Of a stretch of 64,000 bases of DNA, positions 1-64,000 are shown one piece after another; position 1 is the first letter of the stretch, and each line of letters begins with the position of its first letter. Position numbers and translations under genes: made by a program. Origin of the DNA: Pukyongiella litopenaei (GTDB taxonomy: Bacteria > Pseudomonadota > Alphaproteobacteria > Rhodobacterales > Rhodobacteraceae). Location: the NCBI RefSeq assembly GCF_003008555.2, contig NZ_CP043621.1:1-64000 (forward strand). Reading direction: 5' to 3'. Below the pieces are notes generated by a model. That model ran no database searches, had not been told where the DNA came from, and worked only from the letters and a program-made list of their open reading frames with translations.

Positions 1-1
1 C

Positions 2-796
2 GGCCGTGTCCGGTATATCGAGATGCCGCCTTTGCAGCTTCCCGAGGTTGGGGCCGATCAATTGAATAGTCTCTGGCTGCGTGGTGGCTTTCCAGACAGT
101 TTCTTGGCTGCAAGCGATCAGGCCAGCATGGACTGGCGTCTGGATTTCATGCGCACATATCTGGAACGTGACATCCCTGCCCTCGGCCCGCGTATTCCAG
201 CCGCGACCTTGCGGCGCTTCTGGACCATGTTGGCGCATGTGCAAGGCGGCCTGTTGAATGCTGCTGCTCTTGCTGAAGGGCTTGGTGTTTCTGGCCAAAC
301 CATCGGCCGTTACCTCGACCTTCTCGTCGATCTTATGCTGGTGCGGCGGCTGCAGCCCTGGCACGAGAATGTCGGAAAGCGTCTGGTGAAATCGCCAAAG
401 GTCTATGTGAGGGACAGCGGGATGGTGCACGCCCTGTTGAGTATTGGTACGACCGAGGGCTTGCTCGGGCATCCCGTCGTCGGCGGCAGTTGGGAGGGGT
501 TCTGCATCGAGGCCCTTCTTGCCGCAGCACCTGCCGGTACGGAACCCTTCTTCTATCGCACCTCTGCCGGAGCTGAACTTGATATGGTTCTGCGTCTGCC
601 GGGTGGCGACATCTGGGCCATCGAGATCAAACGCACGACGACACCGAAGGTCACGCGCGGATTCCACACGGGTGCGGAAGATATCAAGGCCAACCGGAAG
701 CTGCTGATCTACGCTGGAGAGCATGACGTCCCCGTGGCCGAGGACGTTCGTGCAATGCCTCTCGAACACGGAATCGGTCAACTGAGAAAACTCTAG
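2..796 (+). CDS. DUF4143-containing AAA ATPase, C-terminal part
   Basis: The reading frame is open from the left window edge, so the start codon and the N-terminal AAA (AAA_14-type) domain probably lie outside. The visible part resembles the DUF4143 C-terminal region: a winged-helix-like segment (around LAEGLGVSGQTIGRYLDLL) followed by a PD-(D/E)xK-like core with GAELDMVL and AIEIKR spaced as in that fold. Such proteins are common, poorly characterised ATPases often found on mobile DNA. It reads toward repA but is separated from it by about 850 bp, so it is probably not part of the replication operon. Family call good, role unknown. Confidence 0.75.
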   Translation, partial: GRVRYIEMPPLQLPEVGADQLNSLWLRGGFPDSFLAASDQASMDWRLDFMRTYLERDIPALGPRIPAATLRRFWTMLAHVQGGLLNAAALAEGLGVSGQTIGRYLDLLVDLMLVRRLQPWHENVGKRLVKSPKVYVRDSGMVHALLSIGTTEGLLGHPVVGGSWEGFCIEALLAAAPAGTEPFFYRTSAGAELDMVLRLPGGDIWAIEIKRTTTPKVTRGFHTGAEDIKANRKLLIYAGEHDVPVAEDVRAMPLEHGIGQLRKL

Positions 797-1466
797 TGCG
801 GCGCAGGTTCTTCCCGTTCGACGCATGCCTATGATGTATTGGATTTAGACCAAGAGTTGAATCTCAACGGCTTCCGCAAGTTTGGAGGATCTCGCGAACG
901 AATGGGAGGTGCTCGTGGGCGCCGACTTTCGCCCTCCGCATGCCTCCCGAAGTGGCCAGGTAGCATGAACACAGGTCGCAGCGGTCGTCACATCATAGTA
1001 GGTTGTCGCCAATCTTCCTCCCCTCCCCTCCCCTGCGGCGCGTCGCCTTCAGCGTGGTCGGGCTTTGGCCAGCTGCGCAACTGCCGTTTGGGCTGCACCA
1101 GTTTCACGAGTGTCGATATCGAAACCCGCCAAATGCGTCGGCTCCATCTCTACCCTGACCTCCGACCTCGGGACCCCCGTTCAACTCATCGCGAGTTCGA
1201 ACCCGATGGCCCCCAACGCACCGCGTCCCCGCCCGCTCCCCGCGCGGCAAGTTGGTTGAGTGCGGCGACATCTGGAAAAAAGCAGAACAAGGAGACCGGT
1301 GTCGACTTCTACACGCTGACCTTCCGCGTGCACGGTTTCGGCGTTAACCTCGCCAAGGTCGCGAACAGGACGGCCTGTCCGCGGTCGTCTCCTAGGGGAG
1401 CGAAAGTCGTCGCCTAAGCCATAGGTAGGACCGCTCGGGCGGTCAGGCCACATACACGAACGACAT

Positions 1467-1484
1467 TTTTGCACGCGTGCAAAA
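1467..1484. promoter_or_regulatory. parS: candidate parS centromere site 1
   Basis: Perfect 18-bp palindrome TTTTGCACGCGTGCAAAA about 160 bp upstream of the repA start. Its 16-bp core recurs inside repB (3763-3778). RepB proteins of repABC plasmids bind short palindromic parS sites located in or near the operon, so this is the best candidate for the partition site. The assignment rests on symmetry, recurrence and location only. Confidence 0.65.
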
Positions 1485-1559
1485 TCACGAAGTTCTGCGG
1501 TTTGCCACTCGATTTCCCTCGCAGGGCGGCCCATATTGTGCGTCGAAAATCATGTAGGC

Positions 1560-1574
1560 GTACAATATCTGTAC
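1560..1574. promoter_or_regulatory. inverted repeat in repA promoter region, possible RepA operator
   Basis: GTACA-ATATC-TGTAC lies 70-84 bp upstream of the chosen repA ATG. RepA/RepB complexes autoregulate repABC operons by binding the promoter region, and a short dyad in this position fits. A possible -10 (TACAAT, 1561-1566) overlaps it, but no good -35 is seen. Confidence 0.4.
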
Positions 1575-1643
1575 ATTTCTTCAAAAACCGTGCTATTTAC
1601 ATCTGGAAGCGATTCCGAGAGAGAATCGAAAGAGAGCGGTGAC

Positions 1644-2999
1644 ATGAGCGGCAGTATAGAACAGTTTCTTCAAGATCTCGAACGAGGCCTTGGGCGGACT
1701 ATGGTCTCGGTCAACAAAGAGTTGACGATGCGAGAGCGTATCAAGCGCTCTTGGTCGATGCGCCAATGTGCGCGGTTTCTGGATATCAGCCATCAGCATC
1801 TGACAAAGTTCGCCAAGGACAACGAGGATTTTCCAGCAGGCAAGCATGTCGGGCGAGAGCGTGTGTTCACGCTTGCTGAATTGATGCACATCCGGGCCTT
1901 GATGGCCGCGTCTGCCAAACGGCCGGAACACTTCCTCGCGTGGCGAAAGCCTAATGATCCATTGCCCGTCATTTCCTTTGCAAGCCAGAAAGGTGGTACG
2001 GCAAAGTCACTAAGTGCTGCGCATTTCGCGCAGTATCTGAGTTTGCACTACGGTATGCGCGTAGGCGTCATGGATGCTGATCCGCAAAGCACTATCACGC
2101 TCTACTTCGTGGGTGGTGAAGAAATGCCCACATTGCCGGACGATGAAACGCCGACGATGGTGGATTTCGCAGGGCTCTTTCAAACCGACGAATCTATCCC
2201 CTATACCGATTACGATGCGGAAACGCTCGACGGGTTCTTCAAGCGCACTTCCTGGCCGGGCGTGAGGTTGGTGCCAGCCCATGGCGAAACCTCTGAAGGC
2301 GAGATTCAGATCGCCAGACTGCTACGTATAGGTACACCAGAGAAGCGGTTTTACAGATTCCTCAGAGACTCCATTGACCGCTGGAAGGATGGGCATCCCT
2401 CCGTCACCCGCCCGAATGAACTGGTAAGCGATGGACGGGTAGACACGGAGAAGTTTGACCGCGCTCTGAATGAAACGTTGGACTGCATCATCATCGACTA
2501 TCAACCCGCGCTGACACTCTTCCAATTGAACAATGTCATGGCGTCCACGTCACTCATTATCCCGCAGACGATGAAGGGTTTCGACATTGCGACCTTGTCC
2601 ACTTTCGTAACCGGCCTGCTCACCATGCTGCGCCATATCTTTGCGACTGATCGCATCGATATGGGGGGGGCTGCGCATATGCTCTTACCCACCATTGTTC
2701 AGCGAACAAATGAGCAAGATCTAACACAGGTTGGCAATCTTCTGGAAAACTGCCCCGATGAGGTGTTGCCGGTTTTCTATCTCCGGTCTGATGCGATTTC
2801 GAACGCCTCGGACGTCTATCAGTCGGTCTATGAATACGATCCGGATACTCCTGGCAAGCGCAAGGGTATCAACCGGTTCATTGAGAATGCCGACGCAGTG
2901 AATGACGCCATCGTCTCACGCCTCTGGCCAGGGCTTGAGCGTGGATATGCGGACGAGTGGATGCAGAAATTCTACGATTTTGAGGAGGAAGCTGAATGA
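1644..2999 (+). CDS. repA: RepA, ParA-type partition ATPase
   Basis: Plasmid partition ATPase and operon repressor of the repABC system, 451 aa. A MerR-like helix-turn-helix sits near residues 38-85. The deviant Walker A KGGTAKS is at about residues 116-122, followed by GVMDADPQ (about 141-148) and DCIIIDYQPAL in the middle, the ParA/MinD pattern with a lysine early in the P-loop. I chose the ATG at 1644 (MSGSIEQF) because GAGAGCGG lies just upstream and because residues before it (from 1536) look non-coding. The stop overlaps the repB start (ATGA), implying translational coupling. Length and layout are typical for the family. Confidence 0.93.
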   Translation: MSGSIEQFLQDLERGLGRTMVSVNKELTMRERIKRSWSMRQCARFLDISHQHLTKFAKDNEDFPAGKHVGRERVFTLAELMHIRALMAASAKRPEHFLAWRKPNDPLPVISFASQKGGTAKSLSAAHFAQYLSLHYGMRVGVMDADPQSTITLYFVGGEEMPTLPDDETPTMVDFAGLFQTDESIPYTDYDAETLDGFFKRTSWPGVRLVPAHGETSEGEIQIARLLRIGTPEKRFYRFLRDSIDRWKDGHPSVTRPNELVSDGRVDTEKFDRALNETLDCIIIDYQPALTLFQLNNVMASTSLIIPQTMKGFDIATLSTFVTGLLTMLRHIFATDRIDMGGAAHMLLPTIVQRTNEQDLTQVGNLLENCPDEVLPVFYLRSDAISNASDVYQSVYEYDPDTPGKRKGINRFIENADAVNDAIVSRLWPGLERGYADEWMQKFYDFEEEAE

Positions 3000-4048
3000 A
3001 AAGAACGTTGAGCAGTTCGGTCCTCAAGAAAAAGGCTGCACATCCAGGTGAAGATGCGCCTGCGGTTTCTGACACGGAAGCGACAGAAACCAATACCGAG
3101 AGTGAAGCGAAACTTGTGGGTGGGGTCAAGCCGAGATTGGGTGGCTCTGGCAGCGCTTGGAAAGCGGGCGCTTTGTCAGATGCGAGCCAGATTCTCCAGG
3201 TCGAACGTGCTCAAGTTGTGGAGTGGATCCTGACAGGCCGTCATGAACTGCAGATCGATCCATCTCAAATTGTCGATGTGATCGGTTCGGATCGACGTGA
3301 AGATTGGCGTGACCAGGAGGCATACGAGAACCTCAAAGCGAGCATCGAGAAAAATGGCCAGGATACACCTATCCATGTTCGGCCAGCAGACCCGAATTGG
3401 CGCCCGGACGAGCGCCAGCCGGAAAATGTGGAAGGGGTCGTCTTCCATCTGATCGTTGGGCGCCGGCGCCATGCGATCCTTGAGGCTTTGGGTCTGCCGG
3501 TACGTGCCATTCTCGTTCCACAGGCGCACCGCGGTTCCCGTGAAGAGCAGTTCGAGATGCTGTTCATGCGGTTTCGAGAGAACGAAGAACGTGAGAACTT
3601 GAGCGCGTTTGAGCGTTTGGTGTCTATCGGAGAAATGTTTGAGCGGCTTCAGGACGCAACTCCGGATGAAAAGCTGACAGCGACCGAGTTCGCAAAACGC
3701 GTGGGTGTTCACAACAGTGCAGTATCTCGTGGCCGCGCGATTTACGCGGCCAAGGACGAGATTTTGCACGCGTGCAAAGATGTCTACGAGCTCAGTCATC
3801 GTGACCTCGAAAGGGTCCTCAACGATCTTTCTGGCAAGCCGCCAAAGACTGCTCAGAAAAATCAGAAAAAGCCATCGGGACCCAAGAAGCTCACCGTACA
3901 GCGGAAAATAGGTTCCCGAAAACTGAGCGTTACAGGGCAGGGAGGCAAGCTCTCTGTCGCGGCATCAGGGCTCACATTGGATGAGGATTTTCTCAACGGA
4001 TTGAGTGACGTCATCGCCGAATATCTGGAAAAACACGGATCGAAGTAA
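2996..4048 (+). CDS. repB: RepB, ParB-type partition protein
   Basis: Centromere-binding partner of RepA, 350 aa, starting in a 4-bp overlap with repA. The ParB nuclease-like domain shows HLIVGRRRHAIL (residues 151-162) and RENEERENLSAFE (about 194-206), then a helix-turn-helix (about 228-250, EFAKRVGVHNSAVSRGRAIY). The C-terminus is the usual RepB dimerisation region. The gene itself contains a copy of the candidate parS palindrome at 3763-3778, at codons just after the helix-turn-helix. Together with RepA it should ensure stable segregation. Confidence 0.92.
   Translation: MKRTLSSSVLKKKAAHPGEDAPAVSDTEATETNTESEAKLVGGVKPRLGGSGSAWKAGALSDASQILQVERAQVVEWILTGRHELQIDPSQIVDVIGSDRREDWRDQEAYENLKASIEKNGQDTPIHVRPADPNWRPDERQPENVEGVVFHLIVGRRRHAILEALGLPVRAILVPQAHRGSREEQFEMLFMRFRENEERENLSAFERLVSIGEMFERLQDATPDEKLTATEFAKRVGVHNSAVSRGRAIYAAKDEILHACKDVYELSHRDLERVLNDLSGKPPKTAQKNQKKPSGPKKLTVQRKIGSRKLSVTGQGGKLSVAASGLTLDEDFLNGLSDVIAEYLEKHGSK
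3763..3778. promoter_or_regulatory. parS: candidate parS centromere site 2, inside repB
   Basis: TTTGCACGCGTGCAAA, identical to the core of the palindrome at 1467-1484. It lies within the repB coding sequence, so it must satisfy both a protein and a DNA-binding constraint. parS sites inside repABC operons are known, and this one would put RepB on its own gene. Confidence 0.6.
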
Positions 4049-4129
4049 GAGGCAGGAGCCGCGGAGACGGTCATCTTCGATCTAAAGCGAGGTAAGAAAC
4101 AGGAGCGAATATGCTTTGAGATAACGGCA

Positions 4130-4182
4130 AAAGAAAAGCCCCCAAGCTGAGGGCCTGAGAGCTAATCAAGATTAGTTTGGTC
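4130..4182 (-). ncRNA. repABC antisense RNA (ctRNA, incompatibility RNA)
   Basis: Counter-transcribed RNA in the repB-repC gap, the place where all repABC plasmids encode it. On the minus strand there is a near-consensus promoter: TTGACA (4212-4217), exactly 17 bp, TATCTT (4189-4194). About 50 nt downstream comes a GC hairpin (GCCC...GGGC, about 4139-4154) and a U-rich run (4129-4138), a factor-independent terminator. The RNA would base-pair with the repBC leader and repress RepC synthesis, setting copy number and incompatibility. Two small dyads (CTAATC/GATTAG at 4162-4175 and CTATC/GATAG at 4184-4195) probably shape the sense leader. The start point is inferred from the promoter. Confidence 0.8.
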
Positions 4183-4188
4183 GCTATC

Positions 4189-4217
4189 AAGATAGTTCTC
4201 CGGCGAATCACTGTCAA
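4189..4217 (-). promoter_or_regulatory. ctRNA promoter
   Basis: -35 TTGACA (4212-4217 on the minus strand), 17-bp spacer, -10 TATCTT (4189-4194). The strongest sigma70-like promoter noticed in the window, as expected for a constitutively made antisense RNA. Confidence 0.8.
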
Positions 4218-4282
4218 CAGAAACGCTCCTGAGCGAACGGGTTTCTTTTGCCTTCCATCAAGCAGAGGAGGCGAGAACTATC

Positions 4283-5572
4283 ATGAAACATACAGGTTGG
4301 CGCAAGCCGACACCGGGTCTTGGCGCAGCTGAACAGCTCGCTCAAGCCGGTGAACAGAAATCTATACCCAAAAATGATGCCTTCGTGGCCGTGAAACGTG
4401 TCGGCGCGCATATCGGGCTGAAGGCCAGCGATCTGATGCTGCTGGACACACTCGGGGCATTCACACAGCCCCAGGACTGGGAGGCGCGCCGGCGGCCGAT
4501 CGTTTGGGCCTCCAACGCCTATCTCATGGAGCAGACGGGCTTCTCGCTTTCGGCTTTAAAGCGCCATGCACGGCGCCTCGCGGAAGCTGGTGTCATTGCC
4601 TTCAAAGACAGTCCGAACGGTAAACGCTGGGGCAGACGGAACCCGGACGGCCACATTGTCGAGGCCTATGGCTTCGATCTCTCGCCGATGGCGGCCCGTG
4701 TCGAAGAGTTCACCGAGCTTTACGGACATATTCAGATCGAGCGCGCGCTCTGCCAGCGTCTAAAGCGTCAGATCACAGTGGCCCGCCGGATGATCCGTGC
4801 GCGTATCGAGGCGGCACTCCAGAGCGCTCTTCGAGGCGCCTGGGTGCGGTATCTGGAGATCTTCGACGGCCTACTGAGCCGTCTTCCGCGGGCCAATGCG
4901 GTCTCTGAAACGCTCGAACAGGTGCTAAGATGGTTCCAGGAGCTGCAGGAAAGAGTGGAAAGGGCGTATCTCAAGGCAGTTCGCGCGGATGATCCTGTGG
5001 AATACCCGATATCAAACGAAGGACAAGTCACTAAGAAGACTCAAAAATTGGACCCCAAGGAGGTCATTACTGAACCTCATATACTAATTACAAACCAACT
5101 AAATCCAGTAATTAGTAATCGCTCAGAAACTGAGCAAGCGGCAGGCGTAGCGCCCGAAAGACCGACCGTGGTGCCGGTTGAGAGGCCAGAACCGGAAGGG
5201 GAGGGGGCCGAGGTGCTAAAATCGGCCCGAGGCGTGGCTGTGGACGTGAGAACGGTTATGCAGGCCTGTCCAGAATTCGCGTTTTGGGCTCGGAACATGG
5301 GCGGATACTTGCGGGATTGGGGCGATCTCTATCGAATTGCCGGCGATCTCAAGAAGATCATCGGGATCTCCGACCATGCCTGGTTGGCAGCGCAGGAAGT
5401 CATGGGCAAACAGATGGCCGCGGCGGCGATGGCGCTGGTCTTTGACAAGCACGCCAAGGGCGAAGTCGCGTCGGCAGGCGGCTATCTGCGCGGCATGACG
5501 GAAAAAGCCAGGGCAGGGGAGCTGCATCTCGAGCGCAGTTTCTACGGCCGATTGAGCGGGCAGGCGGCGTGA
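4283..5572 (+). CDS. repC: RepC replication initiator
   Basis: Replication initiator of repABC plasmids, 429 aa, normal length. The N-terminal half carries the DNA-binding segment typical for RepC (TGWRKPTPGL at the start, later QTGFSLSALKRHARRLAEAGVIAF as a winged helix). An AGGAGG-type ribosome site lies 11-15 bp before ATG 4283. The origin of repABC plasmids is normally inside repC, so oriV is expected in this gene; an AT-rich stretch near 5035-5125 is a candidate. The upstream ctRNA region controls its translation. It ends 8 bp from the convergent integrase gene. Confidence 0.93.
   Translation: MKHTGWRKPTPGLGAAEQLAQAGEQKSIPKNDAFVAVKRVGAHIGLKASDLMLLDTLGAFTQPQDWEARRRPIVWASNAYLMEQTGFSLSALKRHARRLAEAGVIAFKDSPNGKRWGRRNPDGHIVEAYGFDLSPMAARVEEFTELYGHIQIERALCQRLKRQITVARRMIRARIEAALQSALRGAWVRYLEIFDGLLSRLPRANAVSETLEQVLRWFQELQERVERAYLKAVRADDPVEYPISNEGQVTKKTQKLDPKEVITEPHILITNQLNPVISNRSETEQAAGVAPERPTVVPVERPEPEGEGAEVLKSARGVAVDVRTVMQACPEFAFWARNMGGYLRDWGDLYRIAGDLKKIIGISDHAWLAAQEVMGKQMAAAAMALVFDKHAKGEVASAGGYLRGMTEKARAGELHLERSFYGRLSGQAA
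5035..5125. other. oriV: AT-rich segment within repC, possible oriV
   Basis: A locally AT-rich stretch in an otherwise GC-rich gene, corresponding to a linker region of RepC. In studied repABC replicons the origin maps to an AT-rich region inside repC. Position is inferred from composition and family knowledge only. Confidence 0.35.
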
Positions 5573-5580
5573 TGGGACGT

Positions 5581-6678
5581 CTACAGTCCTGCGGCTTTGG
5601 TCAGATTCACCCGGAACCGGTCGCGCCGGCGCTGGTAGCGGCGGGTCATCTCGGCCGAGGCGTGCCCGAGCTGTTTCTGGACGTAACGCTCATCGACTTC
5701 GGCCGAACTGGCGAGACCGGCGCGCAAGCTATGGCCGGAGAACAGCGCCAATCGTTCCTTCTCGGGCAACTCCGCACGGATGCCGCTCTTGAGTACGGTT
5801 TGCTTGATCAGCCGCGCGATGTGCTTGTCGGAGAGCCGAGCTTCCAATGCCTTCTTGCCGTCCCGCGAGGTGCGCACGAAGATGGGGCCGAAATCGATGC
5901 GGGCGAAGTGCAGCCATTGCCCAAGGGCGTGGACCGGGCAGGTCTGCTCACTGGAGCCGCGGCCGATCTCGACCTCGCGCCACCCCGTCTTGGCGTTGAG
6001 CGTGAGCAGGGCGCCACCGTCCAGGATCTCGATCCAGCCGCCGGAGTCCGGCGTGTCGTCCTTGCCGTGATCCAGGCCGACGATCTCGGAGCGGCGAAGC
6101 CCACCGGCATACCCCAGCAGCAGGATGGCCCGGTCGCGCAGTCCCCGCAGATCGTAGGGCAGGGTGGCCACCATCGCGAGGATGTCTTCCGGCAGGATCG
6201 CTTCCTTCTGCACCGGCGGGCGCGCGTGCTTGCGCTTGATCCCGGCCAGCACCGTGGCGATGTGCCGGTCCTTTCGATCCAGCGCGAACCCGCGTTGCGC
6301 GCAGGTCCAGGCGAGACCCGACAGGCGCCGCTCAATCGTACTGACCGAAAGGGCAGGGGATCCATTTGTCGGTGCGGCCAGGTCGGTGAGATAGAGCCCG
6401 ATCATCTCCGGTGACGGAGGCAGCGGTTCCGCACCCTTCATCCGACACCAGCGCGCGAAATGTGCCCAGTCCTTCGTATAGGCCTTGAGCGTGTTCTCCG
6501 AGGCCGCGGCGCGGGCATAGTCGCGAGCCGTGTCGACCAGGCGTTCGAGGCTGCCTGAGCCCGCGACGTGGGCGGGTAGGGAGATATCGTCGCTTTTGTC
6601 TTGATCTCTCTCGTCGACGCGAGCATCATCAAGCTCATCAGAGGGCGCTGACGTCGATTTCTCGGTCTCTGAGGGCAT
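5581..6678 (-). CDS. tyrosine recombinase/integrase next to repC
   Basis: Intact site-specific recombinase of 365 aa. An N-terminal SAM-like core-binding domain (about residues 45-150) precedes the catalytic domain, with R195 (GGLRRSE), H316-R319 (GHSLRAG), H339 (QLGHAS) and the nucleophile Y348 (MTRRYQRRR). The gene is tail to tail with repC, 8 bp apart. A lox-like inverted repeat 50 bp upstream of its start (6728-6760) is a plausible recombination site, so plasmid multimer resolution or integration of a plasmid module are the likely jobs. The N-terminal 40 residues are acidic and low in complexity. Confidence 0.9.
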   Translation of the reverse strand: MPSETEKSTSAPSDELDDARVDERDQDKSDDISLPAHVAGSGSLERLVDTARDYARAAASENTLKAYTKDWAHFARWCRMKGAEPLPPSPEMIGLYLTDLAAPTNGSPALSVSTIERRLSGLAWTCAQRGFALDRKDRHIATVLAGIKRKHARPPVQKEAILPEDILAMVATLPYDLRGLRDRAILLLGYAGGLRRSEIVGLDHGKDDTPDSGGWIEILDGGALLTLNAKTGWREVEIGRGSSEQTCPVHALGQWLHFARIDFGPIFVRTSRDGKKALEARLSDKHIARLIKQTVLKSGIRAELPEKERLALFSGHSLRAGLASSAEVDERYVQKQLGHASAEMTRRYQRRRDRFRVNLTKAAGL

Positions 6679-6727
6679 TTTCCAGTGAATCCGGCGATGA
6701 AATTGAACTGCTTCCCAGCCTATCTTT

Positions 6728-6760
6728 TCATGTCCGATAATGCAAACTTATTGGACATGA
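6728..6760. repeat. lox-like inverted repeat upstream of integrase
   Basis: Two 13-bp arms (TCATGTCCGATAA and TTATTGGACATGA, 12 of 13 complementary) around a 7-bp spacer TGCAAAC, directly upstream of the integrase start. This is the size and symmetry of a tyrosine-recombinase core site, where two recombinase monomers bind the arms and exchange strands in the spacer. It could alternatively be an operator for the integrase or for DUF1403. Confidence 0.5.
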
Positions 6761-6834
6761 CTCAAAGCTGTAAGGTGGGGCGGTTTTTACACTATATGGT
6801 AGGCAAAAGCGCCGTGGCAGGATAGTGTTGTGGC

Positions 6835-7614
6835 ATGACCTATCAGCCCACAGCTATCTCTGACGACTTGGACAGCCTACCCAAGCTACCCGCCTGGGTC
6901 ACCTCCGGACGCGCAGAAACCCTTGAAACTGTGGCCTTTCGGTCGGGAGCGGCGCTGACGGTGCTTGATCAACTTGTCTCGGGTCGGAGGCACGGTGTGC
7001 CGGTCAAACTGCTGGCCAACCGTTTGGCGCTGACCGCCGCGACGGCGACCTCGAAACTGGAAGGGCGGATGGCGCGGGAGGTGGACATTCGCGACGCGTA
7101 TCACCTGACGCCGCCCGGAGAGGCGCGCGGTCCGGATGGCGATCTGTTGGTGCTCTGGCGAGAGGCGGGTCGGATCCGCTTGACCGGACGCGATTGGCAG
7201 GCTGCGCTCGGCGGCCTTACCGGCCCGGACCCCGTGGCTGAAGCCGACAATTCGCTCAAGGCCGGCGTGGCTCGCGCCCGTACTCATGGACCATTGGCGG
7301 CATGTGTTTCAGTGATGCGCGCGGTTCTGGAGGTCGACGACCGGGCCGAGCGGATCGCCTGTCTGCTCTCCGATATCGTCCTGGCCCGCACGCTGGGTTG
7401 GCCTTCTCTTCTTCCGATCACGGCGCAGTATCTCACAAAAGCGATGTTGCGGGATCTGGTCGCGGAAGGGCAGGGGGCCGAGCTGGCGATTCAACGGCGC
7501 CTCCTCGAGTCTGTTGAAGACACAATCCGCGTTTTGCGTGACCTTGCAGTCCGCGCAGCAGCGCTCAATGAGATTGCCCCGAAGCTGCGGGTGTCATGGT
7601 CACGTAATTCGTGA
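6835..7614 (+). CDS. DUF1403 family protein
   Basis: 259 aa, recognised from overall pattern (TVAFRSGAALTVLDQLV, LLANRLALTAATATSKLEGR, IRDAYHLTPPGEARGPDGDLLVLWREA). DUF1403 proteins are found on alphaproteobacterial plasmids and genomic islands beside integrases; their function is not known. The sequence is helical, with a possible Fic/DUF-like helical domain at the start (KLEGRMAREVDIRDAYHLT) but no clear catalytic motif. It is divergent from the integrase, sharing the intergenic region with the inverted repeat. Its last codons abut the left end of the tni transposon, so the extreme C-terminus might have been altered by that insertion. Confidence 0.75.
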   Translation: MTYQPTAISDDLDSLPKLPAWVTSGRAETLETVAFRSGAALTVLDQLVSGRRHGVPVKLLANRLALTAATATSKLEGRMAREVDIRDAYHLTPPGEARGPDGDLLVLWREAGRIRLTGRDWQAALGGLTGPDPVAEADNSLKAGVARARTHGPLAACVSVMRAVLEVDDRAERIACLLSDIVLARTLGWPSLLPITAQYLTKAMLRDLVAEGQGAELAIQRRLLESVEDTIRVLRDLAVRAAALNEIAPKLRVSWSRNS

Positions 7615-7653
7615 GACTCACGGTTGATTTTCTCGTTTGTTTTCAGCGGCGAC

Positions 7654-7746
7654 TTGGTAAGGTTAACTTTAGGATGGTAAAGTTATTTATGAGATGGTAA
7701 CTTTAACCGTGAGACAGTTTCCACTGTGGATAACTTTAGATTGTGA
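7654..7746 (+). repeat. four repeated motifs at left end of tni module
   Basis: Motifs resembling TGGTAA-GTTAACTTTA start at 7654, 7674, 7694 and 7726 with about 20-32 bp spacing (cores TTGGTAAGGTTAACTTTA, ATGGTAAAGTTATTTATGA, ATGGTAACTTTAACCGTG, GTGGATAACTTTAGATT). Tn7- and Tn5053-family transposases bind several such sites at each end. The run is AT-rich against a GC-rich background. Confidence 0.55.
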
Positions 7747-9377
7747 CGGAAGAAGCAAGTGACGAAGCGCTAGAAAGGGCAGAGGCGCTAAGACCACTGT
7801 TATCACCGCTTGCTCGGGGTCAAAGTATCGGGCGGGCGGTGGAGGCGGCGGCGGCCGAGTTGAACATATCGCGCAGTACAGCTTGGCGTATTTTGAGCAT
7901 GTTGCGCGAGAACGATGGCCGGGCAAGTTCGCTTCTTCCCAAACGCAGCGGCCCCAAGCCCGGCTCCCTCCGTCTGCCAGCGCAAGTTGAAAGCATGATT
8001 GCCCGGGTCTTGCGTGAGCGATATCTGGTTCCGGAACGCCCGAGCTTTCGCAGGATTGTGGGCGAGATCCGCGCCGAGTGCGTTGCCAGAGGTTTTCAAC
8101 CGCCAGCACGGCAAACGATCAAGGCTCGCCTTGATGCCATGGATCAGCGCGAGGTGTTACGGAAGCGGAAAGGGGCGAAGGCCGCAAAACAAGTTTTCGA
8201 AGCGAGGGCAGGGAAGTTGGAGGTGGAACGGCCACTGGAAGTCGTCCAGATCGATCACACGTTGGCGGATATTATCCTAGTTGATCAGGTTGAGCGCAAA
8301 CCTCTAGCACGACCATGGCTGACACTCGCGATCGACGTCGCGACCCGTGTGGTACTGGGTGCCTATGTCACTTTCGACGCGCCATCGGTCTTGTCCATTT
8401 GCCTTTGCCTTGACCACTGTGTGCGGCCGAAGTCCGTCCGGACACCGAGTTCGCTTAAGCAACTCTATTGGCCGACAGCCGGGATCCCACAGGCCATCCA
8501 TGTCGATAACGGGCGGGACTTTCGCAGTGATGCCTTCCGGTCGGCTTGCGCGGAATGGGGCATCGCGATCAAGTACCGGCCGCCGGGCCGTGTGCATATT
8601 GGTGGGCATATCGAGCGGCTGATCGGCACGACGATGGGTGCCGTGCATGTATTGCCGGGAACGACGCAATCCTCGCCAAAAGACAAAGGCGAGTATGATA
8701 GCGCTGCCAAGGCCTCAATGACGCTGGACGAGTTCGAGGACTGGCTGCAGCTGGAGATTTGTCGGTATCATAATACACGCCACAGCGGATTGAAGCGGAC
8801 CCCGCTGGCCGCCTGGGCCGATCTTGGGGGCGACGATGCCGGCCGACAGGTCGTGGATACAGATGCCTTCCGGATCAGTTTCCTTCCTTCCGAACGCCGC
8901 CAACTTGGCAGGACCGGGATCAACCTGTTTTCCATCGGTTATTGGAGCGACGCCTTCGCGCCCATGATCGGTCGCGGGGCAGGGAAGGTTACGGTCAAGT
9001 ACGACCCGCGAGATATGTCCCGGATATGGGTAGTAACCGACGATGGTCGAACAATTGCCGCGCGCTACAAGGATCTTTCTCGCCCCAAAGTTTCCCTTTG
9101 GGAGTCGAGGCGCGCCAGTGCAATTTTCCATGAGCGTCACGGCGGTAGGATATCGGAGGCAATTCTTTTCGGGATCATCGAAGAACAGCGGCGTATCGCC
9201 CACGCGGCGCGGCAACGAACGCTTGCGACGCGCCTGGACGAAGAACGCAAAGCACGCCAGCCAAACGACAAACCGAAGCGTGATCCGTCCCGTGAGATGT
9301 TTGCGATTGATACCAGTAACCCCAATCTCCCAACTTACCCGATAGATGATTTTGATGGACCTCGACGAAAGACTTGA
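7743..9377 (+). CDS. tniA: TniA-like DDE transposase (Mu/Tn7-TnsB superfamily)
   Basis: 544 aa with a retroviral-integrase (rve) core: D171 (VVQIDHT), D255 (IHVDNGRDF) and E291 (GGHIERLIG), then a Mu-transposase C-terminal beta-barrel (SERRQLGRTGINLFSIGYWSDAFAPMIGRG). N-terminal helix-turn-helix around NISRSTAWRILSML. Start is GTG 7743, just after the end repeats; the region upstream has no better start. It performs strand transfer with TniB and TniQ. The end overlaps tniB by 32 bp. Confidence 0.9.
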   Translation: MTEEASDEALERAEALRPLLSPLARGQSIGRAVEAAAAELNISRSTAWRILSMLRENDGRASSLLPKRSGPKPGSLRLPAQVESMIARVLRERYLVPERPSFRRIVGEIRAECVARGFQPPARQTIKARLDAMDQREVLRKRKGAKAAKQVFEARAGKLEVERPLEVVQIDHTLADIILVDQVERKPLARPWLTLAIDVATRVVLGAYVTFDAPSVLSICLCLDHCVRPKSVRTPSSLKQLYWPTAGIPQAIHVDNGRDFRSDAFRSACAEWGIAIKYRPPGRVHIGGHIERLIGTTMGAVHVLPGTTQSSPKDKGEYDSAAKASMTLDEFEDWLQLEICRYHNTRHSGLKRTPLAAWADLGGDDAGRQVVDTDAFRISFLPSERRQLGRTGINLFSIGYWSDAFAPMIGRGAGKVTVKYDPRDMSRIWVVTDDGRTIAARYKDLSRPKVSLWESRRASAIFHERHGGRISEAILFGIIEEQRRIAHAARQRTLATRLDEERKARQPNDKPKRDPSREMFAIDTSNPNLPTYPIDDFDGPRRKT

Positions 9378-10209
9378 TCTCATTCGCAGCGATCGTTGGA
9401 TCGCCTTTGATCGCGCAACCATTGTTCTCAACAGATTGATATCCCTGATGGAAATGCCTCGGCAGTCCAGAATGCCGGGCCTCATGGTTTATGGCAGCTC
9501 TGGCATCGGCAAGACCATGATCGCCAAGCGGATGGAGAGCCTCTACCCGAGCAACTATCGCTCAGACCTCGGGGTGACGCGCACGCCGATCCTACTCCTT
9601 CAGGCGCCACCCGCACCAGACGAGCGGCGGTTCTATCAACATATCCTGGCGTCGATCGGCGCGCCCATGTGGGGCCGTCACACCATCTCCGAACTGGAGG
9701 TGCGGGCTCTCAGCCATTTGCGCGGAATGGACTTGAAGATGATCATGATCGATGAGGTCCATAACCTCCTTGCCGGAAGCTATCGGGAGCAACGCCGGTT
9801 CCTGAACATGCTGCGCTTCCTTTCCAACGATCTGTGCGCATCACTTGTCGTCTTTGGTGTCAATGAAGCTGCTGAGGCGGTTCGCGGTGACGAGCAACTT
9901 GCGCGACGGCTGGACGAACATTTTCTGCCACTCTGGGATGACGATGTTGAGTTTTCCCGGCTGGTCCAGACTCTGATTGCTGCCATGCAGTTGGAGCGCG
10001 GATCTGGTCTGAGCGTCCAGTCTCTACGTACCATTCTCGGTATTACAGGCGGCGTCACATCGCGTGTGTTCACGATGATAAAGGCTCTTGCCATCGACGC
10101 CATTGAGACTGGCGAAGAGCGGATAACTGACGAGGCCGTCCAATCCTGGCAGCCTATCTGGGCCAAACATAGTTGGACCGTTCGGAACCAACCACAGCCG
10201 GCATTTTAG
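9346..10209 (+). CDS. tniB: TniB-like AAA+ ATPase
   Basis: 287 aa ATP-dependent target regulator of the TnsC/TniB/IstB type. Walker A GSSGIGKT (residues 50-57), Walker B MIMIDE (about 132-137), followed by a sensor-1-like region VVFGVNEA. It would form a filament or ring on target DNA and activate TniA. ATG 9346 overlaps tniA; ATG 9355 is an alternative start. Confidence 0.9.
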   Translation: MILMDLDERLDLIRSDRWIAFDRATIVLNRLISLMEMPRQSRMPGLMVYGSSGIGKTMIAKRMESLYPSNYRSDLGVTRTPILLLQAPPAPDERRFYQHILASIGAPMWGRHTISELEVRALSHLRGMDLKMIMIDEVHNLLAGSYREQRRFLNMLRFLSNDLCASLVVFGVNEAAEAVRGDEQLARRLDEHFLPLWDDDVEFSRLVQTLIAAMQLERGSGLSVQSLRTILGITGGVTSRVFTMIKALAIDAIETGEERITDEAVQSWQPIWAKHSWTVRNQPQPAF

Positions 10210-11168
10210 TGATCCACAAACCTCTGCCGAGGCGTCCGGCACCTTATCAGGACGAACTGCTGTCAAGCTGGATCGCCCGTCTGGCAGACGCTAACTATTG
10301 TTCACTACCAGAGCTCTGCCGATATCTGGGGCTTGGTCAAGAACGTCCGCCGGAAACGCAATCAGATTTGGCTGGCGTGAACCTCGACAGGTTCTGCACA
10401 TTGTTACGTCTGCCTTCTGCGGAGCTCGGTCGCATGTTGCTCAGGCGACGGGCTGAATTCCCGATTGAATGCATTTCGTGGTCGGATTTTCAGCACTGTC
10501 CCGCGTGCACTCACAAGGTACCCGGGGTATCTTTGCGCCATTGGCGCTACGCGTGGTCGTTGCAATGCGAAGTCTGCGGATCCGAGTTGTCGCCATTGGG
10601 CCGTGATCCAGCGGCACATGTGAACCTGCCCACCCGGCTCCGCACCCGCGCCAAAGAGGGCGCGAAGCAGCTGATGCTCGCCAATCGACGCGGGGACCGC
10701 CATGCTGGTCGACGCATGGATTTGACGCTGCAAGTCGCTGGCGTGCTCGCGCCAGAACCCCGTCACGGTGCGCTCTTTTCCCAGAACCGAATAGATCGCT
10801 TCAAAACCCTCGCCGCCATCAATCTCGGAATGACCCGACCTTTGCTCGCAGCCGCGTTGACGATGAAAAGCGATAGGGTTGGCGAGACCAAGCTTCGGAT
10901 TGCCTTCCCGCACAAGCGGAAAGTTGTGGATCGCCTTTCACGACTTGCTGAAAGCTTACCACGGCAGAGGCCTCGAGAGGGCGGGGGACCCAAAAATCAA
11001 TCGCCTACGAACTACGCGGGTACGACCCAAGCACCAAGGCAGGAATATCTTCAGGCGGCGCGGAAGGCGATTGATCAGCTTGGGGAAAACGCAGAATGGT
11101 CCGATTTGCTCAATTGCGCGGCGAAGCTCCTCGAAAGTGCATGCCAATCCCATATGGATATCTCATGA
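10209..11168 (+). CDS. tniQ: TniQ-like target-selection protein
   Basis: TniQ family, about 319 aa. The family N-terminus PRRPAPYQDELLSSWIARLA is followed by a zinc-binding pair HCPAC...LQCEVC (C97, C100, C120, C123). I chose GTG 10209, which overlaps the tniB stop (TAGTG), rather than a TTG 36 bp upstream, because the family signature begins right after it. In Tn5053 and Tn7 relatives TniQ/TnsD directs target choice. The C-terminal 120 residues are basic and less conserved. Confidence 0.88.
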   Translation: MIHKPLPRRPAPYQDELLSSWIARLADANYCSLPELCRYLGLGQERPPETQSDLAGVNLDRFCTLLRLPSAELGRMLLRRRAEFPIECISWSDFQHCPACTHKVPGVSLRHWRYAWSLQCEVCGSELSPLGRDPAAHVNLPTRLRTRAKEGAKQLMLANRRGDRHAGRRMDLTLQVAGVLAPEPRHGALFSQNRIDRFKTLAAINLGMTRPLLAAALTMKSDRVGETKLRIAFPHKRKVVDRLSRLAESLPRQRPREGGGPKNQSPTNYAGTTQAPRQEYLQAARKAIDQLGENAEWSDLLNCAAKLLESACQSHMDIS

Positions 11169-11330
11169 ATAGCCTTACCAAATATCGAAAATGGATGGCC
11201 ATTACGAAAGAGTCTCAAGAATACCGTGACCATGACAGCACCTTTGAACGACACCATCCGCCCGACCTCATCGACAAATCACGCGGACTGATAGACCATC
11301 ACGCCAAACTTTGCGACAGAGCCAAATGCG

Positions 11331-11774
11331 GTGCGGGGACTTCTGCAATTGGAGGGATTTTCAGGGTCGCCGCTACTCTTCGAGCGACCTGCCGATACAC
11401 TGCGTTGGTACCTTTGGCACGGCAAAGTGATGACCGCCGCGACAATCCTCAAAGTTCTTCAGATCGATTGCGATCGTCTGCACGCCGAAACCCGAGAATT
11501 GCGAGAAGCGGCCAGGCGCGTCAGAGCTCGGTGTCAGGACCTCTATTCCTACCTTGCGAACAACTTCGACGCGCTCGTAGACTACGGCCATCGACACCGG
11601 AATGGCCTCGCAGTTTCGTCGTCCCGGGCAGAAGGCTGTGTCGATGATATCGGCAACACCCGCATGGGGAAACGCCGCCGAATGAGATGGTCACCGCGGG
11701 GCGCGCATCGGGTTGCCGTCACTCGGGCCGCTGTGCTTGACGGAAGACTAGGCGTCTCAAAGCGGGCCGCTTGA
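11331..11774 (+). pseudogene. ISKra4-like transposase, 3' remnant
   Basis: The frame ends with a stretch typical of the C-terminus of ISKra4-family transposases: VSSSRAEGCVDDIGN then GKRRRMRWSPRGAHRV, preceded by a helical segment DTLRWYLWHGKV. Only about 145 residues remain and the catalytic core is missing, so this is a decayed copy. The upstream 160 bp after tniQ contain no recognisable gene. The IS probably destroyed the 3' end of the gene facing it (11775-12091). Confidence 0.6.
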
Positions 11775-12091
11775 CCACCAGCTTTTGCCCACTCCCTTTT
11801 GTCGCCGACGTTACGGTTCGCCCGTGGACAGGCTGCTTCAACGCGATCTCGCAGGACATTGTAGATGGCAACAAATCGACCATCGGTGTTGTCCGACTTT
11901 GTCTGACGCAGGTGATAGACGAGCACTTCCGACGGTACATAGTCGTCGTGCCTTCGATCCCGTATGGCAGCCCTCGCCAACAGGTCATCGAAGGGCCAGC
12001 GAAGACTTTCCGCGATGAAGTCGATTGTCGGGGGGCGTCGCGTGTATAGCTCGCCGCTACCTTTGCGCTTTCGTAGTGGCTTGATGTTCAT
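11775..12091 (-). pseudogene. hypothetical gene, 3' end lost to IS remnant
   Basis: About 100 residues beginning MNIKPLRKRKGSGELY resemble a conserved hypothetical protein of proteobacterial mobile islands, with a central block YVPSEVLVYHLRQTKSDNTDGRF. The family normally continues well past this block, but here the resemblance stops close to the ISKra4 remnant and the frame runs on through nonsense. ATG 12091 has GAGGCGAG upstream. Function unknown. Confidence 0.5.
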
Positions 12092-12166
12092 TTTGCTCAA
12101 TTACTCGCCTCAATTCAGATTGTTGCCTTTTTTCTCTTTTGTTGTGGTGAGTTTCCATCATCGCAA

Positions 12167-13030
12167 CTACCAGTCAATCTCGAACCGCTCTTTCATCTCT
12201 TCGGTGCGCGCCCAAGGGTCACCTGGCAATTGGTCCACCAAATCGGCGAATATGCGTTGGATCGCACCAAAGGTTGATTTCTCTGTCAGACTCTCGGCTT
12301 CTGCCGCGGGAAGCAGGGGGCGCATATCTAACAGAAGCCGAGGGTTCGCCATCTTGGCAAACATGCGTTGCTGCGCTTGTGCACGCGAGATCTTCTGCTC
12401 CGATAATGCAAGGTAGCCCAGAAACATTTCGACCAGTCTGTTCAAGTCGATCCCCTCGAAGACCTCGAGACCATGGGCCAGGTCGTAGAGATCTCGCCCT
12501 TTGTCACGTTGTAGCAGGGCCCGAAACTTGGTCGCCAACATTTCTTCCCTGGTGAAGGTCGGGATCGCGGTGCGCGCTGCGAACCATGGATTTTCAATCT
12601 CGAATGGCAACTCTAGTGCACCATCAAAGGCGTCAATCTCGCGTGTGTTGATTTCAAGTTTGAGGCGTATGAGTACCCCACTCCCATCCTCCGCCTCAAC
12701 TCTGAAGAGGAACTTTGGCGCAACGGGGCTCTGGTCAAATTTGGCCTGTCCTAGCCACGGTTCTAGAACGACGCGAAGCTGATCGAGGATGGGCCCGATG
12801 GGGCCGTTGGTTGTACGGACTAGATCGATGTCCTCGGAATAGCGAAGCGGCTTCGGGAAGTGCAGCTTGTTGAGAGCTGTTCCCCCGCGAAAGCGCAACT
12901 CCTTTCGAAGCATCTCATCGGAGAAGATGTCGACAAGCGCGCGACTGATGATCAGATCCTGTTCGATCTGACGTTGCTCGGCCCATGGTGCAATTGCTCC
13001 CCACGCGACTATGTTCTGCGACGGGATCAT
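12167..13030 (-). CDS. abiEii: AbiEii-type nucleotidyltransferase toxin
   Basis: 287 aa member of the AbiEii/MenT nucleotidyltransferase toxin family. Signature RGGTALNK (about residues 48-55, the GG-T/S motif) and D67-x-D69 (SEDIDLV) supply the metal-binding carboxylates. A later motif TREEMLATKFRALLQRDKGRDLYDL is typical of the family. Type IV toxin-antitoxin and abortive-infection activity is established for AbiE relatives, which modify tRNA or nucleotides. It overlaps the upstream antitoxin gene by 4 bp (ATGA), so the two are co-translated. Confidence 0.9.
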   Translation of the reverse strand: MIPSQNIVAWGAIAPWAEQRQIEQDLIISRALVDIFSDEMLRKELRFRGGTALNKLHFPKPLRYSEDIDLVRTTNGPIGPILDQLRVVLEPWLGQAKFDQSPVAPKFLFRVEAEDGSGVLIRLKLEINTREIDAFDGALELPFEIENPWFAARTAIPTFTREEMLATKFRALLQRDKGRDLYDLAHGLEVFEGIDLNRLVEMFLGYLALSEQKISRAQAQQRMFAKMANPRLLLDMRPLLPAAEAESLTEKSTFGAIQRIFADLVDQLPGDPWARTEEMKERFEIDW

Positions 13031-13854
13031 TCATCGACCTCCGGATTGCGGCGAATGATGACACGCCAACGAGGATTGCGGTCGATTGGATCGAACGCGA
13101 AGTCTGGGTCTCGTGCTTCTGCACGATCAAGCTCAGTCCAGTTGCTCTGGCTGCGAGCCAACAGTACATGATGCATTGCTTCTGCCTTGGCGCCATGACC
13201 AAGCCAGTCCAGCAAGTATCCCAGCCGCTGCACCACTGGCCGCTCTACGGTTCGGGATAGGTGAGCCAGTTGCTCTTCGTCAATTTTCGGACCGAGGTCC
13301 GAGAGCACCGTGGCGACATTGTCGATGCCGGCAGATGCTTGGGGGTAGCGGAGGAGGTCGAGAGCGGTCAGAGCCGGTGACGAAAGTTGCATAGAGCCAG
13401 TGTCCGTTTTGCGCTTTTCTACGCCTTCGGCGACCTCCGAAATGTCCTTGCGGTAGTAGAAGACAATAAGATTACGACCGGCTCGAATTTTCGGAAACCG
13501 CTTTGACGTCACGACCTGGAATTCCATAACGGCCTGGTGGGTCGCGCCATGAAGCTCTGCAGCCTTGAGGAGGCCGACATAGTAGTTTTGTCCCTCGTGT
13601 CCCATAAGAGCGTCGATGTACCAGGATGGTGGTGGTGCTCCCCACGTTGCATACTGCGGAGGGACGGCAACGTAGAAACCCTGCCGAGGGCTCAACAAGG
13701 TCTTACGACGTTGTAGCCGTTCTGCAGCGTCTAGGAATGCGCCGTGGCTCACGTTGAGGGCGCTCTCTGCTTCGTCAGCCGTGAACACGGATCGGCCAGC
13801 CGACAGCAGCTCGGTGATGTAGCTAGATAGGGCAGATCGCTGATCATGAACCAT
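13027..13854 (-). CDS. abiEi: AbiEi-type antitoxin/repressor
   Basis: Partner of the AbiEii toxin. An N-terminal winged helix (about residues 1-60, FTADEAESALNVSHGAFLDAAERLQ) and the AbiEi C-terminal domain (YYVGLLKAAELHGATHQAVMEFQVV, typical). I chose ATG 13854 (MVHDQRSALSSY), because upstream codons to 13932 run through two operator-like repeats and a promoter. AbiEi proteins bind repeats in their own promoter and repress it; the two matching repeats at 13861-13879 and 13923-13941 fit. Confidence 0.85.
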   Translation of the reverse strand: MVHDQRSALSSYITELLSAGRSVFTADEAESALNVSHGAFLDAAERLQRRKTLLSPRQGFYVAVPPQYATWGAPPPSWYIDALMGHEGQNYYVGLLKAAELHGATHQAVMEFQVVTSKRFPKIRAGRNLIVFYYRKDISEVAEGVEKRKTDTGSMQLSSPALTALDLLRYPQASAGIDNVATVLSDLGPKIDEEQLAHLSRTVERPVVQRLGYLLDWLGHGAKAEAMHHVLLARSQSNWTELDRAEARDPDFAFDPIDRNPRWRVIIRRNPEVDE

Positions 13855-13860
13855 GTTTGT

Positions 13861-13879
13861 ATGTCCGCGCTTTGAGCGG
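13861..13879. promoter_or_regulatory. abiE operator repeat 1
   Basis: ATGTCCGCGCTTTGAGCGG, matching the repeat at 13923-13941 in 15 of 19 positions; each contains a CCGC...GCGG dyad. It lies just before the chosen abiEi start. Confidence 0.55.
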
Positions 13880-13882
13880 AAA

Positions 13883-13911
13883 ATCTTACATGATTTGCCA
13901 GCTCTGAGCAA
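13883..13911 (-). promoter_or_regulatory. abiE promoter
   Basis: On the minus strand TTGCTC, 17 bp, TAAGAT sits between the two operator repeats, placing the transcript start about 20 nt before ATG 13854. Repressor binding to both repeats would cover it. Confidence 0.5.
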
Positions 13912-13922
13912 TACGTGCTCAA

Positions 13923-13941
13923 ATGTCCGCACCTAAAGCGG
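13923..13941. promoter_or_regulatory. abiE operator repeat 2
   Basis: ATGTCCGCACCTAAAGCGG, direct repeat of the site at 13861, 62 bp away, i.e. about six helical turns so both sites face the same side of the DNA. Confidence 0.55.
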
Positions 13942-14152
13942 AATCTCTAGCATGGTTGCATCAACAACCAAAGCCAAGTGACCTTCAGGGAGCTGCCTCG
14001 ACCGACACCTAGAAGAAGATGGGCCAGATAGTCAGCTCCCTGCGTCGTCCTGAGTATCACTGCTTTGAGGGGTGATTATCACTGGAACTAAGTGGCGAAA
14101 GATCGCAGAATTTGTAACCACTTGTATTCATGAATTCTAATGGCGAAGGATA

Positions 14153-15331
14153 ATGCGTCTACTTGCTACAGCCGACATTCACCTAGGTTCTCCGATCAGG
14201 TCGGTCGCGCTGCGAAACTCTGATCTTGGCGATCGTTTGAAGCAGGCGAGTCGTGACACGTTCGCACGGATCGTCGATCTGGCGGTGACCGAGAACGTGG
14301 ATGCGCTCGTTTTGGCGGGGGACATTTTCGACAATGGATACCCCGATTTGCGGTCTCGCGCCTTCCTGATCGCACAGTTGTCACGGGCCGCGGAGGCAGG
14401 TGTGCCAACGGTGTTGGTCCGAGGTAACCACGATGCGTTGCTCGACCACCGTGCCTACGGAGAGCTTGGCCCTAACATCCATCTTCTGCACAAGGAAATG
14501 CCAACGGTCGAAATCGGCGATGTCGCCTTTCACGGGCTTTCGTACGATGCAGCTCATGTCGGAAAGAGCTTTCTTCCCGACTACCCAAAATCGGTGCCGG
14601 ACAAGCGAAATGTCGGCCTTATGCATACTTCGCTCGATGGGGCTCCCGGTCATGACCCGTATGCGCCCTGCGCCACAGCCGACCTGATGGCGCATGGCTT
14701 CGACCTTTGGTGCCTCGGTCACATACATGCGCCGTTCGAGCGTTGGGATGGCCCCGTCTTGGCGGTCATGCCGGGCATCCCGCAGCCCCGCCATTTCGGT
14801 GAGCGCCAAGGCGGGACAGTTACGATTGTCGAAATGGGAGACGGCGCACCCATAGTCGAGCGGCGCGACGTCTCGCGGTTGGGCTTCGCCGAGTTGGAAT
14901 TGGACCTCCAAGACTCCGGCGATCAGCAGGATATGGTTGCTACCCTTAGAGACGGGTTCTTATCGGCGCAGCACCCGAATAAGGATGCCGCCGTCCGGCT
15001 GAGGGCAACGAGCTCGAGGCAGAGCGGCCCGTTTGTCACGGAGCTCGCAGCGGAAGTGCTGGACGACGTTGATCGGGTATTTCTGGATAAGGTCGAGGTC
15101 GTGGTGCCCTCCCGCTCGCTTAACACCGAGACAGATGACCTTGTTCGCCTGATGCGTACGGAAATGGCGGAAGATGGTTTCAGGCAAGCCGCCCTGCAAC
15201 AACTTGATGAGGTCCGAACCGCGCTCCCGAATGAAATCGCTGCAGAACTGGAAGATCACGCTCTGGATGCATTGCTCGAGGACGCTATCGCCGAGGTGAT
15301 GCTTGCGCTTCATGCGGAGCGAGCGGAATGA
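14153..15331 (+). CDS. YhaO/SbcD-like metallophosphoesterase
   Basis: 392 aa DNA-repair exonuclease subunit-like protein. Calcineurin-type metal motifs: ADIH (7-10), GDIFD (56-60), GNHD (91-94), MHTS and GHIH further on, all present, so it should be an active manganese-dependent nuclease. It overlaps the downstream ATPase by 4 bp (ATGA), the standard arrangement of SbcD/SbcC and YhaO/YhaN pairs. The location among AbiE and transposon genes suggests a defence rather than housekeeping role, but that is inference. Confidence 0.88.
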   Translation: MRLLATADIHLGSPIRSVALRNSDLGDRLKQASRDTFARIVDLAVTENVDALVLAGDIFDNGYPDLRSRAFLIAQLSRAAEAGVPTVLVRGNHDALLDHRAYGELGPNIHLLHKEMPTVEIGDVAFHGLSYDAAHVGKSFLPDYPKSVPDKRNVGLMHTSLDGAPGHDPYAPCATADLMAHGFDLWCLGHIHAPFERWDGPVLAVMPGIPQPRHFGERQGGTVTIVEMGDGAPIVERRDVSRLGFAELELDLQDSGDQQDMVATLRDGFLSAQHPNKDAAVRLRATSSRQSGPFVTELAAEVLDDVDRVFLDKVEVVVPSRSLNTETDDLVRLMRTEMAEDGFRQAALQQLDEVRTALPNEIAAELEDHALDALLEDAIAEVMLALHAERAE

Positions 15332-18300
15332 GGCTGAATGCGCTGCATCTCATCCGCTATGGCAACTTCGAAGACGCTGAGATCGTTTTTCCGGTGCCCG
15401 CGCGTGACACCCCTGATGTAACCGTCGTTTACGGGCCAAACGAGGCCGGAAAGTCGACCGCATTTCATGCATTACTAGACATTTTCTTTGGCTTCCGGGC
15501 TGGTACGCATCCCTACGCATTCCGGTTCGAGCGAAGCGACTTGCTTGTGGGGGCGGACCTTGACCTGCCCGGCCGCGGGGCAACTGTCCTGAGGCGCAAC
15601 AGCAAGCGGTCGCAATCCTTGCTGGACACGCACAATCGGCCGGTCGCCGACGCGATCCTCGCGAGCGCCTTGCACGGGCTGACGCGGGAGGAATTTGAGG
15701 AGCGGTTCTCGCTGGATGAAAGAGGTCTACGGGACGGCGGCGAACGGATTGCCAGTGCGAAGGGCGATCTCGGTCAGCTTTTGCATGCGGGCGTTTCGGG
15801 TCTGACCGGTATTTCCGAGACGCTGAATGCACTGTTGGAGCGTGCCGACAAATTCCACAAAAAACATGGCCGTGCCACGGAGCTGAAACAGGCGAACGAC
15901 CGCTTGAAACAGATCAGCCGCGAGCTTCGAGCCGATCGGCTGACCTCGGAACGGGAACGAATTCTTCGTCAGGACCGTGAACAGAAGACTGCGCTGTTCG
16001 AGGCGGAAAACTTGGCGCTGGTCACCGCGCAAAAACGTCGTCTTGCCGCTACGGCGGCCAGTACGTGGTTCGACCGAACCGAGGAGATGGAACGACTCGC
16101 CGAGGCCCTGAAGGACTACCCGAGTGGCCCGGACCAGCCCCGGGATGCGGCCGAGCGCGTGGCGGCACTGGTGGAGAAAGTCTCCTCGCTCGAGGCCAGA
16201 ATCACCGAGGCAGACGATGACGTCGCCGGCCTGGATCAGATCATTGAGGAGAACCCCGCTGACACGCTCGCCCCGGCGCTGAACGCCGAGTTGGAACGCC
16301 TGGATCAGATGACGGTGGATGGCGCCCCGTTGATGGACCGCGCCACGACGGCGCGCGCGGATCTCGACCGTCGCACTGCAGACCGGGATGCTCTCGCCAT
16401 GGAGATATCGACGGCGCAGGCGCGGCTTTCGGTGTCCGGCACTGCGGTGGCGGATCTCGTCCTCGAGACGGCTGAGTTGGAAGAGATCGCCGAGGCTGTC
16501 GAGGCATGCCGCATGGCCAGCGAGGCGTTGAACACGGCGAAGGCCGTCGCCGATGCAGCGAGAGCGCGAGAGGGCGAGGCGCCTAGCGAACCGCAAGATC
16601 TGACGCTCCTGCGCGACGCATTCGAGGCCTGGAGGCCGGTTTCGGACCTGACCACGTTCGAAACAGAGCGGGAACAAACCCTCGCGCGCCTCACCAAGGC
16701 TGCCGCCGACTTACCTGCGGACTGGACTGGCTTGGTCGACGCCGGCCTACCCGCGCCCGAAACGCTTGATAAAGCCGCGCGGGAGTGGTCGGACTTGTCC
16801 TCGGACATCGCCGCAGCCAAGAGCAACGTCGAGGAACGCTCGAAGGAATTGGAGGATGCCACAGCCGATGTCTCGGCTTTGCAGGCCGCGCCCGAAGCGG
16901 TGGATGTCGCAACCACCGAGGAAACCCGCCGCCACCGCGACCTGGCTTGGACACGCCACCGCGACGACCTGTCCGATCCCTCCGCCGACCAATTCGAGGC
17001 GGCGATGCGCGCGGACGACAGCGCACGCGCCCATTTCATGGCGGGGGCGGAGATCCGCCTGCGGCGACTTGAAGCGCAGAGGCGGGAAAAGACAGCGAAG
17101 GCGCGCTTCGAAACCGCTGAGGCGCGGCTGGCAGACCTGATCGATCGCCGCGAGAGTTTGTCAGAGGTTCATTCAAGGCTATCAGCAAGGCTCGGTCTGG
17201 AAGCAGGCACCACTCCAGCGGCTTTCGGACCACGCCACCAGACACTTTCAGCGGCGGCCAACGCCGCTGCCGATCACTCGAACGCGCAAGCAGCGTTGGA
17301 TACCCGCCGCCACCGCGAGGTAGCCTTGCGCACCGAACTGATGGAAGCGGCCCGCGCCTTGGATCTCGGCGTGGGCAAGGGCGATATGGCGGCCCGGGTG
17401 CAAAGGGTTCTGACGCTGGAAGAAAGTGATCGCAAGGCCTGGAGTAGATGGAGGGACAGCCAGAAGGCCATCGACAAACTGGACGACGACGCACTGGTCA
17501 AGAAGGACGATCTAAAGCGGGCCGAGCTCGAGTTCGAACGGTTGACTTCCTCTCTGCCGCTACCGGATCGCTCGGTCGAGGGGGTCCGGACGGCTCTTCC
17601 ACACTTGCGAAACCTACTTCGGCTGCACACCGATCATCAGCGTCTCGATGAGCGAATCGAGACACTGCAGCGGGCGATTTCGGCCTTGTCAGAGGGGGCC
17701 GAACGGCTGGCGAAGATTCTTGGTGCGACAGAGGATCAGGGCGGGCGGGAACCCATTCAGACCATCGACCAGGCGCGCATACGTGTGGCGGCAGCAACGC
17801 GCGCCGACGAAAAACGTGGCGACGCCGAGTCGCGCAGGGACAAGCTCATGGCGACACGACATCGCCACAATACCGATCTTGAGACCGCAAGGAACGAGCT
17901 AGATGACCGTTTCAAGGGTCAGGGAGACGATAGTCTAGCGCCGAGCGATCGGATAGCACGGCTCGTTGAGCGGGACCGGCTTCGCGCCGAGCACCTGACT
18001 GCGGATCGGGATAGGCAGCAGGCCATCGTTGGCGTCGACGAGGACCTCTTCGGCGAGGAACTCGGCCTGATGCCGGACGCCTCTCGCGGACCTGTTCTCG
18101 AACAGCAGGTGCAAGACGCGCAAGAGAGCCGCGACTCGGCGCGCGATGCAGCACGTGAGGCCGAGCGTTTGTACCGCGAAGCATTCGACGCCGCCGACCG
18201 TAGCGATCTGGTCACCGAACAGGCGACGTTACTGGAGGCGCTCCGCAATGGCGGTCGCCAGGCGGTCGTTGCGCGGCTGGGTGTGCTGGCGGCCCGCGGC

Positions 18301-18735
18301 GCACTTCGTCGTCTGGCGGAGGAACGACGCAGCGACATGCTGCGCGATGTCGAGGCGGCCTTTGTGACAATGACCAAACCCAAGTGGCGCGGCGTCGAGG
18401 TTTGGAGCCAGGTCGAAGGCGAAAAGCTGGTCGGCATCGACGCCGACGGGGACAAGGTTCCGGTCGATAAGATGTCGACGGGGACTATGGGCCAGCTCTA
18501 CTTCGCCTTGCGGCTAGCGGGGTATCGCAGCTTTGCGCGTGACCTCGGACCCCTTCCGATGATCCTCGACGACATCATGGAAACTTTCGACGACACACGG
18601 GCCCGGGCCGCATTGCAACTGTGCGCCGAGATAGGGGCAAGTGGACAGGCAATCCTTTTCACGCACCACGCGCACCTGGTTGAGATGGCCCAGACCGCAG
18701 TTCCGGGGGTGTCCATTGTAGATATGCCAGCCTGA
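15328..18735 (+). CDS. YhaN/SbcC-like coiled-coil ATPase
   Basis: 1135 aa SMC/Rad50-like protein. Walker A GPNEAGKST at residues 36-44; long heptad-rich coiled coil over most of the middle (about 180-950); C-terminal signature VDKMSTGTMGQ and Walker B LPMILDDIMETFD (about 1075-1087). The N-terminal pattern after Walker A (LLDIFFGFRAGTHPYAFRFERSDLLVGADL) is that of YhaN rather than classic SbcC. With the metallophosphoesterase it would form an ATP-controlled nuclease acting on DNA ends or hairpins. Confidence 0.88.
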   Translation: MRLNALHLIRYGNFEDAEIVFPVPARDTPDVTVVYGPNEAGKSTAFHALLDIFFGFRAGTHPYAFRFERSDLLVGADLDLPGRGATVLRRNSKRSQSLLDTHNRPVADAILASALHGLTREEFEERFSLDERGLRDGGERIASAKGDLGQLLHAGVSGLTGISETLNALLERADKFHKKHGRATELKQANDRLKQISRELRADRLTSERERILRQDREQKTALFEAENLALVTAQKRRLAATAASTWFDRTEEMERLAEALKDYPSGPDQPRDAAERVAALVEKVSSLEARITEADDDVAGLDQIIEENPADTLAPALNAELERLDQMTVDGAPLMDRATTARADLDRRTADRDALAMEISTAQARLSVSGTAVADLVLETAELEEIAEAVEACRMASEALNTAKAVADAARAREGEAPSEPQDLTLLRDAFEAWRPVSDLTTFETEREQTLARLTKAAADLPADWTGLVDAGLPAPETLDKAAREWSDLSSDIAAAKSNVEERSKELEDATADVSALQAAPEAVDVATTEETRRHRDLAWTRHRDDLSDPSADQFEAAMRADDSARAHFMAGAEIRLRRLEAQRREKTAKARFETAEARLADLIDRRESLSEVHSRLSARLGLEAGTTPAAFGPRHQTLSAAANAAADHSNAQAALDTRRHREVALRTELMEAARALDLGVGKGDMAARVQRVLTLEESDRKAWSRWRDSQKAIDKLDDDALVKKDDLKRAELEFERLTSSLPLPDRSVEGVRTALPHLRNLLRLHTDHQRLDERIETLQRAISALSEGAERLAKILGATEDQGGREPIQTIDQARIRVAAATRADEKRGDAESRRDKLMATRHRHNTDLETARNELDDRFKGQGDDSLAPSDRIARLVERDRLRAEHLTADRDRQQAIVGVDEDLFGEELGLMPDASRGPVLEQQVQDAQESRDSARDAAREAERLYREAFDAADRSDLVTEQATLLEALRNGGRQAVVARLGVLAARGALRRLAEERRSDMLRDVEAAFVTMTKPKWRGVEVWSQVEGEKLVGIDADGDKVPVDKMSTGTMGQLYFALRLAGYRSFARDLGPLPMILDDIMETFDDTRARAALQLCAEIGASGQAILFTHHAHLVEMAQTAVPGVSIVDMPA

Positions 18736-18993
18736 CCAACCGAGCCCTCAATTCTTGGTTGACCACCCACTTGTCGCCGGACCGGACTGCCTGATGGACC
18801 GGCGGTGCCGATGCCACACTCCGCTCATTTCACCTTTGTGCGGAGAATGGCTTCGAGCCGACAACGATAATGGAGAATGCAGTCCGGCGACGTCGGAACA
18901 GCCCGAACGCTGAGGTGGCCAGTACCAAGTACGGCGCTAGGCTGTCATTATGCGGTTCTTCGTCGAAAGACGCTTCTCGGATGGAGGAAGAGA

Positions 18994-20103
18994 GTGAGCT
19001 TTTTGTTCTGGTGGATCGTTGGCGGTGTCGTCCTCGTCATTCTCGGAAGCTGGGCTTGGAAGCCGAGTAAGGCCACCCGACAACACCGGCATCACGATGA
19101 GACGCGGCCATCAACCAAAGTGGCAAAACCCAAGGGGCCTTCCCGCGCCAAGCAACGCGGATTGCGGGCTCCGGCTTCGATGGGTTGGGAAGTCCATGAG
19201 TTTGGCGACAATGCGCCCGCGGGCGATTGGGTACAGTGGAAGATTGGAAGCGGATGGTTCGACGTCCAGGGTCACTTCAATCGCAAGGAGACAGTAAGAG
19301 AGTTTCTTCGACTGGCAACCCAAGCCGACGAGCGGGGCGAGCCTTTCGGGGCATTGCTTAACCCCGAGCCTGACAACAAGTATGACAAGAACGCCATGCA
19401 GGTGATCGGCATCCTTGGTCCGCACGAAGCGCCGACGTCACGGGTCTTCTTGGGCTATGTGCCCGCCGATGTGGCGGCCGAGGTCGCGAGCTTTCCAGAG
19501 GGGATGCCAATTGCCGTGGAACTGAAGAAGTCCCGGATCGGAGAGGTCGACGTCATCTTGAACTGCGCAGGTCTGTGGCCACCGGCCAAGCAGCGTCGGG
19601 ATCTGGGTTTTGAGAAAGCGCCATCGAAACCTGTCACTAGAGTGGATGAGAATGCACTCGAGAAGCTCGATGAATTGATCGAGCGCATGAACGCGATGCC
19701 TGCCCTCACAGCGAAGCAGGCGGCCGCGAGGCAGAAAACGAATAGGATCGATTTCATCGAGGACGACGAGGCAACGATTCAGCGCAAGTTGGCCGAACTG
19801 GAGGCCGACAGATCACCTTCGGTTCTCGAGGACCCTGGCGGCATCAAACAATACGACAACGACCTCGCCAAGCAGGTGGAGATCGTCAGCGAGGGACTCG
19901 ATGGATGGGAACGCTCCGGCATGACACCCGCGCCGTACTATTCCTACCGGATTGCTGTGATCCTTTCGAAGCAGAAAGAAGTTGAGCCCGAGAAGGCTTT
20001 CCTAGCCGCCTGGTGCAGGCATTTCTCCGAAGTTGGTATCGGGCAGCGCTATGCGGACTTGGTCGAGCGGGCGCGTAAGAAGGGTGCCATACCACCGGCA
20101 TGA
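18994..20103 (+). CDS. membrane-anchored HIRAN-domain protein
   Basis: About 369 aa. One N-terminal transmembrane segment (residues 2-20, FLFWWIVGGVVLVILGSW) is followed by a basic linker and a HIRAN-like domain (about 85-170: WFDVQGHFNRKETV, ALLNPEPDNKYDKNAMQVI, VFLGYVPADVAAEVA). HIRAN domains recognise 3' DNA ends or damaged DNA. The C-terminal half is helical and unassigned. I chose GTG 18994 because GGAGG sits 8-12 bp upstream and the membrane segment starts at once. It follows the YhaO/YhaN pair by 258 bp in the same direction, which suggests a functional link. Confidence 0.7.
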   Translation: MSFLFWWIVGGVVLVILGSWAWKPSKATRQHRHHDETRPSTKVAKPKGPSRAKQRGLRAPASMGWEVHEFGDNAPAGDWVQWKIGSGWFDVQGHFNRKETVREFLRLATQADERGEPFGALLNPEPDNKYDKNAMQVIGILGPHEAPTSRVFLGYVPADVAAEVASFPEGMPIAVELKKSRIGEVDVILNCAGLWPPAKQRRDLGFEKAPSKPVTRVDENALEKLDELIERMNAMPALTAKQAAARQKTNRIDFIEDDEATIQRKLAELEADRSPSVLEDPGGIKQYDNDLAKQVEIVSEGLDGWERSGMTPAPYYSYRIAVILSKQKEVEPEKAFLAAWCRHFSEVGIGQRYADLVERARKKGAIPPA

Positions 20104-20358
20104 AAATTGGTAGAGGTGGTTTGGCGAGCCCGTGGTAGCGGAGGTATCTGTCGGTCGGAGCGGTAACGAGAATGGCCCGCCCCTATCGTTACCTGGCTCT
20201 TCAAGCTATAGACGTTGCGGAAATTCGCTGCATTTGGCACGAACTGGTAGATTGCGGGTCTTTGCTGCCGTTGCCCGAAGGACTGCCTACCGCTCTTGCA
20301 AGACCAGACGCACGCCGAGGGTACAATAGATGCTGCCGACGACCGCGCCGTTGAGTTC

Positions 20359-20536
20359 TCATGCATCAGACGGAATAAGATGCACCTCCAACTCCAAATC
20401 CGGCACGGCGCCCACCTGGCGATAGAACGCCCGCGCGGATGCGTTCTCAGCCCACAGATCCAGCACGATCGCATCGCATCCCAGCTCCTCCGCCCTCTTG
20501 CGCAGCGCCGCGACAAGGGCGTCGCCGATCCCGCGA
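20359..20536 (-). pseudogene. GNAT acetyltransferase, C-terminal part (split by IS21)
   Basis: Reading on the minus strand gives a GNAT tail: IGDALVAALRKRAEEL then IVLDLWAENASARAFYRQVG and a stop at 20359. The other half lies at 23009-23288. Removing the IS and one copy of the 8-bp duplication restores one frame of 149 aa. The 255 bp between this stop and the HIRAN gene (20104-20358) show no gene I can recognise. Confidence 0.85.
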
Positions 20537-20666
20537 TGTCAATCGGCATCCAATGTTGACCCCTTATCGGCGTCCAAAATTGACCCCCTTAGTGCTGAGC
20601 TGGCCCGGAGCTGCGTAGTCTCCAATTAACGCAGCGGCGCCGGGCCAGCGTGGTAGCAGCCTGGTA

Positions 20667-21395
20667 TTACGCTCGGTTTTTGAAGCGCCAGCTTTCGTTG
20701 CCGGTCTCGACGATCTCGCAGTGATGCGTGAGACGGTCGAGGAGTGCGGTGGTCATCTTGGCGTCGCCAAAGACGGTCGGCCATTCGCCGAATGCCAGGT
20801 TTGTCGTGACGATTACCGAGGTGCGTTCGTAGAGCTTGCTGATCAGGTGGAACAACAGCTGGCCGCCGGTCTGGGCGAAGGGTAGATAACCGAGTTCATC
20901 GAGGATCAGGAAGTCGAGCCGAGAGATCAGGTCGGCGGTGCGGCCCTGCCGCTCGGCGCGGGCTTCTGCATCGAGCTTGTTGACCAGATCGACGACATTG
21001 AAGAACCGGCCCCGGCGGCCAGCCCGGATGCAGGCCCGGGCGACGCTGACGGCGAGGTGGGTCTTGCCGGTTCCGGTGCCGCCGATCAGCACGAGGTTGC
21101 GCTGATGGTCCAGGAAGTCTCCGGTGGCCAGATCGCGGATCAGGGTCTCGTTGACCTCTGTCGCCTCGAAGTCGAACTCCTCCAGTTCCTTGGCGAGCGG
21201 CAGCTTGGCGATGGTCATCTGGTATTTGATCGATCGCGCCTGCTTCTCGCTGATCTCGGCGGTCAGCAAATCCCCGATGATCTGTTGCGGCTCATGCTGG
21301 CGCTTCAGCGCCGTGCCGATGATCTCGTCATAAGCTGTCCTCATGCCGTAGAGCTTTAGCTGGCCCATTGCGTCCAGCACTTCTGAGCGTTCCAT
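20667..21395 (-). CDS. istB: IstB helper ATPase of IS21
   Basis: About 242 aa AAA+ ATPase that regulates IstA. Walker [10 protein letters not shown] and Walker [13 protein letters not shown] are intact. ATG 21395 ([10 protein letters not shown]) has AGGAGA upstream and overlaps the istA end; ATG 21419 is less likely. Confidence 0.93.
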
Positions 21396-22893
21396 CCGTT
21401 TGTCTCCTAAGGCTGTCATATCGGTTGCAATCGGCTTTCGGCTCGCAGGCCAGCCGCAACGCGTCCGGGGTTGCGATTGTCAGGGGCGGTGGCGGCTCGC
21501 GGTGGCGGGCCAGGATGTTCAGCACGACACCCGCCGAATGGACGTTGTGGGACAGGGCCTCGGCACAGGCAGCATCGACGGCGTCCAGGCCATCGATGAG
21601 CACGGCGGCAAGGATCTCGACAATCTGCCGGTCACCGCCGGGCTGGCGTTCCAGCTTGCGCTGCACGCGGCGGATCGCGACCGGCAATTCCCATGTCTTG
21701 AACGGCGCGCCGTTGCGTAGAGCGCCGGGCTTGCGGGCCAGAACGGGTATGTAATGCAGGGGATCGTAGACGGTGTTGTTGCGCCCGAAGGCACGCGCGT
21801 GGCGCCCGACGATCCGACCCTCCTGCCAGCATTCCAGCCGATCTGCGTAGGCTCTGATCTCGACCGGCCGGCCAACCGCACGGGCATCGACCGAGTAACG
21901 GTTCTTGTCGAAGCGCACGAGGCAGGTCTTGGACACAGATGCCGGAACCGCGTTGAATCCGTCGAAGGGGCCGACATAAGGGATCAGGCTTGGGCGCTCT
22001 TCCTCAAACACCTCCCAGATCGTTTTGTCCCGCATCTCCGGGTGCGTGTTTGTCCGGGCGTAGGCCACGCAGCGGTCCTCCAGCCAGCCATTCAACTCGG
22101 CATAGGACTTGAACTTGGGGCGCGGCACGAAGAACCGCCGCCGCAGGACACCGACCTGGTTCTCGACCTGACCCTTCTCCCAGCCCGATGCCGGGGTGCA
22201 AGCCACCGGGTCGACAAGGTAGTGCCCGCACATTTGCTGGAACCGGCGGTTATAGGCCCGATCCTTTCCCACGAAGATCGCATCCACCGCCGTCTTCATG
22301 TTGTCGTAGATGCCCCGGGCGCAAGCGCCGCCGAAGAAGGCGAACGCGTTGTCATGCGCGTCGAACACCATCTCTTGCGTCTCGCGCGGATAGGCACGCA
22401 CGTATGGCATCCGGCTGTGGCAGAGACGGACATGGGCGACTTTGACCGTCGTGGTCACGCCATCGATCAGAACGACTTCATGGCTCCAGTCGAACTGGTA
22501 GGCTTCGCCGGGATCGAAGCTCAGCGGCACATAGGCAGAGGCCGAGGCCTCCTGTGTCGCCTTCGACCAACTGGCCGCGTAGCGCCGCACAGCATCGTAA
22601 CCGCCGCCGTAGCCGCGGTTGCGAAGCTCCTCGTAAATGCGGATGAGCGTCAGGCGTTCCCTCTTGGGCTGCCGGGCGTTCTCGGCCAGCATCGCGTCCA
22701 GCTCCGAACGCCAGGGATCGATCTTCGGGCGGGGCTGCGTCGCGCGGTCATAGGTGAACTCGGTTGCACCCGATCGGATGACCTTGCGAACGGTATTACG
22801 CGATACCCGAAGCTCGCGGCAGATCTGCTTGATCGGTTTGCCTTCGATGAAATGCGCACGCCTGATCTTCGCTATCGTCTCCACAACCAACAT
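21328..22893 (-). CDS. istA: IstA transposase of IS21
   Basis: 521 aa. N-terminal helix-turn-helix ([20 protein letters not shown]), rve-type catalytic core with [18 protein letters not shown] and [10 protein letters not shown] supplying D, D, E. Full length with no frameshift, so the element looks active. Confidence 0.93.
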
Positions 22894-23008
22894 CCCCTGA
22901 CCGCTCCCTCATGCCTTTTGAGGAAGCTTCTGATCACAATTGTCAGGGGGGTCACTTTTGGACGCCGATCACCCCATAACGGGGGTCAATTTTGCATGCC
23001 GATCCACA

Positions 23009-23288
23009 TCCCGCGATTGCGGCACGGCTCAATAACCACCAGATCGCCAAGCCACAGCCTTCGGGATCGTGTATGAATTTCGAAGCGCTTGCCGTAGGAG
23101 GCGAATCCCACGACCTCCGTGCCGATTTCGGCCACGAGGCAATCGAACCATCGGTCCTCGCCGAATCCGAACCGAAGCAATGCGCCCGTCTCGGCGCCCG
23201 GATCGAGATCGGCCACATGGCTGGCCAGTTCACGCGCCAATTGCGCGATGGCCGGAACATCTGCCTCAAGTGCGGAGCGGATACGCAT
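23009..23288 (-). pseudogene. GNAT acetyltransferase, N-terminal part (split by IS21)
   Basis: Starts MRIRSALEADVPAIAQLARE, a GNAT N-terminus, and runs to WLGDLVVIEPCRNRG, the acetyl-CoA-binding region, where the IS21 element enters. ATG 23288 overlaps the end of the upstream flavoprotein gene by 23 bp, so the intact gene was last in that operon. Confidence 0.85.
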
Positions 23289-24222
23289 CCTGCCATCTCC
23301 CGGTCTGGTTCAGGTCCGGCCAGACCTCGATCAGGCATGCGGCAGCCGGAAGCGCGTCTTCCACGTGCCAGATCTCGTCCGGCAGAAAATCCACGATACG
23401 TTCAGCGCCCGCGAAGGCGGCGGCGCGGTTAGGGGCCCAGTCGATCGCCGCCCGGCCGGTGAGGCACAGCGCGGCACCGCTGGTGAAGTCCGGCACGAAC
23501 AGACCCGCCCGGCCGTCGGACTCGATATTGCCGAGCGTATTGAAGTACCGGTTTCCGGAGAAATCGGGAAAGGACAGCGTGCCGTCCTCGTTGATGCCCA
23601 GGAACCCGGGACGCCCGCCGCGATGGGAGACATCGAGTCCTTCAGTGGCGTTCCCTGCAACTCGCGCGCCGCGCGAGGCGATGAAGAACGTATCCGCGCC
23701 GGCAACGATGCGGCGGACAGGATCGCTCTCCAACAGCACTCGCCGCCGCCGAGGGGGCGGTGGATCGGCCGGTACCGGCGCGAAGGCGCGGGTCTGGATG
23801 TATTTCGGGCAGTTGCCGAAGCTCCGTTCCACGGAGATCATCAGGCCCTCGCCGCCAGAGGCGGTCTGGCCATTCATCCTGTTGCGGCGGCGCGTTGCAA
23901 GATCGATGCCGATCAGACCGACACCCGCGCCGGGACCGGTGTCGAAGTCCTCTGCAAGATCCGGTGTGTGGCTCAGCGAAAGTCGTTTCGGGGAAAGCGC
24001 CCGTGCGAATCCCGGCGTTCCCGATACCGGCACCGCCCAGGGCCGGCCCCGCCGGTCGAGAAGTGCGAGGAACACCAGCGGCAGGCTCTCGAAGAACTCC
24101 TGATGCTGCGCGGGCATGGCATCGCGCATCGCCCGCGAGGCCATCTCTCGCGTCCGCGGCGGAACGTCGGCGCGATCCTGCACCGCGATCTCGCCGGCGT
24201 GAAATGTGGCTGGGTGGTTCAT
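23266..24222 (-). CDS. pyridoxamine 5'-phosphate oxidase-like FMN protein
   Basis: 318 aa, two tandem PNPOx-like halves. Recognisable motifs: FLALLDRRGRPWAVPVSG, the conserved FGNCPKYIQTR, and FSGNRYFNTLGNIESDGRAGLFV. This family binds flavin and may reduce small electrophiles or organic substrates; the substrate is unknown. It sits in a minus-strand run with GNAT and AhpD-like genes under an AraC-type regulator gene, suggesting a stress or detoxification operon. Confidence 0.8.
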   Translation of the reverse strand: MNHPATFHAGEIAVQDRADVPPRTREMASRAMRDAMPAQHQEFFESLPLVFLALLDRRGRPWAVPVSGTPGFARALSPKRLSLSHTPDLAEDFDTGPGAGVGLIGIDLATRRRNRMNGQTASGGEGLMISVERSFGNCPKYIQTRAFAPVPADPPPPRRRRVLLESDPVRRIVAGADTFFIASRGARVAGNATEGLDVSHRGGRPGFLGINEDGTLSFPDFSGNRYFNTLGNIESDGRAGLFVPDFTSGAALCLTGRAAIDWAPNRAAAFAGAERIVDFLPDEIWHVEDALPAAACLIEVWPDLNQTGRWQDAYPLRT

Positions 24223-24243
24223 GTTTCCCTCCTTGTCGGGATG

Positions 24244-24879
24244 TCAGGTGATCGCGGGCAGCGGCGAGCGCGCCATGCCGGGCAGTGCCTTCTCGAAGTG
24301 AAATCGACGGATCGCCCCGCCGAGGGTCTTGTTGGTTGCCCGCGTCGCGACCTCCTGCCGAACCTTGCGATATCCGGTGTTTCGGTAGAGGGTGAGTGCG
24401 GCCGTTTGCAACTCCGACGTGCTGAGGATCATCCGCTTGCAGCTGGCCTTTTGGGCCTCGGTCTCGGCGCGGGCCAGCAAGTCACGCCCAATGCCGCGGC
24501 GCCGGAACCGCGGATCGACATACATGCGGCGCAGCTCGGCCGCGCCGGGTTCCGCCTGTTCGAGACCGAACATGCCGACCAGTCCGCCCGCTGCGGAGGC
24601 GACGAAGAACTGTCCACCGCGCGCGGCATAGTAGCGCGCGATATTGTCGATCTCCTCTCGCAGCGCAGTGGCAATGTAGGCCTCGAATTGTTCCGCCATG
24701 TGACGCGGTGCCATCAGCCTGTTCACCGCGATGAAAAGCGCGCGCACCGCCGCCGCATCATCCGGTTCGAACGGTCGCACGATGATCGGATCATCATCCG
24801 GGGCCGTTGCGGGCGCGCGGCCTTTCCGGTCGGCACGTGTCGGAACATGAGGGCTGGACACCTCGGCATCGCGTTTCAT
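24244..24879 (-). CDS. GNAT N-acetyltransferase
   Basis: About 211 aa with an unconserved N-terminal tail. GNAT core from about residue 35: IVRPFEPDDAAAVRALF, then MYVDPRFRRRGIGRDLLARAE (the R/Q-x-x-G-x-G/A acetyl-CoA loop) and TLYRNTGYRKV. ATG 24879 chosen for GGGAGA upstream; 24951 is an alternative. Substrate unknown. Confidence 0.78.
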   Translation of the reverse strand: MKRDAEVSSPHVPTRADRKGRAPATAPDDDPIIVRPFEPDDAAAVRALFIAVNRLMAPRHMAEQFEAYIATALREEIDNIARYYAARGGQFFVASAAGGLVGMFGLEQAEPGAAELRRMYVDPRFRRRGIGRDLLARAETEAQKASCKRMILSTSELQTAALTLYRNTGYRKVRQEVATRATNKTLGGAIRRFHFEKALPGMARSPLPAIT

Positions 24880-24951
24880 GGGCGGAAATCTCCCACTGCG
24901 TGGTTTGCTTATTCTCGACCGGCCCGCCGGAGAACCGACAGGCCGGTTCAC

Positions 24952-25494
24952 TCAGGCGGCGCGAGCTTTGCGGGCGGGGAAGTCGATGTCGGTTTCGGCG
25001 ACGTGGTTGAGGTAGTTGGTGAAGATGTTCGCCACCACGTTCGCGACGGTTTCGACGATGTCGGAATCCGATAGCCCGGCATCGCGGGCCGTGGTCAGGT
25101 CGGCATCCGTCACCAGACCGCGCGCCTGCACCATGGCCAGCGCCAGTCGCAGGATTGCCGCGATGCGCGGATCGTCGGAGCGGCCGGCGAGATGAGCGTC
25201 GACGTCGCCAGGCGCGACATTCAGCCCGGCCGAGATCGCGGCATGGGCGGAGGCGCAGTAGTCGCAGCTATTGGCCCCGGCGACGGCAAGCGCTATCGCC
25301 TCGCGGGTGCGGGCGTCGAAACTGCCGCCAGCAAGCGCCTCGTTGAGGCCAAGCAGGCCGCCAAGCACAGCGGGCTGGTTTGCCGCGACGCGGTAGAGGT
25401 TCGGCACCATACCGAGCTTGCCCTTGATCGCGGTGAACAGAGTGGCGGCCTCGGGGGCGGCGACGGAGTCGGAAATCTGGGTGATACGTGCCAT
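24952..25494 (-). CDS. carboxymuconolactone decarboxylase/AhpD-like peroxidase
   Basis: 180 aa with the AhpD-like motif SCDYCASAH (C77, C80, H84), which carries peroxidase/disulfide redox activity in this family. AGGAAA lies before the ATG. Likely reduces organic peroxides or similar electrophiles together with neighbours in the same operon. Confidence 0.88.
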   Translation of the reverse strand: MARITQISDSVAAPEAATLFTAIKGKLGMVPNLYRVAANQPAVLGGLLGLNEALAGGSFDARTREAIALAVAGANSCDYCASAHAAISAGLNVAPGDVDAHLAGRSDDPRIAAILRLALAMVQARGLVTDADLTTARDAGLSDSDIVETVANVVANIFTNYLNHVAETDIDFPARKARAA

Positions 25495-25523
25495 GGAATA
25501 TTTCCTTTCTCGGTTTTGGGGGC

Positions 25524-25886
25524 TCAGGCAGTGGCCAGGCCAGTTTCGGGTTTCGACAGGGCGATGACCGTCACGACCGCCGCGCCGTTCAGCCAGTAGT
25601 AAGCCGCGTCGAGCCCGGAGAACCCGAGCGCGAAGGGCAGGATCAGGAACAGCACGCCCACGCCCAGATCGACGGCGAGATGCAGCTTGTACGGCAGCAC
25701 GCGGATCAGCCCGAGGTGGTGGTCTGTGAAGACCGTCAGGAGCAGGGCCGCGACGCCGACGATGGGCGAGATGGTGAGCGCGAGGGGATGCGTGGCGCCG
25801 AGCCCGATCAGGAACGGCAGGGCGATGAGCGCAAGCGCGACGGGATAGTCGAGCCTGGCATGGATGGTCTTGGTGACAAAGCGCAT
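25524..25886 (-). CDS. small four-helix membrane protein (SPW-repeat-like)
   Basis: 120 aa with four hydrophobic stretches (LALIALPFLIGLG, LTISPIVGVAALLLTVF, LGVGVLFLILPFALGF, AAYYWLNGAAVVTVIAL). The pattern resembles SPW/vitamin K epoxide-like small membrane proteins but no catalytic residues are seen. First structural gene downstream of the AraC regulator gene; function unknown. Confidence 0.65.
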   Translation of the reverse strand: MRFVTKTIHARLDYPVALALIALPFLIGLGATHPLALTISPIVGVAALLLTVFTDHHLGLIRVLPYKLHLAVDLGVGVLFLILPFALGFSGLDAAYYWLNGAAVVTVIALSKPETGLATA

Positions 25887-26021
25887 GGTGTGAGGTCCTT
25901 GAAGAGGTTACAGGGGCGGCGGTCTGTCCGCCGTGCCACCTACCTATCCGACCCGATCAGGACGGCGAATTCCTGAAAGTCCGAGAAACCTCTCAGATCG
26001 TCCGCATATTCGGACGACTTG

Positions 26022-26975
26022 TCACGCGGCGTGCGATTCCATGCCGCCCTGCCGGAACGCAGCGGGCGAAAGGCCGATCTCTTTCTTGAACACCCGGCTG
26101 AAGGCCGATTCCGAGGCGTAACCAGACACTTCCGCTGCCTCGGCCACGCTGAGTCCGCGCGCACTGATCGCTTCGCGTGCGATCTGCATCCGCCAGGATG
26201 TCACGTAGCTCATTGGGGTTGCGCCGATCCGTGCCGTGAACCGTTCGGCGAAGCCGGTGCGCGAAAGCCCCGCCTCGCGGGCAAGCGCCGCCACGGTCCA
26301 GTTTGAAGTGGGGTTCCGGTGAAAGGCGGTGAGCGCACGGGCGAGGTGCGGGTCCGCAAAGCCCGCCACGCCGCAATCGACCTCGCGCGCCTGCTCGATA
26401 TAGGAACGGATCGCCTGGGCGAAGATCGCCTCGGACATCTTGAGCGCGATCAGGTCGCCGCCCAGCCGCGCGCCGCCCGCCTCGGCGCCGATCACCCGCA
26501 GCGTAGCCTCAAGCCATGGGCCCGCCTCCTCGCCGTAGCCCCGCAGATGAATGAAAGGGGGCAGCTGGTCGAACAGCAGGTGCTTCGAGCCCTCGGCCAG
26601 GGCGAAATGCCCGCAGATCAGTTGCGTGTCGCGGGGACTTTCGTCGCCGCCCCAGACCAATGTGCCATGACCCGGAAAATCGGCGCGCGACAGGATGTCG
26701 TCAAGCGGCAACGCGTCGTCCGGGCCGGTATGGCGGCACGACAGGATATGAGCGGTGCCATGGGGGATCACGATCAGATCGCCCTGGGCAAGATGCACTG
26801 GCACCGGCACACCCGCCACCCGGACAAGCGCCTCGCCCCGGTGCGCGAAGTGAAAGCGCGCCACGTCGCGGAAAGGCGGGACACGCACACCCCAAGGTTC
26901 AGTGAAGCTCGTGCGGAAGTAAAGCGTACCGCGGAGCGAGAGGCGGGTGAGGATATCGCTGAGCAGGTCAAACAT
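26022..26975 (-). CDS. AraC-family regulator with cupin domain
   Basis: About 317 aa. An N-terminal cupin-type sensor (about residues 15-150, VARFHFAHRGEALVRV, HLAQGDLIVIPHGTAH) and a C-terminal double helix-turn-helix (LAREAGLSRTGFAERF, AEAAEVSGYASESAFSRVFKKEIGLSPAAFR). This subfamily often controls neighbouring AhpD- or dehydrogenase-type genes in response to electrophiles. It heads the minus-strand run and is divergent from the DUF4142/cupredoxin genes. Starts at 27011 or 27056 are also possible; none has a clear ribosome site. Confidence 0.85.
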   Translation of the reverse strand: MFDLLSDILTRLSLRGTLYFRTSFTEPWGVRVPPFRDVARFHFAHRGEALVRVAGVPVPVHLAQGDLIVIPHGTAHILSCRHTGPDDALPLDDILSRADFPGHGTLVWGGDESPRDTQLICGHFALAEGSKHLLFDQLPPFIHLRGYGEEAGPWLEATLRVIGAEAGGARLGGDLIALKMSEAIFAQAIRSYIEQAREVDCGVAGFADPHLARALTAFHRNPTSNWTVAALAREAGLSRTGFAERFTARIGATPMSYVTSWRMQIAREAISARGLSVAEAAEVSGYASESAFSRVFKKEIGLSPAAFRQGGMESHAA

Positions 26976-27114
26976 GAATGCAAGTTTATCACTGGAATCG
27001 GAGTCGTCCATACAGCCGGACGATCGGGCATTTATTCCGAACGCTCCGGCATTCATGGTCCATCTTCTTTAGTGTCATCTGGCGTCACCGAAACCAAACC
27101 AAGGAGATGACACG

Positions 27115-27642
27115 ATGAAAACCCTTACACTCATGATCGGCCTTGCCATGTCGGCGACCGGTGTTGTTGCGCAGGCCGGCGAGGCGATGAACGATCTCGA
27201 GATCGCGCATACCGCCTATACGGCGGGTCAGCTCGACATCCGGTATGCCCATCTGGCGTTGGCTGTGTCCGAAAACGACGCGGTGCGCGAATTTGCCCAG
27301 ACCATGATCCGCGATCATTCGGCGGTGAACAAAGCGGCAGGCGCGTTGATCGCGGAACTCAATGTCACCCCGCAGGACAACGCGCTGTCTCAGGCGCTGG
27401 TCGAGGGGGCGGCGGCAAAGCGTGCCGAACTGGCGGGTCTGTCGGGCGCGGCCTTCGACTGTGCTTATGCGACGAACGAACTCGGCTACCATCAGGTCGT
27501 GAACAAGACGGTCGCCGAGGACTTCATCCCCGCCGTCACAGTCGAACCTCTGAAGGCTCTGCTGGGGGATGCGCTCGTCACCTTCCGCGCACATGAAGCA
27601 CATGCGGAGAATATGGTGTCGGGTCTGCAATGCGCGGGCTGA
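27115..27642 (+). CDS. DUF4142 periplasmic protein
   Basis: 175 aa with a signal peptide (MKTLTLMIGLAMSATGVVAQA, cleaved near residue 21) and a ferritin-like helical DUF4142 domain (AHLALAVSENDAVREFAQTMIRDHSAVN). Starts 9 bp after AAGGAG. The stop overlaps the start of the cupredoxin gene, so the two are probably translated together. Role uncertain; related proteins occur in stress operons. Confidence 0.8.
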   Translation: MKTLTLMIGLAMSATGVVAQAGEAMNDLEIAHTAYTAGQLDIRYAHLALAVSENDAVREFAQTMIRDHSAVNKAAGALIAELNVTPQDNALSQALVEGAAAKRAELAGLSGAAFDCAYATNELGYHQVVNKTVAEDFIPAVTVEPLKALLGDALVTFRAHEAHAENMVSGLQCAG

Positions 27643-27995
27643 CACGGCTCACGCGGAGGCGGTTAGGTCAGGGGCTTGGCACCGCGATGGCCCTGGCCGG
27701 ACTCCCCGGCATTCTTCGGGCTCATGACGGCACGCATGAGGTCACGGTGCGAATCGAGCGTTTCGCCTTCGATCCGCCTGAAATCGAGCTCCTCGTCGGC
27801 GACAGTGTGACTTGGATCAACGGCGATGTCGCACCGCATACGGCCACCGCGCTTGGCGGCTGGGATACCGGCAGCATCGAACAGGATGGCCAAAGCCGGA
27901 TCACATTCGATTCACCTGGTGAGCATCACTACATCTGCGGGTTTCACCCGCACATGAAAGGAACTGTCGTCGTCCGTGCAAAAACAGACGGTTGA
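27630..27995 (+). CDS. cupredoxin (plastocyanin/amicyanin-like)
   Basis: 121 aa exported blue-copper-type protein. Twin-arginine-like signal (LTRRRLGQGLGTAMALAG). Type-1 copper ligands in place: H70 (APHTATA), C103, H106 and M109 (ICGFHPHM). Probably carries electrons in the periplasm; partner unknown. Confidence 0.87.
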   Translation: MRGLTRLTRRRLGQGLGTAMALAGLPGILRAHDGTHEVTVRIERFAFDPPEIELLVGDSVTWINGDVAPHTATALGGWDTGSIEQDGQSRITFDSPGEHHYICGFHPHMKGTVVVRAKTDG

Positions 27996-28064
27996 TCGGC
28001 GCGGGCTGTCCGCTTCCCGTCCCCCGGTGGGTGGCCCGCGCAACAAACCATGAAGGGAAAAACC

Positions 28065-28757
28065 ATGTCTGAACCCATCACCCTCGTAAGCCACGCGCTT
28101 TGCCCTTATGTCCAGCGCATCGCAATCGCCCTTGCAGAAAAGGGCGTCGTGCATGACCGTGTCACCATTGATCTGGCCAACAAGCCGGACTGGTTTCTGG
28201 CGATTTCGCCAATGGGCCGCACGCCAGTCCTGAAGGTGGCTGCCGCGGCGCTCTTCGAATCCGCGGCGATCCTCGAATATCTTGAGGAAACACAGCCCAA
28301 CCCGCTGCATCCCGCCGATCCGGTCGAACGGGCGCGGCACCGCGCCTGGGTTGGCTTCGGGTCGGAGGTGCTGAACGACATCGCTGGATTCTACGCCGCG
28401 CCGGACGATGCTACGCTCGATGCCAAGGCCGAGGCGCTGCATGCCCGTTTCCGCCTCCTCGAAGACCATCTTGGCCAAGGTCCGTGGTTCGCGGGCGAAC
28501 GCTTCAGCCTTGTCGACGCGGTCTTCGCTCCGGTGTTCCGCTATTTCGACACCTTCGAGCGCATCGGGGATTTCGGCTTCTTCGACGGGCTCGTCAAGGT
28601 TCCAGCCTGGCGTGTGGCGTTGGCGGCCCGACCGACGGCGCGCGATGCCGTCGCCGGTGATTACGGCGACCGTCTGGTCGAGTTCCTGCGCCGCCGCAAC
28701 GGCGCGTTGGCAGGCCGAATGGAAATCAGCTCCGTGCGGGAAAGGAGGTCGGCTTAA
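28065..28757 (+). CDS. glutathione S-transferase
   Basis: About 230 aa. Thioredoxin-like N-terminal domain with LVSHALCPYVQRIAIALAEKG and the glutathione-contact segment LFESAAILEYLEE; helical C-terminal domain (GPWFAGERFSLVDAVFAPVFRYF). ATG 28065 chosen because AAGGGA precedes it. Consistent with a detoxification cluster. Confidence 0.9.
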   Translation: MSEPITLVSHALCPYVQRIAIALAEKGVVHDRVTIDLANKPDWFLAISPMGRTPVLKVAAAALFESAAILEYLEETQPNPLHPADPVERARHRAWVGFGSEVLNDIAGFYAAPDDATLDAKAEALHARFRLLEDHLGQGPWFAGERFSLVDAVFAPVFRYFDTFERIGDFGFFDGLVKVPAWRVALAARPTARDAVAGDYGDRLVEFLRRRNGALAGRMEISSVRERRSA

Positions 28758-28816
28758 GCCAGGAAGCCGCCGCCATGTGCTACGATGTCGAAACCCGTTG
28801 CAAGGAGAGCGTCGGC

Positions 28817-29302
28817 ATGGCGCAAAAAGGCTCGCCCCGGATCACATTTGGGCGCTTGCCGGACATTGGGCCGGATACGCTGGTCGCGCATATGTCGGAC
28901 CCGCGCGTGGCCGAGCACATGCCGCTGCTGAAGGGCGCGTGGACCCACGAGGTTGCCGCGAAATTCGTCGCAGCCAAGGAGGAGCGCTGGCGCAGCGACG
29001 GGCTGGGGCATTGGGCAATCCTTGCCGATGATCGCTATGTGGGCTGGGGCGGATTCCAGAAGGAGGGCGACGAATGGGATTTCGGCCTGGTCCTGATGCC
29101 CGCGGCCTTCGGCCTCGGCGCGCGGATCACCCGCAAGGCCGTCGCTTTCGCCCGGGGCGATACGCGCATTCCCTTCGTCACCTTCCTGCTGTCGCCATCG
29201 CGCCGGAACCTCGCCGCGCTCGACCGGCTGGGCGCGACGTTCGTTGGCAAGATCGAACACGATGGCGCGACGTTCCTCAAGTATCGGCTGGAGACGAGGT
29301 GA
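28817..29302 (+). CDS. GNAT N-acetyltransferase
   Basis: About 161 aa, RimJ/RimL-like (LVAHMSDPRVAEHMPLL, HWAILADDRYVGWGGF, LDRLGATFVGKIEHDGATFLKY). It follows the GST gene by 59 bp and may be in the same operon. Substrate unknown. Confidence 0.78.
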   Translation: MAQKGSPRITFGRLPDIGPDTLVAHMSDPRVAEHMPLLKGAWTHEVAAKFVAAKEERWRSDGLGHWAILADDRYVGWGGFQKEGDEWDFGLVLMPAAFGLGARITRKAVAFARGDTRIPFVTFLLSPSRRNLAALDRLGATFVGKIEHDGATFLKYRLETR

Positions 29303-29784
29303 CGCCTTGCTCGCGATGTGTCGACTGCATTCAGCGTAACCCATCACCCGAACCGCCGGCGTTTTTTAGGCACGGATCGCCGGCTACGATACCTGCGGCG
29401 GCATCCAAGGGAGCGGCGTTCCCCCACGCGAAGACAGGCCGAGATGGCGATCTCCGAATACATCAACAGCTTCTACAATCCACGCCGACGCCGCTCAGCA
29501 CTGGGCTGGCAAAGCCCCGTCGCTTTCGAACAAAAGGTGGCCTAAACGAGCACTTGGGGCGGCACTAAAGCGTGACAGTTTTCTGAAGGGAGACTGCAGC
29601 GTGGCGGTCGTGGTGCCTTCAGAAAGTGAAAGCGAGCTCTGGGTTTTGTCGGATTCGGAGCAGGCGGGAAAGAGGTCTGGCGGGGTTCCGGATGGACCCC
29701 GCCGACCATAAGTGAATTCTACCCCCAACGTTTCTCCGATCCGCGCGCGGTTGCCGCGTGTCCCCTCAAAATCGGAGATTAACA
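29303..29784. other. junction region with IS3 remnant and hairpins
   Basis: No complete gene. It holds an IS3-type transposase tail (29428-29545), a 10-bp inverted repeat TTTCTGAAGG/CCTTCAGAAA (29580-29589, 29616-29625) and a GGCGGGGT/ACCCCGCC hairpin near 29677-29701 that could end transcription. It marks the border between the redox cluster and the plasmid accessory region. Confidence 0.5.
29428..29545 (+). pseudogene. IS3-family transposase (OrfB) C-terminal remnant
   Basis: About 38 codons remain, reading AISEYINSFYNP then RSALGWQSPVAFEQKVA and a stop, the standard end of IS3-family OrfB. The catalytic core is absent. Confidence 0.75.
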
Positions 29785-30416
29785 ATGGCCAAATCCACGA
29801 AGCCCAGGTTCGACGTTGCGGCGTCGATCACCGACGAGCTCATCGGCATCATAGACCGGGGCGTATTGCCGTGGCGCAAACCCTGGCAGGTCGGCGGCAG
29901 CTCGGTGCCGCTCAGGCAGAACGGCGAGCCCTACCAGGGCATCAACAACTTCCTGCTCACCATGCGCACCATGATGGTTGGTTACACCTCGCCATACTGG
30001 ATGACCCTCAGGCAGGCGAACGAATTGGACGCGAAGGTTCTGAAGGGTTCGAAATCCTCGGTTGTCGTCTACTACGGGACCGCCAAACGGCGGTGCGAAG
30101 AAGGTGTCCACGATAACGACACTGAAACCGACGACGCCAAAGCCATCCCCTTCATGAAATCCTACCGGGTGTTCAACGCTGGCCAGATAGATGGTCTGCC
30201 CGAGACGTTTCATCCGAAACCCCGCGAGATCGAGGTTCGACCGAAGAGCAAGCCGATCCCGCACATGCAGGCGTTCTTCGAGGCGATCGAGGCTGAGGTG
30301 ACCTTCACCGGGCGCGAGGCCTATTACATGCCCGCCGTCGACAAGATCTACATGCCGGAACTTGCGCTCTTCGAGAACCCGCTGCATTTCTACGGGGTCT
30401 GGGCTCACGAACTCGG
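29785..30416 (+). pseudogene. ardC: ArdC-like antirestriction/ssDNA-binding protein, 5' part
   Basis: Starts MAKSTKPRFDVAASIT with GGAG 8 bp before ATG 29785. The N-terminal ssDNA-binding domain of ArdC (DUF1738: VLPWRKPWQ, PYQGINNFLL, YWMTLRQANELDAKV) is intact; the C-terminal zincin-like metallopeptidase domain is cut inside its zinc motif HELGH by the RIT element. The frame runs 43 bp into the element and stops at 30459. ArdC proteins protect incoming plasmid DNA from restriction during conjugation; this copy should not make an active protease-like domain. Confidence 0.9.
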
Positions 30417-30417
30417 C

Positions 30418-30502
30418 CATAATGCCGCGGTTTGGATTATGCCGCGCCGATCCTCATAACCTGTTGTTCAGCGAGAAGAGCGGCGCGGCATGTCGGCATA
30501 AT
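30418..30502. repeat. left end repeats of RIT element
   Basis: Three copies of the ATTATGCCG-type motif: 30419-30429 (ATAATGCCGCG), 30435-30447 (GATTATGCCGCGC) and an inverted copy at 30493-30502 (TCGGCATAAT). Probably binding sites for the three recombinases. Confidence 0.7.
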
Positions 30503-31501
30503 TCAGAGCGCTTCCAGGAAGGCGAGCAGTTCATCTCCCGGTCGATAGCGTCCGCCTGTGCTGTCGATCGGCTTTGTCAGCGCCATCGCTCGTTCCTTCA
30601 GTTCGATATCGGCATGGATATAAACCTGCGTCGTCTCAATCGATTCATGGCCTAGCCAGAGCGCGATGATCGTTCGGTCCACACCGCTCTGCAGAAGTTG
30701 CATTGCGGCGGTGTGGCGCAAGACGTGCGGCGTGACGCGCTTCAATCTGAACGTCGAACTGGTCAAGGCGACGGTGACCGAGTGCTTTCGAACGATCCGT
30801 TCAACCGCGTCTCGGCTCAAGGGCGCGCCTCGGATCGTTGCAAACAAAGGATCGTTGGGTTCGGCGTCAATCTGGGCAAGCCAGGCTTTCACAGCATCCC
30901 GACTGTCTGCCCGAAGTGGCGTCGCGCGTTCCTTGCGGCCTTTGCCCATGCATCTCAGGTGCGGCCCAGTGCCGAGTTCAACATCCCTGACGCGCAGGCC
31001 GATCAGCTCCGATACACGCAGGCCGGTTTGGATCATTGTGAGGAGCAGGACCCGATCTCGCCGCCCAAACCAGGTCGATTGGTCGGGCGCCTTCAGCAGG
31101 GCCTCCATTTCGTCACGGGTCAAGAAGTCCACGACGCGTTTTTCGTGCCGCTTGGACGGCATCGCCAGCACCTTCTGGCAATGGTGCAGGAGCTGGGGCT
31201 CGCAGCCCGCGACGTATTTGAAGAACGAGCGAATGGCCGCGAGGCGAGTGTTCCGGCTTCGCGCGCTGTTGCCGCGTTCCTCCTCGCAGAACGTCAGGAA
31301 ACGCCCGATGATGTCGGCGTCCAAGTGGGCGACGTGCAGTTCAGTCGGCGGCAGCTTGGTTTGCGCCTCCGCGTATTTCAGCAAGAGACGGAAGGTGTCG
31401 CGATAGCTGGCAATAGTGTTTGGGCTGGCCTGCATCTGGGTCAACAGCCGCTCAGTGAAGAACCGCTGCAGGTAGACGGGCAAGGGATAGGTTGCGATCA
31501 T
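30503..31501 (-). CDS. tyrosine recombinase, third of RIT trio
   Basis: 332 aa recombinase with GLRVSE (R), HVLRHTA (H-x-x-R), LGHES (H) and TQVYIHAD (Y), all catalytic residues present. It overlaps the middle gene by 4 bp and its stop touches the left end repeats. RIT elements use three different such recombinases, all conserved in order. Confidence 0.93.
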   Translation of the reverse strand: MIATYPLPVYLQRFFTERLLTQMQASPNTIASYRDTFRLLLKYAEAQTKLPPTELHVAHLDADIIGRFLTFCEEERGNSARSRNTRLAAIRSFFKYVAGCEPQLLHHCQKVLAMPSKRHEKRVVDFLTRDEMEALLKAPDQSTWFGRRDRVLLLTMIQTGLRVSELIGLRVRDVELGTGPHLRCMGKGRKERATPLRADSRDAVKAWLAQIDAEPNDPLFATIRGAPLSRDAVERIVRKHSVTVALTSSTFRLKRVTPHVLRHTAAMQLLQSGVDRTIIALWLGHESIETTQVYIHADIELKERAMALTKPIDSTGGRYRPGDELLAFLEAL

Positions 31502-32442
31502 GATGCGCCCTCCACAACCCGTCGCTGGGCGCGTTCCGCCGCCAACTGCATCAGCTCGGGTACGGCCTCGATGTACCAGAACGTGTGCTTGGGTTCGGAA
31601 TGGCCGAGATAGGTACTGAGCTTGTACATTTCGGCCTCGATGTCCCGGCCATTGCGGAACCAGTCCAGGATGGTGTGAACTGCAAATGTGTGCCGCAAAT
31701 CATGGATGCGCGGCCCCAGTCCGTGGCGATTGTAGGCTTGCGGTGACCGAAGGCCGATGTTTCTGCTGACCTGCGCGAAGTTATAGCGTGCCCCGCAATC
31801 TCCTGCCGGTTGACCGTCTTCTTTGATGAAGAACCGCGAGGCTTGCTGGGCAACCAGCCGATCTCGCAATCCGGCATAGTGGGCAAGTTGGGCAACGGTG
31901 TCCCCTTTGACAGGTAGCTGGCGGTCCTTGCCGTTTTTGGTGTTTCTGAGCGTGAGCACGGCCCGATCCAGATCGACATCCTGCCGATCAAGCGACAAGG
32001 CTTCGCTCACGCGCATCCCCGTTACCGCGATCAAGCCGAACAGGGTCTGCCACATTGCGGCACGCAGACCATAGGGTGACGGCAATCGACCGGCCTCAGC
32101 AACAATATATGCAATCTGCTTGGGCGCGTAAATGTATGGCACGCGTCTTCGATAGCGCCCGATGACAAGCTGGATGGATGGAACCTCAGTCTGATCGTCG
32201 TGCTCTGCAAGCCAGAAGGCGAACCTGCGCACTATTCCAAGACGTCGAGACCATGTGTTGGCGTCCGCACCGCCGTAGTTCGCTTTCCAGTCGAGGAACA
32301 AGGGCGTCGTGATCCGATCGAACCCATTCTCATCGCCAAAGTTGGCGAACTTGCGCAGGACCCGTTCATCAAAAGAGAGATCAAACCCCATCGAACGCCG
32401 CAGGGCCAGATATTCATCAAGTCGTTGAGACAGTGTTTTCAT
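31498..32442 (-). CDS. tyrosine recombinase, second of RIT trio
   Basis: 314 aa, motifs GMRVSE, HDLRHTF, LGHSE, HTFWYIEA. Starts in a 4-bp ATGA overlap with the first trio gene. Confidence 0.93.
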   Translation of the reverse strand: MKTLSQRLDEYLALRRSMGFDLSFDERVLRKFANFGDENGFDRITTPLFLDWKANYGGADANTWSRRLGIVRRFAFWLAEHDDQTEVPSIQLVIGRYRRRVPYIYAPKQIAYIVAEAGRLPSPYGLRAAMWQTLFGLIAVTGMRVSEALSLDRQDVDLDRAVLTLRNTKNGKDRQLPVKGDTVAQLAHYAGLRDRLVAQQASRFFIKEDGQPAGDCGARYNFAQVSRNIGLRSPQAYNRHGLGPRIHDLRHTFAVHTILDWFRNGRDIEAEMYKLSTYLGHSEPKHTFWYIEAVPELMQLAAERAQRRVVEGAS

Positions 32443-33671
32443 TGCACTGCCTCCGCCGTTGGCCAGGATCGCGAGATCGAGCGCAGGGCATCAACATCAT
32501 GCTGCGCATAGATCATCGTGGTCATCGGGGACCGGTGACGCAGCACATCCCCGATCTCGGCCAACGAAGCACCTTTTCGCAGCATGTCGGTGGCCAGGCT
32601 GTGTCGTAGAATGTGGCTACCAACATAGGCTTGTGGCGGACTGATGCCGGTCGCGTCATAGGCATCCCGCAATATCCAGCGGAGGATTTGTGCGTCCCTG
32701 AACCTCTTGAACGGCGGTTTGACGGAGACAAACAGCGCCCGATCCGGGCCACGACGCTCATTCTTGATGTAATCGACTATCGCCTCGCCAACCTCGGCCG
32801 GCATTGGCATCCGGTCGTGCAATTGCCTCTTGCCACGGATCAGGATTTCCCCGGCCCGCCAGTCGATATCATCCAGTTCGATGGCCGTCACTTCCGGCGC
32901 TCGAAGGCCAAGCCGGGCGATCAGCATCGCATAGTTGCGTCGGCCCGTTTTCTTGTGGCCGCGCACCACCTCGATGAGACGATTGACCTGTTCCGGCTCA
33001 AGATATCGCGGAATGCCGGTTGGTTTGGGCTGGCGCGCCTTTGGCACGGCGGCGCTCAAGTTGCGCTCGGTCTTTCCGCTCCAGAACAGGAACTGGAAGA
33101 GGTTGCGAAGATGCGACGGGCCTGTCTTGTCCCGCGGCGCGTTTTGTTCCTTGCGCAACCAAAGTATGAACCCAGTGATGTCGTCGGGCTTGATGGTGTT
33201 CAAGTCACCCAGGCCAGAGCCGAACTTCGCAGTCAGGAACCGATCAAAGAACCGCAGGCAATGGTAGATGGTTTCCTCTGACAGGCCGCGCTGGACGCGA
33301 AGATAGGATTCGTAATCACGTTTTAGGACTGCCCTGGGCGACGTGTCGATTGGCTCCGGTTCACGCGGCGGCGCCCCGTGTTCACCGATCAAATAGTCCC
33401 GGAACCGTTCCAATTGGTACTTTACGTAGCTTCGACCTGACGCACAAATTTGTGTTGTGATCTGAGAGATCAGTTCTTCTGCGGTTTGGTCATCCAACAT
33501 GATAAGCGGAACACCGGAACACTCGAGCTTGGCTGCAAACCTCCGAGCGTTGCGAGCATAGTTTTCGACGGTGTGAGTGCAATATCCCTGGGCTGTGATC
33601 ATCGCCGCAAAATTGGCGGCGGCTTCGTCCAGAGTGCTTTGAACTGTTTGATGTATTTTGTCTTTTGCCAT
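32439..33671 (-). CDS. tyrosine recombinase, first of RIT trio
   Basis: 410 aa with an extra N-terminal SAM-like domain (about residues 1-100) before the core-binding domain. Catalytic motifs LGLRAPE, HILRHSL, LRHRSP (histidine-arginine variant of the second histidine box) and MTTMIYAQHD. AGGAGG-like sequence lies just upstream of ATG 33671. First gene of the coupled trio operon. Confidence 0.93.
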   Translation of the reverse strand: MAKDKIHQTVQSTLDEAAANFAAMITAQGYCTHTVENYARNARRFAAKLECSGVPLIMLDDQTAEELISQITTQICASGRSYVKYQLERFRDYLIGEHGAPPREPEPIDTSPRAVLKRDYESYLRVQRGLSEETIYHCLRFFDRFLTAKFGSGLGDLNTIKPDDITGFILWLRKEQNAPRDKTGPSHLRNLFQFLFWSGKTERNLSAAVPKARQPKPTGIPRYLEPEQVNRLIEVVRGHKKTGRRNYAMLIARLGLRAPEVTAIELDDIDWRAGEILIRGKRQLHDRMPMPAEVGEAIVDYIKNERRGPDRALFVSVKPPFKRFRDAQILRWILRDAYDATGISPPQAYVGSHILRHSLATDMLRKGASLAEIGDVLRHRSPMTTMIYAQHDVDALRSISRSWPTAEAVQ

Positions 33672-33719
33672 TTTGGCCTCCTTCGTTTCAATGAAGAGGC
33701 AGTGTGGCCAGCGAACGTT

Positions 33720-33741
33720 TTGGTTACAGCCTGTTAACCAA
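33720..33741. promoter_or_regulatory. dyad in divergent RIT promoter region
   Basis: TTGGTTA (33720-33726) and TAACCAA (33735-33741) form a 7-bp inverted repeat with an 8-bp spacer, in the 111-bp gap between the recombinase trio and the toxin gene. Candidate operator that could co-regulate excision and toxin expression. No clear -35/-10 pair was assigned. Confidence 0.45.
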
Positions 33742-33782
33742 ATCTTGAGACATTAAAGCCCAACCATTTCCGGGCGTCTTGC

Positions 33783-35486
33783 ATGCATCAATCATTTTCA
33801 GACTTTATCCGCACCGGCGGAGAAGGCGAGTTTCTGCTTCGGAAGTCCGACGGGCGGGTTCTCGGGCGACGGGTTAACTGGTCTGTTAAAAATAGCTTCC
33901 CAGACTACAGCGCACTACGTCGCAATTTTGAAGACCAGCTTGATGCCATCGGTCGAGATAATGCCGACATGCTGCTGGACGCATTGGCGGACGCCTATGA
34001 CCCGCCCTTGGAAGAACAAGACCTGCCCAGCATCTCTGGTGCCGTCAATGAGACCCTCAGCCAGTGGGACCAAAGGCTTTCCGCAATCTGGGCCGAATGG
34101 AACACGCATCCTCAAAGGCTACGACCAGTCCGGCAAGCCATGGAAGAGCGACTGCTGCGGAGCTTTGCTGGTCTGATCAATGAGATCAGGCAACGTGACC
34201 TCGGCATTGAACAGTACGTTTGGCAAACCGTAGGCGATGAGAAGGTCCGGGCCTCGCATTCTGCTCGCAACGGTGGCGTGTATCGATGGGACTCGAATGA
34301 CGAGAAGCCTGGCGAGGCGTCAAACTGTCGTTGTTCCGCGCGCCCGGTGCCGCCCGGTGCCGACATTGGTCTGCTGGGACCCATTGGTTTGCTTGACAGG
34401 TTCCTGAGTGATCTCGGAGACGATTTTACCGCTGGCACCGGCGTCCGGCCGCAGACGTTTGTTGAACGGCTGCGCGATGGTTTCTATCCAGAGTCCGGCA
34501 TCACGATTGACGGCGAGATGCTCGACGTTCAGACGCAAGGCGACTTGGCTAAAGCGTTCCAGCAGCTTGGAGACGCCATCAAAGACAACCCTGACGCCTT
34601 CCTCAATCTTCTGGAGCGCCGCGGCGACGGACTGGAACGTCTCGCATCCGTCTTTGGGATATCAAACCCGGACGCCCTGGCGGCGGCAGCCACTCTGGCA
34701 GCTGCCGGAGCGTCAAATGAACTTATCGATCAGGCACTCACCCAAGCCCGCAGCCCAATTGACCGGTTCGTCGGGGGCACCGCCACATCGCTGGTGGATA
34801 TCGCTGAAGCGATACGAAGTATTCCGGACATACGTCTGGATGACCTGCGTCGCGTCGCTGAGGCTATCTATGCCGATCCATCTTCTTTGCCCGAAGCGAT
34901 GGTGGAGCCGTTCCGTGAAAGGATCGCTGCAAGCGATTATGCAGGCGCTTTGGGTTATGGGCTGCCGGAAGTCCTGGCCGGTGTTGCCGCCCTTGGTCGA
35001 GTTCGGCGGCGCGCAGAAGGACTATCAGCACCCGAAGAACTCACACTCGACCGCCTTAGAACCGATCCGGACTTCGAGGGCGTCACCAATGCGGGACCGT
35101 ACTCTCCCAAATTCGAGAAGTGGATCAACCGGGGTGGCACAGTTGAACTGATGCCAGAGGGCCATTTCCGCTACTCTGCAGACATCGACATTCTGGGACA
35201 GCCGCAACGGGTTTCCGTCGAATACCCGGACGGATACCCCGATTTCCGTCCATTCATGACCCATCCAAGTGGTGTGCGGTCCGTTGAGATTGATGTTTCA
35301 GGGACTGGACGCATCGATAGCCGCCGCGCAAACATCGCCGCGGGACATCCGGATTGGGGAAGCGAGGCACCGGCTGGGTGGGTCTGGCACCATGTTGAGG
35401 ACGCGCGCACGATGCAGCTTGTCCCCCGAACAATAAACGAGGGCTTCTATCATCAGGGCGGCGCATCGAGAGTGAGAAACCAATGA
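33783..35486 (+). CDS. MuF polymorphic toxin with WHH-type HNH nuclease domain
   Basis: 567 aa. A phage Mu F-like (MuF) domain occupies about residues 110-190, ending in the typical VWQTVGDEKVRASHS...GEASNCRCSARP pattern. A long helical middle (200-410) is followed by a C-terminal nuclease of the HNH/EndoVII WHH type (about 430-567): the W-x-W-H-H motif at 533-537, TMQLVP at 543-548 and a final HQGG at 557-560. MuF-toxin fusions are known from temperate phages, where the toxin is thought to ride in the capsid. Here no capsid, portal or terminase gene is near. ATG 33783 lacks a clear ribosome site. The next gene overlaps by 4 bp and encodes immunity. Confidence 0.87.
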   Translation: MHQSFSDFIRTGGEGEFLLRKSDGRVLGRRVNWSVKNSFPDYSALRRNFEDQLDAIGRDNADMLLDALADAYDPPLEEQDLPSISGAVNETLSQWDQRLSAIWAEWNTHPQRLRPVRQAMEERLLRSFAGLINEIRQRDLGIEQYVWQTVGDEKVRASHSARNGGVYRWDSNDEKPGEASNCRCSARPVPPGADIGLLGPIGLLDRFLSDLGDDFTAGTGVRPQTFVERLRDGFYPESGITIDGEMLDVQTQGDLAKAFQQLGDAIKDNPDAFLNLLERRGDGLERLASVFGISNPDALAAAATLAAAGASNELIDQALTQARSPIDRFVGGTATSLVDIAEAIRSIPDIRLDDLRRVAEAIYADPSSLPEAMVEPFRERIAASDYAGALGYGLPEVLAGVAALGRVRRRAEGLSAPEELTLDRLRTDPDFEGVTNAGPYSPKFEKWINRGGTVELMPEGHFRYSADIDILGQPQRVSVEYPDGYPDFRPFMTHPSGVRSVEIDVSGTGRIDSRRANIAAGHPDWGSEAPAGWVWHHVEDARTMQLVPRTINEGFYHQGGASRVRNQ

Positions 35487-35977
35487 TCTTCGAGCGACAA
35501 AATGAACCAATCGATGAAGCCACGATCAAGGGCTTCGAAGTAGCCAGAAACCTCCGATTTCCGTCAGATTACAGAGCGTTCCTGTTAAAATTCAACGGAG
35601 GTCGTCCTGCTGATGCGAACGCTTTTTGGCAAATAGATGAACTTAACTTGCTGAGCATCGAGGAAGTCTACGGGTTCACCAGCGACTCTTTGAACTCCAT
35701 CGAAAAAGATCGCTTCAACAATTTTTCGAACTCAATCCATATGCAGCTTCTTCAGATCGCCTACACTGGCTCGCAAGGCATCTACATGGATCTTCGAGAA
35801 GGCCCGATGCACGGCAAGATTTACATTTTGGCGCGCCCCGCAAACAAGGCGCTAAAGGTAGACGACGCAGGCTTTCAAGACGAGGACGACTACGAAGAGG
35901 CTCTATTCCTCCATCCAGTCGCAAACACGTTCTCGGAGTTCATAGCGTTGCTTGGGCCTGATCCGAACGAAGCCTGA
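35483..35977 (+). CDS. SUKH (SMI1/KNR4) immunity protein
   Basis: 164 aa of the SUKH superfamily: FPSDYRAFLLKFNGGRP near the N-terminus, then NLLSIEEVYGF and GSQGIYMDLREGP. SUKH proteins are the commonest immunity partners of nuclease polymorphic toxins. The ATG lies in a 4-bp overlap with the toxin stop, so immunity is translated with the toxin. Lower GC than its surroundings, suggesting separate origin of the pair. Confidence 0.88.
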   Translation: MIFERQNEPIDEATIKGFEVARNLRFPSDYRAFLLKFNGGRPADANAFWQIDELNLLSIEEVYGFTSDSLNSIEKDRFNNFSNSIHMQLLQIAYTGSQGIYMDLREGPMHGKIYILARPANKALKVDDAGFQDEDDYEEALFLHPVANTFSEFIALLGPDPNEA

Positions 35978-36001
35978 TCTTTCGCCTCGCTAAGCATCCT
36001 T

Positions 36002-36114
36002 GATTATGCCGCGCGTATACAGGGCATCTGCCAAGTTTCGTGGGTCTGTTTTTATCAGGTCGGCATAATCCAAAGCTCGGCATTATGAGTGTTATGCCGA
36101 CATCGGCATAAGGG
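36002..36114. repeat. right end repeats of RIT element
   Basis: Copies of the same motif as on the left: GATTATGCCGCGC (36002-36014, identical to 30435-30447), TCGGCATAATCC (36060-36071), CGGCATTATG (36078-36087), and a perfect 9-bp dyad TTATGCCGA/TCGGCATAA (36092-36100, 36103-36111) at the junction with ardC. Confidence 0.7.
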
Positions 36115-36415
36115 TCACTGGACCAAACCGCGGCACCGGCTGGGCCGCGACTACGGCGATGCGCGGTTCGGCAATACGGGTTATGCGCGGGAAGAGATCG
36201 TCGCCGAGCTCTGCTCGGTGTTCCTGGGCCAGCATCTCGGGTTCACGGCACATACGCTGGAGATGAACGCCGCCTATCTCGACAATTGGCTGCGGGTTCT
36301 CAAATCCGACAAGCACGCGATCTTCAAGCACGCCGCCGATGCGCAGCGGGCCTGCGATTACCTGATCGCCGCCTCCGAGGCGGGGCGATCCGCGATGACA
36401 GCCGATGTCGCCTGA
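36115..36415 (+). pseudogene. ardC: ArdC-like protein, 3' part
   Basis: Resumes in the zincin domain right after the RIT element: HWTKPRHRLGRDYGD, then YAREEIVAELCSVFLGQHLGF (the downstream glutamate of the zinc site) and a normal C-terminus. It has no start codon of its own that would make a useful protein. Confidence 0.88.
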
Positions 36416-36442
36416 GCACCGAACGAACCGGAGGACCAAGGC

Positions 36443-36655
36443 ATGCAGCGCTATGAACCCAAAACCCTGAAAGTGGTCTGTTTTCCAGACGGGGCGCGAT
36501 ACGTGATCCGGTTTCGCAATGGCGCCTGGTGGTGGAGCCGGTCCGAAGGTGCGTATCCGCTCTCAGCGCTGGTCGAGACTATCGAGGAGCGGGGCGGATG
36601 GATCGAGCGTATCCCCAACCCGAACCATCGGCCGCGGAGACTTCTGGATCTGTAG
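36443..36655 (+). CDS. small conserved plasmid protein, unknown function
   Basis: 70 aa, rich in aromatic residues (YVIRFRNGAWWWSRSEGAYPL). GGAGG lies upstream of the ATG. The gene sits between ardC and DUF3768 in a co-directional plasmid accessory block. I do not recognise a family. Confidence 0.6.
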   Translation: MQRYEPKTLKVVCFPDGARYVIRFRNGAWWWSRSEGAYPLSALVETIEERGGWIERIPNPNHRPRRLLDL

Positions 36656-36742
36656 AGAGCCGGATGTGTGGCCTTCTCTCGCGGAAAAGTAAAAGCAGGC
36701 TTTGGGTCTGGTGGTTTCAACCCATCCGGAAAGGACAGACCC

Positions 36743-37132
36743 ATGAGCACCCCCGAACCCGCAGAGTTCTCCCCGCCAGACGCCGCCACCATCGCCGCGC
36801 AGAACGATGCCTTCCGCAGGTTTGCCTGTCTTGGCATCGCGCCGGATCAACCGATCCAGGGCCGCATGCACGTGACGCGCTCATTGATGGAAGCCGGCGA
36901 CGGGTTCATGGCCGAGGCGGTGAAAGCCACCGGGGAGTTCGACACGTTTGAGCCGGAAAACGATCCCGAGGGCTGGCATGATTTCGGGGCGGTCACGATC
37001 CGAGGCGAGACCGTGTTCTGGAAACTGGATTTGTACGAGGCCGATTCCGATTTCCGCTTCGGGGCCGAGGCCCCGGACAACCCCGAGACCACCATGCGCG
37101 TGCTGACCATCATGAAGGCGCGTGATTGGTAG
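36743..37132 (+). CDS. DUF3768 family protein
   Basis: 129 aa, matching DUF3768 in pattern (AQNDAFRRFACLG, VTRSLMEAGDGFMAEAVKATGEFDTFEPENDPEGWHDFGAV, FWKLDLYE, MRVLTIMKARDW). ATG 36743 follows AAGGAC; earlier in-frame starts run through a non-coding leader. Common on alphaproteobacterial plasmids, function unknown. Confidence 0.8.
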   Translation: MSTPEPAEFSPPDAATIAAQNDAFRRFACLGIAPDQPIQGRMHVTRSLMEAGDGFMAEAVKATGEFDTFEPENDPEGWHDFGAVTIRGETVFWKLDLYEADSDFRFGAEAPDNPETTMRVLTIMKARDW

Positions 37133-37160
37133 GACTGGCCGCTCCAGACCTGCCCGCGAC

Positions 37161-37200
37161 GGGCCCGCTGACCCCGAAAGGCAAAGCGGGCCCTTTGTCC
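37161..37200 (+). terminator. intrinsic terminator after DUF3768
   Basis: GGGCCCGCT (37161-37169) pairs with AGCGGGCCC (37185-37193), followed by TTTGTCC. The T-run is short, so efficiency is uncertain. Confidence 0.5.
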
Positions 37201-37276
37201 TGTTGGTTCCCGGATCCGGGGATTGGTCGCGCGAAGATCCGCGCGACTCTCTCAATCACGTCGAAAAGGACAAATC

Positions 37277-39250
37277 ATGACTCACACGTTCAAACCCACC
37301 ACCGTCGCCATCGGCGATCTCGTGGCCCATCCGGCCAATGTGCGCAGCAAGTCGCCCGAGACCTATGCCTCCGAGAACATCGCGCATCTCAAGGCCAGCA
37401 TCGCCGTGCTGGGCCTCCTGCAGCCGCTGCTCGTCCAGAAGATCGATGGCAAGTTCGCCGTGCTCGCCGGCGGCCGGCGTCATGCGGCGCTCCTGGAACT
37501 GGTCGCGGACAAGTCGGCCAAGAGCTTCGCCAAACGCACGAAGATCGACTGCCGGATTGTCCCCAACGATTGCGACGTGACCACCGCGCTGTCGCTCGCC
37601 GAGAACATCACCCAGGCGCCGATGAATGCGATCGACGAGTTCGAGGCCTTCGCCCGGATGATGGAGGTCGACGGGCAGACGCCTGAGACGATCGCCAAGA
37701 CCTTCGGCACCACCGTTGCGGCTGTGAAAGGCCGTCTGCGCTATGGACTCATCCACCCCGACATCCGCGCTGCGGCCCGTGCCAAGACGATCACCCTCGA
37801 TACGATGAAGGCCTTTGCCGATCATCCAAGCCAGGAGGTGCAGAAGGAAGTCTTCGAGGCGCTTACCAAGGAGGACAGCTACGTCCAGGCCTACACGGTG
37901 CGAAACGCTCTGAAGTCCCGCGGCGTGCAGGTCAGCGACGATATCGGGGCGTTCGTGCGGCAGGACTACGAAGCGCGTGGCGGAGCCATCGCGGCCGATC
38001 TCCTGGACGAGCATTCCGTGCTCGAGGATTCCGCGCTGGTCGAAACCATCCTGCTCGAGAAGCTCAGCACAGCCGCCGAAGAGGCTCGCGCAGCGATTGG
38101 TTTTGCCTGGGCAGATGCGGTCATCCAGTACGATTACGCCGCCATGGCAGATTACGGGCGTGTCTATCCGGGGCCTGTTGAACCCGATGAGAAAGGGGCG
38201 AGGCGCGTGGACGAGATCACCGCCGAGCTTGAGACGCTGGAGCGGGAGATGGAGAACGAAGACCTCGAGGATGAGGCTTACAACGATCTCTACGACCGGG
38301 TCGACGCGTTGGAAGCTGAAGCACGGGATCTGCAGGAGGCCTACAGCGCGGAGGATCTCGCACGCTCCGGCGTGATCGCCTCCTGGTCGCACGGCAATTT
38401 CAGCCTGCATGTCGGCCTGGTGCGCCCTGAGGACAAACCCGAAAGCGCGGGCAAGGCACCCGGCACGACACAGGACCAGGGCGCGGCGGACAGGAATGAG
38501 ATCACCTATCCCGCCTCTCTGACCGAGGACCTCAAGACCGAACGGGCGATGGCGCTCGGTGCTGCGATGACGATGCACCCGGACGCCACGCTCGACCTCA
38601 CGCTCTTCAAGCTGGTCACCGATGTGCTGGGTCACGGCATGGGCGTCACCCCGGCGATCAAGGTCGATGCCCGCCAGGAGTATCGCAGCCACGCCAAGAT
38701 GGACGAGATTGACAGCACTTCGCTCGAACAGGTGGCGGAAGCCCGTGACGCGCTCGATCTCTCCTGGGCGGATGACGCCAAATCCCCCGCCGACCAGTTC
38801 GCACGCTTCCGCGCACTCGATGCGGGCGAGAAAGCCAGGCTCGTGGCCTTTGCCACCGCCAGCACCACGCAGTCCTGCTTTGCGCGGGACCGGCAGCGCG
38901 ACAGCCTGATGCATGACTTCGAGGTCGAGATCATGCCGGACATCCGGGCGCATTGGACGCCGAACGCGGCGCTTTTCAATCGCTTCAAGAAAGCCTGGCT
39001 TCTGAAAATCCTCGGCGAGGAGCTGGGGCTCGCGCAGGAGGCGGTGACATTGGCCTCTTCGACCAAGAAGGAGGTCGTCGCCTTCTGCGACAAGCTCTTC
39101 GCGGAGCCCTTCGCCACGCTCACCGATGCGCAGCGCGCGGCCGTCGCGGCCTGGTGTCCGCCAATGATGCAGACCTCGGGTATCGAGCCGGTCGACGCGC
39201 CCGAGGCCGAGATGCCCGAAGGCGAAACCGAGGTCGCAGAAGCGGCCTGA
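37277..39250 (+). CDS. large ParB-like nuclease/partition-family protein
   Basis: 657 aa. N-terminal ParB/Srx-type domain (residues 5-100: LVAHPANVRSKSPETY, VLAGGRRHAALLEL, ENITQAPMNAIDEFEAF) and helix-turn-helix (TPETIAKTFGTTVAAVKGRL), then a long extension (about 230-657) with an acidic coiled-coil stretch (ITAELETLEREMENEDLEDEAYNDLYD). Much larger than RepB and found on alphaproteobacterial plasmids outside the replication operon; probably a DNA-binding or ParB-like CTPase accessory factor. ATG 37277 follows AAAAGGAC. Confidence 0.8.
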   Translation: MTHTFKPTTVAIGDLVAHPANVRSKSPETYASENIAHLKASIAVLGLLQPLLVQKIDGKFAVLAGGRRHAALLELVADKSAKSFAKRTKIDCRIVPNDCDVTTALSLAENITQAPMNAIDEFEAFARMMEVDGQTPETIAKTFGTTVAAVKGRLRYGLIHPDIRAAARAKTITLDTMKAFADHPSQEVQKEVFEALTKEDSYVQAYTVRNALKSRGVQVSDDIGAFVRQDYEARGGAIAADLLDEHSVLEDSALVETILLEKLSTAAEEARAAIGFAWADAVIQYDYAAMADYGRVYPGPVEPDEKGARRVDEITAELETLEREMENEDLEDEAYNDLYDRVDALEAEARDLQEAYSAEDLARSGVIASWSHGNFSLHVGLVRPEDKPESAGKAPGTTQDQGAADRNEITYPASLTEDLKTERAMALGAAMTMHPDATLDLTLFKLVTDVLGHGMGVTPAIKVDARQEYRSHAKMDEIDSTSLEQVAEARDALDLSWADDAKSPADQFARFRALDAGEKARLVAFATASTTQSCFARDRQRDSLMHDFEVEIMPDIRAHWTPNAALFNRFKKAWLLKILGEELGLAQEAVTLASSTKKEVVAFCDKLFAEPFATLTDAQRAAVAAWCPPMMQTSGIEPVDAPEAEMPEGETEVAEAA

Positions 39251-39318
39251 ACGAGCAGGCGACCCGCTCAGCAGCTGCGGGGCGGGTCGCACCTTTATCA
39301 AACTCACAGGAAAATCCA

Positions 39319-39912
39319 ATGGCACTTCTCAGCTTCTCCGCGGCGGGCGCCGCGGCCCAGATCGCGTATGCGCGCGGCTGCTCCACCTTCCTGCCGAACT
39401 GGAACGGCCCGGTCGGCAAACCCGCCCTCATCCTGATCGTCGGCAATGGCGTGCATCTGCGCTCCAACGGCATCGACGGTGCGTCCACGCGGATCGTCAC
39501 CACCGAGCGCGCCGATCCCTCCTTCGCCTTCGCGACAGGCATCAACCCGTTCCGGGACCCTGACTGGATGGTGGCCCGGCAAGCGGCGTTCCGCGATCTG
39601 ACGGGCCAGTTCTACACCGACATTCTCGACGACGTGCAGATGCTCATCGACCGAGGTCATGACACCATCCGGCTGGCGACCGATGGCCACACGATCCGCG
39701 TCTTCCTGCGCCGCGCCGCCGACTACCTGATCGGCGGCACCTATGATGTCCCGTCCGGTCTCGGCGGGACGTTCCGGGTGATCCTCAGGGATGCCACCGA
39801 CACGCATGCCATCGTGCAGAACCGCGGAAACTGCGAAGATTTCGACGAGATGCTGCCCTACCGTGTGCCGCTCGATGCACTCATCGAGATCGATGACCGG
39901 AGGGCGGCTTAA
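39319..39912 (+). CDS. conserved plasmid hypothetical protein
   Basis: 197 aa, soluble, no recognised motif. Conserved-looking segments include FLPNWNGPVGKPALILIVGNGVHL and RRAADYLIGGTYDVPSGLGG. ATG 39319 is preceded by ACAGGA. Part of the co-directional block after the large ParB-like gene. Function unknown. Confidence 0.65.
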   Translation: MALLSFSAAGAAAQIAYARGCSTFLPNWNGPVGKPALILIVGNGVHLRSNGIDGASTRIVTTERADPSFAFATGINPFRDPDWMVARQAAFRDLTGQFYTDILDDVQMLIDRGHDTIRLATDGHTIRVFLRRAADYLIGGTYDVPSGLGGTFRVILRDATDTHAIVQNRGNCEDFDEMLPYRVPLDALIEIDDRRAA

Positions 39913-39913
39913 C

Positions 39914-40008
39914 GCGTTCGACTTAATCTTGAACCGGTTGTTCGCTGCCTCTCGCTTCGCTCGAACGCGAAAACCGGTGACTGGATTTAAGATGTAAAGT
40001 CGAAACGC
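39914..40008. repeat. long imperfect hairpin between plasmid genes
   Basis: GCGTTCGACTT... at 39914 and its complement AAGTCGAAACGC ending at 40008 bracket an inner ACCGGTT/AACCGGT pair, so the 95 bp can fold as an extended cruciform or RNA stem. It is immediately downstream of the 39319-39912 gene. It could be a strong terminator or a recombination site; it lacks a T-run. Confidence 0.5.
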
Positions 40009-40115
40009 TGAAACGCGCCCTTTCTCACATTCGCATCGCCAATACCCTGCCGGGCCTGCGGCCCTCTCGGGACATTGGCGCCCAAAATTTTCCCTGTGAG
40101 AGAAAGGACTCTGAA

Positions 40116-40772
40116 ATGGGTTGGCTCTTTTATACCGATCGTCGCGTGAAGACCTACGCGGACGAGAAGGCGGAAATCGCCCGACTCTGTACCTCCGAGA
40201 CCGAGACGCGCCGAACTGAACTGCTCAAAGCCTGCAAGGTCGGCGCGACCTGGTATGCAGCTGCCAGGGTCACGAGCCTGGACGGCTCGCCGGTCGAGGA
40301 CGCGACCTATGTGACCGAAAATGACGGGTCGATCACCTTCGGGGCGGTGTTTCTCACCCGATACGACGAGGGCTGCTGGGGCTACAAGGACATCGAGGAG
40401 AGCGCGGGCCCCGTCGAGTCGTGCGCCCCGCTCAGCCTTCTGGCGCTGCTCTCCGAATTGAAGGACCCCGACAGCTATGCCCATGCCTGGCGCCAGCGCT
40501 GTCGGGACTGGGCCGCGATTCCGGACTACGAGGAGGGCGACAAGATACGGCTCGCCGCGCCGGTGTCGCTGACCGATGGCAGCACCTGCCAAATCGTGAC
40601 GGCCACCCATTACAGACGCGGAGCGCAAAGACGCCGGTGCTATCGCATCGAGGACACCGGCGGTCTCGTGCGTCTGTCGAAGGCCTCGCTCGCGGGGTCG
40701 GAATTGCTCGACTCCGCCAAGGGCGCGGCGAGTCCGGTTCTGGCCGAGTTCTTCAGGGGGCAAAAGGGGTGA
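40116..40772 (+). CDS. DUF6927-like plasmid protein
   Basis: 218 aa beginning MGWLFYTDRRVKTYADEKAE, resembling the DUF6927 family: VGATWYAAARV, GAVFLTRYDEGCWGYKDIEESAGPVESCAPLSLL. No catalytic motif recognised. Frequently in plasmid blocks with DUF3768 and ParB-like genes. Function unknown. Confidence 0.68.
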   Translation: MGWLFYTDRRVKTYADEKAEIARLCTSETETRRTELLKACKVGATWYAAARVTSLDGSPVEDATYVTENDGSITFGAVFLTRYDEGCWGYKDIEESAGPVESCAPLSLLALLSELKDPDSYAHAWRQRCRDWAAIPDYEEGDKIRLAAPVSLTDGSTCQIVTATHYRRGAQRRRCYRIEDTGGLVRLSKASLAGSELLDSAKGAASPVLAEFFRGQKG

Positions 40773-40799
40773 CGATGTTCCCCATTCCTGCCTCTTGCA

Positions 40800-40824
40800 G
40801 AATATTAAGAAAATCCGTATATTC
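40800..40824. promoter_or_regulatory. operator-like inverted repeat before antitoxin gene
   Basis: GAATAT (40800-40805) and ATATTC (40819-40824) form an AT-rich dyad 33 bp before the antitoxin ATG. Phd/YefM antitoxins repress their own promoter through such dyads. Confidence 0.45.
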
Positions 40825-40856
40825 CTAAAAAGGCAGAGAATCCATGGAGAGCCGAG

Positions 40857-41099
40857 ATGAAACAGTTTGCAGCAGGCGATCTGACCCGCAACACGGGCGA
40901 TCTCTTCGAGGCGGCAACCGTTGCCCCGGTCGCGATCACGAAGCACCGTAAGCCGCGCTTCGTGGTCATGTCGATGGAGCGGTTCCAGGCCCTGACGGCC
41001 GGACGCGGGTCCCAGGTGGCCCTCGATGTGGCCGACATGCCCGAAGAACTGGGCAACCTCCTCGACCAGGGCATCGAAGAGCATTTCCGTGACCGCTGA
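40857..41099 (+). CDS. Phd/YefM-family antitoxin
   Basis: 80 aa with the Phd/YefM N-terminal DNA-binding fold (FAAGDLTRNTGDLFEAATVAPVAITKHRKPRFVVMSMERFQAL). The C-terminal part (DMPEELGNLLDQGIEEHFRD) would bind the toxin. It overlaps the toxin start by 11 bp. Confidence 0.87.
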   Translation: MKQFAAGDLTRNTGDLFEAATVAPVAITKHRKPRFVVMSMERFQALTAGRGSQVALDVADMPEELGNLLDQGIEEHFRDR

Positions 41100-41508
41100 T
41101 TTCCCTGCCGCCGGGCAGGTTTTCGATTACCACTACCTTTGGAAATGGCAAGCGGATCGCGGCGAAAGCGAAGGACGGAAGAAGCGGCCAAGCTGCGTGG
41201 TAATCGTCGTCACCAACCAGACGGGCCAGCATGTCATGTTCATTGCGCCCATCACCAGTAAATCCCCGGATGAGGGGCGTGTGGCGCTGAAGATTCCCGA
41301 GACCGAAGCGCGCCGCGCCAGGCTCGACAGCGATGTGCCGCTCTGGGTCGTTCTGGACGAGTTGAACGCCGACATTCTCGAGACCTCCTACACAATCGAA
41401 GAACGCTCGCCGCGCGGATCGTTCGGTGCAGCCTTCACCGACGCGATTCTGCACGAGGTGAAGCGCCTTCGCACCGCCGGCGGACTGAAGCTGTCGAGCC
41501 GGACCTGA
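41089..41508 (+). CDS. PemK/MazF-like toxin of type II pair
   Basis: 139 aa from GTG 41089 (TADFPAAGQVFDYHYLW). The pattern fits PemK/MazF-like endoribonuclease toxins: GQVFDYHYLWKWQ, RPSCVVIVV, IAPITSKSP, an SH3-like barrel. Start chosen because it overlaps the antitoxin gene by 11 bp and the fold begins there; the longer frame from 41026 is antitoxin shadow. The pair probably stabilises the plasmid. The pairing of a Phd-type antitoxin with a MazF-like toxin is common in Alphaproteobacteria. Confidence 0.72.
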   Translation: MTADFPAAGQVFDYHYLWKWQADRGESEGRKKRPSCVVIVVTNQTGQHVMFIAPITSKSPDEGRVALKIPETEARRARLDSDVPLWVVLDELNADILETSYTIEERSPRGSFGAAFTDAILHEVKRLRTAGGLKLSSRT

Positions 41509-41681
41509 TCGCCGAACACCGGCAAAACGGACGCGACTGTCTCGCCGCCTTCGCGGGAGACCGGGGTCCGATCTCTCTGACCTGCCCAGATTCCGAACTT
41601 CCAACTGCCTCCACCTCCTGAAAGGGGAAAGGCGGCTTTCTGTCCTGTCAGACCTGTAACCTGACTGGAAGGACAGACGCC

Positions 41682-42585
41682 ATGGCCAATCAAAGACCGA
41701 AGCACGGACCCGATATCCCATCACAAGCCCGCCTCCGGGAGGCCCTGACCCTCATCGGCAGGGAGATCGAGGGCCAGCCTCTCAGGAGTTCGTCACTGGC
41801 CCGCATCATGCGCGAGACGTTCCGTGGCAGCGATGCCGCCGGCGCATGGGACTGGCGCATGGCCTATGACATGATGCAGGCCGCTGCGGTCATGCAGGTC
41901 GTGAAGGGCACCGGCCAAGACACATTCGCCATCGCCGGACGTCTTGCCTCGCGGCTCCTGACGGAATCGCGGCGCTCCGAACAGCAAATCCGTTTGCAAC
42001 AATTCTCCAGCCCGCTGGCCTATGCGGCGCTGGCCGTCCGAGCCGCCGCCATCCGCCCTGGCGAAACCGTGCTCGAACCCTCGGCGGGCACCGGCGCGCT
42101 GGCCGCATTCGCCGCGCGCTCTGGCGGCAAACCGATGCTCAACGAAATCGATCCCTTCCGCCGGGGGCTTCTCGAGGCGGTGTTCCGCACGGAAGCGACC
42201 GGCTTCGACGCCGAGCATATCGACGACCTCCTGACCGTGCCCGAGCTTCCGGGCGTCATCGTCATGAACCCGCCCTTCGCCTCCTCGGTCGACCGGTCGC
42301 GCGACAAGCATATCGCGGCCAAGCACCTGATCGGTGCCGCCAAGCGCCTGGCGCCCGGAGGGCGTCTCGTGGCGATCATGCCGATGGGCTTCACGCCGGA
42401 GCGGGACGCGGCGCACTGGGCACGGGCCTCAGCCATCGCGAAACCGCGCCTCGCGCTCACGATCCCCGGCCATGCCTACGCCAGGCTCGGCACCACGGTC
42501 GAAACGCAGCTCATGGTCTTCGACAAGGTGCAGGAAGATGTCGAGATCGTCCGCGCGGCTGTCGATGATCTGGATGCGGCGCGGG
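41682..42585 (+). pseudogene. methylase-like N-terminus of strawberry-notch-type gene, truncated
   Basis: About 301 residues remain. An N-terminal helical region leads into a Rossmann methyltransferase core: VLEPSAGTGALAAFAA (motif I) and VIVMNPPFA (NPPF motif IV). Such domains head very large strawberry-notch-like methylase-helicase proteins of alphaproteobacterial plasmids. Here the IS6 element begins at 42586 and the rest is gone; the frame ends at 42608 inside the IS. Confidence 0.75.
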
Positions 42586-43396
42586 GGCATTGTCAGGTTG
42601 TTCTATGAGGACACAGTGACCTGGCAGAATCCACTTTAGGCCGCTAGCTCTTCTGCACAACGGTTCCAAGTTTCGAAAGCCGTTGTTCGCTTGTTTCTGT
42701 ATTCTGAAGCGGTCATTTTGTTGCGGCCGGGACGAAATAGATTGGCGGTTTCATCGTGGATCGATAGAAACTTCTGCGCTTGCCGTGCCGACTTGAAGCG
42801 ACCTTGGATTTTCTCCCTTTTTCGGGTCAGCCTGTGGGAGCCTTCGATGCGGTTGTTCAAGCCCTTATGCGCCCGGTGATCGACGCTAATATCGAGCTTA
42901 CGCAAGGCTGCACCGTAACTGCGAAGTTTGTCCGTCACGATAACACGTGGCTCACCCCAACGGGTGATCAGTCTAGAAATAAGTCGTTTCGCGGCCCGCG
43001 TGTTACGCCGAGTTTGAACCAATATATCAAGAACTTCCCCGTTGCTATCGACCGCACGCCAAAGCCAATGTTTCACTCCCCGGATCGATATCACCACTTC
43101 ATCGAGATGCCATTTATCGCTGGGCGGATTGCGTCTTGCACGGATACGTTTCGAGATCCCAGAACCAAATTTTCCAACCCAAGCGCGGATCGTTTCATAG
43201 CTGACCACAACGCCGCGCTCGGAGAGCAGTTCTTCAACGTCTCGCAGGCTGAGAGCAAAACGGTGATAGGCCCAAACCGCATACGAAATTATAGGCAGCG
43301 GGAAGCGGTGGCCTTTGAGGCGGGATGAAGAATTCGTACAAATCATCGACATGGGCTACGCAGGTGCCGAACGCAGGTCAACAACTTGACGATGCC
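42586..43396 (-). mobile_element. IS6-family insertion sequence
   Basis: 811 bp. Ends match as inverted repeats: GGCATTGTCAGGTTGTTC on the left and the reverse complement GGCATCGTCAAGTTGTTG on the right (15 of 18). The flanking 8-mers (GGCGCGGG left, GCTGCGCC right) differ, so there is no target duplication; both neighbours are truncated genes. This points to a deletion made by or between IS6 copies. Confidence 0.85.
42636..43352 (-). CDS. IS6-family transposase
   Basis: 238 aa, full length for IS6. DDE residues in WHLDEV, VTDKLRSYG and NNRIEGSHR; zinc/HTH region at the N-terminus (YETIRAWVGKFG). Confidence 0.93.
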   Translation of the reverse strand: MSMICTNSSSRLKGHRFPLPIISYAVWAYHRFALSLRDVEELLSERGVVVSYETIRAWVGKFGSGISKRIRARRNPPSDKWHLDEVVISIRGVKHWLWRAVDSNGEVLDILVQTRRNTRAAKRLISRLITRWGEPRVIVTDKLRSYGAALRKLDISVDHRAHKGLNNRIEGSHRLTRKREKIQGRFKSARQAQKFLSIHDETANLFRPGRNKMTASEYRNKRTTAFETWNRCAEELAA

Positions 43397-43973
43397 GCTG
43401 CGCCAGACCCAGATCATCTATCAGATGGCCGACACGGCGTTGAACCCTAAACAGAGGATTGGCGAGATCATCGCTCGCCCGTTGCAATTCTATGGCGGCC
43501 TGACAGGGGCGAAACTCAAAGAGGAAGTGCGGGCGCTTTTGGACCAAATCGAATTAGAGCCGGACCGCTATATCAATCACTTGCCGCGCGAGCTATCCGG
43601 CGGCCAGAAACAAAGGATTGGCATCGCCCGGGCCCTGGCCGCTTCACCGCAGTTCATTGTCTGCGACGAGGTAACCTCAGCGCTGGATCAGCTGGTGGCC
43701 GAGGGTATTCTGCGGCTGCTGGAGAAACTGCAGCGGGAACGCGACCTAGCCTATATGTTCATCACCCATGATCTTGCCACCGTCCGAGCCATCGCCGACG
43801 AGGTGATTGTTATGCAGCAAGGCGAAATTGTGGAAAGCGGCGAAAAAGAGGCGATGTTTTCACCACCGCATCACCCGTATACTGAATTGCTGCTAAGCTC
43901 GGTCCCTGAAATGGACCCGGATTGGTTGGATGGCTTACTTGCAAGGCGCCGACAAGCAAAGGCCCCGCACTAA
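43397..43973 (+). pseudogene. oligopeptide-type ABC transporter ATPase, C-terminal part
   Basis: Codes for the C-terminal ~190 residues of a Dpp/Opp ATPase: DTALNPKQRIGEII (Q-loop region), LSGGQKQRIGIARALA (signature), IVCDEV (Walker B, aspartate followed by glutamate) and the family tail HPYTELLLSSVP. The Walker A half has been removed at the IS6 edge. A methionine at 43386 lies in the IS and could start a useless fragment. Confidence 0.85.
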
Positions 43974-44049
43974 GTACGCTGCAGCGGGTTTGCTTTGATA
44001 ACTACTCAGCCATCAATATCGACCAGCGAGTTAGGGTGAAATGAAATGC

Positions 44050-44156
44050 TGAAAGATCGAAAGCGGGCCGGATCATCGACGGCTGCCCGGAAGGTCAATG
44101 CCACAACTGCACCGATCCCCGGCATCGTCATCAAGGGGTCGATTGCCGGAGGGGGC
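44050..44156 (-). pseudogene. IS110-family transposase fragment
   Basis: Minus-strand reading gives [15 protein letters not shown] then [13 protein letters not shown], the helix-hairpin-helix region of transposase_20 (IS110/IS116). About 35 codons remain. Confidence 0.65.
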
Positions 44157-44216
44157 AGAATCCTACGCTAAGGCCAGTTTTGACTGTTTTCGGCGCGCAT
44201 AGCCGCGTTTCCTGCT

Positions 44217-44489
44217 ATGATCGACCACATGGAGATCGACACAGACCGCATCGACGAAGTTGTTTTAGGGCTATTGTGGCTGACACTGCATGATGATCGA
44301 CGGGCCTGGAAAGGCCATGACTGGGATGTGATGAACCGATTGTATGAACGGGGCATGATCTACGATCCCGTCAACAAGGCCAAATCGGTTGTCCTAACGG
44401 ATGAGGGTTTGGCAAAAGCGGAACAATTGTTTCGCGGGCGCTGTTGCAAAAATTTGCTGAGGCCAGGTTCTGTTCCATCTCATCAATAA
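44217..44489 (+). CDS. DUF6429-like small protein, altered C-terminus
   Basis: The first 75 residues ([44 protein letters not shown]) look like the DUF6429 family. The last ~16 residues come from IS sequence that begins near 44440, so the natural end is lost. It may still be made. ATG 44229 is an alternative start. Function unknown. Confidence 0.6.
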
Positions 44490-44788
44490 GCTCTACGAAC
44501 GAACATCGATCATCGTCACCACCAATCTGGCATTCGGTGAATGGCCGACCGTCTTCGGTGACGCGAAGATGACAACGGCTCTTCTCGACCGGCTCACGCA
44601 TCATTGTGAGATCGTCGAAACCGGTAACGAAAGTTGGCGCTTCAAGAACCGGGCATAGCACCAAACCGCACCCGCGCTGGCCCGTCGCCGCTGCGTTAAA
44701 TGGAGACTACGCAGCGACGGGCCAGCTCAGTACCAAGGGGGTCAATATTGGAAGCCGATAGGGGGTCAGCTTTGGATGCCGATTGACA
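44459..44788 (+). mobile_element. IS21-family remnant (istB 3' end plus terminus)
   Basis: The plus strand encodes the last ~65 residues of an IstB nearly identical to that of the complete copy ([18 protein letters not shown]...[11 protein letters not shown]), then 130 bp to an end TTGGATGCCGATTGACA at 44788. It is in the opposite orientation to the complete IS21 at 20537-23008. The 5' part is missing. Confidence 0.85.
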
Positions 44789-44834
44789 TTCTTCGCCCTT
44801 TTCCAGATAGCGTCTCTCTCTGCAAAGAAAGCAA

Positions 44835-44875
44835 GCGCCGAGCAACTTGCGTCGCTCGGCGCGTTGTTTTTCAGA
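44835..44875 (-). terminator. intrinsic terminator of phasin gene
   Basis: GCGCCGAGC (44835-44843) pairs with GCTCGGCGC (44854-44862); T-rich runs follow on both strands (TTGCTTTCTTT on the minus strand), so it can work in both directions. Confidence 0.7.
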
Positions 44876-44884
44876 AAGGCTGAA

Positions 44885-45280
44885 TCAGGCAGCTTTGCCG
44901 GGACGGTAGGTGTCGATAACTTCTTTCATCGGGGCGTAGGCTTCTTTCGCCTTGTCACGGGTCAGCTCGACGACCTCACGTGCATTAGCGGCTGTGGCCT
45001 CAATGCGCGAATGTGCATGTGCAGCATGCAGGTCGATGACGTCGTTCAGGCACTTGGCTTGGACGGTTTCTTTGCCCAGCTCGACGTAGCCTTCAACTGC
45101 GTCTTTTGCATATCCGAACAAAGCCTTATCAACTTCGATGATGCCTTCGATCGCCTTGCGACCCGATGCAAAATAGGCGCTGAACAAGCCAGAGACAGCT
45201 TTGCTTGCATCGGTTGCGGTTGCAACAGCTTTGTTGGTGGCTTTAGTTTCAGTTTTGATTTTATCGGTTTTGGTGGTCAT
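44885..45280 (-). CDS. phaP: phasin
   Basis: 131 aa amphipathic helical protein of the phasin family that coats polyhydroxyalkanoate granules (GLFSAYFASGRKAIEGIIEVDKALFGYAKDAVEGYVELGKETVQA). Low-complexity threonine/alanine/lysine N-terminus. AAAGGAG precedes ATG 45280. A PhaR-type operator lies 66-82 bp upstream, so it is probably induced when polymer forms. Confidence 0.88.
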   Translation of the reverse strand: MTTKTDKIKTETKATNKAVATATDASKAVSGLFSAYFASGRKAIEGIIEVDKALFGYAKDAVEGYVELGKETVQAKCLNDVIDLHAAHAHSRIEATAANAREVVELTRDKAKEAYAPMKEVIDTYRPGKAA

Positions 45281-45345
45281 TGGATTTCTCCTTTTCTGTA
45301 ACTGAAACCAATCTAGGCCTCGGAATGCTGCACTGCAACATTTTT

Positions 45346-45362
45346 ACGCTGCGACGCAGCGT
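45346..45362. promoter_or_regulatory. PhaR-type operator upstream of phasin gene
   Basis: ACGCTGCGACGCAGCGT, a perfect dyad containing CTGC-N3-GCAG, the core bound by the PHA-responsive repressor PhaR in Paracoccus. A half-related CTGCACTGCA lies at 45328. PhaR itself is not in the window and would act in trans. Confidence 0.6.
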
Positions 45363-45384
45363 CATATTCTCAATCGCGAATGCT

Positions 45385-46632
45385 TTAGTGGGCAAACCGC
45401 GTTACCAAAAACAAAGTCCCACCGACGAGCGCCCCGAGTACAGCCCCGTTTATGCGGATGAACTGAAGATCCCGGCCGACCTCAAGCTCAATTCGCTCAA
45501 CCAATTCGGAACTGTTCCAATCGGAGATTACATCGCTGATGTAAGACACAACTCCAGGGCGCACTTCATCCAACAAGGTTTCCAAACCGGCATTGAGGCG
45601 CCGCTCCAGCTGGCACTCCAACTCTGGTTGATCCAGAAGCATCTGAGCAAATTCGGATACAGCTTCTGACAACAAACCGACCATGTTCTCAGGACGATCG
45701 TCGAAGTCAGACTCAATACGAGCCAGTATGGTGTCCAGAACAGACTTCAGCGCATCCTCAAACTCGGCAGATTCAACAAAGTTTAGTTTGCCCCGCTCAA
45801 TATACCCTTCAATCTTGCCCGATGTATGGAACTCATCCAGGAACTTCTCGATAGAGTGGTTGAATTCGCCTCGCAGTTCTGTGGAGTCGTCGGCCAATTC
45901 ATCCAGTGTGGCCAGAATGCCATCGACCAGCAGTCTAACGATCTGTTTGTCTACGGTTGAAGCGATCCACCAGCGGCTGTGCTCTTGAACAAGTTCCGTG
46001 ACTTTGCCGCGATTTTGGTCCACAACATTGCGAACTTCTTGAAGGATTTCGTTCAGAACCGTTCCATGAGTGGCCTCTTTCAAGAGTCCTGACAGGTTTC
46101 GGGCAAGGTCGCTCGGGCTCACCGAAGTTACCAATAAGTCCTTGATCGCCGAAGTCCCCTTCTTACCGATCCCTCCGCGCAACTGGCTTTTGAGGATCAA
46201 CCGAAGCAAGCCAGACAACTCGCGGCCGACGCTCTCAGCGTGATGCCTTTGTGACAGCCACTCAGCCGCACGCCGCACAGGGTTTAGCTTGGCCAGACGG
46301 CCTAAAAGCTGATCCGGCACCAAGAAATACTCATCAATAAAGCGCGCAATGTTGACCGCCGCACGTTTCTGGTTTTTCGGTAACAACGCGGTATGGGGTA
46401 TTGGGATTCGGAGGGGATGGCGAAACAGCGCCTCAACCGCAAACCAATCCGCCAACCCGCCGACCATACCTGCTTCGGCCATTGCCCGAACCAGCAGCAG
46501 CCACGTGGGTGGATCGTTCACCAGAAAGCTGCCAAAAAAAATACAAGCCAAGACTGAGAGGATGCCGGTCGCCACCCGGCGGACCCGTCGAATTCCGTCA
46601 GACTTTTCTTGATCAGCGGCGGAGTTTTCCAT
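45385..46632 (-). CDS. DUF445 membrane protein
   Basis: 415 aa. N-terminal transmembrane helix (VATGILSVLACIFFGSFLV) and the DUF445 hallmark AEAGMVGGLADWFAVEALFRHPL, a long helical middle, and a C-terminal membrane helix (INGAVLGALVGGTLFLVTRF). Function of the family is unknown. The stop lies beside the phasin promoter. Confidence 0.85.
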   Translation of the reverse strand: MENSAADQEKSDGIRRVRRVATGILSVLACIFFGSFLVNDPPTWLLLVRAMAEAGMVGGLADWFAVEALFRHPLRIPIPHTALLPKNQKRAAVNIARFIDEYFLVPDQLLGRLAKLNPVRRAAEWLSQRHHAESVGRELSGLLRLILKSQLRGGIGKKGTSAIKDLLVTSVSPSDLARNLSGLLKEATHGTVLNEILQEVRNVVDQNRGKVTELVQEHSRWWIASTVDKQIVRLLVDGILATLDELADDSTELRGEFNHSIEKFLDEFHTSGKIEGYIERGKLNFVESAEFEDALKSVLDTILARIESDFDDRPENMVGLLSEAVSEFAQMLLDQPELECQLERRLNAGLETLLDEVRPGVVSYISDVISDWNSSELVERIELEVGRDLQFIRINGAVLGALVGGTLFLVTRFAH

Positions 46633-46648
46633 CTACCACCTTCAACCG

Positions 46649-47464
46649 CTAGGCAGCGATCATTGCTTCTTCATGGATAAATTCTTCAATCCTGTCAGCA
46701 ACGCGTTCGGCTTGAGTCAGTACGAACATATGCCCACAATCCACTAATTCGAGCGTTGCATTCGGTAGTCGCTTTTCAAGGATACGCCCATTCACGGGTG
46801 GTACCAACGGATCGTCTTCGCCCATCAGGATTAACGTTGGAAGCTTGATGCGCGGAAGAAAGAAATAGCTCGTCCAACCTGCACCAGCAAGCAATTGATA
46901 AATATATCCGCGCGTGTCGCCCGCCTTCATGGCCATCGAGTGATCCTTGAGTAGCTCCTTGTTGAAAGCTACCTCGCCGCCATAGATCTCCGCCCCAACC
47001 TTGAGCATATACTCTGGATCGGTGTAACGTTTTGGCGTCGCCATCTTACTGAGTACACTCAAATTCCCAGGCACCATGATCATTCCAGGCGCCGTCGCCG
47101 CAAGCGTCAGTGTGTGGCACCGTTTCTGGAAATCAAAGGCGAACTGCTGCGCAAGCCCACCGCCCCAGGAGACGCCAAAAACATCAACGATCCCCGCACC
47201 CAGTTGGTCGAGAATGTCGTCCAACATGCGGGTTAGGTTCGAAAACCTGTAGGGTGAGAACGGCGTCGGAGAGCGACCAACACCGGGCACATCAAAGGCA
47301 ATGAGCCGCGTCCTTTTGAAATGATCCACGAAGGGGCGGATTGTCTCAACGCTGGCTCCGATCCCGTTGCAAAGCAAGATGGTGCGATCCGCATCTGCGG
47401 GCCCTAGGACGGCGACGTTCCAGTCCTGGCCCATCGCCGTCATCGTTTGAGTTTTGATTTCCAA
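46649..47464 (-). CDS. phaZ: alpha/beta hydrolase, PHA depolymerase-like
   Basis: About 271 aa. Alpha/beta-hydrolase fold: TILLCNGIGASVETIRPFVDHF (oxyanion region), nucleophile elbow GVSWGGG, acid in MGEDDPLVPP and H in DCGHMFVLTQ. Closest in pattern to intracellular medium-chain PHA depolymerases (PhaZ). TTG 47464 with AAAGG upstream chosen, 11 nt after the phaC stop; ATG 47443 is an alternative. Third gene of phaJ-phaC-phaZ. Confidence 0.75.
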   Translation of the reverse strand: MEIKTQTMTAMGQDWNVAVLGPADADRTILLCNGIGASVETIRPFVDHFKRTRLIAFDVPGVGRSPTPFSPYRFSNLTRMLDDILDQLGAGIVDVFGVSWGGGLAQQFAFDFQKRCHTLTLAATAPGMIMVPGNLSVLSKMATPKRYTDPEYMLKVGAEIYGGEVAFNKELLKDHSMAMKAGDTRGYIYQLLAGAGWTSYFFLPRIKLPTLILMGEDDPLVPPVNGRILEKRLPNATLELVDCGHMFVLTQAERVADRIEEFIHEEAMIAA

Positions 47465-47475
47465 AGTTTGGCCTT

Positions 47476-49110
47476 TCAAGCATTCTCGTGAACATAGGTG
47501 CCGGGTGCGGGAGCAAGCGGTTTGAATTCCTTGGACCCAAGGCTTTTCGGCGCCTTTATCTGAGTGCCGGCACGTTCCTCCAGCCAGATGGCCCAGTAAT
47601 CCCACCAGGTTCCCTGGTGCTCTTCACTTCCATCCAGAAACTCGTCTGTGGTTGCATGCTCGCTCGTGTTGGTCAAGAACTTCGCCTTAGGGTTACCCGG
47701 CGGGTTCACGATCGCCTGGATGTGGCCCGATTGGCTCAGAACAAACTCGTTGTTTCCACCAAACGCCTGCATCGACAGATAGCACCCATCCCATGGCGTT
47801 ATGTGATCGGTCGTCCCGCCGACCACGAACTTGTCGCAATCAACAGCGCGCAGATCCATCTTGGTTCCCAGAACCTCGATATCCGCGCCCTCACGTGCGC
47901 CGCCTTTCTGCAACATGTCCAGCATGTCTGTGTGAAATGCCGAAGGAAGATTTGTTGTGTCGGCATTCCAGAACAGGATGTCGAACGCTGGCGGCTCGTT
48001 GCCGAGCAGGTAATTGTTTACCCAGTAGGCCCAGATCAGATCGTTCGGACGCAACCAGGCAAAGGCCTTCTGCAAGTCTTTACCGGGCAGAATACCCTTC
48101 GAACGGGTGAACATCCTCGCCAATTCTAGTGTTTCAACGTTAGCGAATAGACCCATTGTGGTATTCTTGGCCCCTTCAATATCCAGAACCGCCACAAGCA
48201 AGGTTAGCGAATTTGCGCGATCAATTCCCTTGGCTGCCCAGTAGGACAGCAACAAAGCGGTGGTGATCCCGCCGGAACAGGCGCCGATCAGGTTCAGGTC
48301 TTTCGACTTGGAAATCTCGCATGCCACTGCAGAAGCACTATCAAGCGCGTCTACATACGCATCCATCCCCCAATCGGCGTGATCGGCTCCTGGGTTACGC
48401 CAGCTGACAATGAAGATCTGATGTCCTTTGTTCAGCAGATACTCGATAACAGAACGATTTGGAGCCAGATCCCAAATGTAAAACTTGTTGATCTGTGGCG
48501 GCACGATGAAGATCGGCCGCTTGAAAACTTTTTCAGTCGTTGGCTTGTACTGGATCAGTTCGAGCATCTCGGCGCGATAAACCACCTCACCCTCGCTGGT
48601 CCCAAGATTCTCGCCAACACCGAACTTGGATTTGTCCACCATCGACGGCAAGCCATTGTTGTTGACCATGTCGTCGATGAAGTGTTTCGCGCCATCGACA
48701 AGGTTTTTCCCACCCTTCTCAAGTGTCATCTTCATCGCAGAGGGATTGCCCAGCAGCATGTTTGTGGGCGCCACACTGTCCGTCAACATGGATGTCAGGA
48801 TTTGAGCGCGAAGCTTGTCTCGGCCCTTGATCTCCAACCCTTCGACCCAATCATTCAAGCCGTTCGACCATGTCAGATAAGTCTGCATCATGGCCTTATA
48901 AGCCGGGTTTGAAGTCCAGATCGGATCCATGAAACGTTTATCGCCTTTTGGAGGCATAACGTCTGATGTGCCTGCAAGGCTTGCCATGGTGTTTTGAAAC
49001 AGGTCACCGTACGCCTTCAGCAACTTGTCGGGTTGCTTCAACGAAGCAGTGTAGAACTGGCTCATGGCCTTAAACAAATCGGCCGACGTTTCGATTGTGT
49101 TTTTCGGCAT
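47476..49110 (-). CDS. phaC: class I polyhydroxyalkanoate synthase
   Basis: 544 aa. Polymerises 3-hydroxyacyl-CoA. Lipase-like box GACSGG with catalytic C278, conserved NPGADHADWG near 239-248, and the C-terminal histidine in LSQSGHIQA. The N-terminus matches class I synthases (LYNDLFQNTMA-like region). Located between phaJ and phaZ in a single operon. Confidence 0.92.
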   Translation of the reverse strand: MPKNTIETSADLFKAMSQFYTASLKQPDKLLKAYGDLFQNTMASLAGTSDVMPPKGDKRFMDPIWTSNPAYKAMMQTYLTWSNGLNDWVEGLEIKGRDKLRAQILTSMLTDSVAPTNMLLGNPSAMKMTLEKGGKNLVDGAKHFIDDMVNNNGLPSMVDKSKFGVGENLGTSEGEVVYRAEMLELIQYKPTTEKVFKRPIFIVPPQINKFYIWDLAPNRSVIEYLLNKGHQIFIVSWRNPGADHADWGMDAYVDALDSASAVACEISKSKDLNLIGACSGGITTALLLSYWAAKGIDRANSLTLLVAVLDIEGAKNTTMGLFANVETLELARMFTRSKGILPGKDLQKAFAWLRPNDLIWAYWVNNYLLGNEPPAFDILFWNADTTNLPSAFHTDMLDMLQKGGAREGADIEVLGTKMDLRAVDCDKFVVGGTTDHITPWDGCYLSMQAFGGNNEFVLSQSGHIQAIVNPPGNPKAKFLTNTSEHATTDEFLDGSEEHQGTWWDYWAIWLEERAGTQIKAPKSLGSKEFKPLAPAPGTYVHENA

Positions 49111-49119
49111 CGTCGCCTC

Positions 49120-49584
49120 CTATCCAATAACCATTGCCAAAAGCTCGGCAATAACAGCAGGTTTGTCCGAACCATCTGCTTGCAGTGATGCTTCAAGCCG
49201 GATCAGTTGATTTCCTTTGCCCTTGTCTTCAACGCCGATCAACTTGAACCGGGTTCGAACCGTGGCCCCTGCTGGAACCGGAGCGAGGAAACGGGCTTTT
49301 TCCAATCCATAGTTTAACACAGCGTTTGCGTCTGCGGGAACAATGCCTGAGGATTCGGTTGCAGAAGCCAAGAGGGACAAGGTCAGAAACCCGTGTGCAA
49401 TTGTGCCCCCGAAGGGGCTGTGCTTGGCCTTTTCTATATCAACATGAATCCATTGATGGTCACCTGTCACGTCAGCAAACCCGTTGATCTTGTGCTGGTC
49501 CACAAGCATTGGCTCTGACACACCGAAGTCATGCCCAATATGGTCCTTCAACGTCTTGGTCGTGTAGTTCTTTGGCGCTGTCAT
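49120..49584 (-). CDS. phaJ: MaoC-like (R)-specific enoyl-CoA hydratase
   Basis: 154 aa hot-dog fold protein of the MaoC/PhaJ type: FADVTGDHQWIHVDIEKAKHSPFGGTIAHGFLTLSLL contains the catalytic D and H of the hydratase 2 motif. It would supply (R)-3-hydroxyacyl-CoA from beta-oxidation to the synthase. ATG 49584 with GGGAGGAAGG upstream chosen over ORF starts at 49698. A TetR-operator-like site is 55-70 bp upstream. Confidence 0.87.
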   Translation of the reverse strand: MTAPKNYTTKTLKDHIGHDFGVSEPMLVDQHKINGFADVTGDHQWIHVDIEKAKHSPFGGTIAHGFLTLSLLASATESSGIVPADANAVLNYGLEKARFLAPVPAGATVRTRFKLIGVEDKGKGNQLIRLEASLQADGSDKPAVIAELLAMVIG

Positions 49585-49638
49585 CACCTTCCTCCCTTTG
49601 TTCAACCCAACTGCTAGCAACCTCACGTTTTTTATTAC

Positions 49639-49654
49639 TAGAATTCTAATTCGA
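49639..49654. promoter_or_regulatory. TetR operator-like site A (phaJCZ)
   Basis: TAGAATTCTAATTCGA, 13 of 16 matches to the consensus TAGAATTTAAATTCTA shared with the sites at 53128, 53151 and 61154. Lies in the phaJ promoter region. No gene is seen between here and the downstream convergent GTPase gene (49655-49848). Confidence 0.55.
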
Positions 49655-49848
49655 ATATAGCAAAAACCTCTGTTAATCAACAACTGACGTTGCGGCAAAG
49701 TTGGACAGTCAACCGGGCAAAATCGTTCAACTAAGTCGGAAACGAGAGGACTCCCAAGATAGGCGCGACACCTGGAGCCGCGGCCTCAAGCTCCTTTTTG
49801 CTATGTCCTTGCCTCAGGGCGGTGCGCCTAGAGATGTCGCTCGAAATG

Positions 49849-50739
49849 TCAGCGTTCAACCATCTCACGAGGCGCAATCGTGATGATTTTGCCCAGCATA
49901 GTCTGGTCAATTGATGTGTCGGTCTCAGTAATACTCACTTCGCCCCGAGTTCGGCTGACCAGAAAAACGGCCTCCGGCTGACCTGGGAGGTTGCCGCGAA
50001 CGAACCCTTTTACGCGATGCACAGAAGTTGGCAGTTCCTTTACCCACCGTTCAACGTCCGCAATCGAGAAATTTTCGGGTACAATATGAACTTGGGTTGC
50101 GAACTCGGCATGATCGTGTCGGCCTGTTTCAAAATCGGGCATTTGTGATACGGAAGGCCTGCTTGTCGCCTTGGAATCTACAGCTTGATGAAGGCCTGCA
50201 ATGCGAACAGTTTGGGGGGCGTGTTGCTCGAGGTATCCTTCTATAAACCTGCCGTCTTGCGGCGAATTCACACGATTAACCGCTACGAAATCTGCAGACT
50301 TGATCTGGTTGCGGAAAAGCCCGGAAATGAACTTGTCGTGCGCGGAAGAACAGGCTTGCGAGGCATCAACCGAGGTCACAACGCGAGCGGGATCAAGACC
50401 AGCAACACCAAGCAAGAGAAACGAGAGACGATCTGGCTTTGCAACACCGCTTGCTTCGACGATAACCAGATCGGGCCGAGGTCTCTTCATCATCACCCGA
50501 TTTGCAGTTTCCAGAAGGCTGTCTCCGATGGAACAGCACGCACATCCATTTGTCAGCGAAATCGTTTCCCCATCAGAGTTTTCTATCAGGTCTGCATCAA
50601 TGTTGATTTTGCCGAAATCGTTGACCAAAACCGTCGCAGTCAGCCCGTGTGGGGCCCTCAGAAACGCGTTGATCAGCGTGGTCTTACCAGCACCAAGATA
50701 ACCCGAAACAAGAATACAGGGTGTACCCCGCATATTCAC
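49849..50739 (-). CDS. CobW/G3E-type GTPase
   Basis: 296 aa. Walker A GYLGAGKTT (13-21), the metal-binding GCACC (65-69, C-x-C-C), and a C-terminal CobW-C domain (FSIADVERWVKELPTSVHRVKGFV). Family members insert or deliver metal ions to enzymes. It overlaps the start of the upstream hydrolase gene by 4 bp, so it could metallate that metal-dependent amidohydrolase. Confidence 0.85.
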   Translation of the reverse strand: MNMRGTPCILVSGYLGAGKTTLINAFLRAPHGLTATVLVNDFGKINIDADLIENSDGETISLTNGCACCSIGDSLLETANRVMMKRPRPDLVIVEASGVAKPDRLSFLLLGVAGLDPARVVTSVDASQACSSAHDKFISGLFRNQIKSADFVAVNRVNSPQDGRFIEGYLEQHAPQTVRIAGLHQAVDSKATSRPSVSQMPDFETGRHDHAEFATQVHIVPENFSIADVERWVKELPTSVHRVKGFVRGNLPGQPEAVFLVSRTRGEVSITETDTSIDQTMLGKIITIAPREMVER

Positions 50740-52388
50740 GCTTCTATCTCGTGCACGTCTCCTTCGAAAACCGTCGCGTGAACACGAATGTCTTTCAAGT
50801 GAGCGGGGTCGACCTCGTAAGGGTCCTCATCGAGAACGGTAAAGTCGGCCTTCTTGCCGGATCTGATTGACCCGATCTGACTTTCCATACCCACTATGTA
50901 GGCGGCATCGATGGTAATCGCGCGCATGGCATCGTGAACGCTCACCCGCTCATGCTCACCCAGAACTGCGCCGGACTCTGCAAACCGATTGACGGCAACC
51001 CAAGCACTGAGAAGCGGTGAAGCCGGCGCCATCGTAAAGTCAGAATGCACGGCAAAAGGGACACCGTGTCGCTTGAGCGTGCCCAACCTTGCCATCTGGC
51101 TTGCACGTTCATGGCCGATGGATTTTTTCCAGTACGCCTCGCCTAATTCATGCAAGTAGTACACATTGGCCGAAACCAGCGCGCCAAGCGCCTTAATGCG
51201 CTGAACCTGCTCTTCCGTAGAGACGCCGAAATGCTCGATCGTGAACCGGTGATCAAAGCGCGGCTTTTCGAATTGCATCTTTTCCAAAACATCAAGCGCC
51301 ATCTCCAGTCCCAGATCGCCGGTGCAGTGGACGTGGATTGTATAGCCGGCCCGCCAATACGGTCGGATGATCTCTTCAAACTGGTCGGGCGCGGTCATCC
51401 ACTCGCCTTCGTGACCGTCAATGTATCCCGGGTTTGCCATTTGCATGAGTTCTGAAAAGAACGCGCCATCGGAGAAGAATTTCACACGCTTGTTGAAGAA
51501 CAACCCATCGTGTGCACGTTCGGTCAATGCGTCGACTCTCTGAAACGCGTCTTCCGCGCTGCCCGTCAATTCCGGTTCGGGCAACCCGCGGGGAACGACA
51601 AGCATCCGATAGGGCGGTTCGCTTTGGTCAAAAGACTGGCTTGTTGCGACCCACTCCATTTCGTAGTCAAACATGCCCCATGCCATGTCTGCCACGGTTG
51701 TGTGCCCACCCTTATGAATAATCTGGTGCAGTTGCTCCAATCCGTGGCCAAACCAGTCCGGCGAAAACAAGATAGGCTTGAGACCTTCCAGAGCCACCAT
51801 GCCGCCCATTTCGGAAAATCGGCCGGTCTCTGCATTGATTTGCGGATGGCGGTCCATGACCGCTCTGTCAATTTTTAGGAGGTCAATTGCTGCGTCATTC
51901 AGGATAATCTCGTGGAACGACCGATGCCATACAATGATGGGCCGCGAGCGCGACACTTCGTTTAAATCATGCCGCGTTACTTCACCATGCCAAATCTGGT
52001 GATATCCCCACGTAAGAAAGAGTGGCTTTGAATTGTCATCAGTCGCAACCGCTTCCGAGAGACGCATCAGATAGGCATCGCGGCCGCGGACGGCCGGAGC
52101 CGTTTGTCCCGGCAAATCCCATTCGAATGCGGTTATGAACGTAGTCGGAAGCAAAACTGCGCCGATAAACGGATGTAAATGCGGGTCGATGAAACCCGGC
52201 ATAATCACTTTGTCGGCAAAACGATCGTCGATGGTGTGTGATCTGCTTGCAAGCCAAGGTTTCAGGCTTTCCAATGTGCCCGCTTCGAGAATGATGCCGT
52301 CACGAACCGCAACAGCTTGTGCCTCTGGCTGTGAGGCGCTCATGGTGTGAATTCGCTTGGCTGTATAAACTGTAGTTTCCGACATCAT
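50736..52388 (-). CDS. YtcJ-like metal-dependent amidohydrolase
   Basis: 550 aa, amidohydrolase superfamily TIM barrel of the YtcJ type: FIDPHLHPFIG (H-x-H), FFSDGAFFSELMQ, HVHCTGDLGLEMALD, FTIEHFGV, VPFAVHSDFTMAP. Substrate unknown; amides and esters are typical. It shares the operon with the TetR gene upstream (4-bp overlap) and the CobW gene downstream. Confidence 0.87.
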   Translation of the reverse strand: MMSETTVYTAKRIHTMSASQPEAQAVAVRDGIILEAGTLESLKPWLASRSHTIDDRFADKVIMPGFIDPHLHPFIGAVLLPTTFITAFEWDLPGQTAPAVRGRDAYLMRLSEAVATDDNSKPLFLTWGYHQIWHGEVTRHDLNEVSRSRPIIVWHRSFHEIILNDAAIDLLKIDRAVMDRHPQINAETGRFSEMGGMVALEGLKPILFSPDWFGHGLEQLHQIIHKGGHTTVADMAWGMFDYEMEWVATSQSFDQSEPPYRMLVVPRGLPEPELTGSAEDAFQRVDALTERAHDGLFFNKRVKFFSDGAFFSELMQMANPGYIDGHEGEWMTAPDQFEEIIRPYWRAGYTIHVHCTGDLGLEMALDVLEKMQFEKPRFDHRFTIEHFGVSTEEQVQRIKALGALVSANVYYLHELGEAYWKKSIGHERASQMARLGTLKRHGVPFAVHSDFTMAPASPLLSAWVAVNRFAESGAVLGEHERVSVHDAMRAITIDAAYIVGMESQIGSIRSGKKADFTVLDEDPYEVDPAHLKDIRVHATVFEGDVHEIEA

Positions 52389-53089
52389 TCTACTCCTGGC
52401 CTCAATATACCCATGGCCGCATCCACCAGCATGGCAAGCAATGCTTCGTCGTCCTCCGGGAAAAGGATACCCGATCCAAGCCTTGTTTGCAGAATAACTA
52501 GGACGATGAGTTGCACTGCGTTGGACAACGCCTTTTCTTTGTCTTCTGCAGTGATCGCGTCAGCGTAGTCCGGCAGGAAATCGGCAACTCTGTTTCGCAC
52601 GCGAATGGTTAGGTTGCCGGTATCAAACCAGATCTCTGGCGCACTTTGAGCCAGACGTTGTGCAGCTCTATACACTCCCAGCCTCGAATTCTGGAACTCC
52701 AGAACCAGCGCGGCCAAGTGGGCAAGCATGCCGCTGAGGGTAATGTGCTTTGCCCTACTAAAGTCCGAAGCATCTATTTTTTCTTTCGCATCAACAAGGT
52801 AACGATCAACCATCACCCTTGCCAACCCATCTTTGTCCCCGAACCTGTGATAGAATGAACCTATCGAACACCCGGACCTTTTGATGATGTCACTGATCTT
52901 GGTCCCCTCAAAGCCTTTCTCGGCAAAAAGTGCCTCGGCCGCGTTCAATAGTTTTTGCTCGGACTTGGCGCTGCGTTTCTGCTTTGCTGGTTTGTATGTG
53001 GCCTCGACGGCGCGCGCTCTCGGCACCGACATGTCATCGAGGCTTTTGAGGTTCATAATCACGGGCGGGAGTTGGTTCGAATGTGCCAT
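52385..53089 (-). CDS. TetR-family transcriptional regulator
   Basis: 234 aa. Helix-turn-helix near residues 40-85 (LLNAAEALFAEKGFEGTKISDIIKRSGCSIGSFYHRFGDKDGL), the canonical TetR pattern, with a variable ligand-binding C-terminal domain. First gene of an operon with the amidohydrolase and CobW GTPase. Two candidate operators lie 39 and 62 bp upstream of its start, so it likely represses itself, and similar sites suggest control of phaJCZ and the TRAP operon. Confidence 0.9.
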   Translation of the reverse strand: MAHSNQLPPVIMNLKSLDDMSVPRARAVEATYKPAKQKRSAKSEQKLLNAAEALFAEKGFEGTKISDIIKRSGCSIGSFYHRFGDKDGLARVMVDRYLVDAKEKIDASDFSRAKHITLSGMLAHLAALVLEFQNSRLGVYRAAQRLAQSAPEIWFDTGNLTIRVRNRVADFLPDYADAITAEDKEKALSNAVQLIVLVILQTRLGSGILFPEDDEALLAMLVDAAMGILRPGVE

Positions 53090-53127
53090 GCCCTCATTCT
53101 CGCAAGTTGAGAGGCATGATTCAATAC

Positions 53128-53143
53128 TAGAATTTCAAATCTA
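53128..53143. promoter_or_regulatory. TetR operator-like site B1
   Basis: TAGAATTTCAAATCTA, 14 of 16 to TAGAATTTAAATTCTA, in the gap between the TetR gene and the divergent DUF599 gene. Confidence 0.6.
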
Positions 53144-53150
53144 ATAAAGA

Positions 53151-53166
53151 TAGAACTTAAATTCTA
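53151..53166. promoter_or_regulatory. TetR operator-like site B2
   Basis: TAGAACTTAAATTCTA, 15 of 16 to the palindromic consensus, 23 bp from site B1, i.e. about two helical turns, as for paired TetR-dimer sites. Confidence 0.65.
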
Positions 53167-53252
53167 ATCATGGCCGTATGATTCGCTTTCCGTGTGGACG
53201 CGTTGGAGTCTTACGCGCTGTCGTCAACGAAAGAACTCATGGATGAACCCTG

Positions 53253-54023
53253 TTGGCACTCTTCACGTCATTGGAACACTTGCACATTGAGATACTGGAC
53301 CTTCTGGCCTTTGCCACCCTGTTTGCCGCCTATTATCTCTACCAACCAATCACGGACTATATTCTGGGCGACGACATCAGCGCCAGAATGAAGCCTTGGC
53401 GTCTTGCATGGGCTCGCCAATTGCAATGGCGCGAAGAACGTATCACCGATGTAAGCCTCGTGCGTGGTCTGGTGTCAGGGGTGTCGTTCTTTGCCTCAAC
53501 TTCGGTTTTCATAATCAGTGGACTGGTTGCTTTGCTAAGTTTGGTGGGCCCCATCGCAGAGGCGATGCAAGCCTATCCAATTTTTCAGGGTGCTACCTTC
53601 GAACAAATCGCAATAAAAGTTCTCGCTTTGCAACTACTTGCCATCATTGCCTTCTTTAAATTCGGATGGTCAATGCGGCTGCACAGCTATTCGACATTGA
53701 TGATAGGGGCGATGCCGGCACCCCAAAAAGTCGGCACTACCGAGGCCGACGCAATCTCCGACCGGCTCGCTGAAATGAGCTTTCTGGCGTCCAAACACTT
53801 TCATGGCGGTATGCGAGCATACTACCTAGGGTTTGGCGCCCTGACCTGGTTTCTTTCGACCTTGTTGTTCTTCGTCACGTTGGCCTTGGTTTTGGTCGTA
53901 ATGATACGAAGAGACTATATGTCGAAGGCTTTTCGGTTGGCACAAGGCCCTCCTAACCTCGAGACTCTACTCACCAACTCATCTAGTCCACCAAATGAAG
54001 GAGTATCAAAAACATGCAAGTGA
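53253..54023 (+). CDS. DUF599 membrane protein
   Basis: 256 aa, about four transmembrane segments (ILDLLAFATLFAAYYLY, FFASTSVFIISGLVALLSLV, LALQLLAIIAFFKFGW, WFLSTLLFFVTLALVLVVMI). DUF599 family of unknown function. The only available upstream start is TTG 53253, without a clear ribosome site, so the exact start is uncertain. Divergent from the TetR operon. Confidence 0.72.
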   Translation: MALFTSLEHLHIEILDLLAFATLFAAYYLYQPITDYILGDDISARMKPWRLAWARQLQWREERITDVSLVRGLVSGVSFFASTSVFIISGLVALLSLVGPIAEAMQAYPIFQGATFEQIAIKVLALQLLAIIAFFKFGWSMRLHSYSTLMIGAMPAPQKVGTTEADAISDRLAEMSFLASKHFHGGMRAYYLGFGALTWFLSTLLFFVTLALVLVVMIRRDYMSKAFRLAQGPPNLETLLTNSSSPPNEGVSKTCK

Positions 54024-54256
54024 ACATCTCAATCGACCTAACCCCGGCTGAAGCGCGCGAAATGTTGGGACTGCCCAACGTGCAAAAGCTTCAGGAGGAG
54101 TGGCTGAAATCCATCGAGGACAAAATCATGTCGGAGGCGGCGAAGTTGTCGCCCGAAACGATCCTGAAGAGCTGGACTGCCGGTGCATCTTCCAATGTTG
54201 AAATGTTGACGAGTCTGATGAGCAACTTTGCCGGAGGGCTGACAAAACCCAAATAG
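54014..54256 (+). CDS. DUF6489-like small protein
   Basis: 80 aa. Pattern VNISIDLTPAEAREMLGLPNVQKLQEEW resembles DUF6489, a family often found beside phasin and PHA genes. It overlaps the DUF599 gene by 10 bp. GAAGGAG lies upstream of its ATG. Confidence 0.7.
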   Translation: MQVNISIDLTPAEAREMLGLPNVQKLQEEWLKSIEDKIMSEAAKLSPETILKSWTAGASSNVEMLTSLMSNFAGGLTKPK

Positions 54257-54306
54257 AATCCCGACACTGCACTTGAGGCCGCAGCCTTAGAGTTGGTGTC
54301 TCCGGA

Positions 54307-55212
54307 TTAGCACTTTGGCGACAGGTTTTGCGCGTCTTTCGTTGATCTTCTGGAGATTATCACTCCTGCGATCACGATGAAGACGCTGCCAAGGATTGCG
54401 GTGGGCGGAGGCGCTTCGCCGAACACGGCCCATCCTAGCACGACAGCAATCGGAATTTGAACATAGAGCATGGTGCTGACTTGCCCGATATTCTGTTGGG
54501 CCAAAATGAATGCGCGACCGACAAACACCAGGCCAGACACAGCAAAGAGTGCGCTTAGTTGAATCCAAAGGAGAGCTTCTAAAGACGGTACTTTGCGTTC
54601 GAAAAGAAGCCAATACGGGCCTGCAATTAAAAGCACACCGTTGACCGCGTAAAACGTATACCCTAGTGCTGTTGCTGCCTTGTTATTCGCTGCAATATAG
54701 GCATTGGTTGCCGAATTCATGAAAGCGGCTGCCACCGCAAAAAGCAGAGAAAATGACAACCCTTGTGCGTCGGGTTTAAGCACGAGCCACGTACCTATCA
54801 GGCACATCGCGAGGACCAGTAGCGTGCTCTTGGTCGCAGCTTCACCAAACAGGGCTACCCCGATCAAAAGCGCAAACACGGGCGAAAGCTGAAACAACAT
54901 AGCATGCTGCGCATAGGGATTGAGCGAAAGGCTGGTAATGTTCAGCCAAGACATCACCAATAGCAGAAGTGTTCGCACCAACAACGGCCATCGGTTGCGC
55001 GCGCTAAGGTGATGAGGAATGCCGCCATTCAGATGCGCAACCAACACCAGCAGAACGACCGTTAGCGGCCAAGCAAAGGTCAGCAATTCGGCGAAGCTGA
55101 CCCCTGCGCCCATCGAAAGCTTGATGAAAAAATCACCAAGTGTAAGTCCGGTCGCACCAAGTGCCATGAAGACAAATGCCGCGACCGGTGTTGTCCGGGA
55201 GCTTGACAACAT
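54307..55212 (-). CDS. EamA/DMT-family transporter
   Basis: About 301 aa with ten hydrophobic segments in two EamA repeats, the second ending IVIAGVIISRRS. ATG 55212 lies 7 bp after the acyl-CoA ligase stop and is chosen as coupled start; the frame opens further up in that gene. Exported compound unknown; last gene of the TRAP/ligase operon. Confidence 0.8.
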   Translation of the reverse strand: MLSSSRTTPVAAFVFMALGATGLTLGDFFIKLSMGAGVSFAELLTFAWPLTVVLLVLVAHLNGGIPHHLSARNRWPLLVRTLLLLVMSWLNITSLSLNPYAQHAMLFQLSPVFALLIGVALFGEAATKSTLLVLAMCLIGTWLVLKPDAQGLSFSLLFAVAAAFMNSATNAYIAANNKAATALGYTFYAVNGVLLIAGPYWLLFERKVPSLEALLWIQLSALFAVSGLVFVGRAFILAQQNIGQVSTMLYVQIPIAVVLGWAVFGEAPPPTAILGSVFIVIAGVIISRRSTKDAQNLSPKC

Positions 55213-55219
55213 CTCTAAA

Positions 55220-56845
55220 TCAGGCGTCGCGCAGTTCGCGCCGCAGAATTTTTCCGACACTGGACTTCGGCAGTTCTTTGACGAAGGTGATCTTGCGTGG
55301 TGTTTTGTAGGCAGTCATTTCCTTGCGGCAATGTGCGACGATTTCGTCAGCGGTCACGTCCCCGCCTGGCGCCTTTACCACAAACACGCTGATCGATTCC
55401 CCGGTTTTTTCATCCGGGATACCGATGCAGGCGCATTCGGCTACACCGTCAACCGCAGTTACAACCGCTTCAATCTCGTTCGGGAAGACGTTGAACCCTG
55501 ATACGATGATCATATCTTTCTTCCGGTCGACGATACGCAGATACCCCGCTTCGTCAAAAACACCAATATCACCCGTGCGGAAGTACCCGTCGACCGTAAA
55601 TGCCGACTCATTCGCATCCGGCTTGTTCCAGTACCCATCCATCACTTGCGGACCAGCTGCACAGATCTCACCGCGCTCACCGATTGGTGCTATTTTGTCG
55701 TCGTCATCAAGAAGCTTGATATCTGTTGACGGTGCGGGAAGCCCGCAGGACCCCGTAAACTCGGCCACATCATAAGGCACAATGGACAGGAGTGGGGAAG
55801 TCTCGGACAGGCCATAACCTTCGGTGATGTGTTGCCCGGTCAGTTTCTTCCAGTTGTTTGAAACCGTCTCGATAATCGCTGCGCCGCCACCGATCGAGAG
55901 TTTCAGCTTGGAGAAATCGACATCTTTCATGCCCGGATGCATGGCAAGACCGGCAAACATCGTGTTTACCGCAGGGAAGACAGTGACCCCGGCGTCTTTG
56001 ATGGCCGCAATGAAATCATCAACATCGCGAGGATTTGGGATAAGAATCAACCGACATCCAAGTGACATGTAAGCCAGCGACAGGGTCAGACCAAAGATGT
56101 GGTAAAGCGGCAGTGCTACGACCATCACCTCTTCGGTAGCAACACTGGCTTTGGGTAGGAACCCTTTGTACTGTTCCAGGTTGGCAACGACATTGCGATG
56201 TTTCAAAACCGCCCCTTTCGAGGGGCCCGTGGTGCCGCCCGTGTATTGGAAAAACAATAGGTCCTTACTTTTCAGGTCGACAGGTGAGTAGGCCATACCC
56301 GCGCCGGCGGTCAGAATATCTGAGAAAGCAACATATTGTTCCAAACGACAGTCCACTGGCGGGGTCGGAACCGTCGCCTCACATGCATCACCCAGCTCGA
56401 TGGTGATGACGTTCTCGACGGACGTATTGGACACGATCTCTGCCAGAACAGGTGTCGAACCATTGAAAATCATGATCGTTTCCGCACCGGAATCGTTGAG
56501 CTGATGCTCCAACTCGCGCGGTGTGTAGAGCGGATTCACGTTTACCTGGCACGCGCCGGCACGCAGGATGCCCAGCATGGCGACGGGGAATGCGAATATG
56601 TTGGGGCACATCAACGCGATGCGATCCCCTTTCTTTACGCCCATTTTGTTTTGCAGATAGGCGGCGACCGCACGCGATTTCTCTTCGAACTCACCATAAG
56701 TCATGCTCTTGCCAAAGCACTCGAAGGCGACGTGGTCCTTGTATTTCTCAGCGGCCTCTTCGAACATCGCGACAATCGACGGGTATGCGTCGGGATTGAT
56801 TTCTTCCGGGACATCCGCATCGTAGGTTTTGAGCCAGTGTTTCAT
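55220..56845 (-). CDS. fadD: long-chain acyl-CoA synthetase
   Basis: 541 aa AMP-forming ligase. AMP-binding motif YTGGTTGPSKGAVLKH, GYGLSETSP, then YFRTGDIGVFDEAGYLRIVDRKKDMIIVSGFNVFPNEIE and PKSSVGKILRREL (C-terminal lysine). ATG 56845 overlaps the serine hydrolase stop by 4 bp (ATGA) and has AGGAGG upstream. It would activate a fatty or other carboxylic acid for beta-oxidation or PHA synthesis. Confidence 0.9.
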   Translation of the reverse strand: MKHWLKTYDADVPEEINPDAYPSIVAMFEEAAEKYKDHVAFECFGKSMTYGEFEEKSRAVAAYLQNKMGVKKGDRIALMCPNIFAFPVAMLGILRAGACQVNVNPLYTPRELEHQLNDSGAETIMIFNGSTPVLAEIVSNTSVENVITIELGDACEATVPTPPVDCRLEQYVAFSDILTAGAGMAYSPVDLKSKDLLFFQYTGGTTGPSKGAVLKHRNVVANLEQYKGFLPKASVATEEVMVVALPLYHIFGLTLSLAYMSLGCRLILIPNPRDVDDFIAAIKDAGVTVFPAVNTMFAGLAMHPGMKDVDFSKLKLSIGGGAAIIETVSNNWKKLTGQHITEGYGLSETSPLLSIVPYDVAEFTGSCGLPAPSTDIKLLDDDDKIAPIGERGEICAAGPQVMDGYWNKPDANESAFTVDGYFRTGDIGVFDEAGYLRIVDRKKDMIIVSGFNVFPNEIEAVVTAVDGVAECACIGIPDEKTGESISVFVVKAPGGDVTADEIVAHCRKEMTAYKTPRKITFVKELPKSSVGKILRRELRDA

Positions 56846-58101
56846 TGGTTTCCTCCTGATTGATTTTGGTCACAGAGTGCTGCAGAAAGCGCACGATTTG
56901 CTCGTACAACCCGTTTGAAGCTCGGGCGCCGCGCATTCGAAGTGGAATTTGGGCTTGAGAAGCTGGCGATTACTGTATTCGCCGCTTTGTTTACATAGAT
57001 CATTTGGCCGTAGATCCCGATTGCTGCCCGCTCTCCTCGTTTGGCATCGCAAACCCACCAAAAGCTGCGATAACCTTCAAAATCGGGCATGTAAGCGGCG
57101 TCAGTTTCATCCGCGAAAGTGCTTTTGTTCCATGCCGAACGGTCTTGGTCCGTGAGCGCAAAGGTGTCGGCTAGCCAAGATTGATCAAGGACTTGCGTAT
57201 CGCCGACGCGGCCTTCATTCAGAGCCATCAGACCAAAACGCGCCGCATCCCTAAGAGTCGAATTGAATCCACCGGTTGCAATCGGGTTAAACTCGACATC
57301 GCAAGACAGAAAGGCGTCATGCTCCGTTTGGAGTTTCGACCACAGATTTTGCTGGATGAACTCGGCCAATGGCACGCCCGAGACCACTTCGATCACCCAG
57401 CCAATAACATCGACATTCGGCGAGTGATACTCGTAGGTTGTACCGTGTTCGACATCTGCATTGGCCCGGAAACTTGGCAAGAAAGCTCGTGCCCCGCGAG
57501 GTGTCTTGTCTTGCTGAGGATCGATTTGCATCAGATCCCACGCCGGTACGAGACCCAGCCTTCGAAAATACTCAAAATGAACTGAGCCAGGAGCCAGCTG
57601 CTCATAGTCTTCTGAGAAATCGAGCGCGGTCACCATGTTGAGAACCTGACGCAGGCTGGAGCGGGCAAAGGTGCTTTCTTCCAGTTCCGGAACGTAATCG
57701 GCAGGGGACTTGTTCAGATCCACACCATAGTCACTGACCAGAATGCCAAAGATCGACCCGATGATTGACTTGGTTGCAGACGCCCACATGTGTTTATCCT
57801 GAGCCCTGAATGCACCAAAGTAGGATTCGTTGAGCACCTTGCCATCTTTGACGACGATGTACCCATCGACGCTGTCTCCTTTCAGAGCGTCCAGCAACGA
57901 CACTGTTTCACCCTGATGTTCGAACTGAAACGTTTCGATATCGTTTCTGGGTTCTGCTCGAAGCTCCGAAACTGACCCGGCCCGGGCCACATCAATGGTT
58001 GGCATAAAGCTGAAGTGGCTAAGCGCCCATTTGATGTGATCCGGTTCGCGCCAGTTGTTCAACGTGATATGTGGTGGTTTAAACGAGGACTGTTCTGCCA
58101 T
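56842..58101 (-). CDS. beta-lactamase-fold serine hydrolase (NylB/EstB-like)
   Basis: About 419 aa. S-x-x-K motif SATK (108-111), a mid-protein Y-x-S-like YEYHSPNVDVIGW, and an HTG-like region near IGIYGQMIYVN. Nylon-oligomer hydrolase and esterase EstB relatives belong here, acting on amides or esters. ATG 58101 follows GGAGAG; the longer frame to 58140 overlaps the TRAP gene. May hydrolyse an ester taken up by the TRAP system. Confidence 0.8.
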   Translation of the reverse strand: MAEQSSFKPPHITLNNWREPDHIKWALSHFSFMPTIDVARAGSVSELRAEPRNDIETFQFEHQGETVSLLDALKGDSVDGYIVVKDGKVLNESYFGAFRAQDKHMWASATKSIIGSIFGILVSDYGVDLNKSPADYVPELEESTFARSSLRQVLNMVTALDFSEDYEQLAPGSVHFEYFRRLGLVPAWDLMQIDPQQDKTPRGARAFLPSFRANADVEHGTTYEYHSPNVDVIGWVIEVVSGVPLAEFIQQNLWSKLQTEHDAFLSCDVEFNPIATGGFNSTLRDAARFGLMALNEGRVGDTQVLDQSWLADTFALTDQDRSAWNKSTFADETDAAYMPDFEGYRSFWWVCDAKRGERAAIGIYGQMIYVNKAANTVIASFSSPNSTSNARRPSFKRVVRANRALSAALCDQNQSGGNQ

Positions 58102-58124
58102 AAAACTCTCCGTTCGCAAAAGGG

Positions 58125-59387
58125 TTAGCTGACCAGCCACAGCGAAAGCTGCGGCACGAACGAAATGACCAGCAGTCCAATCAACATGATCGCAATGAAG
58201 GGTAGAACACCGCGCACAATCAGTCCGAACGGTTCCCTGAACGCTGTCATGGCAATGATCAAGTTCAATCCAACTGGCGGCGTCAGCAGTCCGATTTCAA
58301 GATTCACGGTCATGATGATGCCGAGGTGAACCGGGTCGATCCCGTAGGTTTCGCCCATCTGGAGCAACAGAGGCGCCAGTACAAGAATGGCAGACGCCAT
58401 GTCCATGACGCAGCCAACGACCAGCAACAAGCCATTCATCAACAGCAAGAACGTGGTGCGGCTTTCGACGAAACCTGAAATCCAGGCGGCAAGCTGGGCA
58501 GGGACCTGTTCGGACGTCAGCAGCAGGTTAATGCTCAGAGCGATTGCCAAAAGCGGAAACAGCGAACCCATCATGGTGGTGGTGTCAAGCGCTGTGTCGT
58601 AAAGATCCTTAAGCGTCAGCTCCTTGTGAACAAACCGCTCGACGATAAGCGAATACCCCAGGGCAACGGCGGCACTTTCAGTAGGCGAGAAGTACCCCGA
58701 GTAGATCCCTCCAAGAAGGATGACAGGCATGAGCATGGACCACACACCTTCTTTCATCGCCTCTGCCAATTCGCGGAGAGAGAAAGTTTGCCGCGCGATA
58801 TGGCGATTGACAAACACCGTGTAGCTACCAAGCAGAATGGTCAGAAAAAGACCTGGCAAAATGCCTGCGGTAAAAAGCTCAACGATAGATGTTTCCGTGA
58901 CGATCCCATAAAGGATCATGGGGATTGACGGTGGAATGATGACACCAAGAGTGCCACCCGTTGCGAGGGCGCCAAGTGCAAACCCTTTCGAGTACCCGTC
59001 TTTCACCAGCGCCGGGTAAGCGATCGAACCGACAGCAATCAGAGTCACCGCAGACGATCCCGAGATGGCTGCAAATACCGCGCAGGTTAGGATAGTCGCC
59101 AGCGCCATGCCGCCCGGCACCGGCGCCGTGATCGCGCGCATCACCCGTATCAGGCGTGCGGCGATAGCCCCCTTACCCATGACTGAGCCGCAGAGCAAAA
59201 AGAGCGGAATTGACAGAAGAACTTCCTTGTCGATGGCGCCCCACATGTCCTCGATGATGTAGACAAGTTCTCCATCACCCCAGAACCAGTGAACATAAGC
59301 ACCGACCGCCAACAGAATAGCCGCGATGTTTACCCGAAGCGAAAGCGCCCCCAAAATCAGCGCGATCAAACCAATAGAATATGTCAT
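58125..59387 (-). CDS. dctM: TRAP transporter large permease
   Basis: 420 aa with about 12 membrane segments of the DctM family (LALIALILGALSLRV, FAAISGSSAVTLIAVGSIAYPALV, ALGALATGGTLGVIIPPSIPMILYG, LAPLLLQMGETYGIDPVHLGIIM, PVGLNLIIA). It overlaps dctQ by 4 bp. Confidence 0.93.
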   Translation of the reverse strand: MTYSIGLIALILGALSLRVNIAAILLAVGAYVHWFWGDGELVYIIEDMWGAIDKEVLLSIPLFLLCGSVMGKGAIAARLIRVMRAITAPVPGGMALATILTCAVFAAISGSSAVTLIAVGSIAYPALVKDGYSKGFALGALATGGTLGVIIPPSIPMILYGIVTETSIVELFTAGILPGLFLTILLGSYTVFVNRHIARQTFSLRELAEAMKEGVWSMLMPVILLGGIYSGYFSPTESAAVALGYSLIVERFVHKELTLKDLYDTALDTTTMMGSLFPLLAIALSINLLLTSEQVPAQLAAWISGFVESRTTFLLLMNGLLLVVGCVMDMASAILVLAPLLLQMGETYGIDPVHLGIIMTVNLEIGLLTPPVGLNLIIAMTAFREPFGLIVRGVLPFIAIMLIGLLVISFVPQLSLWLVS

Positions 59388-59878
59388 TCCAACGCCTCCT
59401 CGGGACGAAGTTCCGGATCAAGAGCAAAGATCAAGTAGCGCAGTGCAGTTGAGAAAAACGCGTAAGGTACAATGATCTGGATGTACCAAAGCGGAATTTT
59501 GATTACCCTGGCAAGATCGCCATATTCGATGGCTTCGAGCATGAACTGAGCGCCAATGATTGCGAAACTTCCAAAAATCAGCGCCATAAGAACCGAACCG
59601 ATGCGTTCGGCCAGTTTGGCTTTGACTTCTGGAATGACCCAATCCATAAAGTGCGGACGCAGATGTCGCCCTCGCGACGCGGCCAGACCAAGGCCCAGAA
59701 AGCCGATCACGATCATCAGATAGACCGAAATACGTTGTGCACCCCAGATTGAACCAAAGCCGAACTCACGCATGGCCACGTCAACCAGAAGTAACCCTGC
59801 GATGACAATATATGCCGAAACCGAGACAGCGGCTTCTACCGCAAAGAGTATCGACAAAACGCGTTTATTGACCCCCAT
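59384..59878 (-). CDS. dctQ: TRAP transporter small permease
   Basis: 164 aa, four membrane segments with the DctQ pattern (ISVYLMIVIGFLGLGLAASRGRHLRPHFMD). ATG 59878 chosen because GGGAGGGG lies 5 bp upstream. Confidence 0.9.
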   Translation of the reverse strand: MGVNKRVLSILFAVEAAVSVSAYIVIAGLLLVDVAMREFGFGSIWGAQRISVYLMIVIGFLGLGLAASRGRHLRPHFMDWVIPEVKAKLAERIGSVLMALIFGSFAIIGAQFMLEAIEYGDLARVIKIPLWYIQIIVPYAFFSTALRYLIFALDPELRPEEALE

Positions 59879-60041
59879 TTTCCCCTCCCAAAATGTTTGC
59901 CAGAGAACCACATCAAACCGAAATATGACCCCAATCTACCCGTAGGTGAGCCACCGAACGCAATTTGACTTGGTGTTTGGACGCAGGATGACCAGATCAG
60001 GCCAGTCACCCTGTAATTCTAAAGGAAGCTGCAGCAGCCTG

Positions 60042-61049
60042 TCATTCACCGCATGCTTCTTTTGCGGCAAGGACTTTCGGCCACATTTCTTCGGCTTCGG
60101 CGCCCAACTGTTTGACCATAGTCGGCCAGTTGGGCTCGACTTTGGCCTTCCATGCCGCACGCTCTTCGTCTGTCAGGCGATGAACACTACCGCCCCCTTC
60201 TTCATGCTTGCCGATCAAGAATGCATCTACACCGGCAACCCCTTTGCGCAGCATCTCAATGGGCGGAACAGCATCCATCAAGATTTTTTGTTCTTCCTCA
60301 GTTAGCCTGCTCCATGTTTTCTTGCCCATCAGAACCGCACCAGCCTGGTGCGAGTGATTTGTAAGTGTCAAGTGCGGCGCAACTTTGTTGAGGCCAAACG
60401 CCACATAGGAAATTCCAACCGACTCACCACCTTGAACCAGGCCCGTCTGAAGCGCAGCCGGGGTATCGGCATAGGGGATTTCGATGCCGTTCGCCCTCGC
60501 TGAGCCCATCATTACGCGCGACATCGCGTGCGGCGCGACTCGGATTTTGTATCCTTCAGCGTCGCTCACATCCGACAGATCATCCTGACCGTAAACCTGA
60601 ACCCAGCCGTTTTCAGCCCAGCTGATGAGATGAAAATTGTCAGCCAACAATGCCTCGAAATCGCCTCCCAATTGCGTATCCCAAACACAATAGACGGTCT
60701 CGGCTTTCTCAAACAGGAAAGGCGTACTCATCAACGCTGTGGCCGGCTCCTTCTCTGTCATTGGAGCCGCGGAAAACACGCCCACATCAATGCGCCCACG
60801 CGCGACTTTGTTCCAAACTTCAAGCTCGGGCCCAAGTTGCGCACTCGGAAAAATCTGAAGTTCAATTTCACCGTTGCTGGCTTCTTCAACGCCCTTTTTC
60901 CACTCGGCAATCCAGTCAAACCACGGCGTACCTTCCGGCGCGAGGGTCGCTACTTTCAGCTCAGTCTTTGCTTCGACGCCACCTGCTCCAAACACTGCAA
61001 CAAACGTGGCCATAGCTGCACCAAGCAAAGTGCTATTCAAAGTTTTCAT
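60042..61049 (-). CDS. dctP: TRAP transporter solute-binding protein
   Basis: 335 aa, signal peptide of about 27 residues (LLGAAMATFVAVFGAGGVEA), then the DctP fold (KVATLAPEGTPWFDWIAEWKKGV, GRIDVGVFSAAPM). ATG 61049 with GGGAGGA upstream. Substrates of TRAP systems are organic acids; with the acyl-CoA ligase downstream a carboxylate that is fed to PHA metabolism is plausible. Its promoter region holds a TetR operator-like site. Confidence 0.92.
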   Translation of the reverse strand: MKTLNSTLLGAAMATFVAVFGAGGVEAKTELKVATLAPEGTPWFDWIAEWKKGVEEASNGEIELQIFPSAQLGPELEVWNKVARGRIDVGVFSAAPMTEKEPATALMSTPFLFEKAETVYCVWDTQLGGDFEALLADNFHLISWAENGWVQVYGQDDLSDVSDAEGYKIRVAPHAMSRVMMGSARANGIEIPYADTPAALQTGLVQGGESVGISYVAFGLNKVAPHLTLTNHSHQAGAVLMGKKTWSRLTEEEQKILMDAVPPIEMLRKGVAGVDAFLIGKHEEGGGSVHRLTDEERAAWKAKVEPNWPTMVKQLGAEAEEMWPKVLAAKEACGE

Positions 61050-61153
61050 GTCTTCCTCCCGTTTCCAATGGGCCTGAGCCCGTCGCACAACGCGGCTTCG
61101 CCTCCCTTTTGTCCAGGCAGTAGCATCGCTGCGTCTACCTTCATCTACATTAT

Positions 61154-61175
61154 TAGAATTTTAATTTCAATTCTA
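61154..61175. promoter_or_regulatory. TetR operator-like site C (TRAP operon)
   Basis: TAGAATT (61154-61160) and AATTCTA (61169-61175) bracket an 8-bp spacer; TAGAATTTTAATTTCA matches the shared consensus in 13 of 16 positions. It is 105-126 bp upstream of dctP. No gene is seen between 61050 and 61312. Confidence 0.5.
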
Positions 61176-61312
61176 TATTTTTTCTTGGCCGTGTGTTACG
61201 TCGCGTCAAGAAGTTAGTCAGTGAGATGATCCTCGCCCCGCCTTTCCGCTTGCCCGCAGTCGTCATTGACAACCAACGAGCAAGCGGCATTGGTCTGCGT
61301 CAAACCAACCAA

Positions 61313-61790
61313 TCAGGCAGCGGCTGGTTCAACTGCTTGTTTTGACTTGCTTTTGCGCCACAACACAAAGGGCACCGCGATGAAATACATGATCGCGCCG
61401 TAGACCGCGGAGGGAACACCGAAGGTCGAAATGCCGGTGGCACCATCAATAAGCTGCGCTGCAACGATCGCGCCGACAGCCACACCAAGTGTCCCGTTTT
61501 GAATGCCCGATTCAATGGCGATCGTTGAACCGTCTCTCGGGTCGAGACCCATCGCACGCCCAGACATCAGACCAAGCGAAAGCATGATCACCATGAGAAC
61601 GATGACCGCAGCGCCCATCGTCGCAAAATTGTCAGTAATGACCTGCATGTTTGCGGCAATCGCGGCCACGATGATCACGGCAAAGAATACCACCGCAAGA
61701 ACCGACAAAGCACCCGAAATGCGTTCAACAAGCGTTGGTGCAATTGCGGTGAGCACCACACCCAGTGCGACTGGAAGAACAGTCAGAGGC
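61313..61790 (-). pseudogene. bile acid:sodium symporter (BASS) family, C-terminal part
   Basis: Four to five hydrophobic helices with VVFFAVIIVAAIAANMQ and the family-type IAIESGIQNGTLGVAVGA (second crossing motif), then a normal C-terminus. The N-terminal half is missing; the frame runs into IS21-family sequence at about 61791. Confidence 0.8.
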
Positions 61791-62276
61791 GCGCGCGTAG
61801 AACCGGATTTTCTCGACCAGACGGCCTTCGCGTTCGGCCTTTGACATCGCCTCGACCAGTTCGGCCAGGGTTGCCCGGTAGACGCTCTTGCCCTTCTTGA
61901 CCGCGGCCACCCCGAGCGCCGTGGCCAGATGGCTCTTGCCTGTGCCCGGTGGCCCGAGGAAGTGAACCACTTCGGCGCGGGTGACGAAGTCCAGCTGCGC
62001 CAGCGCCATGATCCGGTCCCGGTCCAGCGACGGCTGGAAGGTGAAGTCGAAGCTTTCGAGCGTTTTCGGCGGTGTCAGCCGGGCCGTCGTCAGCGCCACG
62101 CCGACCCTGCGGTCCTCGCGGCAGTTGAATTCTTCCGAGAGCAAGCCGTCGATGGCTTCGATGGCGCCGATCTCTCCTTTTTCGAGACGCTGGACAGTGT
62201 GATCCAGCATCTCCAGCGCGCGCGGCATCCTGAGGCCAAGAAGACTGGCGCGGATATTGTCGACCAGCCCGCTCAT
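61791..62276 (-). pseudogene. IstB-like ATPase, C-terminus lost
   Basis: About 160 residues with Walker A GPPGTGKSHLA and upstream helices; it breaks off before Walker B at the BASS junction. A different lineage from the IS21 at 20.5-23 kb. Confidence 0.88.
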
Positions 62277-63462
62277 GATGCGGCTCCGGCCAGACGGCGG
62301 CCGACGGCCCCGTAGAAGTCGAGCGGGCGACGGCCGACGCCGATCGGCGCGGGCGGTTTCGGCGCCCGAACCGGGGGTGCCTTTCTGTGGCTCGGGTCAA
62401 CGCGGCGCCGGTTCTTGCCCTCGATCACGGGATGACTGGCGATCTGCACGCCGTCCTCGAATATCCGCAGCTCGGTCACATGATGCTGGACCTCCAGCGT
62501 GCGGCGGCGTGTGGTGTCCGGCACGGAATAGAGGTTGCCGCCGACGGAGATCATGCCCTCCTTGCTCACACGCCGCTCGATGGTCAGCACCGCGCTGTAC
62601 GGGTTGGCGGGCAGAGGACGAAGCGCAGGCTGTTCCTCGACAAAAGCCTCATCGACCACGCGGCCTATCGTGGCGTGGACTCGCGGGTTCGCGATCTCGG
62701 TGCACCAGGCGTCGAACTGCGCGTTCAGATCGTCCAGGTTCCGGAACGTCCGGCCAAGAAAGAAGTCCTGGCGGATATAGCGGAACGGCCGCTCGACCTT
62801 GCCCTTCGTCTTTGCCCGGTACGGCTGGCAAGCGCGCGGCGCGGCATCGTAATGCGCGAGGAGCGAGACGAGCGAGGCATTGTAGGTCACAACCCCGTCG
62901 GTGCTCTCCCCGATCACCGCCGTCTTCATCCGGTCATACAGGACCTCCTCCGGCGCCCCGCCCATGGCGTCGAAAGCCGCAACATGGCACCGCATCACGG
63001 TCTGCAGATTCTGACTGGCGCAGAACCGGCCCCAGAGCCAGCGCGAATGGCCGAGCACCATCGAGAACAGCCAGACCTTGCGGACAACGCCGGGCTCATC
63101 TGTGAACTCCACGGCAAACTCGGCAAAATCCACCTGCGCCTGCTTGCCGGGAGGCGTCTCGAACCGCCGCTCGAACTGTGCCTGCTTGGCAGGGCGCACC
63201 TCGCGGACAAAGTCTTTCACCGACGTATACCCGCCCTCGTAGCCACGCTCCCGGATCTCGCGCAACAGGCGCTTCGCCGTCAGGTCGGGAAAGGCGCAAA
63301 GGCGCTCCCGAAGATATTGCTCAAACGGATCGATAACCCGGTCGCGCGGCGCCCGCGGCGAATAAACCGGCGCCTCAAGTCCGCGCGCCAGATATTTCCT
63401 CACAGTCTTCCGGTCGAGGCCCGTTTGCCGCGCGATCGCGCTGACACCGAGCCCCGTGCTCG
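62273..63462 (-). pseudogene. IstA-like transposase, N-terminus lost
   Basis: About 390 residues: IARQTGLDRKTVRKYL (HTH), QVDFAEFAVEF, VLYDRMKTAV, KGKVERPFRYIR (catalytic D, D, E), ISVGGNLYSVP. The first ~30 residues are missing; resemblance stops near 63462. It overlaps istB by 4 bp as in intact IS21 elements. Confidence 0.85.
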
Positions 63463-63689
63463 GGCTCTCTCGAACCCGTGGCGTTCACCCTCGCACCTTC
63501 AAATCCTGGATCAAAACGATCTCTCCCAGTCTTACCAACTCGACGCCTCTCTCCTTCTTTTTGAGGCTCGAGCTTAGCGGCCCGCGTCCAGTTCGATTTT
63601 CGAATATTTGAAGTTCGAAAATCGCCCTGAACGCTCCCAACTGGGGAATTTTCAAACGGCGCTTTTGGGGAGATTACATCCGGCACCTA

Positions 63690-63892
63690 CAGATGCGCCG
63701 CCCGCTTTCATCCCGCTGGCGGTTTCGCCCGTGGCACCTGCGGTAGTGCCCGTGACGGCACAGCAGGCGCCGCGCGACACCCGGGATGTTCAGCTCGAGA
63801 TCGTGCTCAGGAATGGGCGGCGGCTCCTCGTCCCCTCGTCGGTGGAGCCTGAGGTGTTGGCGCGGCTGCTTCCGGCCCTGGAGGGCCGATGA
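63690..63892 (+). pseudogene. IS66 OrfA (TnpA-like) C-terminal part
   Basis: The tail LEIVLRNGRRLLVPSSVEPEVLARLLPALEGR is typical of IS66 accessory ORF1. The frame opens at 63608, but the first 27 residues look unrelated; the N-terminus has probably been lost. No gene is seen in 63463-63689. Confidence 0.6.
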
Positions 63893-64000
63893 TCGCCTTC
63901 CCGGCGGGGGTGCGCGTGTGGATCGCTGGCGGGGTCACCGATATGCGGCGCGGTATGAACACCCTGGCGCTGACGGTGCAGCAGGGGCTCGGGCGCGATC
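63889..64000 (+). CDS. tnpB: IS66 OrfB (TnpB-like), start only
   Basis: MIAFPAGVRVWIAGGVTDMRRGMNTLALTVQQ is the typical start of the IS66 family accessory protein TnpB. It overlaps the upstream frame by 4 bp (ATGA) and runs off the window edge. Confidence 0.87.
   Translation, partial: MIAFPAGVRVWIAGGVTDMRRGMNTLALTVQQGLGRD

Follow-up and report, generated by a model that had tools for sequence, protein, structure and literature searches.

The locus considered here raises the question of whether an SbcCD-like nuclease pair, YhaO/YhaN, and the membrane-anchored HIRAN protein encoded behind it constitute a single defence module, as a preliminary description of the sequence had suggested. It lies in a 64,000-nucleotide stretch of a Pukyongiella litopenaei contig, referred to below as the window. 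On sequence evidence, the nuclease pair appears to be a credible candidate defence system, with the HIRAN protein only sometimes its companion; the gene anatomy, motifs, block mobility, purifying selection and defence neighbourhood are the established part of this reading. Found repeatedly next to Gabija, Shango, Rosmerta or AbiE, the mobile YhaO/YhaN clade offers a concrete candidate for an SbcCD-like defence nuclease, and one that can be cloned. The membrane HIRAN protein, for its part, provides a way to ask whether DNA ends are sensed at the membrane in bacteria.

Genomic setting

The window contig is 67,363 bp long and belongs to a 4.26-Mb genome whose relatives are Rhodobacterales. It carries a RepC gene (4283–5572) and a ParA-like gene (1536–2999), which point most probably to a repABC plasmid. 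The proposed island with AbiE and transposon genes is indeed present: to the left of YhaO/YhaN, model matches place an AbiEii toxin gene (12167–13030) and an AbiEi antitoxin gene (13027–13932), both on the minus strand, which form a neighbouring defence/toxin–antitoxin system (12167–13932) outside the block described below, and Tni-type transposition genes follow further out. On the other side, an IS21-family element (istA/istB, 20537–23012) begins ~0.36 kb right of the block edge.

The YhaO/YhaN pair

YhaO (14153–15331, plus strand) is a 392-residue Mre11/SbcD-like calcineurin phosphoesterase, and YhaN (15328–18735, plus strand), which overlaps it by 4 bp, is a Rad50-like AAA_27 ATPase of 1135 residues. 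Closer inspection upholds the earlier assignment of an SbcCD-like pair with intact catalytic motifs. YhaO matches PF00149 in profile searches (E 2e-16), has its nearest solved structures in Mre11/SbcD, and retains all five phosphoesterase motifs, namely DIH (residue 8), GDIFD (56), GNHD (91), HT (158) and GHIH (189). YhaN matches PF13514 (AAA_27; E 1e-55, 188.6 bits against a cut-off of 22), and carries a Walker A motif (GPNEAGKS, residue 36), a signature motif (STGTMG, 1050), a Walker B motif (MILDD, 1078) and FTHH (1111). A CxxC zinc hook is absent from YhaN, the whole protein containing only two cysteines, and the SbcD model TIGR00619 scores YhaO at 65.9 bits, below its cut-off of 77.65, so that the pair is not SbcCD proper. 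PADLOC gave no strong model match for the pair or for the HIRAN protein. The dN/dS ratio is ~0.2 for the YhaO, YhaN and HIRAN genes alike, which indicates purifying selection on each, and the three genes therefore represent more than chance.

The membrane-anchored HIRAN protein

Profile, alignment and motif evidence define a 369-residue protein (18994–20103, plus strand) with a membrane helix at residues ~2–22, a HIRAN core at ~120–166 and a C-terminal domain at ~284–367. Its gene starts at the GTG at 18994: both this codon and the Shine-Dalgarno sequence GGAGGAAG are kept in six homologues, and a longer reading frame from the ATG at 18877 was rejected as an artefact on account of this conservation. 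With this start, the 258-bp spacing first given for the gap behind YhaN (18736–18993) is correct; within it, positions ~18751–18894 are swapped in a related locus (L007) for a shorter, dissimilar stretch.

The initial view of a protein with one transmembrane helix and a HIRAN-like domain also stands, the domain being probably a divergent HIRAN domain. There is a single N-terminal hydrophobic helix, the best 19-residue window beginning at residue 1 with a mean Kyte-Doolittle value of 2.1, and residues 23–60 carry a net charge of +10; given these ten net positive charges after the helix, the positive-inside rule suggests that the body of the protein probably faces the cytoplasm. PF08797 matches the window protein with an E-value of 0.0011 and 19.2 bits, under the gathering score of 24.7, and matches the same region of a 33%-identical homologue (L063) at 32.2 bits, over that cut-off. 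Alignment of the core to human HLTF reaches an E-value of only 0.22, with the motif PxNxxDKNAxxV found in both proteins, and alignment of the homologues shows that the membrane helix and HIRAN core are conserved among them. Structure prediction of the protein was unusable (pLDDT 40).

The C-terminal domain comprises ~85 residues without a Pfam match. The same domain ends HIRAN-less proteins (L011, 9245–10746; L015, 9895–11049; L065, 220–1308), which are located on a plasmid, a prophage-like contig and one further contig. A WGR-domain gene lies 3′ of the protein in L011, and also 3′ of the HIRAN gene in L010.

A mobile block in three genera

The three genes lie within a 6.1-kb block (14043–20175), its sharp ends defined by blastn, that is common to L007 and L009/L013 amid different flanks. 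The left edge falls at 14043 in L007 or 14082 in L009, the right edge at 20175 (20188 in L010), and the right part of the block also occurs in L008 and L010. The complete block is thus found in three genera (the window, L007 and L009, the last from Actibacterium) at ~92–94% nucleotide identity with unrelated flanks. Each block gene is 91–95% identical at the nucleotide level, as against 75–82% for the core genes gyrA and rpoB in the same genome set, compared as rpoB between G000 and G240 (82%) and as gyrA between G000 and G063 (75%), G000 and G395, and G395 and G063. Synonymous difference is 0.48 for rpoB and 0.57 for gyrA, and 0.10–0.22 for the block genes. High identity inside unrelated flanks, set against these core-gene values, shows that the block is horizontally mobile. 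The L007 copy is a mosaic, its YhaN being nearest to the window copy and its HIRAN gene nearest to that of L009; this history, together with the gap before the HIRAN gene, would fit a separate transcription unit for HIRAN.

Scans for promoters and terminators within the block gave nothing above chance. Putative transposon ends at the block edges (CATTATCG-like, with an inverted appearance) were discarded, their similarity not being significant (p ~0.2 and ~0.7), and a genome-wide count of the CATTATCG-like motif gave 14 matches against 12 for the control, showing no enrichment. A short motif, AACGATAATGG, occurs at 18860–18873 before the HIRAN gene, at 20162–20175 on the right block edge and inverted at 20180–20193, and is not enriched across the genome. 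The block edge in L008 is a near-perfect palindrome, GATAATGGGTCCCATTATC. Each of the three genomes with an intact copy of the block has a DUF1403 gene upstream of it (window, 6835–7614; L087, 2213–3175; L088, 1567–2451), as if marking a common insertion region.

Distribution of the pair and the HIRAN gene

YhaN was found in 43 of the 292 Rhodobacterales genomes sampled, and relatives occur in ~20 plasmid records. Chromosomal housekeeping status, named at the outset as a reading that would defeat the module idea, does not describe the pair, given this frequency, the repABC-type contig and the mobile block. Among the loci of the best 30 YhaN matches in Rhodobacterales, HIRAN adjoins YhaN only where YhaN is at least 91% identical (three of the 30), and it is absent within ~17 kb of the next YhaN relatives, at 48–60% identity.

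Six close HIRAN genes are available, and three of these (window, L007 and L009) accompany an intact YhaO/YhaN. The others comprise L010, in which YhaO is deleted and only YhaN residues 655–824 are left, partly fused in front of HIRAN; L008, where YhaN is absent from the 4.0-Mb assembly and HIRAN lies at a contig edge, making an assembly gap possible; and L062, a 79%-identical homologue whose neighbours are a WYL regulator and PDC-S46, a PADLOC candidate ATPase. In genome G395 these L062 genes, together with one for a tyrosine integrase, make up an island (5233–15530) that borders chromosomal sbcD/sbcC-like genes. Two distant HIRAN relatives (L063 and L014) do not have YhaO/YhaN alongside. The viral contigs searched contained no relative of the HIRAN protein; beyond Rhodobacterales, a single match, to the C-terminal domain, was obtained among 385 genomes of the class, and 299 genomes of the phylum gave no match except the window's own.

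The suggested co-conservation therefore holds in part: one block recurs in three genera, but half of the close HIRAN homologues are without an intact pair. Since YhaN relatives occur without HIRAN, and HIRAN genes without an intact pair, HIRAN is best described as a facultative companion.

Defence neighbourhood

The neighbours of YhaO/YhaN repeatedly include defence genes. Directly upstream of YhaO in L009 is a gene matching RmrT of Rosmerta, a tested anti-phage toxin–antitoxin family (PMC10440598), with Gabija past a Fic-like gene, and the L010 locus, on a Roseovarius indicus plasmid, has model matches to SngB and SngC of Shango, a tested anti-phage system (PMC10250203). On Phaeobacter and Leisingera plasmids, an annotated AAA ATPase/UvrD helicase pair stops 67 bp before YhaO, and in L049, which has the same arrangement, this pair scores as GajA and GajB. 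The 67-bp spacing between UvrD/GajB and YhaO (L082, 3861–12580; L049) recurs in many plasmid records; a supersystem of Gabija and YhaO/YhaN is conceivable. Plasmids of P. inhibens P88, Pseudosulfitobacter and Yoonia carry, before YhaO, annotated TerB/ATPase/helicase genes resembling Shango and DUF4297/HerA genes, the latter supported by model matches as well. GajB and a HipA-family gene are found upstream of the pair in Sulfitobacter; in L048, within a region of type IV secretion genes, the PADLOC candidate PDC-S06 adjoins YhaO; and in L007 the neighbours include E1/JAB and patatin proteins. Immediately before HIRAN, L010 has multiubiquitin, ThiF and DUF6527 genes (12595–16194), which may form a bacterial ubiquitin-like operon.

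With Gabija, Shango, Rosmerta, DUF4297/HerA and AbiE nearby, the view that the pair is accessory, spreads horizontally and sits within defence islands is well founded. Raw adjacency of defence genes to YhaO/YhaN is strong but not formal evidence, and in part reflects how islands are built.

Interpretation

The reading favoured here, which has about an even chance of being right, is that YhaO/YhaN is a mobile Mre11–Rad50-like nuclease of defence islands, partnered facultatively by a membrane HIRAN protein that is itself separately mobile, the anti-phage role, DNA-end recognition and partnership being what we infer. By analogy with its family, YhaN would probably sense DNA ends or hairpins through its ATPase and coiled coil, and may then license cleavage or resection of phage or plasmid DNA by YhaO, the presumed targets being the ends or hairpins that foreign DNA presents on entry or during replication. 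The HIRAN gene may have become fixed behind the pair in one Rhodobacterales lineage as a helper, whose membrane-bound product would retain DNA at the membrane as it enters or once it is broken, concentrating ends at the site of entry. Where HIRAN domains have been characterised, they bind DNA ends (PMC8262856).

A serious contender, somewhat short of an even chance, is that HIRAN is an independent defence-island gene hitch-hiking with YhaO/YhaN, which would work alone. The YhaN relatives without HIRAN fit this, as do the absence of YhaN from the L008 assembly, the other neighbours of HIRAN in L062, its solitary occurrence in L063 and L014, and the differing nearest relatives of YhaN and HIRAN in L007; L010, moreover, retains HIRAN, whose dN/dS against the window copy is low, despite deletion of YhaO and most of YhaN. 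Yet the same three-gene order persists in three genera with different flanks, and the arrangement outlived recombination in L007. The block common to three genera, with the conserved membrane helix and HIRAN core, would also suit an obligate three-gene, membrane-tethered system of DNA-end sensing in defence. This is improbable, as YhaO/YhaN and HIRAN are apart more often than together; an obligate module is not supported, given the absence of HIRAN beside the 48–60%-identical YhaN relatives and the close HIRAN homologues of L010, L008 and L062 without an intact pair. A looser form of three-component immunity, in which the membrane HIRAN protein would capture entering phage or plasmid DNA ends and pass them to the Mre11–Rad50-like nuclease, or to other ATPase partners such as PDC-S46 in L062, is likewise given little credence.

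An accessory role in DNA repair or plasmid maintenance, with SbcCD-like processing of hairpins or ends in place of immunity, is unlikely, if worth keeping in view. It draws on the similarity of YhaO to Mre11/SbcD, on the frequency of YhaO/YhaN on plasmids, and on the pair being the only SbcCD-like one found in the window genome: a genome-wide search returned no second SbcD match and no second above-cut-off AAA_27 match, and a repair role is possible for that reason. The pair is, however, absent from most sampled Rhodobacterales, and its recurrent position next to Gabija, Shango, Rosmerta or AbiE also tells against this role.

Comparison with known systems

In Bacillus subtilis and its relatives, YhaO/YhaN is a metallophosphoesterase plus a Pfam AAA_27 protein. 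The pair described here is alike in gene arrangement and domain content, but belongs to a defence island carried by a plasmid-like contig, with a membrane HIRAN gene behind it. The literature searched, of which coverage was partial, yielded no paper on a phage-defence role for YhaO/YhaN. Mre11–Rad50-type complexes are repair machines, and SbcCD/Mre11–Rad50 shares with the present pair the phosphoesterase, the Rad50-like ATPase and the Mre11 motifs; it differs in that YhaN here is without the zinc hook and YhaO falls below the TIGR00619 cut-off. Mre11–Rad50 recognises and processes DNA ends and hairpins, and Lamassu, which is Rad50-like, acts as a sensor in immunity (PMC10586767). Its LmuB resembles YhaN in being a Rad50/SMC-like ATPase for which end or hairpin sensing is proposed, but YhaN scores only 28.9 bits to an LmuB model, outside the ATPase head, and no LmuA/LmuC match was found among the scanned neighbours of YhaO/YhaN.

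Human HLTF and HipL/HipN are HIRAN proteins (PMC8262856), and the PxNxxDKNAxxV core of HLTF is present here too, the HLTF tyrosine before the Asp being Y, F or H. Unlike these, the present protein is membrane-anchored, has another C-terminal domain, and is without a helicase or kinase. Gabija, Shango and Rosmerta occupy the same islands as YhaO/YhaN, often immediately adjacent to it, as separate genes with models of their own.
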